NCBI GenBank assembly: GCA_947561395.2
Contig: OX387185.1
Location: 39,256,602 to 39,320,601 of the forward strand
Length of the DNA stretch: 64,000 nucleotides
Reading direction: 5' to 3'
Origin: Buxus sempervirens
Taxonomy: Eukaryota > Streptophyta > Magnoliopsida > Buxales > Buxaceae
Shown: in pieces, positions 1 through 64,000 of the stretch
How the letters are laid out: each line of letters starts with the position of its first letter
Numbering within the stretch: the stretch's first letter is position 1
Translations under genes and position numbers: made by a program
The notes under the pieces: generated by a model
The model's database searches: none
Seen by the model: only the letters and a program-made list of their open reading frames with translations
Told to the model about the DNA's origin: nothing

Positions 1-1813
1 TGATGTACTAAGGGGGTCACAATTTATGACCAATGGTGGCTTAGACTGAATGGGCGGAGTAAAAGTGGATGGATGGCAATTAATGACCAAAGGTGGCTTG
101 GTGATGTTCATCTGGGCCATGAGGGATGAGACCCGGTCCAAAGATGAGCTAATGTTCTTTGCAGCACTATCATTCCCCTTTGAAATCATATTTATTTCTT
201 TGCCTTCACTTCTCCTGTCAAAATATACTTTGACCGTTGTCCCTATGGGAGCAATTAATTGAGATGGGTCAAAGGTTATTTTGTCAGAAGAGATGACTCC
301 TATGACATTAGATGGGCCTACCCCGTGATGCTGAGGCAGTGGGTTTTGTCCAATATCGGTTCTTGGAGGATTGGAAGCCCCTGTATTGAAAGACAGGGTA
401 TTCTGGTCTAGTAAATCCTGAATAGCATGTTTCAAAGGCCAGCACTTGTCTGTAGGGTGCCCAGGTGCACCCATATGGTAATCGCAAGTGGTGGAAGGGT
501 CAAAATTTCTCCCTTTAGATGCATTCGGATTAGGCTCTCTTAAAGTGATATACCCTCCTTGCAATAGAGTGGGCAGCAATTGAGAGAGAGTCATTGGAAT
601 AGGAGTGAAAACCCTATTTCTCCTTGCTGCAAAATAGGCATCCTTTTCCTCTTTGGTAAAAACCCTTTTTTGGTCTGAAGGTGCTGTTGGAACATTAACC
701 CTCATAGGGGCCTGGGTAGGTGGAGATGGAGTAGGAAAATGAGCGGGTACGTTGATTTGTATGGGCTTGTTAAGGCCAGATGGTGGCTGTACCATGTTTA
801 CCTCACCCTCCTTCTTGTTCCCATTCTTTTTTGTTCCGCTTCCTTTCTTTAGGTTGGGGTCCTGCTGGCTAACCATGGCAGAGTGGTCAATTATCTTACC
901 TGACCTTATTCCATCCTCAATTCGGTCAGCCACCTGAACCAAAGCTGCAAAATTAGTGGTGGTCTGACCCACCAAGTGGATGTAGAATGGTTGACCCAAA
1001 GTGCTTATGAAAGTAGAAATCATTTCCCGTTCTAGCATGGGTGGCCTGATCTGGGAGGCCGTCTCCCTCCACCTCTTGGCATATTGCTTTACAGTCTCTT
1101 CCCTTCCTTTGCTCATTCTCATGACGTCGTACCTATCTGGCATGATCTCTGAATTGAACCGGTATTGAGTTAGGAATGCATCAGCTAGGTCCTTTCATCT
1201 TTTGATCTTTCCATGGTCTAGAGTAGCAAACCATCTTAATGCGGTTCCAGTCAGGCTCCTTTGGAAAAAGTTGGATCAAGATACCCTCATCCTGCCCAAA
1301 CTGGCATAGGGCACCGCAATACAACTTTAGGTGGCTCATGGGGCAACCAGTGCCATCATACTTGTCCAAGTCTGGGCACTTAAATTTAGCCGGCAGGTTA
1401 ACATTGGGGTATAGGCACAGGTCTTCAAAATTGGTGCCTCCAAAGTTGTTTACCCCTTTGACTTCCCTTAGTTCATCTTGGATCATTTCTAGCTTATGCA
1501 TGAACTTTCTTTCAACCTCTTCCCTTATCCTTTCCTTTTCCTTAGCCTTTTTTGATTCAGCTGTCTCATCCCTGGTCAGTATAGGTTCAGGGGTCGTTTC
1601 ATAGACGGGTTCAGGAGTTGGTTGCACTGGAGGTGGAACATTGACTTGGGGTGGAAGTGCAGGGTTGGATGTGGATGCCTGGTTCTGGGCCTGCATTTGT
1701 TGGGCCTGTACTGACAGTATGTTCTCTAGCATTCGGGCTAGTCCTGCCACTTGTTCTTGGAGTAGAACAACATCTGGATGAGGAGCATCAACTTCATCTT
1801 CAACGGGATTCAT
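1..1813 (-). pseudogene. gag of Tat-like Ty3/gypsy element E1 (broken, runs off window)
   Basis: Minus-strand gag-type polyprotein starting at the ATG at 1813, just after a PVTRSRARAM-type segment that E2 shares at 12.5 kb. Visible parts are a coiled, Gln-rich N-terminus (LQEQVAGLARML), a charged KEKERIREEVERK stretch, the capsid signature KYDGTGCPMSHLKLYCGAL, and, near 430-480, a knuckle-like CDYHMGAPGHPTDKC. Gag would form the particle that packages element RNA. Against the E2 copy there is a one-base insertion near 1260 and a Trp-to-stop change (TGG to TGA) near 1197; the frame beyond continues toward base 1, where the window cuts the gene. The upstream in-frame stretch through the leader repeats is probably not translated. 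Family assignment is firm; the copy is non-functional. Confidence 0.88.
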
Positions 1814-1865
1814 GGCTCGAGCTCTTGATCTGGTTACAGGAGCTATGATTGCAAGTGTATTTATA

Positions 1866-1868
1866 CCT
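1866..1868 (-). promoter_or_regulatory. Predicted 3' splice site before E1 gag
   Basis: On the minus strand a pyrimidine-rich run ends in TTTTCCAG and is followed by GTATAAATAC and the gag frame. E2 has the same arrangement at 12446-12448. Paired with the CAG/GTAAGT donor at 5581-5585 in the LTR, it defines a predicted 3.7-kb leader intron. Splicing is inferred, not shown. Confidence 0.55.
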
Positions 1869-2040
1869 GGAAAATAAAAAGAAAATATCAGTGCCAATTT
1901 AGTCTCATTCACATGTCTAGGAATGCCTATGTGCAAGCTGGGTGAACACGAGTTTGGATTATTATTTTTTTTTCTTCTTTTTTTTTTTTTGAATTGTTGG
2001 AATATTCTAGGGCTTCCAACAGGTCCCACAAAAGAGAGAA

Positions 2041-2790
2041 AGATCTGAAATTCAAAGGCTTTCAGAGGCCCGGGGGGTTTTTGAAAAAAGGTCTGAAATT
2101 CAAAGGCTTTCAGAGGCCCAGGGATATTTTTGGAAAAGGTCTGAAATTCAGAGGCTTTCAGAGGCCCGGGATTTTTGATGAAAGTCTGAAATTCAAAGGC
2201 TTTCAGAGGCCCAGGGATATTTTGAAAAAAGGTCTGAAATTCAAAGGCTTTCAGAGGCCCAAAAGTTCTGAAATTCAAAGGCTTTCAGAGGCCCAAAAGA
2301 TAAATGTCTGAAATTCAAAGGCTTTCAGAGGCCCGAAGGAAAAAGGTCTGAAATTCAAATGCTTTCAGAGGCCCAGAAGTTCTGAAATTCAAAGGCTTTC
2401 AGAGGCCCGAAGGAAAAAGGTCTGAAATTCAAAGGCTTTCAGAGGCCCAGAAGTTCTGAAATTCAAAGGCTTTCAGAGGCCCAAAAGAAAAAGGTCTGAA
2501 ATTCAAAGACTTTCAGAAGCCCAAAAGTTCTGAAATTCAAAGGCTTTCAGAGGCCCAAAAGTTCTGAAATTCAAAGGCTTTCAGAGGCCCAAAAGATAAA
2601 GGTCTGAAATTCAAAGGCTTTCAGAGGCCCGAGGAATTTTTTGAAAAATCTAAAATTCAAAGGCTTTCAGAGGCCCAGGGTTTTTTTTTTGAAAAATCTG
2701 AAATTCAAAGGCTTTCAGAAGCCCAGAGTTTTGAAAAAGTCTGAAATTCAAAGGCTTTCAGAAGCCCTAGGAACCTTTCTCTCACATTTT
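2041..2790. repeat. Leader minisatellite of E1, about 18 units
   Basis: About 18 copies of a 28-base core (TCTGAAATTCAAAGG then CTTTCAGAGGCCC) are separated by variable A-rich or T-rich spacers of about 6-20 bases. Each core has a small inverted repeat, CTGAAA with TTTCAG. On the minus strand it reads GPLKAFEFQ repeatedly, which creates a spurious open frame. It lies between the primer-binding site and gag, inside the predicted leader intron. The homologous place in E2 has a different 76-bp repeat. Confidence 0.95.
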
Positions 2791-2929
2791 TTTTTAATTA
2801 TTTTTTTTGTTTTTTTTTTCTTTTTTTTTTCGAAGCATCTATTCAAACTTGTTTCCCTTTATCATTATTTAAGGGTTAAATGAAGATTTTAGTGGAAAAA
2901 ATTGATTAAAGTTGAATATTCCGAGAAAA

Positions 2930-3069
2930 CCGTATACACAGTACGGTCCAGCCCTGCCCGTATTCAAATTACGAGCCAGCCGTGACCGTATGCAATCCAC
3001 GGGCGAGCCTAGCCCGTATAACCAATACGGGCAAGCCCAGCCCGTGTACTAAATCCGGTTTTACGGAAC
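2930..3069. repeat. 28-bp palindromic tandem array in the E1 leader (5 units)
   Basis: CCGTA-type left arms start at 2930, 2958, 2986, 3014 and 3042, an exact 28-bp period. Each unit is an imperfect palindrome, for example GCCCGTAT with ATACGGGC around a short loop, followed by an AGCCNA-type spacer. The same repeat type and spacer occur in the E1 LTR near 5885-6000. No known function. Confidence 0.9.
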
Positions 3070-4268
3070 CCTGTTATATTTTTTCAGTTTTTACATGGTT
3101 TGGTCACTTTCATTGTTCATCCAAACGTACGGTTCACCCCTTGCAGAGATTCTAAACTGTCCCAAAGTGGACTTTGGCCTATTTGTAAAAACACATGCTT
3201 GGGAGGGCACATGTACCCTCCAAATTGACACCATACTCAAGAATTTGGTACCCTTTTGTTGCCTTTTGTATGAACATAGGGTAGGATTGATTCTAAACAG
3301 AGTTAGAAACTCTTCCTATGGGCTGCACCAATTTTAAAAACATGTAAATTTTGGGACCAATTTCATCCCAAACCAATGGGTACCATGACACCCCTATGAC
3401 ATGAAAATAATGCAAAACAATAGGATTACCTTGTTACCTTGTTTACCTTGAATATAGCATCCGCATTATGCCCTGGTTTGTAAGCCATGCACACGGCCTT
3501 CCCACAATCATACAAACCCGTATTCCCACGTAATTGTGTACTTTAGCCAAAAACGTGTAACTCCACCTTCAAGTGTAGGGGTTTTGGGTTTTGGCTTAAT
3601 GGCAACTTAGCACTCAAGCCTAGTGATGACCAGAATCCCAGATCCACATTATCATCACATCATTAGCTCAAAGTTCTAAGGTGAATGTTTTCACTTTCGC
3701 TTTCCGAAGTATCGACCTCGTTGCGCCAAGCTATACACATTCGGGTTCAACTTCCTATCGGTTAAGGGTAGGCCGTGTAAAAAAAAAATAAAAGGTGCAC
3801 AGTGCATTGTAAAAATAGGTTACATTCACAACGTCCCAAACCCTTGCCACTCTTTTCGCAGCCATGCATAAACAAACCAAGGCATAATAGGAAAGCATAT
3901 TTAAAATAAACAAGTAAATAAAGCAATCCTATAGCACCCAAAACATGCTCATAAAAAAAAAATCATCTATCATGCAAACATATGATCATGTTATACACCC
4001 GAAATCATCATGGAGATCATGCTGCAAATTAAAACATGCTATCCTAAAAATATAGCAAGAAATAAGCATATTTCAGCCAAACGGACCTCCCCTACGCATG
4101 TTTGTAGAAACAATCCTATAAATCCAAATTAAGCATGTTTCTACCCCCATGAATTCCTAAGCAATAATTCAGATTTAAAACATACTCAACATGCTTAAGA
4201 ACACAAAATAGCAAGCAAATCAAAAAAATCAAAAACATGAACAAACACCAAAAAGGCTCAAATCCACA
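3070..4268. other. Remainder of the E1 untranslated leader
   Basis: AT-rich sequence between the palindrome array and the primer-binding site. No protein homology, RNA gene or further tandem repeat is recognised. By position it belongs to the leader of the minus-strand element. Confidence 0.6.
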
Positions 4269-4269
4269 A

Positions 4270-4290
4270 GTCCCCAGCAGAGTCGCCAGT
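4270..4290 (-). other. Primer-binding site of E1 (tRNA-Arg-like)
   Basis: Immediately inside the LTR end (CTCACA on the minus strand), after two bases, the minus strand reads TGGCGACTCTGCTGGGGA. This resembles the complement of the 3' end of a plant tRNA-Arg ending in ...CCCAGnGGAGTCG plus CCA. A tRNA-Arg primer is known for Tat/Ogre-type elements, which fits the coding domains. The exact isoacceptor is not determined. Confidence 0.7.
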
Positions 4291-5220
4291 TGTGAGACAT
4301 GGGAAAAAATCAATTTTAATGATTTCCTCAATCATCACGTGGGATTAAATAAAACAAAGAGTCGCCACCATTCAATTTAGGTGTGAATGGACACCAAAAT
4401 ATTAAATAAGCACAAAAGGCAAATTTTAGGGCAACATATCCCTCCTAAAAAAAAAACAACCAGAGATGGGTAAGGGGATTAGGTTATGAACAGGGGAAGG
4501 TATTAGGCACCCCTATTCATCCACACAAGGTGGTTGCCAGGTATTGTTCATGTTTAAAATAAAGGAAAAAGCTTGCTATAAAAATCACGAAAATCACAAA
4601 AAAAAAGCAAAAATATATGGTTTTTTCATATGAATAGTCTGATTGATCCAGAACTTTCAAATATGATCATACCATTCCTAGGTTTTCATGATCAAAATAA
4701 AATTGAGATAAAATCAAATAAAATCAATTTAAAGTGAAAAATCCAAAAATCTGGCTTCAAGTCAAAATTCTAGAAATCTAGAAAAATATGATTTTTATAA
4801 AATATTTCAAAATTTAACTTGAATAGTCCAGGACATAGGTAGAGCCCAAATATCACATTAAATCTGAAAATCAAAACCAAAAATACACACGTTGATGAAA
4901 AACACCAAAATGGGAGAATTTAGACCGTAAGGTCTTCTCTCAATAATGAAAAACAATTTAAAAACAACATCATGAAACCCTAGAATTTACTTTCAGGCTT
5001 CTAGATCCAGATTTACCATATTGATCATGATAAATCCAAGATCTTAGCCTAAAACCACAAAAATCACGAAAACAGTGCTGTAGGTGCAAAAGTGGCAAAA
5101 ATCCAAATTTTGGCCAAAAGTGGGGATCTCATGCTATAAACATCATAGATTCATGTTATTCATTCAGATGCATCATAAAAAGCATTAAAACATGATCATG
5201 ATATCAAAACAGCCACATCT

Positions 5221-5525
5221 CACAAATTTGAGCACATGGGGGTCTACCCTACGGATCCACCTGTTCCCTTTTCACCTAGTTCTCTCTTTACGTTTTACGG
5301 CTAGAGAGACTCTTGAGGTACTTAGAGATATGTTTGGTTACACAAACACAATCAGAGGCTTTATTCTAAAAGAAAAACAGATATGGGGTTCTATTCTAGG
5401 GATCCACCTGTTCCCCTTTCCCCTAGTTCTCTCTTTACGTTTTACGGCTAGAGAGACCCTTGAGGTACTTAGAGACAAGCTTAGGAATACAAAAACAGAT
5501 ATGGCCTTATTCTTCAGCAATAGAG
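5221..5525. repeat. Direct duplication of about 165 bp inside the E1 LTR
   Basis: Two similar blocks carry GGATCCACCTGTTCCC followed by CTTTACGTTTTACGGCTAGAG (split here by position: 5287-5306 and 5432-5451). Read on the minus strand each contains CCGTAAAACGTGAAG-like sequence. The solo LTR at 47334 has the corresponding pair near 47979 and 48132, so the duplication is older than both insertions. Confidence 0.8.
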
Positions 5526-5580
5526 ATGATCCTATTACATCTAGTATTGAAGACAGAAAATAAAAAGGGATAGGGGACTT

Positions 5581-5698
5581 ACCTGGATTGAGCAAGCAGA
5601 GCAGCAGGGATTCCTTTCTCTTCTCTTGTAGCTTCTTAGAATTCCTTGGACTCAAAATTTCATGGCCCTTAGCTAGAGGAGAGAGCCTCTATTTATAG
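5581..5698 (-). promoter_or_regulatory. E1 LTR core promoter and first exon
   Basis: The minus strand has TATAAATAGAGGC at 5698-5686, then about 100 bases without an ATG, then CCAG/GTAAGT with the GT at 5582-5581. The same TATA-to-donor layout is found in the other family A LTRs (TATA at 31247, 35960, 47740 and 50948). The inferred first exon is non-coding. Confidence 0.7.
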
Positions 5699-5884
5699 AC
5701 ACACCCAGGGGCAAGGCTGGTCCAGAAGGATATATCCTGATTCTCAGGATAGAGTGAAATACAGAGATAATGCCCATCCATAGCCAACCAAGGTGGCTTC
5801 AGCGAATAAAACACTTAATTCGCTCGTTTAAAGATATATTGGACTTCAAATAAAGCTCAGAAATCGAGAGAAGGACAAAACTTG

Positions 5885-6005
5885 CACGTGTCTTTAATGC
5901 CCGTAAATGATTTACGGTCCAATGGTGACCGTATTGATATTACGGGCGAGCCTGCCCGTAGACATTTTGCGGGCGAGATCGGCCCGTGAAGAAAATACGG
6001 GCAAA
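5885..6005. repeat. 28-bp palindromic tandem array in the E1 LTR (4 units)
   Basis: Four units of 27-28 bp, each with a (G)CCCGTA left arm and TACGGGC or TACGGTC right arm, separated by GAGCCT-type spacers. They lie about 200-300 bases upstream of the E1 TATA box and match the leader array at 2930-3069 in arm, period and orientation. Confidence 0.9.
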
Positions 6006-6212
6006 GCCTGTTCATTCTATTTTTAGGCCTTTTTGACCTGTTTTAAATCCTAATTACAGGTTTTTATTATTTTCTCATTTGGCAGTGCAATTTGGGGTGT
6101 CTACACCATTACACCAATAAAGCATATACATCATATTACTAAGCTTAGACTCTGGATCCAGGACAATCTAAACCAAAACCGATAAATAACCAAATAAAAC
6201 TCCGCACACATC

Positions 6213-6487
6213 ACAAGTTGTTCCAACCAGAACAGTAATTCCTCACAAGTGTTCCAACCAGAACAATAATTTCCTCACAAGTGTTCCAACCAGAACAGTA
6301 ATTCCTCACAAGTGTTCCAACCAGAACAGTAATTCCTCACCAGTGTTCCAACCAGAACAGTAATTCCTCACAAGTGTTCCAACCAGAACAGTAATTCCTC
6401 ACAAGTGTTCCAACCAGAACAACAATTCCTCACCAGTGTTCCAACCAGAACAGTAATTCCTCACAAGTGTTCCAACCAGAACTTCAA
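6213..6487. repeat. 31-bp minisatellite, about 9 units
   Basis: Units of CCTCACAAGTGTTCC followed by AACCAGAACAGTAATT, period 31 bp (one unit of 32), with A/C variation at one position. It probably lies in the leader of element C. No coding meaning is seen. Confidence 0.95.
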
Positions 6488-6834
6488 CTCACACAAGCAA
6501 ATAGTCTTTACAATTCATTTCAAAACTTGCCAATAAGTAAAATCAGGATTTAATAAATTCTCAACCCAATACAGTGTATAACCAAAGAGAAACTAAAATA
6601 GGAACTCCTAGTGTTGGTATCCAAAACATCACCTACTGATAGCCCTAAATTCACCTTGGAAGCTCCTAAGAATTTCCAGAATTTATCTTTAATATGCACA
6701 TAGGTAACATTGTTTCTAGAGTCCTACACAAGTGATTTGTTAAGTGCTTGAACCCTCATATCATCAAAATCCAACTTGGTTTACTCATATATGCAATTTG
6801 GCAAAGAAAAGGGACCATACGCTCACCTCCTGCA

Positions 6835-7090
6835 CTAGGCGCGAGGTGGACGGATAGTCGATGGTTGGCGGATAGGTCAATTGGTCGAAAATTTGGGTAT
6901 GCGCCTACTCGAATTTAAGTGAGCGCGAGCTCGGCGCGAAGTGAGTGTGAGCTGAGCGCGAGATGCGCGTATCGGTTCGAAGTGCGCGCGAGTTGAGCGC
7001 CAAGTGAGCACAAGCTTGGCGGATGGTATGCTTTGACCTGGAGCCTACTACCTGAAGTGGGCGCCAGTGAGCACCAAGTGGGCAGATACC
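6835..7090. repeat. GCGC-rich imperfect palindromic repeats
   Basis: Repeated AAGTGAGCGCGAGCT and GAGCGCGAG motifs, some nearly perfect palindromes (GCGCGAGCTCGGCGC). The same motif family forms a more regular array in solo LTR B2 at 20755-21005. The GC content contrasts sharply with the AT-rich flanks. Confidence 0.75.
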
Positions 7091-7310
7091 CCCTGTATTT
7101 TTCAAGTCTCTGTTAAATCCAGATCACCAACTCTGGCCGAACTTTTTCGGTCTGTAAACATTCCTTTAGTCTCCTAATATCCCCAGAACACATTCAAACT
7201 AGTTTTGGAATTAATCTAACACAATTATTATTTATCCCCCTCCAGTTCTAAAGAAACAACCCTCGGACATAGTCCGTCAAGAAAACAACTGAAACTCTCA
7301 TTCCACAAAC

Positions 7311-7315
7311 ATATG
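7311..7315. repeat. Target-site duplication ATATG, left of solo LTR B1
   Basis: ATATG at 7311-7315 is repeated exactly at 9649-9653 on the other side of the LTR. Confidence 0.9.
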
Positions 7316-8057
7316 TGTGCGCACCTAAAAATCCTGGATCCTAGATCGCACACCGGGCGCACCTTTGGTGCGTGCCTCGGGACATTCGGAGTCGCCACTG
7401 CCTGAGAGGTGCAGGCAGACACGGTTTTGCCCTAATCGGGTCTAAGTCTGGTCTGCGGCTTTTCAGAGTTCTAGCTAAGTCCTCGGTTACGATCCGGGGA
7501 AGTCCTAAAGACACCCCGGTCCGCCCCGTCGGTTTGACGGGTCCCTCGGGTCTCCCTGGTTTTTGAGTCAAGTTCACCCTTCCTAGACCAGCATGCTGCT
7601 TATTGGGTCTGGCGGGGCCCTTTGGAGGTGTGGGTCTCTTTTTATTTGATTTTATCTTCTTATTTATTTAAGTGAAGTGGGTCGGACCCGGGTCCCGTTG
7701 GAAGACCCGTGGGTTGCCATGGTTGGGTCTTGGGCCAAATTGGGTTATTGGGTAACCCATTTGGTTATTTACTTAAACTATTTATAGATGCAAATGGGCT
7801 TAGTGGGCTTGAATTTGGCCCTTTAGCCAAGGGTCAAAAGGCCTGGGCCTGTTTGTTGAAAACAGGCCTGGTATAGGCCAGTCTAAAGTGGGCCCCACTA
7901 GTGGGCCAAAGGGATCTTAATGGGCCTATCTAGGCCCAAAGTCCAAAAATGAGCTTAATATAGCCCAAGGGGTTTAAGGAAGTAGTTCAAGCCGGCTTAG
8001 GCCGGGTCAGGCCCAACCGAACCAAGAAATTACACTTTTTACATTATTTTCACATTT

Positions 8058-8165
8058 GCCCGTGTTTTCTCTACGGTCCAACCTGATCGTGAATTAATTA
8101 CGGTCCTTTTTGTCCGTGAATCAAACACGGTCCAGGCTGGACCGACCTGAGTTTACGGACGCAAT
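8058..8165. repeat. 27-28-bp palindromic array, downstream part of B1
   Basis: Four units with arms such as CCGTGAAT and ATTACGGTCC start at about 8060, 8087, 8114 and 8142. The type matches the 28-bp CCGTA arrays of E1, though B1 belongs to a different LTR family. Confidence 0.8.
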
Positions 8166-8943
8166 TCAGTTTGTCCGTTTGCTGCCGATTTCAATATGGA
8201 TCAGTTCCATGGCTTTTCTGGGTCTTCTGGTAACCTCCACCGGGCTTCTGCTTTCCTTTCAGGTTCCACATTTCCTTCATTTGACTTATAAAGCCATTTC
8301 TTCTCTTTTCATGTTCTTTGTAATCTTGGGCTCACTTCTTCTCTTTTTCTTCTTTCTCTTGGTCAATCACGGTTATTTTTCAGGATGGAAAGGGGAGATT
8401 ACAGGGGTGGATCAATTCTAAAAGAAACCAGCCATTATAGCAAAGTGAGTTAGTTTTAAAGTGGCTATGTTAATTGGTAGATAGCCTCCTCTCTTTTAAT
8501 GAAATAACCACTTTAATTTAGCCCTTTCATGGCCTTAAACAAGCAGCAAGATAGGTTAGAAATAGTGAGATAATAAAAAATATATGAAGACATAAAAAAT
8601 GATTATGTCATACTTTGTAAAATAAAGAAAATACTTACAATGAAGCTTTTTGTTGATTTACTTATACTTTGTGGTATTTCAAAAAGTTGGGCAGCGCTTC
8701 CGCGTCCTCCGAGGAGTTCTAGATGGATTTCGGCAGGGGTTTGGTGGGTTGCTTATATTTACAAGATGAAAGAGGGAATTAGGACATGGTTTATGCAAGG
8801 TGAGGGGTATTTTAGGAATAAAATAAGTTTGGGCTAAAAGTAGGGTGGTAGCAACTGGGCAGGACTTGGCCGTGGGAAGCACCAGGAGGGAGAGGGGGTA
8901 GGCCAGAGAGGGATGGCTTCTTCAAATGAGGGGGGTGGCCTCT

Positions 8944-8953
8944 CTATTTATAG
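8944..8953 (-). promoter_or_regulatory. TATA box of solo LTR B1
   Basis: CTATAAATAG on the minus strand, directly downstream (in that orientation) of the palindromes at 8960-9075. Confidence 0.6.
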
Positions 8954-8959
8954 GCAAAA

Positions 8960-9077
8960 TCGGCCGTACGGGACGCGTGTCCCGTCGTACAGCGACACGC
9001 GTCCCCTTCTAGAAGCTTGCCCGTATTTGAAATACGGGCATGCCTCGCCCGTACTTCAAATACGGTCCAGCACGTTT
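8960..9077. repeat. Palindromic array beside the B1 TATA box
   Basis: Two perfect or near-perfect units, GCCCGTATTTGAAATACGGGC-type, are spaced 28 bp apart at 9017-9070. They are preceded by GC-rich palindromes around ACGCGTGTCCCGTCG. These lie within about 120 bases upstream of the minus-strand TATA box. Confidence 0.85.
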
Positions 9078-11269
9078 TTAAAATGTTGGATTTCAAATGC
9101 TTTATTAAATTTGATTTATTTAAAGATTTTTATCCGATTTTTTTTTATTTTATTATAAAAACGAGATTCTTTTATTAAAATATTATTAAAAAACAAAGAT
9201 ATTTTTATTAAATGATTATTTTATTTATTTAATTCATTTATTCTGCTTTTTGCTGCTGTTTTGCCACATGGGCAGCTTTCTTTGAAATTTCAACTGCCCA
9301 TAACTTTTCCGTCCGATGTCCGATTTCAGCAAATTTGGTGTTGTTGGAATCGGCTCGGAACCCACTATCCACTGGGATCAAATTGGGCAGTTGAATTGGG
9401 GTTGAAAAAAAAGTCAACTTTCGCTTCCCCAAAAGTTTGACCGGCTCATAACTTCCTCATCCGGACTCCGATTCTGGCAAACTCAGTTGCGTTAGAACCG
9501 TGTCGAAATGCTCTTTTCAATGAGAGGAAGTTTGATGGCCAATTCTCTTTGGATCAAAGAGTCGAATTTTGGCCCTCTCAGGGTTTGACTTTTTAATTGA
9601 AATTTTTATTTTCTTCATTTTTTGGGGTGCAAAAATCAGGTGCTAACAATATGCATTCGAATTAAAATTACGAATAATACGAAACCCAGGTTTTAAAACA
9701 GTGCCACTCACATCCTGGTAATTAAAATTTAACTAGGGTTTCTTTCTAATTCAACCCACCCATGAGCAACATTTTTCTTGATTCTTAAAAAGAGATTCAA
9801 ATCACCAAATCAAAACTTTATAAACATCTAACTTTTCCAATGAAATTCAATTTAAGAACCAATACGATCAATCATAAAAAACACAAGAAAATATGCAATT
9901 CCTCCAGTTTCAAATGTTTGCTACTTGCCTTTTTGATGAACCCAGATTTTTCAGAACTTCTTCCGTGCCTGTTTCTGGAGCTCGACTGTACTCCTCTAAA
10001 CTTCTCAAATTTAGATCTCCACCGTTCGGTGTGAAGTACTCCATGAGTAGAACAAAACCCTAAAATTGTAGCCCATTCCAACGGTTGGATCTTTCTATCT
10101 CACCGTTCGAAGTTGACTAGTCGGCCATTTCTGCAACTCCTTTTTCTTCCAAAATCTGGTTTTCCACCAACTTCTGGGTTAATTCGCACCACCTTAGACT
10201 CATCCAAATCCAATCTCCACCGTTCAGATTAAATTATCTTATGAATAGAGCATAACCTCCAAATTTCATGAAGATCCAACGACTAGATCTCCAGAGATCG
10301 TCACTCAAAGTCTGCTGGTCGGACCTCTGCAGCACCTCCATTTTTCTTTTCTTCCCTCTCTTTTCTCTCCTCTCTTCTTTCCTTTATTTTTCTCTCAAGC
10401 CCAAGCATGAATTTTCCCCTCTTTCCTCCTTATTTTTGGACTTGCTAAAAACCCTAAACCTTTCCTAGACCTCCCCTTTATAAGCTCTCTTAATTAGAAA
10501 TCTTACTAGGTTTAGGAAACCTTCTAAATAGACTTCTCACTCTTAATTGGAAACCTCCCCATCTTAACCCTCATTCTAATTCCTCTTTTAAGTATTATAT
10601 ATAAGAGAAGGATTTATTTTAATTCATTTTCGTGCTAATTAAATTTCTTATTTTAAAATATTACTAAAACACCTTAAAGCTACCTCTTATCCTCAAACTT
10701 AAGGCTCCTTATCAACCATAATCACCACTATACCCTTTTTCCTACTTTTAAGCAATAATTTGATATTTAAATCCAAACCTAATCCAAATTAAGTCTAGTT
10801 ATATATTTCAAGTCTAATAATTATTTACTTACTCAATATCTTAATTTGGCTAATTGGGAAATGACTAAAATACCCTTTCCTTGGAATTCCATACTTAACC
10901 TTTGAATCTTTTCCCAAAAATTCTCCTCTTTATTCTTCACATCAATCTTAACCATATAATTTACTTAGATTAATACCTATTTTCTCAAATCCTTTATATT
11001 TAATTTCCTCTCCCAATTTATCCAAATCAACCTTGCTCTTTTCCTATTTAAATGAAGCCACTATTTAATTTCCTAATTACTCAAAATTATTGTTTATTTA
11101 TTTAGTTACTAATATCTGTTTGGATCATAATATTATTCTTAAATTACCTAAATTGAATCTTAATTTCTCAATATTTAGGGTTATATAATTTACTTTATTT
11201 TAGGAAAAATTGGGGTTTTACAGAAAATAACATAATCTCGTGAAAAAATGAGTCAAAAGGGGCCATTTC

Positions 11270-11425
11270 GGCATTAATCGACAACTCAGGTCGGTTAACC
11301 AAAGTATTCTTCTTATCCGACATGTTCCATCGGTTACAAAGGCTTATGCATGTATCCGATTATTTGTCTCGGATACAATAAGCCATAGCTTTAGCCGACA
11401 TGTCATGTCGGATACATTCAGAAAA
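11270..11425. repeat. 39-bp palindromic tandem array in the E2 leader (4 units)
   Basis: The G of the CCGA or TCGA core falls at 11280, 11319, 11358 and 11397, an exact 39-bp period. Arms are of the TATCCGAC/GTCGGATA type, some decayed. It corresponds in position to the 28-bp array in the E1 leader, upstream of the minisatellite. Confidence 0.9.
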
Positions 11426-11700
11426 TGCACAAATTGGTTTTTTCATCCCAAATTTTCAGAATAAAATGCCTAAAACACTGTGGATAATCCTTAGGCACCC
11501 CAAAAAGAATATAAAATGTTTCAAAAATAAATAAAAAAAAAATCTCACTAAGGGTTTAACCAAATGTTGAAACACAAATCTACATTTTCATTAAGGTAAA
11601 TTGAGGTGTCATATTTTTTGATACCAATTTAATTCAAACATATTTCAATTAAGCTTTTGAACTTGAAAACTGAGAAAATTCAGCAATTAAAAGAAAAAAA
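11426..11700. other. E2 leader, no feature recognised
   Basis: AT-rich spacer between the palindrome array and the 76-bp repeats. Nothing recognised. Confidence 0.6.
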
Positions 11701-12308
11701 AACCTTTGGTTGGTTATTTTTATCAATCAAATCAAAACATTTGTGGGACACTTGGAAGCCCTAGAATATTCCAAGAAACCTTTGGTTGGATTTTTTTTCC
11801 AATCAAATCAAAACATTTGTGGGACACTTGGAAGCCCTAGAATATTCCAAGAAACCTTTGGTTGGTTATTTTTATCAATCAAATCAAAACATTTGTGGGA
11901 CACTCGGAAGCCCTAGAATATTCCAAGAAACCTTTGGTTGGTTATTTTTATCAATCAAATCAAAACATTTGTGGGACACTCGGAAGCCCTAGAATATTCC
12001 AAGAAACCTTTGGTTGGATATTTTTTCCAATCAAATCAAAACATTTGTGGGACACTTGGAAGCCCTAGAATATTCCAAGAAACCTTTGCTTGGTTATTTT
12101 TATCAATCAAATCAAAACATTTATGGGACACTTGGAAGCCCTAGAATATTCAAAGAAACCTTTTGTTGGATTTTTTTTCCAATCAAATCAAAACATTTGT
12201 GGGACACTTGGAAGCCCTAGAATATTCCAAGAAACCTTTGGTTGGTTATTTTTCCAATCAAATCAAAACATTTGTGGGACACTTGGAAGCCCTAGAATAT
12301 TCCAAAAA
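11701..12308. repeat. 76-bp minisatellite in the E2 leader, 8 units
   Basis: Eight units of 76 bp containing ACCTTTGGTTGG, AATCAAATCAAAACATTTG and GGGACACTTGGAAGCCC. A period not divisible by three but free of stops in one shifted frame yields many short artefactual ORFs. A single decayed copy of the GGAAGCCCTAGAATATTCC end also lies in the E1 leader at 1998-2030, showing that the two leaders are homologous. Confidence 0.95.
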
Positions 12309-12445
12309 AAACAAAAGCAAAAAAATATATATAAAAAAAAAACAAATAAATCTGGACTCTTATTCACCTAACCTACTTGTCTACATTTATAAGGGTGTGA
12401 CTCAAGTTAAATGGAAGCTGACATGTTTCTTTGCTTTTCCTTTTC

Positions 12446-12448
12446 CAG
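12446..12448 (+). promoter_or_regulatory. Predicted 3' splice site before E2 gag
   Basis: A strong pyrimidine tract (TTTCTTTGCTTTTCCTTTTC) runs directly into CAG/GT, 52 bases before the gag ATG. E1 has the same site at 1866-1868. It would pair with the conserved LTR donor (GTAAGT at 31376 in the 3' LTR copy). Confidence 0.6.
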
Positions 12449-12499
12449 GTACATTTACTTGCAATCATTGCTCCCGTGACCAGATCTAAAGCCCGCACC

Positions 12500-14209
12500 A
12501 TGAATATTGAAGAGAACCAAGCTCAAGCCACCTTACCCGCTCAAGACTTTGCTCAGCTACAAGAGCAAGTGGCCGGTCTGACCAAAATGTTGGGGGACTT
12601 ACTGGCGGCTCAGGCCCAACAGGCCCAGGTCCAAAACCAAGCCTCTACTTCCCATCAAGCACCACCACCTCAAGCCTACATTCCACCCCCTGCTCAACCC
12701 ATGCCTGAACCCATCTCTGAACCAGTCCCTGAACCTATCTTGATCAGGGAAAACACTGTGGAATCTGAGAAAGAAATGGAGAAGGAAAAAGCTAGGGAGG
12801 AGATGGAAAGGAAGCTCTTGCACAAGATAGAGAGAATCCAGGAAGAACTCAAGGAGGTAAAGGGGGGAAACAGCTATGGAGGTACCACCTTCGATGACCT
12901 GTGCATGTACCCAGATGTATGCTTACCGGCCAAGTTCAAGTGCCCGGACTTTAATAAATACGATGGCACGGGTTGCCTAATGAGCCACTTGAAACTATAC
13001 TGCGGGGCCCTATACCAGTTTGGCCGGGATGACGGCAGACTGATCCAACTCTTTCAGAGGAGTTTGACAGGGTCAGCCTTGAGGTGGTTTGCCACGGTGG
13101 ACCACGGAAGGATCAGAAGATGGAAGGACTTAGCCGATGCTTTCCTGAAACAATATAAGTTTAACTCAGAGATCGTGCCAGACCGGTACGACATGATGAG
13201 AATGAGCAAGGGAAAGGAGGAGTCCGTAAGGCAGTACGCTAAGAGATGGAGAGAGGCTGCCTCCCAGGTCATGCCACCTATGCTGGAACTTGAAATGATC
13301 TCAACATTCGTGGGTACACTGGGGCAGCCCTTTTACAACCATCTGGCGGGACAAATCACCACCAATTTTGCAGCCCTGGTACAGGTGGCAGACCGGATTG
13401 AGGAATGGGTCAGGTCAGGAAGGCTCATTGACTACTCTACTTTGACCGGGCAGTCTGATTCCTCCGCTTCCCTGGCACAGAAGAAGGGAACTGGGTTCAA
13501 GAAGAACGGAGCCAGGAAAGAAGGGGAAGTGAACCTGGAGGCTTCTCCCGCCAAGAAACCACTCCATGTCAACATCTCTGCATCCCAGCAGGCCCAACAC
13601 TCATATCAAACCTCACTCAATGTCAACTTCTCCCCCTCCGTGCCTGCAAACCCGAGGAGGACTTTTACTAAGGAAGAGAGGGAGGCCTGGTTAGCAGCAA
13701 GAAGGAACAGAGTTTTCACGCCTCTCCCGGTATCTCTCTTCCAACTGTTGTCAACCCTGTTGAAGGGGGAATATGTGACCTTGAAGGAGCCTAGCCCGAA
13801 TGCAACAAAGGGGAGGAATTTCGATCCGGCAGTCACTTGTGACTTCCACATGGGTGTACCAGGGCACTCTACAGATGTTTGCTGGGTTCTGGAGCACGTA
13901 GTCTAGGATCTGTTGGATCAAAAGGCCTTGGTTTTCAACACTGCTGCACCCGCCCCGTCGGGGAATGATATTGGGCAAAACCCTCTGCCTTACCATAATG
14001 GGATAGGCCCGTCCAATTCCATCACTGCAATATCCGCTACGAGAAGGGCCTTTGACCCATCTCAACTAATAGCTCCCGTGGAGACCTCGGTCAAGGTCTA
14101 TTTCTTCCAAGAGAAAGAAGAAGAGGAGGTTAATGTTATCTCCAGGAAAAGTGATGAGGCTGCTGAAGATATTAGCTCCTCTTTGAACCGGGTCTCCTCC
14201 TCCAGATAA
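12500..14209 (+). pseudogene. gag of E2 (in-frame stop)
   Basis: Structural polyprotein. The ATG at 12500 is the first after the predicted splice acceptor and follows PVTRSKART. Order: Gln/Pro-rich N-terminus, charged helix (ESEKEMEKEKAREEMERK), capsid core around KYDGTGCLMSHLKLYC and LIQLFQRSLTGSALRWF, a basic linker, then a knuckle-like CDFHMGVPGHSTDVC at about residues 455-470. A TAG at 13904-13906 replaces the Gln codon that E1 keeps; the frame then continues to a stop at 14207-14209. Typical Tat-lineage gag. Of all E2 parts it is the least decayed. Confidence 0.9.
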
Positions 14210-14699
14210 GCACTGCTAGGCCTCCATTGGTCTTTAATTGCGGTTCACCCACTTGCTCTCTAGCCAAACCACCAAAAGCTCCCTTGGTCATCCACCTGGA
14301 CCCCACCACTGCATCCATCACCTCTTCAATTCCATCAGCCACATCTGGGTCCAAACTCCAACCCATGGTTGTAAACATTCTTGCTTCTTACAATGTCCTA
14401 AGACCGGCCTATACATCCCGGTCCAAACTCCAACAGTTGGTGGTCAATGTCCCTAAACTAGCCTATTCTGAGGCAGCTGTACCATGGAATTACAGCGATG
14501 GGGTCACGGCTACGGTTTCGGTAGTCAAGAACCAGAACTAGGAGGAGGTGAACCTCATGACGAGGTCGGGGAAATGTATGGAAAGAGTAGAGAAAGAAAA
14601 AGAAATAGAGGTGGAGAGAGAAAAAAAAGAAACAGAAGAAAAAATAAAATTGAAAGGAAAAGCAAAAGTAGGAGAAGACACCCCCAGGGTGCAGAAAAT

Positions 14700-15407
14700 G
14701 TGACAGCGGACCTCATAAAAATAATTAAGAAAAGTGAATTCAATCTTGTGGATCAGCTGAACAAGGTCCTGGCCCAGATTTCAATTCTGGGCCTTTTGCA
14801 AAATTCTGAAAAGCACAGGGATGCATTGTTAAGGGTACTACAGAGTGCACATGTATCCCAGACCATCGATCCAGACCAACTAGGCAAAATGGTTGGTCAA
14901 ATCTTGTCACACAACGTGATAAGTTTCTCGGAAGATGAGATAAGCCCAGGTGGGTGCTATCATGTTGACCCTTTGCATATTACAGTGCTTTGTAAGGACA
15001 GCATGGTGGCATGGGTTTTAATTAACAACGGGTCGGCGTTAAACGTCTGTCCGTTATTCACTTTTGTCAAACTTGGTCTGGATTAGTCAAAGATCAAGCA
15101 GAATGGGAGGATAGTGAGGGCTTTTGACAGCTCTAAGACACACTCCCTAGGGGAGATTGAACTGCCGGTCACAATTGGACCAAATATTTTCAACATCACA
15201 TTTGAAGTGATGGATATTCCTGCAGCCTTCAATCTGCTCCTAGGGTGGCCGTGGATACACTCGGCTAGGGCAATACCATCCACGCTCCACCAAAGGATGA
15301 AATACATAAGAGGGCAAAGGGTGATAACAGTCCTAGCTGAGAATTTGGTGCCTCCCATTGTGTCACCTGACGTACCCTTGATAAATGTAGACTTAACTGT
15401 CGACTAG
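14700..15407 (+). pseudogene. Aspartic protease region of E2, active site lost
   Basis: Retropepsin-type domain that would cleave the polyprotein. The region AENVTADLIKIIKKSEFNLV leads into VLINNGSALNVCP, where the catalytic Asp of the family's D(T/N)GS motif is Asn (AAC at 15024-15026). A stop at 15084-15086 interrupts the frame, then flap and C-terminal parts follow (ITFEVMDIPAAFNLLLGWPWIHSA, where the family usually has GRPW). It sits between gag and RT as expected. A point change plus a stop make this copy inactive. Confidence 0.85.
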
Positions 15408-15419
15408 ATTGCGTTTCAC

Positions 15420-16585
15420 TCATTTCAGTTTGAGACGGTCAATTTCATTCCTTGGGGGTGTGAGAAAGGAAAAAGAAAAGGGACTACTGCAGAGAAAATG
15501 GTGAAGAAAGTAATGGAGAAATACCACTTTCACCCGGGAAAAGGCCTGTGAATAAATTTGTAGGGGATGGTGGAGCCAATCAAGGCCAAGAAGCTGATCC
15601 CTAAAGTGGGGTTGGGATTTAAACCCCGAGGATGGAGAAGGATGAAGCATGAAGAAGGAGAGAAAAGAAGTAAAGGAAAATTCCCCCATCTAAGGGAAAA
15701 TTTTCCGAAACCCTCTTGCATCATCCAACTGTCTCCCCCCATGGACCAATCCAATCTTCTATACCACAATATCAACCCATATCAAAAGCCTCATGTTCTG
15801 ATCCTGCAACCATACAACCCATCTCCAATACTGGGAGCAGCGGATGGGCCTGGGCTACAGCCCGAGCAGCAGGTGGATTTCTCCGAAGATGTTGGTGCGT
15901 TCTTCGCCATGACTAAGGGCGATAAGATAGAAGCAAATCAGGAGATGCCGTTCATTGATTGGGCAGCGGTAAAAATTCCAGATGAGGTCATATTTGGACT
16001 GGGCCCCGTAGCAGAAAAGGGCAGTACCCACCCGGTGATGATGGCATCGGATTCTGGGTTTGAGGAGCAGGCTTGCACAATTTCCCTTGCTCCTGAAAAT
16101 TCTGTATTAAACAATTGGGAGGAAACTCCCCTTACCTTTGAAGCAGTGTTTGTTTGGCAAACTGATGCGGCTTCCAAAAAAAAAATATCCAATAGTGGAA
16201 TGCCATTTCCCTGAAGGTCCTAATGAACCTTCGTCTTCAGGGGAATTATATTTAGAAGGCTCGCAAAAAAACCAAAAAGAATTTTCTATTTTTTCTAGAA
16301 AATTCAATTTTTTCAAAAAGGTCCAAAACACCTATGAACCGTATAAGCAAACCGAATTGGACTAGGTTGAATATGACTTCGACCTTGAGCTCGACTTTGA
16401 CCTCATGACGATCGAAGAAGAGACCGAGGTCGAAGAAGAAGACGTTTCAAAAGAAATTGAATATCAATTACAACGTCATGAAAAGGGGGTCCAACCTAAT
16501 ATTGAGGAAACCATTTCAATAAATCTTGGGACCGAAGATGACTCAAAAATAGTAAAAATTGGGGCATGCCTATCTGATGTGTAGC
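15420..16585 (+). pseudogene. Protease-RT linker of E2 with G-patch-like segment
   Basis: Starts with a segment resembling the Gly-rich G-patch found between protease and RT in Tat elements (HFHPGKGL, then KVGLGFKPRGWRR). Stops break it at about 15549 and 15561. A long linker follows, including an acidic run near 16380-16450 with many Glu and Asp, reaching the RT start near 16600. Frames change near 16215 and 16365. Ogre elements have an intron in this linker, but no convincing splice pair was identified here. Function of the linker is not known. Confidence 0.6.
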
Positions 16586-17330
16586 GTGGTGAAATGACAC
16601 GGTTCTTGGCAGACTACAAAGATGTATTCGCTTGGTCGTATCGGGACATGCTGGGGTTAGACACTGACATGGTGGTGCACAAGTTGCCGATTTTGCCAGG
16701 GGTTAAGCCAATTAAGTAGAAGCTGAGAAAATTGAAACCTGAATGGACTCTGAAGGTCAAGGACGAGATGGTCAAGCAATTCCAAGCGGGATTTCTGGCA
16801 GTCTCCACATACCCCGAGTGGCTTGCAAACATAGTGCTAGTACCAAAGAAGGACGGAAAAGTCAGAATGTGCGTGGACTACCAAGATCTGTACAAGGCAA
16901 GCCCAAAGGATGATTTTCCGCTTCCACACATCGATATTCTGGTTGATAATATTGCGGTACATAGCCTATTTTTGTTCATGGATGGTTTCTCTGGATACAA
17001 TCAAATAAAGATGGCTAAGGAAGATCAAGAGAAAACAGCATTCATCACACCTTGGGGCACCTTCCATTATACAGTCATGCCATTTGGGTTTAAGAATGTC
17101 GGGGCAACGTACCAGCGGGCCATGACAGCACTATTCCATGACATGATCCATAAGGAGATGGAGGTCTATGTGAACGATATGATTGCCAAATCGTGCAAAG
17201 AAGAGGACCACTTGATTAATCTGAAAAAGGTGTTTGATCGTCTCAGGAAGTACAGTCTACGGCTTAACCCGGCTAAATGCGTCTTTGGCAGGGAAGTTGC
17301 TGGGATTTATTGTAAGCCGAAAAGGAATTG
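16586..17330 (+). pseudogene. Reverse transcriptase of E2, catalytic Asp lost
   Basis: RT copies element RNA into DNA. Recognisable blocks are FLADYKDVFAWSY, LVPKKDGKVRMCVDYQDLYK, FPLPHID, FMDGFSGYNQIKMA, FITPWGTFHYTVMPFGFKN and YVNDMIAKS. The canonical YVDD box reads YVND (AAC at 17173-17175), removing one of the paired catalytic Asp residues. Stops lie at 16582-16584 and about 16719, and a frame change near 17290 joins the RNase H part. Position and motifs leave no doubt about the family; activity is impossible in this form. Confidence 0.93.
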
Positions 17331-17990
17331 AAATTGACCCGACTAAAGCCAAGGCCATAATTGAAATGCCATCACCCAGAACAGAGAAGGAGGTTAGGGG
17401 CTTTCTTGGAAGAATTCAATATATAAGCCGGTTCATAGCACAGCTCACAACTATCTGTGAACCTATTTTCAAGCTTCTAAGGAAAGATAACCCGACGGTC
17501 TGGAATGAGGATTGCCAGCAGGCCTTTGATACAATAAAGAAATATTTGCTGAACCCGCCTGTGCTAGTGCCACAAACTCCAGGAAGACCGCTGATCCTGT
17601 ATTTGTCAGTGTTGGAAACATCGATGGGATGTGTCTTGGGGCAGCATGATGAGACTGGTAGAAAGGAAAGGACAATTTACTATCTGAGTAAAAAATTCAT
17701 AGAATATGAGGCAAAGTACTCACCATTGGAAAAGACTAGTTGTGCTCTAGTGTGGGCAAGTCAGAGGCTAAGGCATTACTTCCTTAGTCACTCCACATTA
17801 TTGATATCTCGGATGGACCCTTTGAAGTATTTATTTGAGAAACCGGCACTAATTGGCAGACGACAAAGTGGCAATTGCTACTATCCGAGTTTGACCTCAC
17901 ATACATCACTCAGAAAGCGATTAAGGGTCAAGCCATTGCTGATCACCTGGCTGCACATCCTTTGCCAGAATACCAACCTTTGAAGACTAA
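17234..17990 (+). pseudogene. RT connection and first RNase H of E2 (frameshifted)
   Basis: Gypsy-type RT thumb and RNase H. Visible: GFIVSRKGIEIDPTKAKAI, SPRTEKEVRGFLGRIQYISRFI, PVLVPQTPGRPLILYLSV, TIYYLSKKFIEYEAKYSPLEK and RLRHYFLSH. Near 17860 the frame shifts by one; the continuation (LLSEFDLTYITQKAIKGQAIADHLA) is in another frame to about 18020. The domain would remove the RNA strand during reverse transcription. Its motif positions that usually carry acidic residues are partly changed (LYLSV where the family has LYLSVS or LYLDA). Confidence 0.88.
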
Positions 17991-18029
17991 CTTTCCTGAT
18001 GAGGCAATTCTGTTTCTGAAGAGGAGGAA

Positions 18030-18520
18030 AGTGAGAGTTCTTGGCAGATGTTCTTCGATGGGGCCGCCAACATGAATGGAAATGGAATAGGGGCAGTCTT
18101 GGTCAAACCAGATGGTTCACACATCCCGATTGCAGTGAAGCTGAGATTCTAGTGCACCAATAATATTGCAGAGTATGAAGCATGTATAATTGGGTTGCAA
18201 GCCGCTATAGATCATGAAGTGGAGGAACTTGATGTATACGAAGATTCAAGTCTTATCATCTTCCAAACAACTGGTGAATGGAAAACCAAGGATCACAAAT
18301 TGATCCCCTATCACCAGTATTTGGAAGAAATAAGCACAAATTTTACTCGAATTTCCTTCAATTATATGCCTAGGGCCAAGAATCAGTTCGCGGATGCTCT
18401 AGCAACATTGGCTTCAATGGTCAGCATGCCAGAAGGGGTAGACATCAAACCGCTGGAAATTGAGGTCAGAGATGAACCGACTTATTGTCTCGTTCTAGAG
18501 GGAGCACCGAAAGAATAAGC
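18030..18520 (+). pseudogene. Second, archaeal-type RNase H of E2
   Basis: An additional RNase H follows the first: MFFDGAANMNGNGIGAVLV, NNIAEYEACIIGLQAAIDH, YEDSSLIIFQTTGEW and PRAKNQFADALATLAS. The Asp, Glu, Asp and terminal Asp of this fold are visible in these blocks. A TAG near 18150 interrupts it. Carrying two RNase H domains is a defining trait of the Tat lineage, so it supports the classification of E2. The frame ends at the stop at 18516-18518. Confidence 0.88.
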
Positions 18521-18528
18521 ACCATGGT

Positions 18529-19622
18529 TTCAAGACATCAAAAATTTCTTGAACGATCGGAGTTTGCTAAAAAATGCCACTTCTACTGAGAAAAGGACAA
18601 TACAGAGATTAGCCAGTCAATTCCTACTAAGTGGTGGACATTTGTACAAGAGATCACATAACGATATTCTGCTCAGATGTGTTGCTAAGGTTGAGTCAGA
18701 AAGGTTAATCGAGATTGTACATGGAGGAGTCTGTGGACCCCATATGAACGGACACATGCTTGCAAAGAAGATTCTACAGTTGGGATACTACTGGTCGACC
18801 ATGGAGCATGATTGCTGTATACATGTCAGGAGGTGTCACCAATGTCAGATGTATGCAGATAACAAGCATGCACCCCCCAAGTGAGTTGCACAACATGACA
18901 TCACCATGGCCCTTTTCCATGTGGAGCATAGATGTTATCAGCATGATTTCCCCTAAGGAATCGAACGGGCACAGATTCATCCTGGTGGCAATCGATTATT
19001 TCACTAAGTGGGTTGAAGCGGCTTCGTACGCAAATATCACAAGTAACCATGTTATTAAATTTTTGAAGCACAATATCATTTGTCGTTATGGACTGCCAAG
19101 TGCCATAGTATTAGACAACGCTTTAAATATTAAGAACAAGGATATGAAGAAGATGTGTGAGCAGTTTTAGATTACTCATCACAAGTCAACTCCATACAGG
19201 CTAAAGATGAATGGGGCAGTAGAAGCAGCAAACAAGAACATAAAGAAAATCATTCAGAAGATGGTAGTGAGTTACAAGGATTGGCATGAAATGCTACTAC
19301 TTGCTCTACATGCCTACAGAACCTCAATCCGGACTTCAACTGGGGCAACCCCGCATTCCCTGGTCTATGGGATGGAAGCAGTCTTGCCAGTGGAAGTCGA
19401 AATCCCGTCACTTAGAGTGCTCATGGAGGCTAAATTGGAAGAGAAACGTTTGAAGGCGCTTTGCCATGGCCAATTATACCAGAGGAGAATGGCCTGGGCC
19501 TACAATAAAAAGGTGAAGCCCAGAACTTTCCAGGAAGGAAACTTGGTGCTAAAGAAAATCTTACCATTTTTGGAAGATCCTCGTGGTAAGTTCAAGCCGA
19601 ATTGGGAAGGGCCGTATGTCAT
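18529..19622 (+). pseudogene. Integrase of E2, split by solo LTR B2
   Basis: Zinc-binding region with H, H, C, C residues (HGGVCGPHMNGH ... CHQCQMY), then a frame change near 18880. The catalytic core follows with the Asp in WSIDVIS, the Asp in VLDNALN and the Glu in GAVEAANKN, i.e. the DDE triad is present. A TAG lies at 19168-19170. The chain runs to GKFKPNWEGPYV at 19622, where solo LTR B2 enters; the C-terminal tail resumes at 22564. Integrase would insert element cDNA; this copy is broken by stops and the insertion. Confidence 0.92.
19618..19622. repeat. Target-site duplication GTCAT, left of solo LTR B2
   Basis: GTCAT at 19618-19622 is repeated exactly at 22564-22568, on the other side of the LTR. 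Confidence 0.93.
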
Positions 19623-20754
19623 TGTGCGCGCCCGATTTCGGTCGCACGACGAGGCGCACGCAGAACGATGCATGGCTCGGGATTTGTTTGGAGTCGCCAC
19701 TGCCTGATGGGGTGCAAGCAGACACCTGGGTGCCTAAGTTCTTCTACTAAGGCTTGGTCTGCGGCTTGAGATTCTAAGTAGGTTCTCGGTTGCGGTCTGG
19801 GGAAGTCCGTAGACACCCCAGTCTGCCCCGTCAAGTGATGGGTCCCATAAGTTTCCCTGGTTTGAGTCAACTCTGGTCTCTCACTCACCCGATTCCTATT
19901 CCAGCATGTAATTTGACTAAGTCTTGCGGGACCGCCAAAGGGGTGTGGGTCCCTTTACTTGATTTTATCTTCTTATTATTGAATGAAGTGAGTCTGATTG
20001 GGGTGGGCCCTGTTGGAAGGCCCACGGATCCCTTGGTGGGCTTGGTGTGGCCCGCATGTTCCTTGGTGGGCCAAGTGTGGCCCTTTGGACATTGGCTCAC
20101 TTTGAATTGAATTTATTTTAGAGTTCAAGTTTGATTATTTAGTGATTTCCATGCAAAGTGGGTCGGATTGCATTGTGGGCCCATGAGCGGGCCCCATAAT
20201 AGGTTGCCAAATGATTTAATTTCATCTTTTATTTAAATTCACCAAAAATGAGCCAGGCTTTGGGCTTGGGGCCCTTTACCTGGGCTTGGGCTTGAAGGCC
20301 CAAGGCTTCCTGAATTAGGGCTTGGAAACCCTAAGTTAACTTGGTTCAATGGGCTTTAGCGGGCCCGATAGGCCCGGCCCGTGGTCTCGGCCAAACCACA
20401 ACCTAATTTAAGCATGCATGCCCCACATGGGGCTTGGGTGGGCCTCTAGTGGTCCGGCCCGCCCAGTTCCTTTGATTATCTTATTTAAGCACAATTCAAT
20501 GGTTAGGGCTGGGTGGGCCTCGTTGGAGGGCCCACTGGAAATCAAGTCAGACCGGGTGGTCCGGGTCCCATGTTGGGTTCCCGGGTGACCCGGAAACCCT
20601 ATTGGCATATTTGGTTCGGTTTGAGAATGTCAGCCCACAGTCAGAAATCATGAAATACACGAAATATACGAAAATCACATACCTCGTCCAAGGGGTATTT
20701 TCGGAATTTTAAAAAATATAGGCCATTCGGCCTTAAAAGGGTAGGTGCCGACCT

Positions 20755-21005
20755 CCGGGCGCTAGGCGCGAGGTCAGCGCGAAGTGGGCGGACCGAAAAC
20801 AGCGAAAAAAGCACCCAAAAACGAAGTGGGCGCACCCAAAATGAAGTGAGCGCACCCAAAAATGAAGTGGGCGCGAGCTGAGCGCATCCAAAATTAAGTG
20901 AGCGCGAGGTGAGCGCATCCAAAACTAAGTGGGCGCGAGCTGAGCGCATCCAAAACTAAGTGGGCGCCAAGTGAGCGCACCCAAAAATGAAGTAAGCGCA
21001 TATAC
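20755..21005. repeat. GCGC-type tandem array in B2 (period about 31 bp)
   Basis: Units of AAGTGGGCGCGAGCTGAGCG plus a CATCCAAAACT-type spacer, period 31 bp for the clearest ones, and shorter half-units of about 20 bp to their left. Arms are GC-palindromic. It occupies the region downstream of the LTR TATA box, where B1 carries its second CCGT array. Confidence 0.85.
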
Positions 21006-22002
21006 CCTGATTTTCTGTTTTTTTAGCCCGAACTCCATTTGTGATGGTTTTTAAGCTATGTAATCCATTTTTAATGGTTTTTAAGCTCTCTACGCACTTT
21101 CTGGGGATCCTTAGAACCCCAGAAGACCTCTAAACATAAATGGAAATTAATGTAGGCTTCTCTAACATCCGAACCCGAGATCTCCCCGCCCACACCCAAA
21201 TCCAAAAACCTACCAAACAGAACATGAATAATGACGAAGGGAACATGGGGTTATCTGGATACAAGAGATGCAAAGATCAAGGAGAACATGCTCCCCTTTG
21301 AATCACACAAGCACTAAACGAAATAACAGAAAAGAGAATATAGCAATGAACTTATTTATTTTGGGCCAGAGGCCATCGGGAACGTTACCTGGGTGTTTCA
21401 ACACCTCTCCGAAGTGGGTGGAGCCTCCTTGGAGCGTGCGAGCAGCCACCAGAGCAACACCTCTCCCCACCAACGGCACGATCTCCTCCGGGCTTGACCT
21501 CCTTCGGGTTTGATGAGGAAGAAGAGGAAGAGAGGAATGGGGAGGTCTGGTTTTTTTCTTTGGGAAAGATGATGGTAAAGACCACCTTCGAATGCCTCGG
21601 GCCAAAAAAATCTCCAACAACAACCCTCTGAACCAAAAATCCCAACCCCCGCAAATGAAGGTTGCTGCGGCCTTTATAGAAGGAGAAATGGGCATCCGCC
21701 CACTTTGGTGCCCAGCTCGCGCCCACTTGCTGTCGCTGGGCGCGAGCGACAAAATCATTAAAACATTAAATGCCGCCGCGGGTTTGTTTAAAAAATATGA
21801 AAATTAAGATATAGTACCTGGGATATTTAGGTTTAATATTATTTTATTCAGATATTTTCAGATACTTTCAGATTGGTCCCTGGGATATTTTGAATGTTTG
21901 GATATTTACGGATTTGATCCCAGAGATATTTTCCTGCTCAACTTGCCACGTGTGCAGCTTTTTGCCACGTGCGCAGATTGCCGGTTTTGCTGCTCGGGAA
22001 TT

Positions 22003-22410
22003 TTGTCAGCTCATATTTTTTTCATCCGGGCTCCGATCTGGGCAAACTCAGTTGCGTTAGAATTGTATCGGAGCCCTCTATCCAATGGCATGGGGGTAAG
22101 CACCTGGATCGGATTTTAGCAGAAAGTCAACTTTTGGCTTTGCCCAAGTTTGACTGCCCGCAGAACCTTCATCCGGACTCCGATTCCCGCAAACTCAGTT
22201 GCGCTGGAATCGTGTTGAGATCCTCTATCCAATGATATAAAGCAAGGCCTCTGGATCAGATTTTAGCAGAAAATCAACTTTTGGCTTCGCCTAAGTTTGA
22301 CCCCCCGTAGAACCTTCATCCGGACTCCGATTCCTGCAAACTCAGTTGCGTTGGAATCGTGTCGAGATTCTCTATCCAATGATATAAAGCAAGGTGGCCA
22401 AATATCACTT
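22003..22410. repeat. Threefold repeat of about 145 bp in B2
   Basis: Three diverged copies contain CATCCGGACTCCGATT, GCAAACTCAGTTGCG and CTATCCAATG, then AAAGTCAACTTTTGGC. B1 has about two related copies at 9300-9560. Located near the minus-strand start of the LTR. Confidence 0.85.
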
Positions 22411-22563
22411 AATCAAAAAGTCAACTTTTTGTCCCCTCGGGGTTTGACTTTCTGCCAGGGTTTTGAGCTGTTTTGCTGTCTTTTAGCACATTTTTTTGTT
22501 TTCTTATTTTCTTTTCTTTTCTTTTTTTTCTTTTTTGGTTTGATCAAAATTTGGGTGCTTACA

Positions 22564-22671
22564 GTCATCAAGAAGGTCTTGTCAGGGGGTGCACTCATCT
22601 TGACAGAAATGGACGGGATAGATTTTCCTAAACTAATTAACTTTGATGCGGTAAAAAGGTATTTTCCTTGA
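22564..22671 (+). pseudogene. C-terminal tail of E2 integrase
   Basis: After the right-hand target duplication the frame encodes KKVLSGGALILTEMDG and ends AVKRYFP with a TGA at 22669-22671. This matches the usual end of Tat-lineage integrases and continues, in the same frame, the chain interrupted at 19622. Confidence 0.9.
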
Positions 22672-23650
22672 TTGAATGTTACTAGGAAATGATCCGAGGC
22701 CATCCTTCTTTATTTCCTTCAAAATTTTAATCCCTAGTCTAGCCAAGTTGAACCAGTTCGTTTCTTTGATAAACCTATACCGAACTTACAGTCTTACACT
22801 GGGGCAAAACAAATTGGGGCAAGGCTAATTGGGGCAAAGATCAGAAAAAAAAAGCAAAAAAATGGCAAATGAAAGCCAAGTGTAAAAAGAGAGGAAAATG
22901 ACACATTTTGGGGAAATGGGGCAAAATTCATCATGACTGTAAGTCCGGTCGACCTATTTCCACATTTGAAAATTTTTGAGCCTTAATACCTTTTCTTTTA
23001 TAAACCGAGCCTAGCCTTCGTTTCGTCCTATTTCTAAGCCCTCGGTGATCTTAGTATGTTCATTCAATTCAGAGTGAAATTGGTGGTGATGGAATGCAAA
23101 AGCCGGCCCTAGTGAAAATCGTAATTGGCACTAGGGGCAATATTGGCAAGAAGAAAAGAAAGAACAAAAAGAATAAAAAGAAAAAAAAATCAGTGGTTGA
23201 GTTGATCATGGAGATCCAAGCTTGAAGAGAAATCAGCACGAGTACTGAGACCAAGCAGATTGGGAATAACGGGGTCAAACACGGAGGAAAAGCCATTTGG
23301 GGATGAACCTAAAGGTCCTAAGATGGATGGTTTTGATCCCTCCTTATTGTTTGGATTACCCTTTTCATTGTTTAACCTGGTTTTAATTCCTTTAATTATG
23401 GTGATTAAGTATATGGACCAAATTTCAAAGAAAAAAAAAGATAATAAAAAAAATAACAAAAAAAGAAAAACTATACTTTGGCCAGTGATGATAAATCAAA
23501 TACTTTTTATAAAACCTTTGTTTTTACAAGCATCTGAACATTCTGAGGCCAATAATATAAAAAACTTATTTTTGAATAAAATCCTTTGTCTTTCCTATTG
23601 GAGTTTGCTTTCGTACAAAGGTATGAAGAAAAAAAATGTGCAGGAAATAA
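22672..23650. other. E2 region between pol and antisense gene X1
   Basis: AT-rich sequence. Just after the pol stop there is a degenerate segment with ACACTGGGGCAAAACAAATT, of the kind often found downstream of Tat pol frames. An A-rich run lies near 23430-23470. No further gene recognised. Confidence 0.5.
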
Positions 23651-23652
23651 GG

Positions 23653-25334
23653 CTAGCCTCTGTCTCCTAGATGCTCTTCAAGCTCCCGAATCCGAGCTGC
23701 CTGAGTTGCAATAACTCCAGAAGCCCCCTCTGCAGCGGGATCACTCAAGAAGGAAATGACCTCATCTGAAAGGGTCTACCTGATCCACATGCTCCTAAGG
23801 CTGGCCAAAGCATCCTGGTGCTTTTGCCGCAGTACTCGGACTTCAAGGCAGTGAGCTTGCCTCTGCTCCTCAAGTTGCTTTTCCATAGCAAGATGGCGGG
23901 ATACCTGCTCTGCAAGTTGCCTCTCCATGTCAAGACCTCGTATCCTAAGCTCTTGGGCCTCTCGTACCCATATCTGCTGAAGTCGCTTGTGAGAGGCTCT
24001 CTCGGACTCCAGGATGTCTTCATAAGTAGAAGCCAAAACTACAAGAGGATGTTCGGGTACTGGGGCCTGACTCTGTATCTGCTCCTTCATCCAGAAGAGA
24101 TAGTCCTTCACATGGGACTCTGAGAAGATCGGGCTCCGCATAAAACGAACATAGGACCACTCCCTCATCAACCAAGCATTCAGCTTCATGGTGGCTAGTG
24201 AAAGTGGCCCAAGATGGTCTTCGTACCCACTTAGGATTATAATCCCTTGGGTTGCTCTGAACTGACGAAGAACCCTCAAAGGGAGGTAAAGCACAGCATG
24301 TCCCAAGCCAGCCAGGACCAAAAAGTTGCAGTCTCGAAAGCTGATCATTGTCTCTGCATTGGGCTGATAAGTACCAGGCCACCTCACCAGATCATCCCGG
24401 AGTGTAGCCAAGAAAGTAAACCAGCCCTGTTTACCTCATGGAATGTCAGGACACCCCCGGTTGCTCATCAAAATAGGAACCTTCAAGCTGGGGAAGAAGT
24501 GTCGATTGATCTCTTCAATCTAATTCAGGTGTTCAAGTAACCAAAGCTACAAAGGAGAAGGGATATTTCAGTATATTGTAAAGCAAAAGGAAAAAAAAGG
24601 CAAGCAAAAAAGAAAAAAAAAAGCTACCTGCAGGATAGGTGCACATGATAGGAAGCGCTTCTTATTCCTGTAGTAACAGTCAGTCAAAGCTTGGTACATC
24701 CCTGCCAAAATCATAAGGGCCAATCTCTCGTGCTCCCTAACCTGCATACAACTGAGATAAGGGACAAGTCTACCTCATCGTCATCCCGTGAGAAAAGCAG
24801 TTGGTTAACCACTATCAGGGTTAGAGCATTGAACCTGGCTTCCTTGTTCTCCCCCCTCAAAAGCTTCTTAGTCAGAAAAGACTTGGACAAGGTCAAAAGG
24901 GTGTCAGAATCCCCTAAATCCTTCTTCCCTATACCTAGGAAAGTAGAAGCCTCTTTCTTATAACTAGGCTTGAGGGGTGGGTTCACTACCTTCTCTGCAA
25001 ACCTCAAACCCAGGATCTTCTCAACCTCTTCAATAGTGGGGGTCATCTCGTGGTTTCCGAAATGAAAAAGGTTTAGGTCAGGTACCCAATGGCCAATCAT
25101 GGCTTCAATAATTTCCCACTTGAATGGGATGGAAGGGATGAGCAAAGTGTGGCCTAAATGAATAGAATCATATCTGATCTCTTCATCAAGGGTCATGGAA
25201 TTGACCCACCTAGTGTAGAATGAATCTACAGGGCTGTACCTGGTGAGATTAGTGGGTTTTGCTCTAAAAGGTTGTTTTGCAAGGGAGGCTGCGTGGACAG
25301 ACAATGGTAGGGCAGAAGATGATCTGGAATCCAT
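23653..25334 (-). pseudogene. Antisense plant-mobile-domain-like gene X1 (DUF7745-like)
   Basis: Starts at the ATG at 25334 (MDSRSSSALP). Exon 1 (to 24628) holds a block, IPFKWEIIEAMIGHWVPDLN with FHFGNHEMTPTIEEVEKILG, typical of plant mobile-domain/DUF7745 proteins carried by transposable elements. A one-base frame change lies near 24745. A good 81-base intron (CAG/GTAGCT to TTTGTAG) spans 24547-24627. Exon 2 has LVRWPGTYQPNAETMISF, then a long Glu/Arg/Gln-rich coiled coil (SERASHKRLQQIW to QKHQDA). Stops at about 24437 (CGA to TGA), within exon 2 near its start, and at 23776 (CAG to TAG) break it. The natural end is near 23653. Antisense to E2. Role unknown; relatives are domesticated silencing cofactors in some plants. 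Confidence 0.7.
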
Positions 25335-25440
25335 TGAGGTGATGGGAGTAAGCTAAGAATCAATGGGAGGAAGAAAAAGCAAAAAAGCGGTTTTCTAAAC
25401 TCAAAAAGTTGTAAAAAATACGCAAATCCCGAGGCTGGTT

Positions 25441-25456
25441 GCATTTATAGCATTTT
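25441..25456 (-). promoter_or_regulatory. TATA box of antisense gene X1
   Basis: The minus strand reads TGCTATAAATGCAACC about 105 bases before the X1 ATG. The 39-bp palindrome array begins immediately upstream of it. Confidence 0.65.
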
Positions 25457-25610
25457 TTAATGTATCCGATATATCAGATCGGATACAAAAGAGTCTTTTC
25501 ATATCCGATGAAATATGTCGGATACAAGGGGATGTTAATGTATCTGACATATTATATCAGATACAAAGAAGTTTTAATGTATCCGATCTGATATGTTGGA
25601 TACAAAGAAA
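25457..25610. repeat. 39-bp palindromic array upstream of X1 (4 units)
   Basis: The core G positions 25468, 25507, 25546 and 25585 give an exact 39-bp period. Arms are TGTATCCGA-type with TCGGATACA-type, spacers AAAGAAGTTTTAA-like. Arm, period and plus-strand orientation match the arrays in the E2 LTR and leader. Confidence 0.92.
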
Positions 25611-25801
25611 AATGCAAAAAAAGAAGAAGAGAAAATGGAGAAAAATCCGAATTTTTTACCTGTGTACAAGTTGTAATTGCATGAAATTGAAAAAAAAAGA
25701 GAGCTAGACAAAAGAGAATAAATAAAAAAAGGTTTTTTCCATATATAAACAAGTCTCTTTGTACAATGATAATGCAAAAAAAAAAAAATGAAAATCCTAA
25801 T

Positions 25802-28800
25802 CTACTGCTCCTGTGCAGGATCACCTCGGCATCCTCTGCCTCGTCCTCCTCTGCGACCTCTACCTTGGGATGGTCAACGACTAAAGGCATGGGAAATGAT
25901 ACGCGTGGCAGCATGGTGAGGCAACCGACCCACAACGGACTGAATCTGATACTCCAAGCAGTACTACGAAAGGTCTGGAAGCAGGTCAGGAGCAGAATCT
26001 GGTGAGGAAGCCTCAGGCTCAGCAGCAACCAGCTCAATTGGACCCTCAGCCACAGCAGTCTCGACTCCTGCAGCTCCAGAAGGCTCGGCAGCAGCAGAGG
26101 AAGGACCAATAATAGAAGTATCTGGGTCAACAGAAAGGGTCAGAAACAGAAGTATCAAGATAAACCAAAGAGGGAAAATTAAAGAAAACTTACCAGGAAT
26201 ATCTACAGCAGGAACAGGGGGATCCATCTCAACCGGATCAGCAGCAGGGATGCCCTCTGGCTCAGGGACCACCACGGGAGATGAAGGACCCACAGGATCC
26301 GCAGGAGTAGCTACCACCGGGTCAATAGCTGGGGCATCATCAGGATCAGCAGCCCGAGCCGGAGATGGATCAGGAACAGGGAAATCAGGCTCAAAGGCAG
26401 CATCCTGATCTGGGACTGGGCCCTGCAAAAGCAAAAAAGTTTATATCAGAACAGCAGGACATAGAAATGAAAGAGATGAAATTATAAAGAAACCAGATAC
26501 TTGTCTAGCCTGAAGCTCAGCAACCAGAGCCTCCAGCTCTCTGATCCGAGCATCCCTCTGGGCCACGACCGCGTCATGCTCTGCGATCATATCATCGATT
26601 GCGGCCCGCTGGCTCTGGAACCGGTCCCGCAGAGCGTTCAGCTCATGTACCTGCCAATAAGAACAAAATTAGGGTCATAAATGCAGAGTTGAAGGAAATC
26701 AGATGAAAATGATGAAGATCACAAAACTCACAGTATCATCATGAACCCGGATATAGATCCCGCCGATCTCTATCACTCCAGCCCGGGTGGGTCGATCCAT
26801 CAAGCACCCAATGGATACTCTCTGGATCTACTCGTCATAATCCCCAGCTACTGTGAGCCCCTTCGCCTCCTGATAATGATCAAACTGATCAACATCAAAA
26901 CCAGGCAGGAGCGTGTCGGGACCCACAGGAGGAGGGGGAACGGGGATATGAAGTGTGCCTATGTGCTAATAGTACAGGCGCTCTCCTAAATACATCAACC
27001 TACCAAGCCTCCCAAGGAAGCACTTGTAGGGCTGACGTCGGAGATCTTTATCAAAAGCATCTTGTACTATCATCTCCCGGGCCACCCCAATATCCACGTC
27101 ATCAAAGTGTGCCAGGATGAGCTACAAAGAAGAAAAAATGGTCAGATACAGTCAAGGTACAGGAAAAGAAATAAAAGAGAAAGGGGCAAAGAACTTAAAT
27201 CGGATCGTCGGGCACGGTCCAAGTGAACTCGAGCAGTGCGGGGCTGACTCCTATCTGCGTCTCGGACCTGGGCCGACCACCGCAAGGCAACGGGGAACTC
27301 CGCGACACCAGGCACTGGGGATGGGCAGAAGAAAGTCATGTAGGTGTACATAAACACCTGGCAAAAGAAAAATCAGTCAGGGATAAAGAAGATAAAGCCT
27401 AAGGAATAAGACAAGACAGATGAATTTAATACCTGCAGAATCTGCCAGAAGAACCTGTAGCTAACTCCATCACCTCTCGGAGCGGTCAGGCCCCGAACTA
27501 CTCGGCACAGCCCGGCCAAGATCGTCCCATATATAAGCCGACCCATGCTAGCTGGCGGGTCTGATGGAAATCTCGCAGAGCATCCTAAAAGAGGGGACTA
27601 ACACTAGCCGTGTCCTCCTAAAAGAAGCAGCTCCCGAGCATCAGCAGAAACACATGTCGGAAGATGGGTTCAAAGGCTGCATCCTCCACAATGACGGTTG
27701 CATGGGTGCAAAGGCAGCAACTGTATTATTTTCTCAACATCCCTTCATTCCGAGCCGATCGTCCCCTCATCTTCACTATGATGGAGCGATATTTTCTGGA
27801 GACGCAGTCATTCCATCTGCAAGACGTGGAGCTGGGGATCCGTCCTTCTGATTTTGTGATGATCATCGGCATTCCTCTGATGGGCGGACTATTGTTTTGG
27901 ATCGGCCTTCAATGGCGGACATTGGCCTTCTCTTGGGCTATTAGGACCTGACTAACACTAGTCGTGTCCTCCTGAAAGAAGCAGCTCCCGAGCATCAGCA
28001 GAAACACATGTCGGAAGATGGGTGCAAAGGCAACAACTGTACTCCCCTCATAATGTCGAGTAAGGCTCTCCCGCAGCCAGCTAATGGAGATACGACCACT
28101 CTGCCCGTCCCAAGCAGCATGAGGCAGGTCCTAATAGCCTAAGAGAAGGCCAATGTCTGCCACTGAAGGCTGATCCAAAACAATAGTCCGCCCCATTAGA
28201 GGAATGCCGGTGGTGATCATCACAAAATCAGAAGGACGGATCCCCAGCTCCACGTCCTGCAGATGGAATGACTGCGTCTCCGGAAAATATCGCTCCATCA
28301 TAGCGAAGATGAGGGGACGATCGGCTCGGAATGAAGGGATGCTGAGAAAATAATCTAGGTGGCACATCCCGAACTCACGCCTGAGTGCCGGAGAAAGTGT
28401 CTGCGCCAACTCACTGAATCTCCCCCAGCTGCCTCGCAGATGGGAGGGAGGATACAGAAGAGAAACGTCGGCCCGGATGCACATGGAGGGGTGGCTATCC
28501 AAACCGCTGAGGAGCTCGGTATAATGAACAGACGCTCTCAACTCTGCAGAGACCCCTAGGCGGAAAGCTACAGCAGCACCCTCCTGGCCTGAAGCTCCAG
28601 CTCGGCCTTGGCCCCGGCCCCTCTCTCCGGCTCGACCTCGGCCCCTCTCACCAACTCGGCCTCCGTCTCTCTCTCGGCCTCTACCGCGACCTCGAGTGGG
28701 AGCCACAACGGGCTAAAAGCAGAAATGATTAGTTGAAGTCGGTTTCAAATGAAGTAGGAGAGGAAAGAAGGAATTTGAATGCCTACCTCAGCAGAGCCCT

Positions 28801-28936
28801 TAGCAGAGCTCTCTCTGGCATCATCTAACGGCTCCGACAGGGTGGCGCTAGAACTCGCCTCTGTCTGATCCCGCGAAGTGGAGGGCTGATCAGCTGGATC
28901 AACCTCCTCTCGCACACGAGAGCGACTCCTAGCCAT
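25802..28936 (-). pseudogene. Antisense multi-exon plant-mobile-domain gene X2 (PMD)
   Basis: ATG at 28936 (MARSRSRVREEVD). Exon 1 ends GAG/GTAGGC at 28787; a 74-base intron (28713-28786) ends TTTTAG. Exon 2 has an Arg-Gly-rich stretch (GRGRGRERDGGRVGERGRGR), then a PMD core: FAMMERYFPETQSFHLQDVE and PSDFVMIT. Later pieces are DLPHAAWDGQSGRISISWLR, RWSAQVRDADRS (exon near 27357-27184), FDDVDIGVAREMIVQ with YLGERLYY (about 27110-26960), a coiled coil near 26500-26650 and Pro/Ala-rich repeats (25964-26434) with an intron at about 26125-26193. It ends in an Arg-Gly-rich tail at 25802. Stops at 28131, 25964 and elsewhere, and an internal rearrangement at 27.6-28.35 kb, disable it. Exon borders other than the first are approximate. 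Confidence 0.7.
27589..28355. repeat. Rearrangement in X2: inverted copy between direct repeats
   Basis: 27727-27951 is an inverted copy (roughly 93% identical by eye, with small indels) of 28130-28355, part of the PMD exon. It is flanked by direct repeats at 27589-27675 and 27950-28032 containing GTGTCCTCCT and AAGAAGCAGCTCCCGAGC. The order direct repeat, inverted copy, direct repeat, original suggests a template switch during replication or repair. Confidence 0.9.
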
Positions 28937-30255
28937 CTACATAGGGAAGTGTTTTATGAATTTCAGTTCAAATTTATCAGAAATTTTACCTTACTTTTGG
29001 TCTAGGTTTCAGTTCACAAGAATCTTACATGATTTTTTTTCAAAATTATCATGAATTGGGTCTCGAGGGAATTTTATCTCATTTTTGTTTCAGTGCAAAG
29101 TTTTTGGGAAGTGAGGGATATTTCTGTTTTCTAAAACATTTGTTTTCCTAAATCCTAAAAAAAAGATTCCTACAAAGATTAATCTTTCCTAATGTGTTAT
29201 GATTTCAGGACATGAGAAAATTGAGGGCCAAAGGGTCAAAAGCAGGCAGCATCGCAGAAATCCAAATTGGCAAGACAGGTTGGGAAGTCAATTGGAAAAA
29301 TTTTACAGCAGAGTATGGTGGTAAAATTGAAAGTGAGCATTCCACCCGCAATAGTTCATCAGAAGCCTTCACTACCGGCAATATAGAAGCAAAGAAAAAA
29401 AAAAAGAAAAAGAAAGGCATGCAATCAAAAATTCCAGTGGGAGGTCACCACCAACAGGAAATCAGGATTCAAGTCAAAGAAAATTTTTTTTGGTAGCAGG
29501 GTATTAGTAGCATATCATTCGAAAAATCATGCAATTTGACCTCCACTGGCAGACAGCTCAAGAATTGGCATGATCAATTTGGAAGTCAAAGCAAATGGTG
29601 AAAAAAGAAGAAGAAAGAACAGCATGGTATTTACAAATCAAAAGTAATCAATTCGGTCAGAATTCCTCATCAGTAGAAATTCCAAGCAATGCAAGTGAGA
29701 GTCATAGCATCACAAGAAAAAAAAATGAAACATTGCAATTCAGGAAAAATGAATCGTGTTTGTTCAAAACAACCAAGGCAATTGCGAGAATCGGTGAACA
29801 AAAAATTCATCAACACATCAAGCTCAAGATTTGCAGAAATTCGTGAACAAAATTGCTCGAAATTGGGAACCAACATGAATAAGCACTCATTGTCAGGGAC
29901 AGTAGAGAAATGGGCGACTGATGGCAAGCTGGAAATCGGATGTGAGAGGAACGTTGCCTAGGTCGCCGGAACACCAATGGAATATCACTAGAGCTGGCAC
30001 GACGGCGTCGGATGAGGAAGTTACCAGAAATCAGAGCAGAAAGAGCCGAACTAGGGCTCGACAAATGAATCTTGAGCGTTGGAAGTCGTCGGACCTAGCA
30101 AAGTGGTCGCCGGCAACAATGGAGGGCACCGGAGCTACTGGAAATCGCTGGAGAAGAAGGAAGAGTAGTCGGAGAAGAAGGGTCTGTAGCCGGTTTGAGT
30201 ATTCAGAGAAGAAGAGAAGAAAGGAAAATTCGCGGTCGTGCGCAACTTAATAAAA
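28937..30255. other. E2 3' region upstream of X2, no gene recognised
   Basis: Plus-strand open stretches here are biased in composition (Lys/Arg-rich) and match nothing I recognise. On the minus strand it could be the 5' flank of X2. Confidence 0.5.
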
Positions 30256-30330
30256 ACAAGTGTATCCGACAAAGCATGTCGGATACAAATAGCGGTCTTC
30301 TTATCCGACGAGTTACGACGGATACGAAAG
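30256..30330. repeat. 39-bp palindromic array near the E2 3' end (2 units)
   Basis: Two units with core G at 30268 and 30307. The first is TGTATCCGAC paired with GTCGGATACA; the second TATCCGAC with a decayed right arm. Same type as at 25457, 11270 and the LTR. Confidence 0.85.
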
Positions 30331-30435
30331 GAAAAACAAAAAAAGAAAAAAAAGGAGAAAAACAAAATAAAAAAGGAAAAAAGAGAAAAAGAAAAGAAAA
30401 AAAAAGAAAAGAGAAAAGAAAAAGAAAAAATATGC
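30331..30435. repeat. Purine-rich low-complexity tract
   Basis: About 100 bases almost entirely A and G (AAAGAAAAAGAAAAG-like). It produces spurious Lys/Glu-rich frames. Confidence 0.85.
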
Positions 30436-30690
30436 TCCAAAGTCTGTTATTTTTCACAAAAAAACCCTATTTTTGGCTTAAAATCCACATCATAGCCATG
30501 AGAGCTCAGTGGAATTTAGGACAACTTGGGGAAATGTGTTGGCCAAAAAGGAAGATATTCATTCAATTTTTTCAACTTGGTTCGGGAAAAAAAATCAGTT
30601 TTCAAAAATCTTATTTTTGGGCTTAAAATCCACTTCACAGCCACGAGAGCTCAGTGGAATTTAAGACATCTTGGAGAGATGCCCCCTTAA
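30436..30690. repeat. Imperfect duplication before the E2 polypurine tract
   Basis: Two blocks (about 30466-30530 and 30607-30680) share CTTAAAATCCAC, TCACAGCCA-like and GAGAGCTCAGTGGAATTT. No function evident. Confidence 0.7.
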
Positions 30691-30819
30691 ACTTAGGGCT
30701 TTTTGGCAAATCTTCACTCAAAAATTATTTTGCAAAATTGAATTGAACCAAACAAATAATGGTTAAGGGAGTGCAATTTGGGCTTGTCTAATCTTTGCAG
30801 CTCATTGCTTCACAACTCC

Positions 30820-30835
30820 CGTAAAGAGGGGCAGT
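30820..30835 (+). other. Polypurine tract of E2
   Basis: GTAAAGAGGGGCAGT ends exactly at the LTR start TGTAGACACC. A purine run at this point is the plus-strand primer of LTR elements. Confidence 0.75.
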
Positions 30836-30936
30836 TGTAGACACCCCGAATTGCACAGTAAAAATGAAGAATAATTGGCAAAAATCATTATCTCCTTTGA
30901 AACCAGCACAAAATTTGGGAAAATAGGCATTCTTCT

Positions 30937-31083
30937 TTGTATCCGACAACTCAGGTCGGATACAAGCACACTTCTTCGTATCCGACATAAGTTGTCGGAT
31001 ACAAGCAGGCTTTAATGTATCCGATATCATATGTCAGATACATATAGGCACTCGTGTATCCTACCTGATATGTCGGATACATG
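30937..31083. repeat. 39-bp palindromic array in the E2 3' LTR (4 units)
   Basis: Units start at 30939, 30978, 31017 and 31056, exactly 39 bp apart. The first is perfect: TTGTATCCGAC and GTCGGATACAA around a 7-base loop. The second has 10-base perfect arms; the third and fourth carry two mismatches. It sits 165-310 bases upstream of the TATA box. Confidence 0.95.
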
Positions 31084-31246
31084 TTTTTTGCTCAAAATTA
31101 GGGTTTTCCGAGAGTTTTCACTTTTTACCATCATATCCTTCATTAAATGAGTGGAAATCTCGGAAATAGCCTTAGGGTTAAGGTTGGTGGGCTCTAGACA
31201 TTATGTTGTGTCTACCATCCCACCAATCCTAACCCTGGCCTTTGCC

Positions 31247-31378
31247 TATAAATAGGAGGCTCCTCCTTAAGCAAAAGGCCATTAATTTTTGCTAATAACT
31301 TTTGCCAAGAAGTTGGAGATCAAAGAACTCCGAGTGAAGAGGGGAACCGCTGCAGTCTTGCTTCCAGAAGCCCAAGTA
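31247..31378 (+). promoter_or_regulatory. E2 LTR TATA box, first exon and splice donor
   Basis: TATAAATAGGAGG at 31247, then about 125 bases without an ATG, then CCAA/GTAAGT with GT at 31376-31377. The layout is conserved in all family A LTRs of the window. Confidence 0.7.
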
Positions 31379-33352
31379 AGTCTCAAACCTCTCTTTATTT
31401 TTCTATTTTTACATTCTAGATCTAGATCTCTTCTTCTACCTTTTTGTAGAATAAGGCCTCTTCTATGTGTATGAAAACCCTTCCCCTACTCAAAGTACCT
31501 CGAGACTCCCCCTAACCGTAAAACGTGAAGGCGGGATCTAGGGGAAACAAGACTGGGGATTGATCCCAGTGTTAGAACCTTGTTGGAATAAGCCTTTTGA
31601 TTCTATAAAAACCGTTTCATATTCAAAGTATCCCAATATTATCTTGAAGAACCGTGTGTAACGGGGAAAGAGAACTAAGGGAAATGATAATGGAACGGAA
31701 CCCTAGGTTGTTTTAGAACCCCATTTGATTGATCTAAATGCGTGCTATATGTTATTATATTGTTAAAGAATGGATTTTTACACATACACACATAGCACTT
31801 GTTTTGTCGGATTTGGCTTGTATTTCGGATCTATTGCCGTCATTGTGGTAGATCTGGAATAAATAGCCCTAAAAAATTCTGGGATATTTCCTATTATTTT
31901 TAAATTGATTTCAAGCAAGTTTTGTTGAGTATTGAAGGCCTCTAGCTCCAACCTCTGGGTTTTTGGGCACTTTTGCTCAATATTGGGTCTTTTTGGCATA
32001 TTCTCTCCAATCGGAGAGAATGGTGAGCCAAGCTTGTGTCCTATTTTTCCTAGAGGTTCTTCAACACTTTTTCAAGTAATTTTGATTCATCTTTCACGGA
32101 ACACACACACTTTGTCACTGTTTTAAATTGATTTTATTCAAAAAAGGCTTAACTTGACAGCAACTGTACCCCAACTTCGGACACTCGTAACTTCATCGTC
32201 CGGATGAATTTTGGAGTGATTCCAGAGCCATGGGAAAGGTGAGGCTGTCTAGTTTATGCCTGTAAAATTTCATTAATTTCTATCAAGCGAATTTTTGACA
32301 CCTCTCTGTCGAAGTTGCTAGGTCAGTTCAGGTCTGAATATGGAACCTGTCACTTTGACTGAGCGCCATGTATTCGTTTTATGTCTGATTCGAGCGATTC
32401 TTGTTTATGTGTTTTCCTTTGGAAGTTTAATTTCAAATCCAGTTGGTTTCATAATTTGTTGACTCTATTTGTGTCGTGGGTAACAGATTTACTCAGAACT
32501 GTTCAACAGAACTTTTCTAGGTAAATCTGTGATCTTCGGGGCCTGTTCGGGAGGTCACCCAAGGCACATCCGAATGAATTTTTGTATGAGGCTAGTTTCA
32601 TTTGAAAGATGGCCATACATACTTCATTCACACCAAATTTCATGGATTTATATGGAACAGAGTTTTCTAGATGATTTTCCAAACTTGCCCACTTGTCACT
32701 TTTTACTATCTCCAACAGCAATTTTAAAAGAAGCATAACTCCTAGGATTTCAACTGGATTTAATTGAAATTTTGCATGAGTCTCTTATTTACCATAATCT
32801 TTCAAATGGATTTGGTTTGATTCAATTTAAAATTGGATTTGAATGATTTCAAGACAAATGGCATTATCTTTTACCGAATTTTCCAGATTTGACTCAACTT
32901 GGGTTTATGCAATTTTTGCTTTGATTTCCATCTATTGGTGATATTCCAGAAGTGATATTGACATAAAAGAGGATCTGGAATTCATTTGGATTTCTCATAT
33001 GAAAATATCATATATTTGTTTAATCTTTTTTCAAGGTTTTCAATGATTTTAGCAAGCTTTATTATTTTTTAGCATGAACAACACTTGGCAACCACCTTTT
33101 GTGGGTGAATGGGGGTGCCTAACACCTTCCTCCGTTCATAATCTAACCCCCTTACCTATCTTTGGATTTTATTTTCAAGTAGAGTTATTTTTACTCTAGT
33201 ATTTGCCTTTTTAGCTCTTTTTGCTTATTTTTGAATCTTTTGGTGTCCATTCACACCTCAAAAATCTGAATGGTGGCGACTCTCCCAATTTTAGGTTGAG
33301 CTCGTGTGATGACGGAGGGGGAATCATCCCGATGATTTTTCCATGTCTCACA

Positions 33353-33488
33353 ACCATTAGAACTCTTAAGAGAAGAAAACCCTAAGGAAAAAGGAAGGCT
33401 TTAAGATGTGGATACCTTGGGAGGCAACACGTTTGCGTTGCTCGTGTGGTGAGATTTCCGCTGTGTAAACTAACAGTGGTATCAAAGC
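33353..33488 (+). mobile_element. Copia-type LTR 3' end with tRNA-Met primer site
   Basis: A fragment ending CTAACA at 33475 is followed after one base by TGGTATCAAAGC (33477-33488), the standard initiator tRNA-Met primer site with one change. Its left part is cut by the E2 LTR at 33352, so E2 seems to have inserted into this LTR. No matching internal domain follows on the plus strand. Confidence 0.5.
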
Positions 33489-33500
33489 ACAATGTTATCT

Positions 33501-34490
33501 TTAAAATTCAATATGATAACCATCAAGATGAGTAACATCAATTCGATCACAATTATCAAATTGAGGTACATGTTCTATTTGTTCTGCAACATTCATTTCA
33601 ATTTCCTTTCCTTTTTCTCTTTTAGAGGCTTGGTATAGGTTTACCAAATGTCTAGGCATATGACAAGTACGCAACCAATGTCCATTCATACCACATCAAT
33701 GACATACATCTTCATTTTTCTTTTGAGGATTGTTCATGGGACCTCTACTTTTTTCTGATTTCTTCCATTTTTTATGGTAAGGTGCTTGGTGGATTCCCCT
33801 TTTAGTGGTTTCACTTTTGGTGCCACTATATTGATAATTCTTTCTACCAAGTCCTCGTCCACGTCTATCATTCTTCTGGAATGATATACCATCTACTTTA
33901 GGAAATGGTGTGGAACCAGTTGGACAAGACTGGTGATTTTTAATCAAAAGCTCGTTATTTTGTTCAGCCACTAGAAGACAAGAAATAAGTTCAGAATACA
34001 TTGTGAACTTTCGCTCTCGATACTGCTGCTGCAAGAGCACATTCAAAGCGTGGAAAGTAGTAAAAGTCTTTTCCAACATGTCTTCATCGGTGATTTTTTC
34101 ACCACATAACTTCAAAAGTGAGCTGATTTTAAAGAGTGCAGAATTATACTCACTTACACTCTTGAAATCTTGCAACCTCGGGTGCAACCAATCATATCGA
34201 GCTTTTGGGAGGATGATGCACTTCTAGTGCTCATATATTTCCTTCAAAATATTCCATAAAACAAGGGGATCTTTTACCGTAAAATACTCAGTTTTCAATT
34301 CCTCTTGAAGATGATGACGAATGAAAATCATTGCCTTAACACGATCCTGCAGGGATGCTTCAATTCCTTCTTTAATAGTGTTTCCAAGGTTCATCACATC
34401 AAGATGGATCTCAGCATCAAGGATCCAAGATAAGTAATTTTTCCCAGAAATGTCAAGAGCAACAAATTCAAGTTTGCTAAGATTTGACAT
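33501..34490 (-). pseudogene. Ty1/copia gag (UBN2-type), broken
   Basis: Minus-strand copia gag from the ATG at 34490 (MSNLSKLEFVALDISGKNYL). Visible: WILDAEIHLD, a middle part with VSEYNSALFKISSLLKLCGE, a basic region with GRGLGRKNY and a zinc-knuckle tail (CGMNGHWLRTCHMPRHLVNLY) missing its first Cys context because of a stop at 33696. Another stop lies at 34188-34226. The pol region is absent: the reading ends at 33501. It follows, in the proper order, the small LTR at 34650-35026. Confidence 0.85.
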
Positions 34491-34634
34491 CTTCTACAAA
34501 TTAAAGTTATAAAGCATTTGTATCATACATAAAATTAATTTCATGTCAGTCATGAAAATCACAAACAAAATAGCAGAAATACTTACAGTGACTTTTGAAA
34601 GAATGTCAGTAGCTCTCAGATTTGGCTAAGCTTC

Positions 34635-34649
34635 ATGCTAATAACGTGT
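34635..34649 (-). other. Copia primer site of half-tRNA type
   Basis: Inside the LTR end (TTTTACA on the minus strand) the sequence reads ACACGTTATTAGCATG. This resembles the ACACGTTATCAGCACG found in many plant copia elements, taken to pair with an internal part of initiator tRNA-Met instead of its 3' end. Confidence 0.45.
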
Positions 34650-35026
34650 TGTAAAATAAGAAGAAGAAAGCAAGATATTGAACTTGTAGGAAGTTAGTTC
34701 TTCAGTAACTAATGATACTCTCATTCTTTCATATGATCCTCTACACACTTTCTCACTTCTGTGTACATTGCATTCCCCTCAAGACCCCTTTATATAGTCC
34801 AAGGGTCATAATTACAAGGATGTTGCAAGAATGTGAATAGACAAGGGAAACTCAAAAGATGGATGAATCTATATATATAAGAGATATGGGATACATCAAG
34901 GAGTTAAGAATTCCAAGAGTTAGAAGCTATATGGTGGAGAGCCCAAGGGATGGGAGGTTACATGGAAAGGAATCCAAGAGTTAGAAGATGAGAGGTCATC
35001 CACCCTTTGATGTAGGATTCATAACA
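34650..35026 (-). mobile_element. 5' LTR of the minus-strand copia element (377 bp)
   Basis: On the minus strand it begins TGTTATGAATCC at 35026 and ends TTATTTTACA at 34650, followed by the primer site and gag. A minus-strand TATATAAAG-type box is read from the plus-strand CTTTATATAGTCC near 34790. The partner LTR is missing. Confidence 0.75.
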
Positions 35027-35372
35027 TATAGAGTGTTTTACAGAATCTTATACATTAAGAAAGACTATGAGAACACTACGAGATCATACCATCTTGGTTT
35101 ATTATCTTTTTTTGTTGGAAAATAAAAATTATATTACATGCTCTAAAAGTACACCTTGGTTTATTATAGTGTTTGTCAAGGATAAGGATACCCAAACATT
35201 GAGGGATTCTCCTACAAATTTGGAAATGTGATATTCTGTTAGTTTGTTTTGACTCATTCCACTGTATATTCTTAAAAACTGTATTCTGTTACAAACTCTT
35301 TATAAATACAAAATTCCACCACAGAAACAAATATGGTGGTTTTACAAATTCTATAAACATTGTTATGGTATC
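35027..35372. other. No feature recognised
   Basis: AT-rich sequence between the copia LTR and the next LTR relic. Nothing supported. Confidence 0.5.
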
Positions 35373-37640
35373 TGTAAAAACCCCAAATTGCACTAAAATA
35401 TGAGAAAATAATAAAAATATGTTTAAAATATCTTAATTGAGTTTTGACATGTGTTAAAACCTCAAAATCAGCAAAACATATGCTGCCCGTATTTATCATA
35501 TGGATTATATCACTTTTGTTCTATCCGTATATACTATACGGACGCACCCGTATTTAGCATACAGGCATATTCACGCTTTCCTCATGCGCGCAAGTGGCTG
35601 CCATATGTCAACCGGAAGCTTCGGCCGTTACACCACATTGGTAACGCACGTGAATGCGTAACTGAATCTAATTTATAGCTATTGTGCTGATTTCATTTAT
35701 ATTTGTCATGTTCGTATGTATCATATGGTTTGGACAAAACCGTATGATATATATGGACTCAGTTATTTTGATCAATTTCGCAAAAGCCCAAGATCTGAGC
35801 CTTATTTACCCTTCGTACCTCTCTCTGGGAGACTTGATCTACCCTATTTGCTCTCTGAAACTTGTAGATTTATTTTAATTCATGCATTAGGCTTAAATTG
35901 AAAGAATCTAGAAACGTATTTTGGCATACCCTTGGGTCTTTTCTATCCTTGGCCTTGCCTATAAATAGAGGGCCTCTCCTCTAGTAAATGGTTGAGAATC
36001 TGAAGATTGAGAGCTCTTGAAGAAGAAGGGAAACTCTACCCAACTCTTCATTCAAGCACTCAAGCAACCAAGGTAAGCTTCTAAGCTTTCTTCTTTATTT
36101 TTACTTCAATTCAAGCACTCTCTCCTTCTACCTTTCTGTAGATAAGGCCTTCTCTGTGTTTGAAACCCCAAACCATATTAAAAGTATCTTAAGCATCATC
36201 TCTAGTTGTAAAACGTGAAGAGAGAGCTATAGGAAACAAGTATTGGAATGGATCCTTAGGTTTAGAACCATTTGTGATGAAATACTTGTATGATTTGTGT
36301 TGAATGCATGTATGCTTGATGTTTGTATTTGATTTTGTTTTAAATATGGAAGAATTACATGGATCTATGCTCTCTATAGCATTAGATCCCAATTCTCTCC
36401 CCAAAATCTGATTTCCTACACAATCACACATACATCCCTTGATTTTTGTCAAAATAGGCATAGATCTTAGATCTACTATGCTCAATATAGTAGATCTGAG
36501 ATCAGAGGCCTTGGAACAATTTCTTAGAACTTTGTGAGTAAAATTTAACTGGTTTTGATGTTCAAGAGAAGACCTCATTGTCTAATCTCTCTTATTTGAG
36601 CAATTTTGTAGATTTGGCTCTTCCTTTCCAATTAATGAGATATCTGAGCCAAATCTGTGCTCTAAATCTTTCTATGTGTTTTTCAACTCATTTCAAGCAA
36701 TTTTAAACCAGATTATGTGGATCAAACACACACACTATTTTTGCTTGATTTTACTTAACTTTTACAGATCTTGATAGAACCTGTACCCTGTCTTGAATCA
36801 TTCATAACTTTATCATACGGATGAATTTTGAATGATTCCAGAGACATGTGATAGGTGAAGATGTCTAGTTTAATCTTGTAAATTATGAGTAATTTATATG
36901 AAGCCAATTTTTCAAACCTTTTAATTAAAGTTGATAAGTCAAATCAAATCAGATTGCTGAACTTGTCACTTTGATTGAGCACCAAAGACTCATTTTAACA
37001 CCGATTTGAGTAATTTAAATTTCTAAGTTTTCCTTTTTGAGTCTACTTTCAAATCCAAGTGGTTTCATGAGCTTTTATTTTGATTTGAGTTTTGTCTGTT
37101 TGATTGACCCTGTACTACTCAGTAGCAGATTACAGAGTCAATCTGTGATCCTCTAAGTATGTTTGAGAGATAACAAAAGCTACAAATGGATGAAGTTTTG
37201 AGTGAGGCCTATTCCATTAGAAAAATTGCACCTCATACTTCATTCATATCAATTTTCAGCAATTTATATGGAACTAATCTCCATGAATAAGCTTTCAAAG
37301 TTGGCTACTCACCGTTTTTACTGTTTTATAACAGTAGATTTAAACAAACATATCTTCTTTGATTTTTATCGAATTCAATTGAAATTTCCACTGAGTTTTC
37401 TATTTCATATAAGTTTCCAAATGGCTTCAATTTGAGTTTGAATTGAATGACTTCTGGTTGGTTGAATTTTCCAAGCTTAAATGGTTTAATCTTGAGTTGA
37501 TTTTTCCAGATTTGTTTTAAGTTTACTTTTCTTCAATTTTTACTTTGATTTTTACTTAATCATGAAGTCCTAGAAATGATTTTTATTTTTACTTGATTTT
37601 TACTTTAAGTTTGCTTTTATTTATTTTTTGTCCTTTTTTT
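35373..37640 (+). mobile_element. Decayed family A LTR, 3' end missing
   Basis: Begins TGTAAAAACCCCAAATTGC and shows in order CCGTA palindromes (35486-35562), TATAAATAGAGGGC (35960), a donor AAG/GTAAGC (36073), a GTAAAACGTGAAGAGAG block (36207) and the CATACGGATGAATTTTG block near 36817. The conserved 3' block present in the other LTRs is absent, so the right end is lost near 37640. Edge uncertain by about 50 bases. Confidence 0.75.
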
Positions 37641-38130
37641 TTTCTATTTTTCTGAATTTTTTAATACATTTATTATGCGGTCCATAGGCTGGGCTGCCTA
37701 GGGTATTGGGTTACGGGCCAGGCATGATATAGCCCATCTCCCAGGTGGGTCGGCCCAATAAGCAACCCTAAAGTAACATATAACGTAAATGGGCCTACAA
37801 GGTAACTATGGGTTGAGAAGCATTTAGTTTTAAAATTAGTCGCTTTATAGTCGTAGTTGGCAGTTGGGTTTTAGGTTATGATTTTGTCCCAAGTCTTAGA
37901 ACATGTGACATCCCTAATACGAACAAGTAAGCGGGTGGAATCGCACTGGTTAATGAGCTAGGCGGATGAGCTAAGTCCGATTTCCACCTTCAGAGTAAAA
38001 GATATATGGAGAGAGCGATTTGAATCAGAATAATCAGTTCTGCATATTTACTTGAAACACCCCCAAAAACATCCACATTGGAGAAGAACAGTGATACAAC
38101 ATCAGAACAAGTTAGAACGAAAGATCGAAT
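37641..38130. other. Repeat-like sequence of unknown origin
   Basis: Contains GGGCTGGGCTGCC and GTGGGTCGGCCCAATAAG, composition typical of LTR or MITE sequence. No ends or coding frames identified. Confidence 0.4.
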
Positions 38131-38133
38131 TAG

Positions 38134-38170
38134 CTAATAATATGCGTTGCCATTCCATTTCCACATCCCA

Positions 38171-38203
<33 letters not shown>

Positions 38204-38447
38204 AAATTAGGAAAAGAGGAGGGAAATACAGCTGAAGAGCGAGAATGGCGACTCCTTTGCGTTGAGAAACAGCGCAACGAGAAGGCTTTCTTCAGAATAC
38301 CCATCAGAATTCGACCCCTCCTGGCACATAACGGTGAGCTACTCCTCCTCTTCCCCTTCTTTCGTGCTTGTTGTTTCTGGTGGTGGTTCCGACGAATTTC
38401 CGTTTTGCAACAGCTGTGGTGGCGATGCTTTGGATGGGTGTGGCCAT
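38134..38447 (-). pseudogene. Small basic protein family, copy 1 (frameshifted)
   Basis: Minus-strand start at 38447 (MATPIQSIATTAV), homologous to the intact copies at 40678 and 55766. A one-base loss before the conserved core puts ARRGRILMGILKKAFSLRCF into another frame. The C-terminus runs into a CT/GA repeat and its own stop is lost. Function of the family is unknown; it is short, basic and Thr/Asn/His-rich before the core. Confidence 0.65.
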
Positions 38448-38564
38448 GGAGTGAAAAGAGAAGTAGCAGTTGCCGGAGAGCTTCCAAGCCTCGACAGTTG
38501 GGACCGGACTGGATCACTTGCATAAGAAGCGCGTGAGAGTGAGTCAGTGAGCGACGATTCATAG

Positions 38565-39270
38565 AGAACTCGTAGAAGTGAGGTTTAGAGGGGAATCAAT
38601 CCCAAAGCTTAGCGGCCAAGTTTCTTAGGAAAAATTTCTTGTTAGTCATACTTGTCCAAAATAATTCAGTTTCAGTCACCAAATTCAAATAATCATACTT
38701 TTTAGAGTATTCATTTTAATGTTCATAGACAATAATACCCTTAGCTTCATAAATTTAAACCTTTAAACCTTAAAATTTCTAAACCCTTTTCTATTAAACT
38801 TATAAAGTTTGTAGACCAACTTACAAATTTTAAACCTTTTCTAGTAAACTTAAAGTGTAAGGAAGGTAGGATTCAAGATTGGACGTAGATTTCATCACAT
38901 TCGTCAAGCACGTCTAGCTTATCTAAAAATATTTTAATTTAGGGATAATTATACTTGCACCCTTGAGGTTTGTTACTTATGCACATAGACCCTTCACATT
39001 TAGAAAAATGGTAAAAGCCTTCCTTGACATTTGCACAAATAGTCACAAAGCTTCCCTTGTTTATTCAAGAATATTAAAAAGATCAAACTAACCCTTGAGA
39101 TTAAATTTATATAAAAGCTAATATATTCTTGAAAATATAAAATTAAAGATAAAGATTTAATACAACTAAATAAGTCCAAATAAAAACAAAATACCAAATT
39201 TTTTTAGTGAGAATTTTTCAAAAGTTTTCTTATAAATCTACAGGTAAAGATAATTTTGTCATTTAGCATA
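38565..39270. other. No feature recognised
   Basis: AT-rich spacer between family copies 1 and 2. Nothing supported. Confidence 0.5.
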
Positions 39271-39274
39271 GAAG

Positions 39275-39463
39275 GTAGACGAGAGAGGTTTCTTCAGAAT
39301 ACCCTTCAGTATTCAACCCTTCCTCGGCTCATAACGGGGAGCTACTCTTTCTCTTCCCCAATTCTTAATTGTGGTTATGGTGGTGGTGGTGGTTCCCGGT
39401 GGTTCCGAGGCACTGCTGGTTTACTACTGCTGTGATGGTGATGCTTTGGCTTGGTATGGCCAT
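39275..39463 (-). pseudogene. Small basic protein family, copy 2 (decayed)
   Basis: Minus-strand ATG at 39463 (MAIPSQSITITAV) followed by a His run and an early stop. The core is recognisable only at the DNA level (TTCTTCAGAATACCC and CAACCCTTCC on the plus strand). Lies 1.0 kb from copy 1 in the same orientation, so the two are tandem duplicates. Confidence 0.6.
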
Positions 39464-39599
39464 GGAGTTCAAGAATAATAGCAGCTGCGACTGCGAGGGA
39501 GGACCTTCCAAGACTTGACCGTGGGACTGGACCAACACAGTGCCATTAATGGATTTAAAGAGAACTCGTGTAAGTAGTAAGTTTTAGAGGGATTACCAA

Positions 39600-40500
39600 A
39601 AAAAAAAAAAAAAGTAAGGTTTAGAGGGTCTTACTATTGCCATCTCCAATGTATGTACGACACGCTTGTGATTGATCTGTTGAATTTTGAAAATTAAAAA
39701 TTTAATAAGCTAAATTTAAAAGAAATTATTTTTAATTGCAATGAACCAATCACATAGCCATTGCTTCATGGCCAAGTTTCTTAATGGGGCGGGCCCCATG
39801 AAAAGTTATTACTTGGATTCCCATTAGGTTTATTAAAGACCATTACAAACTATTACAGATACCTCCCCTCCTTGGTTCTGAAATAACATTGATTTAACTA
39901 ATGGAAGCAGTTTTGGGAGTTAATTTTCCAAAATGAATGTATTTTTTTGCCCTTATATCTACATCTAAGAAGTCAAATTCTCTTTCTAGAATACCAGGTT
40001 GGCACAAGGTTTGACCCGGCAACTATAGCAATCATTAATGACTCCAAACTAATCCAAAACCAATCCATTTAAAAGAATCTAAAGCCTAATCCACATATTT
40101 ATAAACCATTTTTCATTCTAAACAATTTTTTTTTAATTAAAATGATAATTGATAAGGAATCATGCTATACTTTTTAGAGAGAGAGAGAGAGAAGGGGATG
40201 TTTACGAGAAAATAATCACATTTGAAGGTATAATTGATCCACAAACTGAGAAATGCATGTCAAAGAGAAACATATCTATTGAGAAGATAATCAACACAAC
40301 AACATCCACAGCAAACAGAATACCATAACATGATATCCACAGCAAATCTATTGATTACATGATATAAATGATATTATATAACATAAAAGTAAATATAATC
40401 ATGTAATAACATGATATCATGGAATCAATTACATGGCTGCCCATCATCCCTTCCATCTCTACTAAGATATTACCAACGTCCACAGCAAACACAATACCAT
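39600..40500. other. No gene recognised
   Basis: AT-rich sequence with a short GA repeat near 40177 and two related blocks with AACATGATATCCACAGCAAA near 40328 and CCACAGCAAACACAATACC near 40478. Nothing coding is supported. Confidence 0.5.
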
Positions 40501-40604
40501 GACATGAATTACTATTCAAATCTCTCTCTCTCTCTCTCTATCTCTCTCTATCTCTTCATCTTCTTTCTGATACCCAATTCCAAAGCATCGACGATCAGGA
40601 GAGG

Positions 40605-40605
<1 letters not shown>

Positions 40606-40669
<64 letters not shown>
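40606..40669. repeat. (GA)n microsatellite
   Basis: About 30 uninterrupted GA units just downstream (minus strand) of family copy 3. Likely length-polymorphic. Confidence 0.97.
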
Positions 40670-40671
<2 letters not shown>

Positions 40672-40677
40672 TCCATA

Positions 40678-40908
40678 TTAAGAGGAATGGGAAGAAGCTA
40701 CAACTGAAGGGCGACAATGGCGATTCGCCTGTTCTGAGAAACAGAGGAATGAGAAGGCTTTCTTCAGAATGCCCTTTAGAATTCGACCCCTCCTCGGCAC
40801 ACAACGCGGAGCTACTCCTCCTCCTCCTCCTCCTCCTCTTCCTTGCCGGTTGTTGTTGTTTATAGTTCTGGTGGCGGTGGTGGTGCTGTTGTGGATTGTA
40901 GTCGCCAT
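40678..40908 (-). CDS. Small basic protein of unknown function, copy 3 (76 aa, intact)
   Basis: Encodes 76 residues. Order: MATTIHNSTTTATRTINNNN, an Arg/Gly run (QGRGGGGGGG), then the conserved core CVPRRGRILKGILKKAFSFL, then CFSEQANRHC and a Ser-rich end. The ATG at 40908 is chosen because copies 1 and 2 keep it; an in-frame ATG at 40992 is upstream and not conserved. The core (RGRILKGILKKAFS) looks like a basic amphipathic helix; no signal peptide or membrane segment. It is intronless. I do not recognise the family by name. The frame is intact and conserved with copy 4, so it may be expressed, but no promoter was identified. Confidence 0.6.
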   Translation of the reverse strand: MATTIHNSTTTATRTINNNNRQGRGGGGGGGVAPRCVPRRGRILKGILKKAFSFLCFSEQANRHCRPSVVASSHSS

Positions 40909-40999
40909 GAAGTGAAAGTGATAGAAGGTGGGAGGGGTACCAATTAAGCTTGTATAAGGTGAAGGACTTGACTGGAGCTCGCCACCACTCACTAGTCAC

Positions 41000-42046
41000 T
41001 AGTCAGTAGTCACTGCTTACAAAAACGAGATAGAAGAACCCGCGTAACAACCGTGTGAAGGAATCAGGGTCTTGATTATAATATGGAGACGGAGTTGAGA
41101 GTACTTTCAGTGAAAATCCCAAAGCTATTCTCTATTCCTCTCTTTCTCCGCGGCCTTCCTCGTCTATATCATTCTTTCTTACAAAGCCTGCATCTATAAT
41201 TCCATTCTTATATATTGTCATGTGACGGTTGGTTGACCCATTTACCCCTTACATCAAACGGTTGGTATTCAGGTTATAAGAAAAAAAGGCAGTGGGGCAG
41301 GGGCTTATCGGTAAATCCCTGAAACTCGATCTGTCTTCTACACGTTCAAGGTTTTATCCATCTTCGTCCATCAGGAGAAGGTTTTATCTATCTCTCTCTC
41401 TCTCTAACCAACACATTGACGACCTTTCCAACTTAACAGATTAATTTGTCCACAATATCTCTCTGTGTGGGGTATAGAAGTATAGAAAATGCTGGCTTTA
41501 GAAATTGTACAGAAAAATGCTTGAATTTTTTATTGTTTTGAGTTTTTTCTTCTCTGTTCACACTACTGTTGTCAGCTGTTAGTGTGGACATGGTCTTATG
41601 GAAAAATACTGTGGAAAAATAAACAAAAAAAAGGTTTAAAACAAGTCAAAGTAAGACCGTTAAACCGTGAGACCACACCTTTGACAGTTGTCTCGATGTT
41701 TGACCCTTGACTACGAGTCACGTCACAAGTCTTAGTTTGGTGATTTATTGTCCATATTAAGGGCACTAATGGAATAAAAGTTCAAGTTTATTACATCAAC
41801 GTGAAGTAATCTACTAAGATCCCTTTGAACCAGATGAACACACGATTTTAAACATTACATTATATATGACATATAATGTATTATGCATCACAAACATAAC
41901 ATTTATGTTATATCTTCTACATACAAATACCCAAACAAGAGGGCAACACAAAAAAGAAAAAAGAAAAAAATGCGACGTTGTTTGGAGCCAACCCAAAACC
42001 AAACCATGCTAAAAACCCAAAATGTCTAACCGAACCCAATTATGAT
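41000..42046. other. No gene recognised
   Basis: AT-rich, with a CT-rich stretch near 41390-41405. No coding or repeat structure beyond this is supported. Confidence 0.5.
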
Positions 42047-42049
42047 TTA

Positions 42050-43329
42050 GGCTACGTTTGTTTTGATGTAAAATCAAATTTGGAAAATATTTTCAGAGTA
42101 AAATGGGTTTTTGAAGTGTTTGTTTCAATGTAAAATACAATAATATGTAAAACTATTTTCCTAAAAAGTAACAATTTTCTGGAAAACGACTTTCCTTTCA
42201 AAATCCCGTATGTCGTTTTCCAGAAAACTGTTTGCGTGGGTCGATACTCTTCTTCACCATCAATTGATGCTCTTCTTCACCGTTGATACTCTTCCCGTCG
42301 ATACTCTGCTTCTCGTCGACACTCTTCTTCTCGTATGTCGTTTCTTCTTCTTGTTTCTCCACCGATAAATCTTCCTTTTATAATTTTTGGTGAGTTTTCC
42401 GACTGGAGACTTCCTCCGAGGGGTCTTCTTCTTCTACAATGGCAGCTAAATCCACTTAATATCCAAAGAAGAAACTCAAGCACCTCCCAAACCACCAGCA
42501 CCGGCACCAAAATAAACAGAGCAAGCAAAGCTATGGCTCGTTTCTCTTCAAGCCAACATCGTGTAGTAGCCTCAGAAAAAGAGCCACTACCCCTTAACGA
42601 GAATGATTCAGAGGACATGGTTCTATACTAGGTCCTAAACGAGGCTTTAGCCATCAACAACAAATCAGAGTCACCTTCTCAGCATTCAAATCACAGTTGA
42701 AACGGTTTGAAACCCACTCCACACATAGAAAAGAAGCATTACAGGGTGTTTGACGTCGTCCTTGGGGGAAATTTGCAGCCGAGATTCGTGATTCCTCACG
42801 ACATGGCCAACGCTTGTGGCTAGGCACATTCGTAACGGCTGAAGAAGCTGCCTTGGCTTATGATAGAGCGGCATTTCGGATGCGAGGCTCCAAGGCTCTG
42901 CTTAACTTCCCAGTTGATTTCGTCTTTGCATCGTCTGCCCAACCATTGATTCAGGCCAATTCACGCTCCGAGGAGTCAAATAAACTGCCATCGACTTCGG
43001 TTCAGAGTTCAAATGGGCTTTCAAGCATCATCGATCAGTCGTCATCATCGGAAGGTAGTATGGTCGTGGGGTTTGAGGGTTTGGGGCCAGAACAGAGCTG
43101 GGTGAAAGGGGGGGTCCTGGGTGCATTCGACTCAGAGACTAGAGAGTTTCTGGTTATTTTCCTTGATTATTTTCAATTATTCCAAACATAAGAAAATGAA
43201 AAATTCTTATTTTCAAGTAATATTTTTTATATCCATCCAAACAGTTGAAAAACTTCAATTTTCCCGAAAAAATTTTCCAATGTAAATGTTTTCCAAAAGA
43301 AAACATTTTACATCAAAACAAACAGAGCC
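42050..43329. mobile_element. PIF/Harbinger-type non-autonomous element carrying an ERF fragment
   Basis: Terminal inverted repeats GGCTACGTTTGTTTTGATGT (42050) and, on the other strand, GGCTCTGTTTGTTTTGATGT (43329), flanked on both sides by the trinucleotide TTA. This pattern (GG-starting ends rich in TTTG, 3-bp TTA target duplication) is that of PIF/Harbinger MITEs. Both subterminal parts are rich in GGAAAA/TTTTCC motifs. No transposase is present. The 1280-bp element contains an ERF gene fragment, so it is a gene-capturing ('Pack') element. Confidence 0.75.
42335..43191 (+). pseudogene. ERF (AP2/ERF group IX-like) transcription factor pseudogene
   Basis: The AP2 DNA-binding domain lies at about 42737-42925. 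Its first half is legible only after a frame change: KKHYR in one frame, then the [14 protein letters not shown]-type half in another. The second half is clean: [20 protein letters not shown] and [12 protein letters not shown]. Upstream are SEDMVLY and VLNEALA, the acidic block typical of group IX ERFs; downstream is a Ser-rich region. A one-base deletion at the start of the AP2 domain, a stop after MVLY and a stop in VLNEA downstream sequence disable it. ERFs bind GCC-box promoters in stress responses. No intron, as expected. The whole lies within a Harbinger-type element. Confidence 0.85.
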
Positions 43330-43604
43330 TTAATTCAGTTGAGCAATTTTAATAATAGAATACGTAAAATACCATACGATTCAATACGGTGAACCACAAC
43401 CCAAGCAAATCAAAACCCAAGAGGGCTAGCTCACCTAGGGTTGTGTCGATTAACAGTTCAACCAACAAACATATAAGGGCTCTAAGTCTTTTCTATTTCT
43501 ATAGGCATTCAGCTAAAGAAGTTTTCTTCCCCAAGCCGAACTTCAGGCCTTTATCCTTTAACATTCAGACTGTAGTGGGTTTCTAAGTAAAGCTCTTTGT
43601 ACAC

Positions 43605-43765
43605 GTGTAATTCGGTTTGTCCACACGTTCAGAGAAGCTAATATGGTGGCTGACCAGCTTGCAAATCATGGATTAATTAGATTGCTATTCTTTGTTGCTG
43701 GGTTAAGGACCCACCTCCGGCTATCATCACCTTATTATATGATGAGGTCAGAGGTAAATTTTATG
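43605..43765 (+). pseudogene. Fragment of LINE-type RNase H domain
   Basis: Encodes RFVHTFREANMVADQLANHG, matching the end of the RNase H domain found at the C-terminus of plant L1-like elements (HxxREANxxADxLA). Only about 50 residues are recognisable. No other LINE part is visible nearby. Confidence 0.6.
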
Positions 43766-43820
43766 ACAGGTGTGCTTCATAATTAATATATAGTTGGTTT
43801 TTCCACCAGAAAAAAGAAGT

Positions 43821-43940
43821 AATTCGGTTTAATATATTTGGGATCAAAACCAAACCAAATATTTTGAAACCCAACCCTAACCAAACCAAAGGCAATTTTG
43901 GTTCGGTTTTAACCGGAATGAGTTGCACCTTTACTTCAAC
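43821..43940. mobile_element. Remnant of the CGGTTCGGTT hAT-type MITE
   Basis: TTTTGGTTCGGTTTTAACCG followed by GAATGAGTTGCACC corresponds to the right end of the element at 62817-63385. The left end is not found. A second such remnant is at 57690-57735 within the duplicated segment. Confidence 0.5.
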
Positions 43941-44789
43941 CCATAATATCATTCTACAAGAGTTTAGGAGATTGAAACTCAGAAACAAGAAGCTGAGGAA
44001 ATTTACTTTGTTGTACTTGACTTTTGATGATTCGAATGACGACTCCTATTTCTGCAGGTGGAAGAAATTGCGACTTGAAATGAGAAAAGCTCTCTTACTA
44101 AAGAATTGCAAGTTTTGATTTAAGCTTTAAAAACATTTCCAAAGAATTGGAGGAAAGATTTCCAATTCAAATTCCTATCAAAAATATAATTTATAATTCT
44201 ATAGCCCAATTTCAATTCTCAATTTGATTTCTAAGCCCAATTCTTGCTATCAAACATGCTATAGGTTCAACTCAAATTTGTCATAAAGCATAAATGTAGA
44301 AGATTTTATAAATGTGACATATATAAAATTAAAAGAGAATTAAAATTTATTAATTATAATATCAAAGTAGTTAATAATATTATTTAATTTTTAAAAGTAA
44401 TACAAAATTACATATATTATTTAATAAATAAAGTAAGACAAGCTTTAATTGAGATGAGCCCACCCAAATCGGCTAGGCTCATTACATAAAATAAGCCTTT
44501 TTCAGAAGCCATAAGTTGCGAATCCTATTTCCAAGTAGGGATAAAAGGGGCAGGCTTGGACTATGCGAAGGTGACCTAGTCCAACCCAATAATTTGTAAA
44601 CAAGAAATCGAGAAAGAAATAAACTAGCTAAATAATGCACATAGATGAAAAATAATAGAGAAATTGAGCATGTAGCGTGGGGGAGCCGTGCCTCCGCAAT
44701 ACCTGCAGCCAAACATGCCCTCGAATATGAAGAACTGGGATCGTTAGAAAGTGCCAAGACAGGTGGTCCAATAATGTCAACATACGACG

Positions 44790-46200
44790 TTGCTTTTAAG
44801 TGATACTTTTTAAATATAATTTAGATTTAATAATATATATATACCCTGGCTAATTACTTAGAAGGGAAATTGATTTTAAATTTTTTTTTTTTTTGATAAA
44901 AATTGATTTTAAATTATGCTTTTTAAATATAATTCAGATTTAGCCATACTTCTGATATATTTTGTCGCGTACTGATTTCAAATTATACGATTTCAAATTA
45001 TACTTTTTAAATATAAGTCAGATTCAATCATTCTTTTGATTGGTTTTTAGCGTTACCTTTTAAAAATAATCTTGACTTAGCCACTAAATTCTTCACATTC
45101 TGAAATTAGTATTGCTTTTTAAAAATAACCGAGAATGATTGTCATTTTATTGTTCACATAAGGCTTCTTCCAAAAATACCTTCGAAACACTTCTTAACCT
45201 CATTAAAACATAATAACAAACAAATTTTTTTAGAAGCATGTTGAGGGCATTCTTGGAGAAAGTCTTTGATAAATAGTAAAATGACATATTCACAATTATT
45301 TCTATAAATTATGACTAACTTATAATTACCAAGAATTTGGTAACTGAATTAAGATTATTTTTGAAAAGCATTATTAAGTAGCAATTTTCTCTATTTTTTT
45401 GTTTTATACGGCACCGGTCACAGTTTTCTATTTACATATAAGTTTTTTAAGTGATACTTTTTAAAAATATTTCAGATTCAATCTTGTTATTTTCAAAAAT
45501 AGGTAAAATAGTGATATTTTCGTTATGTAGGGCGCAATATATTTTTTTCTTTCTTTATATACTGCATTTGCCCCCATTATATATACAAGGGGAAATTAAT
45601 TTTAATTGATACTTTCAAAGAGGTACAGCAATAGAGGCTCAAAAAGATTGTGACGAGACATGTCGCTGCCCTTCTCTATGCCTCTGTGGCATTGCTTGCA
45701 AGTCTCTCTCTCTCTCTCTGTATCTGCCTTCCTTTGGCAATGAAGATTCTTTGTATTGAATAACTCCATTGAATAGTTTCACTTCAAGTGAGACTTTCGG
45801 TGTGGAAGGGCCTAAGATGAAACGTGTGCGTTGTTCATGTAGTGACCATTGTGGATGCAACTAATGTTTGGGTACTAGAAAGGCGTTCCGCAAATGTGGT
45901 GAAGGTTATACGTGTGTAATATCCTTGTCTTCCAAGTTTTCAAGGAACACGTTTTCTACAAATCATCTTTCTTTGCCCTTCTTACATTAGTTATCATACT
46001 TTAATGTTTATAAATGTGAAATTCATTTGTTAAAGGAAAAGTAATGAAATTGTGTTAAGTAAATCACTTTTGTACTTATATTTGCTTCTTCTTCTTTTTT
46101 TTCTTATACGTATTATTGCATCTTCGGTTTTCTTTTCTTTTTTTTATTTATCAATTTTAACCTCATCTGCACGTGTGAGCACCGCTAGTCTATAACCTAT
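44790..46200 (+). repeat. Metallothionein array, unit 1
   Basis: First of three tandem units of about 1.2-1.45 kb. Order in each: repeated TTTTTAAATATAATTCAGATTT motifs (split by position), GTTTTATACGGCACC-like, AATTACCAAGAATTTGG, a TATATA box, the two metallothionein exons, a conserved 3' part (TTAGTTATCAT) and an end marked by GCACCCCTAGT-like sequence. Units 2 and 3 start at about 46215 and 49250. Confidence 0.85.
45625..45935 (+). pseudogene. Type 4 (Ec) metallothionein pseudogene, copy 1
   Basis: Cys-rich metal-binding protein, normally three Cys blocks joined by linkers and made in seeds (zinc storage). Exon 1 reads DCDETCRCPSLCLCGIACK, the CNDxCGCPxPCPxGxxCx block. A GT-AG intron of about 85-100 bases (CAA/GTCTCT to TTCAAG) fits known MT4 genes. 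Exon 2 reads RCSCSDHCGCN, stop, CLGTRKAFRKCGEGYTCV, the second and third Cys blocks. The start codon is lost, a stop (TAA) replaces a residue in block 2 and several Cys are changed. A TATA box lies at 45556. Dead copy. Confidence 0.8.
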
Positions 46201-46919
46201 ATAAAAAAGGCCTTACGACCTGCTTGCTTGACGACAATTTTTATTAAAAAACACAATATGCTTGTTTGACGATTAAGTGATACTTTGATGGGTAATTCTT
46301 TAGAAAGGAAATTGATTTTTAGTGATGCTTTTCAAATATAATTTAGATTTAGTCATACTTTTGATATTTTTGTTTTATACGACACCATACTGATTTTGAT
46401 ATTCTTTTGATTGAAAAACTGAAAATGAGTGTCATTTTATTGTTCAGACAAGGATTCTTCCAAAAATACCGTCGAAATAGTTCTTAACCTTATTAAAACA
46501 TGATAACAAAAAAATTTTTTTACAAGTATGTTGAGGTAAAAAGTAAAATGACATATTCACAATTATGTCTATAAATTATTACTAATTTCTAATTACCAAG
46601 AATTTGGAAATTGAATTAAGATTATTTTTTTAAAAAGCATTAATAACAATTTCCTCTACTTTTCTTTTTGTTTTTTTTTTGTTTTTTTTTGTTTTTTGTT
46701 TTGTTTTATATGGCGCCAGTCACAGTTTTCAGTTTACATATGATTTTATTAAGTGAAAATTTTTTTAAAATATTTCAGATTCAATCACGTTATTTTCAAT
46801 AGGTAAAATAAGTGATATTTTTGTTATACAGGGCACAATAGTTTTTTTTTTCTTTATATACCATATTTGCACCTATTATATACAAGGAGAAATTGATTCT
46901 AAGTGATACTTTTAAAGAG

Positions 46920-47225
46920 GGACAGCAATAGAGGCTCGAAAAGCTTGCAACGAGACATGTGACTACCCTTCTCCATGCCCTCATGGCTTTACTTGCAGGT
47001 TTCTCTCTGTATCAACCTTCCACTGGTAATGAAGATTCTTCGTATTGAATAACTCCACTGAATAATTTCACTTCAAGCAAGACTTTTGGTGTAGGAGGGC
47101 CTAAGATGCAGCACAGACGTTGTCCATGTTGTGACTGATGTGGATGGAACCCATGTTTGGGTACTAGAAAAGCATTCTGCACATACAGTGAAAGTTATAC
47201 ATGTGTAACATCTTTGCCTTCTCAC
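46920..47225 (+). pseudogene. Type 4 (Ec) metallothionein pseudogene, copy 2
   Basis: Exon 1 reads EARKACNETCDYPSPCPHGF then TCR; exon 2 reads RRCPCCD, stop, CGWNPCLGTRKAFCTYSESY then TCVTS. Block 1 keeps four Cys, block 3 lost two, and a TGA breaks block 2. No ATG. The intron position is as in copy 1. The pattern of different lesions in each copy shows they decayed independently after duplication. Confidence 0.78.
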
Positions 47226-47333
47226 TTTTCCCTTCTTGCATTAGTTATCATTCTCTAATGTTTATAAATGTGGAATATATTTGTCATAGGAAAAGTAACG
47301 AAAATGTGTTAACTAAATCACTTTTCTACTTAT

Positions 47334-49127
47334 TGTAGACACCCCAAATTGCACTAAAAATGAGAAAATAATGAAAACATTAATTGGAATTTAAAACAGG
47401 CCAAAAATGCATGAAAATCAATAATTTAAGCCTTGACCGTATTATATCTACGGGCTAAGCGCGCCCGAATTTTATATACGGGCACGTAGCGCCTGTAATA
47501 CATATACGGACACCTTTGGACCGTAAATCATTTATGGGCACATCAGACTCGTGCGAGGTCTGTTCTTCTCTCGATTTCTGAGCCTTATCTTTAGTCCAAT
47601 ATCCCTTTAAATGAGTGAATTATATATTTTATTCGTGCGAAATATCTTTGTGGATAAAGGATGGACATGATCTTGTGTTTAACTCAAACTGAAACTCTAT
47701 CTTGCCAAACCTTAGACCAACCATGCCCCTGGGTTTGCCTATAAATAGAGGGTCTTTCCTCAAGCTAAGGGCTACGAAAATTTGAAGTCCAAGGAACTCC
47801 AAGAGAAGAAGAGGAACCCCTGCTGCTCTGCTTGCTCAATCCAGGTAAGTCCCTTTTCCCTTTTATTTTCTGTCTTCAATTCTAGAAATAATAGGATCTT
47901 CTCTATTGCTGTAGAATAAGGCCATATTTTGTATCTGTATTCCTAAACTTGCCTCCAAGTACTTCAAGAGTCTCTCTAGCCGTAAAACGTGAAGAGAGAG
48001 CTAGGGGAAACGAGAACAGGTGGATCCCTAGAATAGAACCCCATATCTGTTTTTCTCCTTTTTTTCTAGAATAAAGCCTGTGATTGTGTTTGTATAACCA
48101 AACCTATCTCCAAGTACCTCAAGAATCCTCTCTAGCCGTAAAACGTGAAGAGAGAACTAAGGGAAAAGAGAACAGGTGGATCCGTAGGGTAGACCTCCAT
48201 GTGCTCAAATCTGTGAGATGTGGCTGCTTTAAATATCTTGATCATGTTTTAATTATATATCTGAATAAATACATAAATCCATGATGTTTATAGCACGAGA
48301 TCCCACTTTTTTATAAAATTTGGATTTTTCACATATTTGCACCTACAGCACTGTTTTCGTAATTTTTGGTGATATTAGGCTAAGATCTTGGATTTATCAT
48401 GATCAATATGGTAGATTTGGATCCAGAAGCCTGAAAGTAACTTCTAGGGTTTCATGATGTGGTTTTTGAGTCCTTTTTCATGTTTGAGAGAAGACCCTAC
48501 GATTTAAGTTCTCCCCTTTTGGTGTTCTTCATCAATGTGGGTATTTTTTATTTTTATTTCTGGATTTAATGTGAAATATGGGCTCTACCTATGTCCTGGA
48601 CTATTCAGGTTCAATTTTGAAATATTTTATAAAAATCATATTTTTCTAGATTTCTAGAATTTGACTTGAAGCCAGATTTTTGGATTTTTCACTTTAAATT
48701 GATTTTATTTGATTTTATCCCAATTTTATTTTGATCATGTAACCCTAGGAATGGTATGATCATATTTGAAAGTTCTGGATCAATCAGACTATTCATATGA
48801 AAAAACCATATATTTTTGTCTTCTTTTTGTGATTTCTTGGTTTTATAGCAAGCTTTTTCCTTTAATTTAACATGAACAATACCTGGCAACCACCTTGTGT
48901 AGATGAATAGGGGTGCCTAACACCTTCCCCTGTTCATAACCTAATCCCCTTACCCATCTCTAGTTGTTTTTTTAGGAGGGTTATTTTTACCCTAAAATTG
49001 CCCTTTGTGCTTATTTAATATTTTGGTGTCCATTCACACCTAAATTGAATGGTGGCGACTCTTTGTTTTATTCAATCCCGTGTGATGATGAGGAAGTCAT
49101 TAGATTGATTTTTTCCCATGTCTCACA
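47334..49127 (+). mobile_element. Solo LTR, family A (1794 bp), target duplication CTTAT
   Basis: Begins TGTAGACACCCC and ends CCCATGTCTCACA, flanked by exact CTTAT at 47329-47333 and 49128-49132. It has the 28-bp array (47437-47540), TATAAATAGAGGG at 47740, a donor CAG/GTAAGT at 47845 and duplicated GCCGTAAAACGTGAAG blocks at about 47979 and 48132. Closest here to the E1 LTR. No internal domain. Confidence 0.95.
47435..47550. repeat. 28-bp palindromic array in the solo LTR at 47334 (4 units)
   Basis: Left arms CCGTA, CCGAA, CTGTA and CCGTA start at 47437, 47465, 47493 and 47521, exactly 28 bp apart. Right arms TACGGGC or TACGGAC. It sits about 200-300 bases upstream of the TATA box. Confidence 0.92.
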
Positions 49128-50065
49128 CTTATATTTGCTTTTTTATTTCTTATTCATATTATTGCATCTTCGTTTTTTTTTTTTTATCAATTTTAATCTC
49201 ATTTGGACGTGCAGGCACCCCCTAGTATATAAAAAAGGCCTAGTGACCTACTTGTTGATGTGCCTGGTTGACGACAATTTTTATTTTAAAAAAAAACCAA
49301 CATGACGACAATAGCTTTTAACCGATGATTTTTAAATATAATTCAAATTTAATCATATATACCCTGGGTAATTAGAAAGGAAATTGATTTTACATTATGC
49401 TTTTTAAATATAATTCAAATTTAATCATACTTTTGACACATTTTATGTTTTATAAGGCGTCATACCGATTTTAAGCGATGCTTTTTAAATGTAAGTCATT
49501 CTTTTGATTGGTTTTTAGTGTTACTTTTTAAAATTAATCTTGATTCAACCATCAAATTCTTCATAGTCCGTAATTAGTGTTACTTTTTAAAAGTAACTAA
49601 AAACGATTGTCATTTTATTGTTCACATAAGGTTTCTTCCAAAAATACCCTCAAAAGACTTCTTAACCTCATTAAAACATGATAACAAACAAATTTTTTTA
49701 CAAGTATGTTGAGGGCATTTTTGAAAATATTCTTCGATAAACACTTAAATGACATATTCACAATTATTTCTATAAATTATCACTAATTTTTAATTACCAA
49801 GAATTTGGTAACTGAATTAGGATTATTTTTAAAAAAACCACACTAAATAACAGTTTTCTCTACGTTTTTTTTGTTTTATACGGCGTCGACCGCAGTTTTC
49901 TGTTTACATATGATCTTTTTAAGTGATATTATTTTGAACTGATACCTTTTAAAAATATTTCACATTCAATCATGTTATTTTCAATAATAGGTAAAATGCT
50001 GATACTTTTGTTATATAGGGCACAATGGTTTTTTTTCTATATATACGGTACTTTCCCCCATTACA

Positions 50066-50073
50066 TACCAGGG
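50066..50073. repeat. 8-bp target duplication TACCAGGG, left of hAT element
   Basis: TACCAGGG at 50066-50073 is repeated exactly at 53656-53663. Confidence 0.93.
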
Positions 50074-50116
50074 TAGAGATGCTAACTGGGTCGTGCTGGC
50101 CCAAGCACGGCACGGT

Positions 50117-52878
50117 TGTAGACACCCCAAAATTGCACGATTTTTGATAAATCTTGAAGGAAAGAAATATTTTATTGGAATTTTCAGTTCTTTGCATTGG
50201 GTTTGAGATACTTAACCCATTTGAATCCAAAACGGAAAAGGAAAAGGCCCGAATTCAATCTTTTGTGTAAAGTCAAACCTTTTCCAGTTGAATTTTGTTG
50301 ACTTTTGACCCCAGAAAATAAAATATTTTTTAAAGCCAGATTTCAAGATAATTTTTCCCGGTAATCAGGTTTTTAGCCATGTTATTGCATAAAAGAATTT
50401 TTTTAAGATTTTAAATCTTGGCGAATACCTTGGTTTTAACATATTGAACTTTTTTTCCAGACCTGAAAAATCAGAATTTTGCCTAGAACTGGAAAGTTGA
50501 CTTTTTATTCACTTGGAATTTGGGTCTGGAACTATTTTTAATGGATTCAAATGGGGGGTGTTTGCTTATTTACATGTAATATCTTAAGTAAATGGAGATT
50601 AAAAAATACGAGGACATTTACTTAAACGATATTACATGTAAATAAGTATTACCTATGTTAAAATTCGAAAAAAAGGCTTTTTTCCTTGTATCCAGCAACT
50701 CAGGCCGGATACAAGTATTTTCCTTTGTATCCGGTGGAACATACCGGATACAAGCAATCCTTAGTATATCCGGCATTATAGACCGGATACATAAGTTTTG
50801 CTCAAAAATTAGGGTTTTCCGAGAGAAATCACTTTTTACCATCATATCCCTCATTAAATGAGGGGAAATCTCGGAAACAGCCTTAGGGTTAAGGTTGGTG
50901 GGTTCTAGACATTAAGTTGTGTCTACCAACAACCCTAGCCTTTGCCTATAAACAGGAGGCTCCTCCTTAAGCAAAGGGCCATTAACTCTTGTTTTGAATT
51001 CTCACCAAGAAGAACTCCAAGAGAAGAGGGAAATCGCTGCGGAAGTGCATCCAGAATTCAGGTAAGCCTCAAACTTTTCTTTTATTTTCTGTTTTTACAT
51101 TCCTAGATCTAGATCTCTTCTTCTACCTTTCTGTAGAATAAGGTCTTCTTTGTGTGTGAAAACCCTTCCCCGGCTCAAAGTATCTCGAGACTCCCCCTAG
51201 CCGTAAAACGTGAAGGCGGGATCTAGGAGAAACGAGACTGGGGATTGACCCTAGTGCTAGAACCTATGTAGCATAAAGCTTTTTGATTGATTGTAAACCG
51301 TTTCATATTCAAAGTACCCTTGATTATCTTGAAGAACCGTGTTTAACGGGGAGAGAGAACAGAGGGAAACGATAATGGAACGGAACCCTAGGTTGTTTTA
51401 GAACCTTATTTTGATGAATATGTATGCATGCTATGTTGTTCTATTGATCTTGTATGGTTTTTCATACTTGCACTTACATATCACTATTTTGGCGGGATAG
51501 GCTCATATTTTGGGTTTATTGCATTTATTGTGATAAATCTGAAATAAATGGCTTCAATCAATTCTGGAATGTTTTGAAATGGTTTTTAAAAGATTTGGAT
51601 TCATCTTGCACGAATCACACACACTTTGTCACAGTTTTGAGTTGTTTTTCTCCAAAAAAGGCTTAACTTGACAGCAACTGTACCCCGACTTCGGACACTC
51701 ATAACTTCATCGTCCGGATGAATTTTGGAGTGATTCCAGAACCATGGGAAAGGTGAGGCTGTGTAGTTTATGTCCACCAAAGTTCATTAATTTCTATCAA
51801 GCGGATTTTTGACACCTCTCTGTCGAAGTTGATTGGACAGTTCAGGTTCAAATACAGAACTTGTCACTTCGACGGAGCGCCATGTGTTCGTTTTAAGTCC
51901 GATTCGAATGATTTTTGTTTCTGGGCACTCCTTTATGAGTCTGTTTTTAAATCCAATTGGTTTCATAATTTTTTGACTCCATTTGAATTATTGGTAACAG
52001 ATTTACTCAGAGCTGCTCATTAGTACTTTTCTGGGTAAATCTGTGATCTTCGGGGCCTGTTCGGGAGACCACCCAAGGCTCATCCGAATGAGTTTTTGTA
52101 TGAAGCTAGTTTCTTTTGAAAGATGGTCATACAGACTTCAATCACACCAAATTTCGTGGGGTTTTATGAAGTGGATTATTCTAGGTGAGTTTCCAAAGTT
52201 GCCTACTTGCTACTTTTGATTTTCTCCGGCAGCAACCTTACAAGGAACATAACTCTTAGGTTTTCACCCGGAATTACTTGAAATTTTGCATGAGACTATT
52301 ATTTACCATAATCTTTCAAATGGATTTGGTTTGATTTGATTTAAAATTGGATTTGAGTGATTTCAAGACAAATGGCATTACTTTTCACCGAATTTTCCGG
52401 ATTTGATTCAACTTGGCTTTGTACATTCTTTTGCTTGGTTTTTTATCCTTTTATGACATTTCAGAAATGATATTGACATAAGAGAAGATCTAAAATCCAT
52501 TTGGATCTTCATGTAAATATATCATACACTTGTTCCTTTTTCAAGGCTTTTCATGATTTTTTAGCAAGCTTCCTATTTTCTTTAGCATGAACAAACACTT
52601 GGCAACCATCTTGTGTGGGTGAATGGGGGTGCCTAACACCTTCCCCCGTTCATAATCTAATCCCCTTACCCATCTCTGGATTTGATTTTCAAGTAGGGCT
52701 ATTTTTACCCTAGAATTTGCCTTTTAGCACTTTTTTGCTATTTTTGCTTATTTTTAATTCTTTTGGTGTCCATTCTCACTTCAAAATTATGAATGATGGC
52801 GACTCTCCCACTTTTGCATCGATCCCCGTGTGTTGACGGAGGGATGATCATTCCGGTGATTTTTTCCCGTGTCTCACA
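50117..52878 (+). mobile_element. Solo LTR, family A (2762 bp), in the hAT element
   Basis: Begins TGTAGACACCCC and ends CCCGTGTCTCACA. Flanks ACGGT (50112-50116) and ACGGC (52879-52883) agree in four of five bases, consistent with an old target duplication. Contains a three-unit 39-bp array, TATAAACAGGAGG at 50948 and a donor CAG/GTAAGC at 51062. Nearest relative here is the E2 3' LTR. Confidence 0.9.
50686..50800. repeat. 39-bp palindromic array in the solo LTR at 50117 (3 units)
   Basis: Units start at 50688, 50727 and 50766, 39 bp apart. Arms GTATCCGG with CCGGATAC; compared with E2 the core has changed from CCGAC to CCGGC/CCGGT on both arms, so pairing is kept. Confidence 0.93.
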
Positions 52879-53695
52879 ACGGCGTAGCGGGCCCCCCTAA
52901 ATGGGCACGCGGCCCATTTAGGCACGGCCCGCCAGGGCACGTGACCCGACAAGCCGTGGCCCATTCGGCACGCGGGCGGCACAAGCCGGTGGGCCATCCG
53001 TGTGCTTTGCCTGGTGGGCCGGCCCAACAGCAGGCACGTGGCCCACCAGGCCCACCGAACAGCTAGTCGTTTGGTTCCTCTAAAAAGTGATTTTTTTCAC
53101 TTTTTTTACTATTTTACCCCCACAATAACCATATTAGGGGGGTATGCATGTAATTGACTGTAAATGAACATTTTTACCCTTTTAAGTACCATTCCATTCC
53201 AAATCAGGCTTCTTCTCTTCTCCTCTTCCTTTGTTAGTCTTGTTTAGAGTTTTGGCTAATGGCCGGTATAGTGCTCACATGGGAGCGTCTCTAGGCCGAC
53301 CATTAACAAATATCTAAATGGGATTTTAAGAAAGTTTGGAAAACACTTTTGCATTTCTTCATCTCAGCATGGTTCAAGAGATAAGTAACTTCTACTTGTA
53401 ATTTATTTACATTTTTTTTTAACAAAATCTATCCCAGTATGTGTAACACAATTTTGTGAATAATAAACATATTTTTCAAAATTTTTTGTGATTTTTTTTA
53501 ATATTTTTTTCTAATTTTCCTTGATTTAAAAAAAAACCATTACTTTATACCTAGGCCTGCCGTGCCTAGGTATATGGAAAACGGGACGGGTTGACACCCC
53601 CAGCCCACAATAAACGGGCCTGAGCCGTGCCGGGTCGGCCCATTTAGCAACCCTATACCAGGGGAAATTGATTTTAAGTGATATTTTTCAAAGAA

Positions 53696-54040
53696 GGACA
53701 GCAATAGAGGCTTGAAAAGCTTGCAACGATACATGTGGCTGCCCTTTTCCATGCCCCAGTGGCATTGCTTGCAAGTCTCTTTCTTTGTATCTGCCTTCCT
53801 CTGGTAATAAAGATTTTTTGTATTGAATAACTCCACTGAATAGTTTCACTTCAAGTAAAACTTTCAGTATGGGAGGGCCTAAGATGCAGCACATGCATTG
53901 TTCATGTGGTGACCGTTGCGGATGCAACTTTTGTTTTGACACTGGAAAGGCATTCTGCAAGCGCGGTACTAGAAAGGCATTACGCAAGTGCGGTGAAGGT
54001 TATATGTGTGTAACATCCTTGTCTTCCAAGCTTTCAGGGA
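53696..54040 (+). pseudogene. Type 4 (Ec) metallothionein pseudogene, copy 3
   Basis: The best-preserved copy. Exon 1 reads KACNDTCGCPFPCPSGIACK after a TGA that replaces CGA in copy 2. Exon 2 reads MQHMHCSCGDRCGCNFCF, then DTGKAFCKRG and KALRKCGEGYMCVTS. A 27-base segment is tandemly duplicated at 53939-53992 (TGGAAAGGCATTCTGC and TAGAAAGGCATTACGC), lengthening the linker by nine residues. Its promoter half is 3.6 kb away because of the hAT insertion. The Cys spacing leaves little doubt about the family. Probably dead. Confidence 0.82.
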
Positions 54041-54582
54041 ATACATTTTTAGCAAATCTTTTCACTTTGTCCTTCTTGCATTAGTTATCATACTCTAAGG
54101 TTTATAAATGTGGAATTTATTTGTTAAAGAAAAAGTATTGAAATTGTGTTAACTAAATCACTTTTGTATTTATATTTGTTTTTTTTTCTTATACATATTA
54201 TTACATCTTCGTGTTTCTTTTCATCAATTTTAACCTCATTTGAACGTGCGGAGCATGTATAGGCACCCCTAGTCATACAGTAAAAAGGAAGAATTAAAAG
54301 GTCTTTTAGAGGAAAAAATTAAACCTTACTGTAATTTTCCCAAATAAAGCACATTTAACTGATTAAGCGTAAAAATTGGGTCCGAGTTGTACTAGAAATG
54401 AGACATGATTGCCAAGTGCAAAAACAGAGAATCAAATCTTCTGCAACTGTAGGATTCTCCACAAATCTTCTACAACAACCGTAGGATTCTCCACGTGAAA
54501 ACATCCCACCTGAAGACCCTGAAACAAGGCAGCCCCAAATTAGGGAAGATTTCATCATGAGTAGACCCTTTCTTTTTCTTTT

Positions 54583-55425
54583 TTGGCTTTGTTTGTTTCG
54601 CCGGAAAATATTTTCTGAAGAAAAAGTTTTCCTTCTTTGTCCTTTCCAAGTGTTTCGATATAACACCGAAAAGTGAAAGTTAGATATTCTATTTTATACC
54701 CTGAACTTTTTAATGTATCCACAATGGCATATAACCTTATCAAATTTTCAAATATCGATCCCTGGTTTTGTTCGACGGTATCGTGTACCTCGTTAGATCA
54801 TGTTGCTGTTTAGTTGACACAGCCCTCTAAAAAAGAGTAGAAATTAATCCGGAAGACTTATTGAAAGAAAGAAAAAAAATCAAACTTTAGTCAATCACAA
54901 TAGGGGAATCATTTGGTGAGCTTTCATTGATGGTGGCGGTGTGGGAAATCATTTAACGGGTCCTAGGTCTATGTGTTCTCGCCTTCATCTACTTTGCCGT
55001 TGCTGGCGCCACCGTTCAAGCCTTGTCCTCAACGCCGACCTCAACTCCGAATCCTCCCGCTCCCACGACTCCGGCTACTCCAACAGCACCAGCTTCTCCA
55101 CTTGCTACTACGACTCCGCCATCAAAAGCCGAAATCATAATGTACTTTTCTGCTCTCGATAATCATTAATCTGGCTACTCCGACTGCATCCGGTAGGAGA
55201 TGGGATCGCTAGACTCTGCGCCAGATTCGGCAATAGATGTAATGGAGGTCTGTTCCATTGACGGAGAACAAAGAGGAAGACGAATGCATCGGGAACATTT
55301 TCCCCGACAAATGGAAAATAACTTCCGCTAAATTTTGGCGGAAGTTATTTTCCACCAATCGTTCAGCGATTCGGAATATATTTTCTGGCTTTTTGAGTTT
55401 TCCGGCGAAACAAACGCCCTCAAAG
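54583..55425. mobile_element. Possible second Harbinger-like or MITE element
   Basis: GGCTTTGTTTGTTTCGCCGG at 54583 and, on the other strand from about 55425, GGGCGTTTGTTTCGCCGG form inverted ends resembling those of the element at 42050. A clear target duplication was not found. It holds an unrecognised open stretch (54941-55162) and a strong hairpin at 55312-55355. Confidence 0.4.
55312..55356. repeat. Perfect 17-bp inverted repeat
   Basis: TGGAAAATAACTTCCGC and its exact complement flank a 9-base loop. It may be a relic of element ends brought together. Confidence 0.9.
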
Positions 55426-55489
55426 TTAAAATTTCCCAGAATATATTTTTTTTCCACAGTTTTCCGGTGAAAATATGCGTTTCTTTGTT

Positions 55490-55740
55490 AATAAAGATCA
55501 ACCCCAAAATACCAAGAAATTAAAAATAAAACGTTTATTTAGTTTGAAAGAACAAGAGAAGAACATAACAAGAGAGAATACGGAGCCCCTGTTTCTGCAA
55601 CTTCTATAAACAAGTAAGTTCACAAACTGTAAGAGATCGGGAAAAGCATAACGATTGAGAATACGGAGCCCCTGTTTATGCAACTTCTGTACACAACAAA
55701 GTTCACAAAATTATACTAGATTTAATGTAACCGCTGGATC
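55490..55740. repeat. Repeat block upstream of copy 4, also near 62320-62510
   Basis: GAATACGGAGCCCCTGTTT occurs twice (about 55578 and 55661) with AACAAAGTTCACAAA. The related block 62320-62510 precedes copy 5 in the same way, marking a larger segmental duplication. Confidence 0.8.
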
Positions 55741-55765
55741 GTGAAGATTATACTGACCGAAACGA

Positions 55766-56032
55766 TCAAGAGGAAGAGGAAGGGCAAACAATCGAAGCAC
55801 GAGAAGGCTCTTTCCCCCTCTTAGTGAAACAGAGAGCTGAAAACGCCTCTCTCAGAATACCCTTCAGAATTCGACCCCTTTTGGGTACGTGACGAGGAGA
55901 AACTCCAGCTCGTGCCGTCCCACATCGTCCGCCTTTTGTGGTGGTGGAGGCGGCGGCGGCGGCGTTTCCGAATGTTCGAAAGCTCCGCCGAGTTGGGGTG
56001 GTGGTGGGGGTAGTTTGATTCACTTGAGCCAT
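55766..56032 (-). CDS. Small basic protein of unknown function, copy 4 (88 aa, intact)
   Basis: Encodes 88 residues from the ATG at 56032: MAQVNQTTPTTTPTRRSFRT, an Ala-rich run, GGRCGTARAGVSPRH, then the core VPKRGRILKGILREAFSALC, FTKRGKEPSRAS and a Ser-only end (PSSSS). The core PxRGRILKGIL(K/R)xAFSxLCF is shared with copies 1, 3 and 5. No transmembrane segment, signal peptide or intron is seen. The family is unknown to me. Intact frame, conserved core and silent or conservative differences from copy 5 suggest past selection. Confidence 0.62.
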   Translation of the reverse strand: MAQVNQTTPTTTPTRRSFRTFGNAAAAASTTTKGGRCGTARAGVSPRHVPKRGRILKGILREAFSALCFTKRGKEPSRASIVCPSSSS

Positions 56033-56500
56033 GAAACCAAAAGGCCAGGAAGGGCAAACAATCGAAGCACGAGTTGGGGTGGTGGTGGGGGCAGTATAAT
56101 CTACCTGAAGAGCAACGACTATGCGAACTTATAATTCCGAAAATACCTCGAGGAGGAAACTGCTTGGAAGTCGCATAACATCATTTACAAGTTCTTAATT
56201 GGAGAAAGGGAGAGATTTAAAATTTAGTATTTAATCTACCAGCTTTGCATCCCAGAAGAAAATCCCACAATTTGGTTTATGAAATTAAAATTTATCAAAA
56301 ATTAAGTATATAATGGTTAATTGAGGACATTATCTCATTATACCAAGGCTATAGTATCAATGCCTCAAAGTAATTGAATAATGATTTGATTTACCACACC
56401 TTAATTTATTTTGCTTAATTTAAGTTTGGTTTGAGGATTCATGTTTGACGTCCGACATCTAAATTGGGATGTAATTAGTTTCGCTCCGACTAACATTCCT
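56033..56500. repeat. Flank of copy 4, duplicated at 63560-64000
   Basis: Contains a small local duplication (GTTGGGGTGGTGGTGGGGG at 55992 and 56073). From 56158 on, GAAACTGCTTGGAAGT-like, GAAAGGGAGAGATTT and AATCCCACAATTTGG recur at 63658-63760. No gene. Confidence 0.75.
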
Positions 56501-57215
56501 AAACGAGCCTAGCCAAACTTCACTAAGGCTAATAAAGCTTGAGAAATCCTCAAGATCAATTTGTTAAAATATCTTTGTTTGAAACAGAGAATTAAAATTA
56601 GATTGCGGCATTACAAATCTACAAATTTTCTGAACTATGATTAATTCTTTAAATTGTAATTATTTTGTTTGATTGCAATAACAAATTAAGATTCTGAATT
56701 TCATGTAATTCAAATTCCAACATTTGTTATATTAGAAAAATTTTTTTTTCTAGTTTTTAATGGCGGCAACTCAGGTCGTTTTCATGACCTTTCCTAAAAG
56801 CAACGAGTGAAGACGAGGAATATCTAGTAACACAAATTCTCTCGCTAGCTTGCAACTTGAAATGAGAAAAGCTTTACGTACTGTGAACGCCTCTACAATC
56901 TCACTCGTTTTCTTCTAAAAGCATTCTTATCCTAAACGAGCCTAGCCAAACTTAACTGAGGCTCATAAAGATTGAGAAATCCTCAAGATCAAATTGTTAC
57001 AATATCTTTGTGTTTGAAACAGAGAATTAAAATTAGATTGCGGCATTACAAATCTACAAATTTTCTAAATTATGATTCTTTAAACTGTAATTATTTTGTT
57101 TGATTGCAATAACAAATTAAGATTCTGAATTTCATGTAATTCAAATTCCAACATTTGTTATATTAGATTTTTTTTTTTCTAGTTTAATGGGGGCAACTCA
57201 GGTCGTTAAGCTCAA
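56500..57215. repeat. Tandem duplication of about 280 bp
   Basis: Copies at about 56505-56785 and 56933-57212 share ACGAGCCTAGCCAAACTT, AGATTGCGGCATTACAAATC and GGCAACTCAGGTCGTT. No gene recognised. Confidence 0.9.
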
Positions 57216-57499
57216 GTAGGTGGTTGACTTCAACGAGTGAAGACGAGGACAAACTCTTGCGTCCCTAATTTGCTCTCTGATGTCGCCGTGAGGACCATCT
57301 CATGGATGTTATAAATGTATCAAGTGGGTCCCATATGAAAAAACATTGACATCATTTCATTACACGACCATGTGTCATCATGGGTCCCATAGTTTGACTC
57401 TGCAGCAGGCGCTGGATTTGGCTTTTAACATTTTCAAACTAGCATTGTCCACGTGATGAAATAGATTGGGGCCCGAAACCGCGGTTGAAGGGTCTTTGT

Positions 57500-58225
57500 G
57501 TGGACTGAAAGCAAATCAAAAACCAAGAGGGCTACGTCAATTAATAGTTCAACTAACAAACATATATATGAGGGCATTCAGCTGAAGAAGTATTCTTCCC
57601 CAGGCCGAAGTCAACCCATAATATCATTTTACAAGAGTTTAGGAGATTGAAACCAAACCAAATATTTTGAAATCCAACCCTAACGGAACCGTAGTCAGTT
57701 TTGGTTCGGTTTTAACCGGAACGAGTTGCACGTTTACTTTAACCCATAATATCATTCTACAAGAGTTTAGGAGATTGAAACTCAGAAACAAGAATCTGAG
57801 GAAATTTACTTTGTTGTACTTGACTTTTAAAAGTAATACAAAATTACATATATTATATAATAAATAAATTAACAAAAGCTATAATTGAGATGATGAGCCC
57901 ACCCAACTTGGCTAGGCTTATTACATAAATAAGCCTTTTCCAGAAGCCAAAGTTGCGAATCCTATTTCCAAGTAGGGATAAAAGGGGCAGGCTTGGACTA
58001 TGCGAAGGTGACCTAGTCCAACCCAAGAAATCGAGAAAGAAATAAACTAGCTAAATAATGCACTTTTGGTTTTAGATGTAAAATAATAGAGAAATTGAGT
58101 ATGTAGCGTGGGGGAGCCGTGCCTCCGCTATACCTGCAGCCAAACATGCCCTCAAATATGAAGAACTGGGATCGTTAGAATGTGCCAAGACAGGTGGTCC
58201 AATAATGTCAACCTACGGCGTGGCA
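57500..58225. repeat. Segmental duplicate, right copy (partner 43380-44789)
   Basis: Same ordered blocks as the left copy, shorter by internal deletions. Beyond about 58222 the sequence (CCTACGGCGTGGCAACTTCC) continues without the metallothionein array, so it shows the state without the array. Confidence 0.85.
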
Positions 58226-58346
58226 ACTTCCTTTTAGCCACGTGTATAACTTAAGACAGCTTTGACAAATCCTCATTCTGCACCCTCTGCCAGGTGATGC
58301 TAACCACTTGCACTTAGTTTATTACCTTATCCTCGTAACGCACATG

Positions 58347-58508
58347 TCCACGCCTCTGCGTCGCCTAGCCTCGCTGCTTAGCGGAGGCGCGGCCTTGATA
58401 AGCAAAACGCCATTGCCACATTTCTTCATCTCCATTCCCAATTGTGTAAGAAGTGTTCAACTTCATAAGCCTTTGATTTTTCAAGGCTTTACGCAGAAGA
58501 AAAGATAA
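58347..58508 (+). other. Possible first exon with organelle-targeting look
   Basis: MSTPLRRLASLLSGGAALIS and more, about 54 residues, Arg/Leu/Ser-rich and without acidic residues, as in mitochondrial presequences. No donor-anchored downstream exon or homology was recognised, so this may be chance. Confidence 0.22.
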
Positions 58509-58959
58509 GGGGATTCTATCAGAAATGAGAGATGCGTGTGTAAAGAAGAGGAAATTCAATTTGATCGCTTCTCCTTCTGAAGAACAGAAAATCCTTAAGT
58601 CTGATATCATGTAAAATACCATTCCTATTAAAAACTCAAGCTGATATTAAAGGTAAATTTTATATATTTAATATATTTCTTATCAACTATGATTGCTCCA
58701 TTAAAGCCCAACTCTTTCTCCACTTTAATTTATCTAATATTCTTTTGGATTTATTTTGATACAATCCCGAGTGAAAGCAAATCATGGAAACCCTACTTGA
58801 ACATTAACAATCCATCCATACCCATTGCTGCTACCCCTAGTGCAGCACAACTGCAAACTTACGTAAAAGCTGACTACCTAACTGTCAAAGAATCCCATTC
58901 AAAAGTAGAAAAAAAAAAACAAAAAGGGAAAATTACCAAATCTTAATTTTTTTGCAATC

Positions 58960-59320
58960 CAAAATAAGAAGGGAAAATTACATTAAATTCAGAATCTTAA
59001 TTTCATGAAATTTCAGAAAATTACATGAAATTCAATGAAATTAATGGAAATTACATGTAATTAATGAAAATTACATGAAATTCAATCAGATTAATGAAAA
59101 TTACAAGAAATTCAATCAAATTAATGAAATTCAGAATCTTAATTTCATGAAATTAATGAAAATTACATGTAATTACATGAAAATTTCATCAATGAAATTC
59201 AATGAAATTTCAGAAAATTACATGAAATTCAGAATCTTAATTACATGAAATTCAAAATTGTCAAAGAATACCAAATGTTGGAATTCGAATTACATGAAAT
59301 TCAGAATCTTAATTTTTTGC
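58960..59320. repeat. Cryptic repeat of ATTACATGAAATTCA
   Basis: About 20 irregular copies of TTACATGAAATTCA, TTAATGAAAATTACA and AGAATCTTAATTTCATG. It looks like slippage of a 13-15-base motif. Not coding. Confidence 0.85.
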
Positions 59321-59409
59321 AATCCAAAATAAAAAAAGGGAAAATTACCGTGTGGTTCAATTTTTGCCCACAAAAGTATTTTTGATCTTGACTGTTTACT
59401 GATGTTTTA

Positions 59410-59680
59410 TGTCCTCCATGTAGAACATTGTTCTTACCAACAGTTCAAACTTATAGTAGGGGTGAATTTTATATATTTATTATATTCCTTAACACTCTCC
59501 CTTACGTGTGGGCCAGACTCAAATCCATTTTTTTTAGGAGATTCACATTAGGGGAGCCCTCCACGTGGAATATTTTTTTTCTCAATGGTGGAGTGAAGCT
59601 TTGAACCTAGGACTTGGTGTTTGCCTAAAGTTCTGATACCATGTAGAACACCGTTACATACCAACAACTCTTATTGGGAC
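59410..59680 (-). mobile_element. Copia-type LTR-element remnants
   Basis: ACACTCTCCCTTACGTGTGG, CCTCCACGTGGAATA and TTCTGATACCATGTAGAAC are a familiar plant motif set. On the minus strand the last contains ACATGGTATCAGAAC, an initiator tRNA-Met primer site next to an LTR end. Related pieces with ATGTAAAATACCA or ATGTAGAACATTG are at 58605 and 59418. No coding domain. Confidence 0.5.
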
Positions 59681-60540
59681 CCCAAATGATCGCCCTACCG
59701 TAGACCTCTGGAAGCTCCGACAAGTCACCTCGAAGCAATCTTCTCTTGAAATATCACACCACCAGACTTTTCAGGTATTCAAAATCTAAGCCATAGTTGT
59801 GATGCGATCCCTTGCTGTTTCGCTTGAAGATTTATCGTACGTCTGTGGGGTTCCTACTCTATCCTGAACAAACAAAGTTGATTGATATGCTCTACTTGGA
59901 ACACTTGTTTGTCCCAACTCAGAAACTATCAACCTCTCTAACCAGTTGTTTGAAACCAGATCGATTAAGCAATTCACACTCCCCATAAATACCAAGCTAC
60001 TCAGTGGCATTTCCATTACATCTTATCATCAAGCACGCTACGGAGTCCTCTCCTCTACCCTCCTATACTTTTGTTGTTCTCTCAGCCTTCGTGAAAAATT
60101 TCGCTTGAGGTTGTCGTCTTTCCAGCAGTGAAGCCATGGGGATGGAAGTTGGAAGTCACAGAGCAGAGCGAGTTCTCTGCCAAGGACTACCACGATTCGA
60201 GGAACTAACCAAGTGGTCTTTCCACAGAGCTCTCGTCGCTGAGCTCATAGCCATTCCTTTACGTTACCGTGTTAGACGGTGATTGGGCACAAGAGGCAAA
60301 CCGACCTCATCCAGCTCCGTAGAAAGGTTTCTGCTTCATTTCGCTCACCACCCATGATCAAGGTTTTCGGCCCCATCGTCGAGAGAGGTTTATTCTTCCA
60401 CCCATCTTTCAAGTTTTTTCAACCATCCTTGAAAGGAGTATCGCTGGTGAACCCGAATCCGGGAAGAAAGGGCAGAGGAAAGACTCTTCTTCCGACTTGC
60501 TGAAGGATGGGAAGGAGGAAATGAATGAGGCAACATAGTC
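59681..60540. other. Moderately GC-rich stretch, no gene recognised
   Basis: Composition differs from its AT-rich flanks and could be an old gene fragment. Short frames on both strands (59786-60016 minus, 60279-60503 plus) match nothing I recognise. Confidence 0.35.
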
Positions 60541-60626
60541 GACGGTTAGAGAAGGAAGAACTTTGGTTTAACTCGACTCATTTGAGGGTAAAAATGTCAT
60601 CTTTTACTTAGAGAATAAGAGTTGCG

Positions 60627-61339
60627 TAGAGTTGTAAGTAGGGCGGGTTGGGCTGGGTTTTGATGAGTTCGGGCTCAACTCAATCTAATATCAATTGGCC
60701 CAAACTCACCTTGGCCTGCCCTAAACCCAAGCTGCTTGAACCCAAACCCAACCCTAAAATTATTTCTCGAGTTCGGGTTGGGTTCGGGTTGACAAAAATT
60801 AATGGGATCTATCAAGGATCTAATGAAATATAATAGCAAATGCAACAAGTCTATAATGTTTTTAGTATAGGAAAGCAAAAAATTGAGTTTTTAAATTATA
60901 ATATTTCTAAAATTTATTGACCAAATTATAAAACAACACATTCAACATTATTAAAGAAATACTTACTGAAAATGTGGTCATTTGTAAATCTCAAGTCATT
61001 ATCCATACAAAAGTCAACATTATCAACTTTCCTAAATCTTGAAAATGTTATAAGTTTGAAGCTTTATACTCAATTCTATAGAACCTTATCTATTGAGAAA
61101 ATGATTGGAAAAATAAAGAGGAAGAGCTTGGGGTTTGTGATAAGTCATTTAACCTTAATTTGCTTTATATAGTTCGAGTATTTTGGGTTTTTCGAGCTAT
61201 GAGGTGCAAACCCAAATTCAAGTTCGGGCCTAAAATCAAGTTTAACCCAAACCCAAAATAAAACCTTAGATCGGGCAATTATTCGGGTTGAGTTGAGTGG
61301 GCTTAGGGCGGGCCGGGCAGGGCAAAACTTACAGCTCTA
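60627..61339. mobile_element. hAT-type MITE
   Basis: Left end TAGAGTTGTAAGT and, on the other strand, right end TAGAGCTGTAAGTTTTG are inverted repeats, with GGGCGGG-rich subterminal blocks and repeats of TTCGGGTTGGGTTCGGGTTG. No transposase. Eight-base target duplications are not convincing (GAGTTGCG and GCTACGAG). Confidence 0.7.
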
Positions 61340-61519
61340 GCTACGAGTAGTGGAAAAGCAAATCCTCTACTATGTCAACTTTTACGGGGACCTTTACTAC
61401 GTCTAGCATAAGTCGACGCGTGGCAGGTGGGGCCGGTTCCAAAACCAATAGATCAACTTACCATGGTTTACAAAAAAAGAACTTACCATGATTTAATTAT
61501 CGCCGAGAAATAACGATAG

Positions 61520-62060
61520 ATCTACGGCAACGAAAGGAAGTCGCTTGAGCTTGGCATGATTGGGTTCGGAGGGATCAAGATTGGAGAGGATTCGATAGCC
61601 GCCGGTGAGGTCCGTAGAAGGCATATAAGTGCCGGTGAAGATATCTTTCTTCTCTACTTTGAAACATCGAAGAGGACGATTACTTGGGGGTTGGAGCCTT
61701 GGAGGCGATCAATGGACCTGGTGGCATGTTGCCCCAGAACACCGTTGACTAGTATTTTTGCATTCGAGACTTGAAGAACTCCTCTCTACCTTGGTTGTAA
61801 AAGAAGTCATGCCGGTCATTCACCGGACCCATAAAAGGGAGGCCATAATCACCCGGGATCTTTCGGACCGGGAGTTTCGGTACCGTCGACGCAGTAGCCG
61901 AGGCTGATGGGGTCTGCCTTTCCGACAAGGAAGCCATGATAGGGCGTACTGAAAGGCTATGCGGGGTTGAGTTGCGGGACTTGAGAACGATTTCCCGGGA
62001 GCCGGCGATTGCAGTTGCGGGCCTCCGGCAAGGCAAACCACGGGTCCCATAACTGAGGTT
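61520..62060 (-). pseudogene. Allene oxide synthase (CYP74A-type) pseudogene, N-terminal part
   Basis: Plastid enzyme that converts fatty-acid hydroperoxides to allene oxides on the jasmonate path. The minus strand encodes MASLSERQTPSASATAS, LPVRKIPGDYGLPFMGPV, HDFFYNQGREEFFKSRMQKY, stop, STVFWGNMPPGPLIA, then, after a frame change, KVEKKDIFTGTYMPS, TDLTGGYRILSNLDPSEPNH and AKLKRLPF. These blocks are the N-terminal third of CYP74 proteins; the heme-binding Cys region is absent. A transit-peptide-like Ser-rich stretch is upstream in a different frame (62050-61940). A stop (CAG to TAG), frame changes, a gap after PLIAS and truncation near 61520 make it dead. Confidence 0.85.
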
Positions 62061-62816
62061 AAGCAACAATGGGTAACAAATGTATGCCACGTGTCGTTTT
62101 CTAATAATTGCAGTAAAAGTCGTCGTAAATCCTCTCGCAGCAGAGGATTTGCTTTCGGACAAGTGGGTCACTAAGTCATACATTATGGAACGCGGTTATG
62201 GAAGATTTCATAACGACTGCACTACCAAAAAAAAAAAAAAAATTCCATAACGACTGGGCGGTTTTTGTGTTTTTGTTTTTGATTTTTTTTTTTTAATGAG
62301 TAGGCGTTTTTTTTGTAATAAATATCAACCCCGAAATACCAAGAAATTAAAAATAAAACATTTATTTAGTTTGAAAGAAAAGAGAGAATAACATAACAAC
62401 AGAGAAAACGGAGCCCATGTTTCTGCAACTTCTGTACACAACAAAGTTCACAAAATCTAGTAGATCGATCCGAACCCCATTATACTAGATTTAATTCAAC
62501 TGTTGGGTCTCTGCTCAACTCTTAAAATCTTCAATGCGAAACCCAGTTCCTTTACGATCTGTCACAAAGAGAGGAAGAGGGAGAGAGAGATCAAAAATGA
62601 GAAAACAAACGATGGCTAAGCGAAGTTCAATCTTGAAGATTGTATTGACCGAATCGATCAAGAGGAAGAGGAAGGGCAAACAATCAAAGCACGAGAAGGC
62701 TCTTTCCCCTTCTTAGTGAAATAGAGAGCTGAAAACGCCTGTTTCATAATACCCTTCAGAATTCGACCCCTTTTGGGAACGTAACAAGGAGCAACTCCAG
62801 CTCGTGCCATCGCAGT

Positions 62817-63121
62817 GGTGCAACTCGGTTCGGTTCGGTCCGAGCTGATGTCAACCCAAGACCAAACAAAAAATATATATAGTTAAATCGAATCGAATCG
62901 AACCGAACCGAATTGAAAACCGAACCAACTAAACCGAAAACCGAACTGAAAATATATTATAAAAAAAACCGAAACCTAAACCGAACCGAACTACAAGAAA
63001 ACTATTCGGTTCAGGTTAGACCAATATATTCTTTTCTCAAACAAAGGTTTTTTTGTAATATCCTTAAAGTTTAAAAGTTTAACATATATTATATTATATA
63101 TATATAAAACATAGATTATAT

Positions 63122-63178
<57 letters not shown>

Positions 63179-63385
63179 TTCCGTTCGGTTTAAGGAAATG
63201 CATGACTTCAGTTCGGTTTCGGTTCGGCTTTGTTTAACCGAACATGAAACCCAAAACCGAACTGACCTAGTTCGGTTTAGAGATTTTTGGACCGAAACTG
63301 AACTGAACCACTATAAAATCGAACTGAAGTTGGTTTGGGTCGGTTCAAGTTTGGTTTTAACCGGACCGAGTTGCACCCCTACATT
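62817..63385. mobile_element. hAT-type MITE inserted in copy 5
   Basis: Ends GGTGCAACTCGGTTCGG and, on the other strand, GGGGTGCAACTCGGTCCGG are inverted repeats. Flanking CATCGCAG and CATTGCAC share six of eight bases, a plausible old 8-bp target duplication. The interior is rich in CGGTTCGGTT and contains an AT microsatellite. Confidence 0.75.
63117..63175. repeat. (AT)n microsatellite
   Basis: About 58 bases of alternating A and T inside the MITE. Confidence 0.97.
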
Positions 63386-63559
63386 GCACAACATCCGCCG
63401 TTGGTAGCGGTGGAGTTTCCAAATGTTGGAAAGCTTCGCCGATTTGGGGTGGTGGGGACAATTTGGTTCACTCGAGCCATGAAACCAAATAGACCAAGAA
63501 TGACACAGCACCGACTAGTAATCTTAATCTCAAAAGAGCAACGATCAAATTGAAGACGA

Positions 63560-64000
63560 GGAAGATCTCTCTGTCACAACAATTTTAAGGACTTCTCAAA
63601 ACGAAGGAATTGAAGAACCCTAAATCTTGGGTTCCAAAGAAAACATATTGATTTTAGGAAACTGCTTGGAAGTTGCTTAATCATTTACAATCTCTAAATC
63701 AGAGAAAGGGAGAGATTTTATCTACTGGCTTTGTATCCCAGGAGAAAATCCCACAATTTGGTCATGAAAATTAAAATTTATCAAAAACTAAATATATAAT
63801 GGTTAATTGACGAACATTATCTCACTATAGCAAGCCTACAGGATTTTTCTTCTTCCTTTTTTTTTTACTGGAGACGATTTCCACTTAAAACTTTTATAAA
63901 AATTTTAAAATATAATTCAGGGTATCAATGCTCTAGTGTAATTGAATAATGATTTGATTTACTACACCTTAATTTATTTTGCTTAATTTAAGTTTGGTTT
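63560..64000. repeat. Flank of copy 5, duplicate of 56033-56500
   Basis: Blocks GAAACTGCTTGGAAGT, GAAAGGGAGAGATTT and TGATTTGATTT with TTTGCTTAATTTAAGTTTGG recur in order at 56158-56430. It runs to the end of the window. No gene. Confidence 0.8.

Follow-up and report, generated by a model that had tools for sequence, protein, structure and literature searches.

The window analysed here is a 64,000-nt stretch of the Buxus sempervirens genome (OX387185.1 of GCA_947561395.2, positions 39,256,602-39,320,601, forward strand), and contains a Ty3/gypsy Tat element, E2. Its sense-strand domains are a gag ORF (12431..13906, +; Pfam PF03732, 1.9e-10), a reverse transcriptase (16732..17331, +; PF00078, 2.3e-25), an RNase H (17234..17983, +; PF17919 and PF17917), a second RNase H, aRH (18153..18515, +; PF13456 (RVT_3), 8.2e-18), and an integrase with zinc-binding and core domains in two overlapping frames (18519..19167, +; PF17921 and PF00665). 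This Pfam domain order, with aRH between RNase H and integrase, is described as the mark of Ogre/Retand elements of the Tat lineage (Neumann 2019, PMC6317226), and the subclade of E2 is probably Ogre. The 3′ LTR (30836..33352, +; TG..CA, ends read off the sequence) follows a purine-rich tract (30822-30834) and is homologous to LTRs with ends close to 49127 and 52880. Self-BLAST found no second copy of this LTR at the expected 5′ place, an Rfam search of the whole window returned 0 families, and a tRNA search found none.

On the opposite strand, E2 carries two further genes. One is a DUF7745 gene, a relative of the plant mobile domain (PMD) genes, whose first exon (24711..25334, −) scores 40.8 bits against PF24924 (cut-off 26) and 28.8 bits against the PMD profile (cut-off 34.9). 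A probable second exon (23779..24435, −) is predicted from an open frame and from longer homologous frames in other copies. It has no Pfam match, and in a simple heptad count only 44% of the a/d positions in its tail were hydrophobic, which does not support a coiled coil; a PDB sequence search with both exons gave 0 matches. The second gene, of which we located a part (28131..28706, −), is PMD-like with an RG-rich N-terminus and scores 24.3 bits against PF10536, so that among the antisense genes the PMD matches fall below the same cut-off of 34.9 and the DUF7745 match above its own. Related frames span 174-226 aa in copies L037-L040 and 179 aa in L036. We found that the DUF7745 gene is under purifying selection, with a dN/dS of 0.07-0.14 for exon 1 in 8 clade-A and 14 clade-G copies (L075 had no anchor and was left out; L040, L073, and L083 fall outside both groups).

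Arrays of a 23-bp palindrome (8+7+8), TATCCGxy-N7-y'x'CGGATA, recur along E2 with a period of 39 bp. They lie in the leader between the 5′ end and gag (11275..11414, 4 palindromes), upstream of the antisense DUF7745 gene (25463..25602, 4 palindromes), near the 3′ end (30263..30324, 2 palindromes), and in U3 of the LTR (30940..31079, 4 palindromes). An earlier sequence-only reading had reported arrays at these four sites, each with a period of exactly 39 bp, and we found them again. Its 39-bp palindrome, by comparison, proved to be the period, the palindrome itself measuring 23 bp, and the plus-strand orientation that it took the arrays to share has no meaning for a palindrome; arrays are given here without strand. 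With ≤3 mismatches, TATCCGAC-N7-GTCGGATA matches 16 times in the window versus an expectation of 0.02 under dinucleotide shuffling. In the leader the units are worn, and 6-7 of 8 arm positions pair. We also observed arrays that the first reading had missed: an LTR array of another copy with changed arms of the CCGGC/CCGGT type (50689..50789, period 39), leader and LTR arrays of a second element, E1 (2930..3058, CCGTA-N7-TACGG, period 28; and 5901..6000, CCGTR-N7-YACGG, period 27-28), and an LTR array in an E1-related copy, in a third LTR (47437..47537, CCGTA-N7-TACGG type, period 28).

Genome-wide, TATCCGRY-N7-RYCGGATA has 31,706 exact matches vs 2 for the reversed control. When the two bases xy are taken as an address, GT/GT occurs 8,968 times genome-wide vs 194 for the mixed AC/GT. 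A chance origin of the arrays was ruled out by shuffle, reversed-sequence, and distant-loci controls. The first reading stated that its proposal would fail if other copies lacked the internal arrays, and the copies did not refute it. Of 52 distinct copies, that of the window included, 51 have the array upstream of the DUF7745 gene (L009 is without it). The 3′-end array occurs in 11 of 20 R2 pieces (1.7 kb, fixed distance) and 4 of 6 copies of 9.9 kb, and a leader array in 3 of the 8 retrieved 5′ regions (L063, L066, and L068; L061, L062, and L065 have none). The LTR array is likewise present in 11 of 20 R2 pieces, at the same fixed distance, and in 5 of 6 copies of 9.9 kb, where L035 is without both the 3′-end and LTR arrays and L040 without the former. 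R2 pieces that have no arrays may be truncated or shifted.

Three of the four E2 arrays lie upstream of a TATA or TATA-like box. The antisense DUF7745 gene has its TATA box (25444..25449, −) 14 bp from the array, a position unchanged in 16 of 16 copies inspected. A TATA-like box (TTATTA; 30248..30253, −) of the antisense PMD gene sits ~10 bp from the 3′-end array and is found in 11 of 11 copies, 7 by regular expression and the remaining 4, as TTTATAA, by eye. The LTR TATA box (31247..31252, +) lies 168 bp past the U3 array, and in 9 of 12 copies this distance is 157-169 bp. No consistent TATA box accompanies the leader array. With moderate confidence, we interpret the arrays as an operator for a dimeric, family-matched regulator that is probably encoded by the element. 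Each array would provide tandem sites for a sequence-specific DNA-binding dimer reading CCG-xy in each half-site at the fixed CCG-N11-CGG spacing. Since the same operator stands beside the sense LTR, antisense DUF7745, and antisense PMD promoters and in the leader, one factor could govern the whole element. Sites upstream of TATA boxes are also the ordinary placement expected if a host transcription factor reads TATCC/GGATA-like sites that were multiplied to boost the element promoters, and each half-site indeed starts with TATCC. TATCC/GGATA may resemble the sites of MYB-related binders of the I-box type.

The operator interpretation draws on the addresses as well. Within a copy, base x agrees between sites (r 0.948-0.984 for three site pairs, n=15-17 copies), and for each pair 0 of 10,000 shuffles reach the observed r; this agreement rests mostly on two clades. 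It had been proposed that array type might be the same within a copy more often than between copies, which holds for x at these three site pairs; y is weakly matched, and for the leader (n=3-4 copies) the x agreement is not significant. Address analyses used 50 of the 52 copies, leaving out L009 (no array) and L006/L035 (duplicate filter). Clades A and G differ at 0/120 core, 19/20 x, and 7/20 y columns, and at 10/70 loop and 13/112 spacer columns (joint 23/182; x vs loop plus spacer, Fisher p = 4e-14), after removal of L083 and L040, whose addresses are switched or mixed, and of four arrays out of register (upstream in L030 and L053, in the LTR in L071 and L085). Units hold the 39-bp register in 46/48, 15/15, and 14/16 arrays. 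The address is not strict: one right half-site has the G-type base in 72% of the copies of clade-A upstream arrays, and L040, L073, L031, and L033 have mixed addresses. L083 alone hints at an independent address switch and may be a recombinant.

Agreement between sites could also come about by concerted evolution without any trans factor, if template switching, conversion, and slippage spread the present arm type between sites. The loops AACTCAG and CTGATAT recur at several sites, and the LTR array of L036 differs by one unit from that of the 5′ LTR piece L064, assumed to be of the same copy, so arrays are copied and slip. However, the loops of LTR units 1 and 4 are mostly common to the two clades although the arms differ, loop columns differ far less often than x columns (10/70 vs 19/20), and copying alone would not account for an unaltered core or for an N11 spacing shared between families. 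We consider this explanation quite unlikely.

The spacing extends to more distant genes. CCG-N11-CGG precedes 18 of 18 sampled distant DUF7745 genes (53 sites, with ≥2 sites at 15 loci, a single site at 3, and no symmetric site at 2), and among spacings 3-21 scanned at these loci none besides N11 occurred in >5; one of the 18, L094, is of E2's own kind. Addresses are symmetric at 33 of the 53 sites (shuffled mean 14.9, maximum 25). The distant loci use other addresses (TA, AA, CA) and other periods, and TATAAA follows the array at only 11 of 18. An AA-address site pair at L109 and L110 is only assumed to belong to one element. In the two DUF7745 genes of a different, single-exon type, CCG-N11-CGG is absent (L107) or occurs once, as an asymmetric match (L108). 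The TAT before the first CCG is missing in E1 and at 17 of the 18 distant loci, so that CCG-N11-CGG, and not TATCC, is the constant across families. This argues against a host factor, as do addresses that differ between families and agree within copies, which one shared factor would not require; we regard a host factor as unlikely.

For the role that the first reading suggested the four arrays share, it had named the binding of one regulator or RNA hairpins. A shared role is supported by the agreement of x, and of the two a regulator is favoured. Hairpins in the genomic RNA, serving packaging, stability, or as a small-RNA source, would keep arms complementary, the arms do pair and the addresses agree, and sense RNA would include the arrays of the leader, the interior, and the 3′ U3. 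Yet hairpins need complementarity and not the one arm sequence that is common to several sites, and a fixed 11-base distance between CCG and CGG, kept across families despite differing arms and period, is unneeded where the paired arms in other families are ~5 bp. The U3 array and the two antisense-promoter arrays also precede their own TATA boxes and therefore lie outside the start of those transcripts. Because of the common arm sequence, the conserved spacing, and the position upstream of TATA or TATA-like boxes, one regulator fits better, and hairpins appear very improbable.

We infer from the sequence that a protein binds the arrays. The putative regulator would be element-encoded, as the DUF7745 or PMD product, and binding would activate the element or protect it from silencing rather than repress it. 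A change in its specificity would be followed by changes of x, and partly of y, in both arms at several sites. DUF7745 exon-1 residues were considered as specificity determinants and rejected, as L071 and L083 have A-type arms yet the clade-G residues R54 and K68. A broader reading, offered tentatively as possible but somewhat doubtful, is a superfamily-wide code of Ogre-like elements, CCG-xy-N7-y'x'-CGG, in which the address would be a private key recognised by the element's own antisense DUF7745/PMD protein acting as a dimer, and families would change key and lock jointly, each activating or un-silencing only itself. Plant Tat retrotransposons keep antisense genes whose role is stated as unknown in published accounts, and a PMD gene is reported in 57% of Ogre elements (PMC6317226). 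Such a self-reading code would supply the missing function of these genes and a retrotransposon counterpart of VANC. If antisense products do read the operator, address-swapped sites would allow a direct test that brings its own control. The very many genomic copies would then form a natural series of switches in operator specificity, of use in studying how cross-talk between selfish elements is avoided and in the design of plant regulators specific to one address.

The first reading knew of no described counterpart, which is too strong: Sirevirus palindromic boxes (PMC2829016) and VANC targets (PMC5735166) come closest. In the account of Bousios et al. (2010), Sirevirus repeated-motif (RM) boxes are, as in E2, family-specific CCG/CGG palindromes; they are numerous, form clusters before the LTR TATA box and again before an extra gene, and small changes in them are suggested to alter binding (PMC2829016). 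E2 has a palindromic CCG/CGG motif in both places. Sireviruses, however, are Ty1/copia elements with a sense ENV gene, whereas E2 combines Retrotrans_gag and the order RT-RH-aRH-INT with antisense extra genes. Of the 13 Sirevirus consensus boxes, 12 contain CGG-N(1-6)-CCG, three also have CCG-N6 or N7-CGG, and none holds the CCG-N11-CGG of E2, whose polarity and spacing thus differ from the short CGG-CCG form. Two antisense promoters and a concerted address switch are not part of that account as far as we could follow it (PMC2829016).

VANC targets in VANDAL elements are short motifs repeated in tandem in non-coding DNA. As with the E2 arrays, they vary from one related family to another, and their evolution is coupled to that of a protein encoded by the element (Hosaka et al. 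2017, PMC5735166). VANDALs are MULE DNA transposons with 8-9-bp motifs, for which the sections consulted mention no palindrome, whereas E2 is a retrotransposon with a 23-bp palindrome; the protein is VANC in the one, and the candidate is DUF7745/PMD in the other. VANC binding and demethylation were shown by ChIP-seq, EMSA, and bisulfite data (PMC5735166). Ogre/Retand (Tat) elements with antisense ORFs have family-specific tandem repeats (PMC6317226, PMC11963269), of 8-100 bp in Vicient 2025, where 'palindrom' was met in a reference title only (PMC11963269); the parts of both accounts that we consulted describe no palindromic promoter array like that of E2. The Retand antisense domain is TRP28, and the DNA binding predicted for the product of an antisense gene in Retand (PMC11963269) is a published lead towards the operator interpretation; the scanned E2 antisense frames (part of the region, some exons only) gave no match to PF04195 (TRP28). 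A parallel to the PMD-like genes of E2 is offered by MAIN and MAIL1, PMD proteins that have been connected with a DNA motif in promoters (DOWN) and with TE silencing, but they are host proteins and the DOWN example CATGCAGTTT is without CCG-N11-CGG (PMC7156037, PMC9899485). Against these systems, the Ty3/gypsy setting, the fixed spacing, and the concerted address switch look new.

E2, a Ty3/gypsy element, carries a 23-bp palindrome in four arrays: in the leader (11275-11414), upstream of an antisense DUF7745 gene (25463-25602), at the 3′ end before an antisense plant mobile domain (PMD)-like gene (30263-30324), and in the LTR (30940-31079). The sequence-only reading had described one palindrome shared among these arrays at a 39-bp period. 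We find that this pattern is real and more extensive than described: the unit-to-unit distance is exactly 39 bp in each array, and with up to 3 mismatches allowed the motif has 16 matches within the window versus 0.02 expected. Two of the 16 fall in a different LTR of the same kind (50689-50789), at the equivalent position before the TATA box, where CCGGC/CCGGT arms replace CCGAC. A 76-bp tandem repeat of eight copies (11700-12309) lies between the leader array and gag.

E2 encodes gag, RT, RNase H, and integrase, with an extra RNase H placed between RNase H and integrase. By the domain criteria in the accessible part of PMC6317226, we assign it from sequence to the Tat lineage of Ty3/gypsy, Ogre or Retand; Ogre is favoured because a PMD-like antisense gene is present and the E2 antisense frames scanned gave no TRP28 match. 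Two antisense genes lie between pol and the 3′ LTR. The first (24711-25334) matches DUF7745 above its Pfam cut-off and has a probable second antisense exon at 23779-24435, and the second (28131-28706) matches PMD under the cut-off. An inverted repeat at 27718-28361, with 148-bp arms that are 95% complementary, overlaps part of the PMD gene.

The palindrome is abundant genome-wide, with 31,706 exact occurrences of TATCCGRY-N7-RYCGGATA in 676 Mb versus 2 for the same pattern backwards. Far from lacking internal arrays, 51 of 52 distinct copies carry the upstream array, the 52 being a non-random sample since they were taken from the best 150 of 5,225 candidates. Exact GT/GT palindromes number 8,968, against 194 of the mixed AC/GT form. 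On contig C1 the GT form lies in repeated clusters (e.g. 3441663-3462269, 3679797-3699986, and 4234190-4254972) whose spacing fits a single element's LTR, leader, antisense promoter, and second LTR, as assigned from spacing and loops. The number of units can differ by slippage of whole units, as in one assumed copy with three units in its 5′ LTR piece (L064) and four in its 3′ LTR (L036).

Judged by their distance to a TATA or TATA-like box, the three arrays other than the leader one sit beside promoters, and these promoters lie on both strands. In 16/16 copies a minus-strand TATA box is found 14 bp from the array ahead of the DUF7745 gene; for L087, a value of 10 bp results when the distance is taken from a point 4 bp before its array. 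A TATA-like box directed at the PMD gene lies ~10 bp from the 3′-end array (11 copies: 7 picked up by a regular expression, 4 by visual inspection), and the LTR TATA box lies 157-169 bp downstream of the LTR array in 9/12 copies. The leader array is distinct from that of the 5′ LTR, with one locus (L063) carrying both, and shows no consistent TATA box among 4 copies.

Writing the half-site as TATCCGxy, where xy is a two-base address, we compared sites within 18 copies having at least 2 of them. The fraction of G at x was correlated between upstream and LTR (r = 0.948, n = 17), upstream and 3′-end (r = 0.984, n = 16), and 3′-end and LTR sites (r = 0.984, n = 15), with 0 of 10,000 shuffles reaching any of these values. 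The expectation that array type is the same across the sites of a copy thus holds for x at these three sites; y matches more weakly (r 0.49-0.85), and pairs involving the leader are not significant at n = 3-4. In a 35-row tree of the antisense gene, the main split separates a clade with A from a clade with G at x. Between the clades, 19/20 x columns differ, versus 7/20 for y, 0/120 for the core, 10/70 for loops, and 13/112 for spacers; the arms therefore differ jointly at three sites, with little change in loops and spacers. Copying of arrays inside the element does occur, as loops are shared, but is insufficient to explain arms that changed while loops did not. Four loci (L040, L073, L031, L033) have mixed addresses, and L083 has A-type arms though placed in the G clade; this L083/L084 copy, with its clade-G antisense gene, has either switched address independently or arisen by recombination. 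Across copies the DUF7745 exon is under purifying selection: dN/dS is 0.14 among the 8 clade-A copies (28 pairs), 0.07 among the 14 clade-G copies (91 pairs), and 0.07 for the 112 pairs that span the two clades (dS 0.89).

Related families carry the same CCG-N11-CGG frame with other addresses. In the window, CCGTA-N7-TACGG recurs at a period of 27-28 in the LTR and leader of E1, an element on the minus strand, and in a related LTR; the within-copy site match covers the E2 family plus these E1 LTR and leader sites. This form occurs 28,303 times versus 1,785 for its control, and AACCGAA-N7-TTCGGTT, with an AA address, 1,634 times versus 24. From 118 scored DUF7745 matches we sampled 18 ending at the exon-1 end and 2 of single-exon type, and examined the 500 bp before each gene. 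CCG-N11-CGG precedes all 18 exon-1-type genes (53 sites), with at least 2 sites in 15 loci, a symmetric site in 16, and TATAAA downstream of the array in 11; other spacings from 3 to 21 each occur in at most 5/18. One of the 18 (L094) is of E2's own kind. The addresses include TA, TG, AA, CA, and GC/GT, and are symmetric at 33/53 sites versus a shuffled mean of 14.9 and maximum of 25. Of the two single-exon genes, one lacks CCG-N11-CGG and the other has a single asymmetric site. Asymmetric half-sites (TA/CC, TT/CA or TT/CG) surround a symmetric CA/CA unit at spacing 28/41/28 in L096, L098, L104, and L106, and these might be heterodimer sites.

The shared role suggested earlier, binding one regulator or forming RNA hairpins, can be narrowed. 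A triplet pair fixed at 11 bases, a two-base address that varies in concert on the two arms and across several sites, and promoter-side placement form the trace expected of a dimeric DNA-binding regulator, and we predict that the arrays are its binding sites. RNA hairpins would account for palindromes but require neither one common sequence nor constant spacing, and are disfavoured. A host factor reading the arrays is likewise disfavoured, as it would not require a family-private address. We think that the predicted regulator is probably encoded by the element itself, because the sampled related families also place arrays ahead of the DUF7745 gene, because this gene shows strong conservation, and because antisense products of such elements have already been suggested to bind DNA (PMC11963269, in part). 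Against this candidate, exon-1 residues of the DUF7745 protein do not follow the address (L071, L083).

The arrays had been thought to have no described counterpart, but two known systems resemble them. Sirevirus LTRs contain palindromic boxes, specific to each family, that precede both the TATA box and the ENV gene; according to the accessible text of PMC2829016, the other Ty1/copia elements examined there lack them. The tandem motifs bound by VANC proteins vary from one family to another (PMC5735166, in excerpt). By analogy, E2 arrays may work alike; they share the layout of Sirevirus boxes but differ in superfamily and spacing. In open-licence literature we found no Ty3/gypsy counterpart and no paper on DUF7745, and in the available portion of PMC11963269 "palindrome" appears only within a reference title. 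PMD clades A1 and A2 are encoded by Gypsy elements only, with PMD function given as undetermined, in the sections seen of PMC5418596.

Other repeats lie in the window. Monomers of 147 bp, 61-79% alike to one reference copy, lie at two separate spots (9308-9602 and 22021-22461). GCGC-rich tandem repeats after E2 pol (20811-20993, period 21-62) and further upstream in the window (6917-7021, period 22) are possibly another, partly palindromic, array type.
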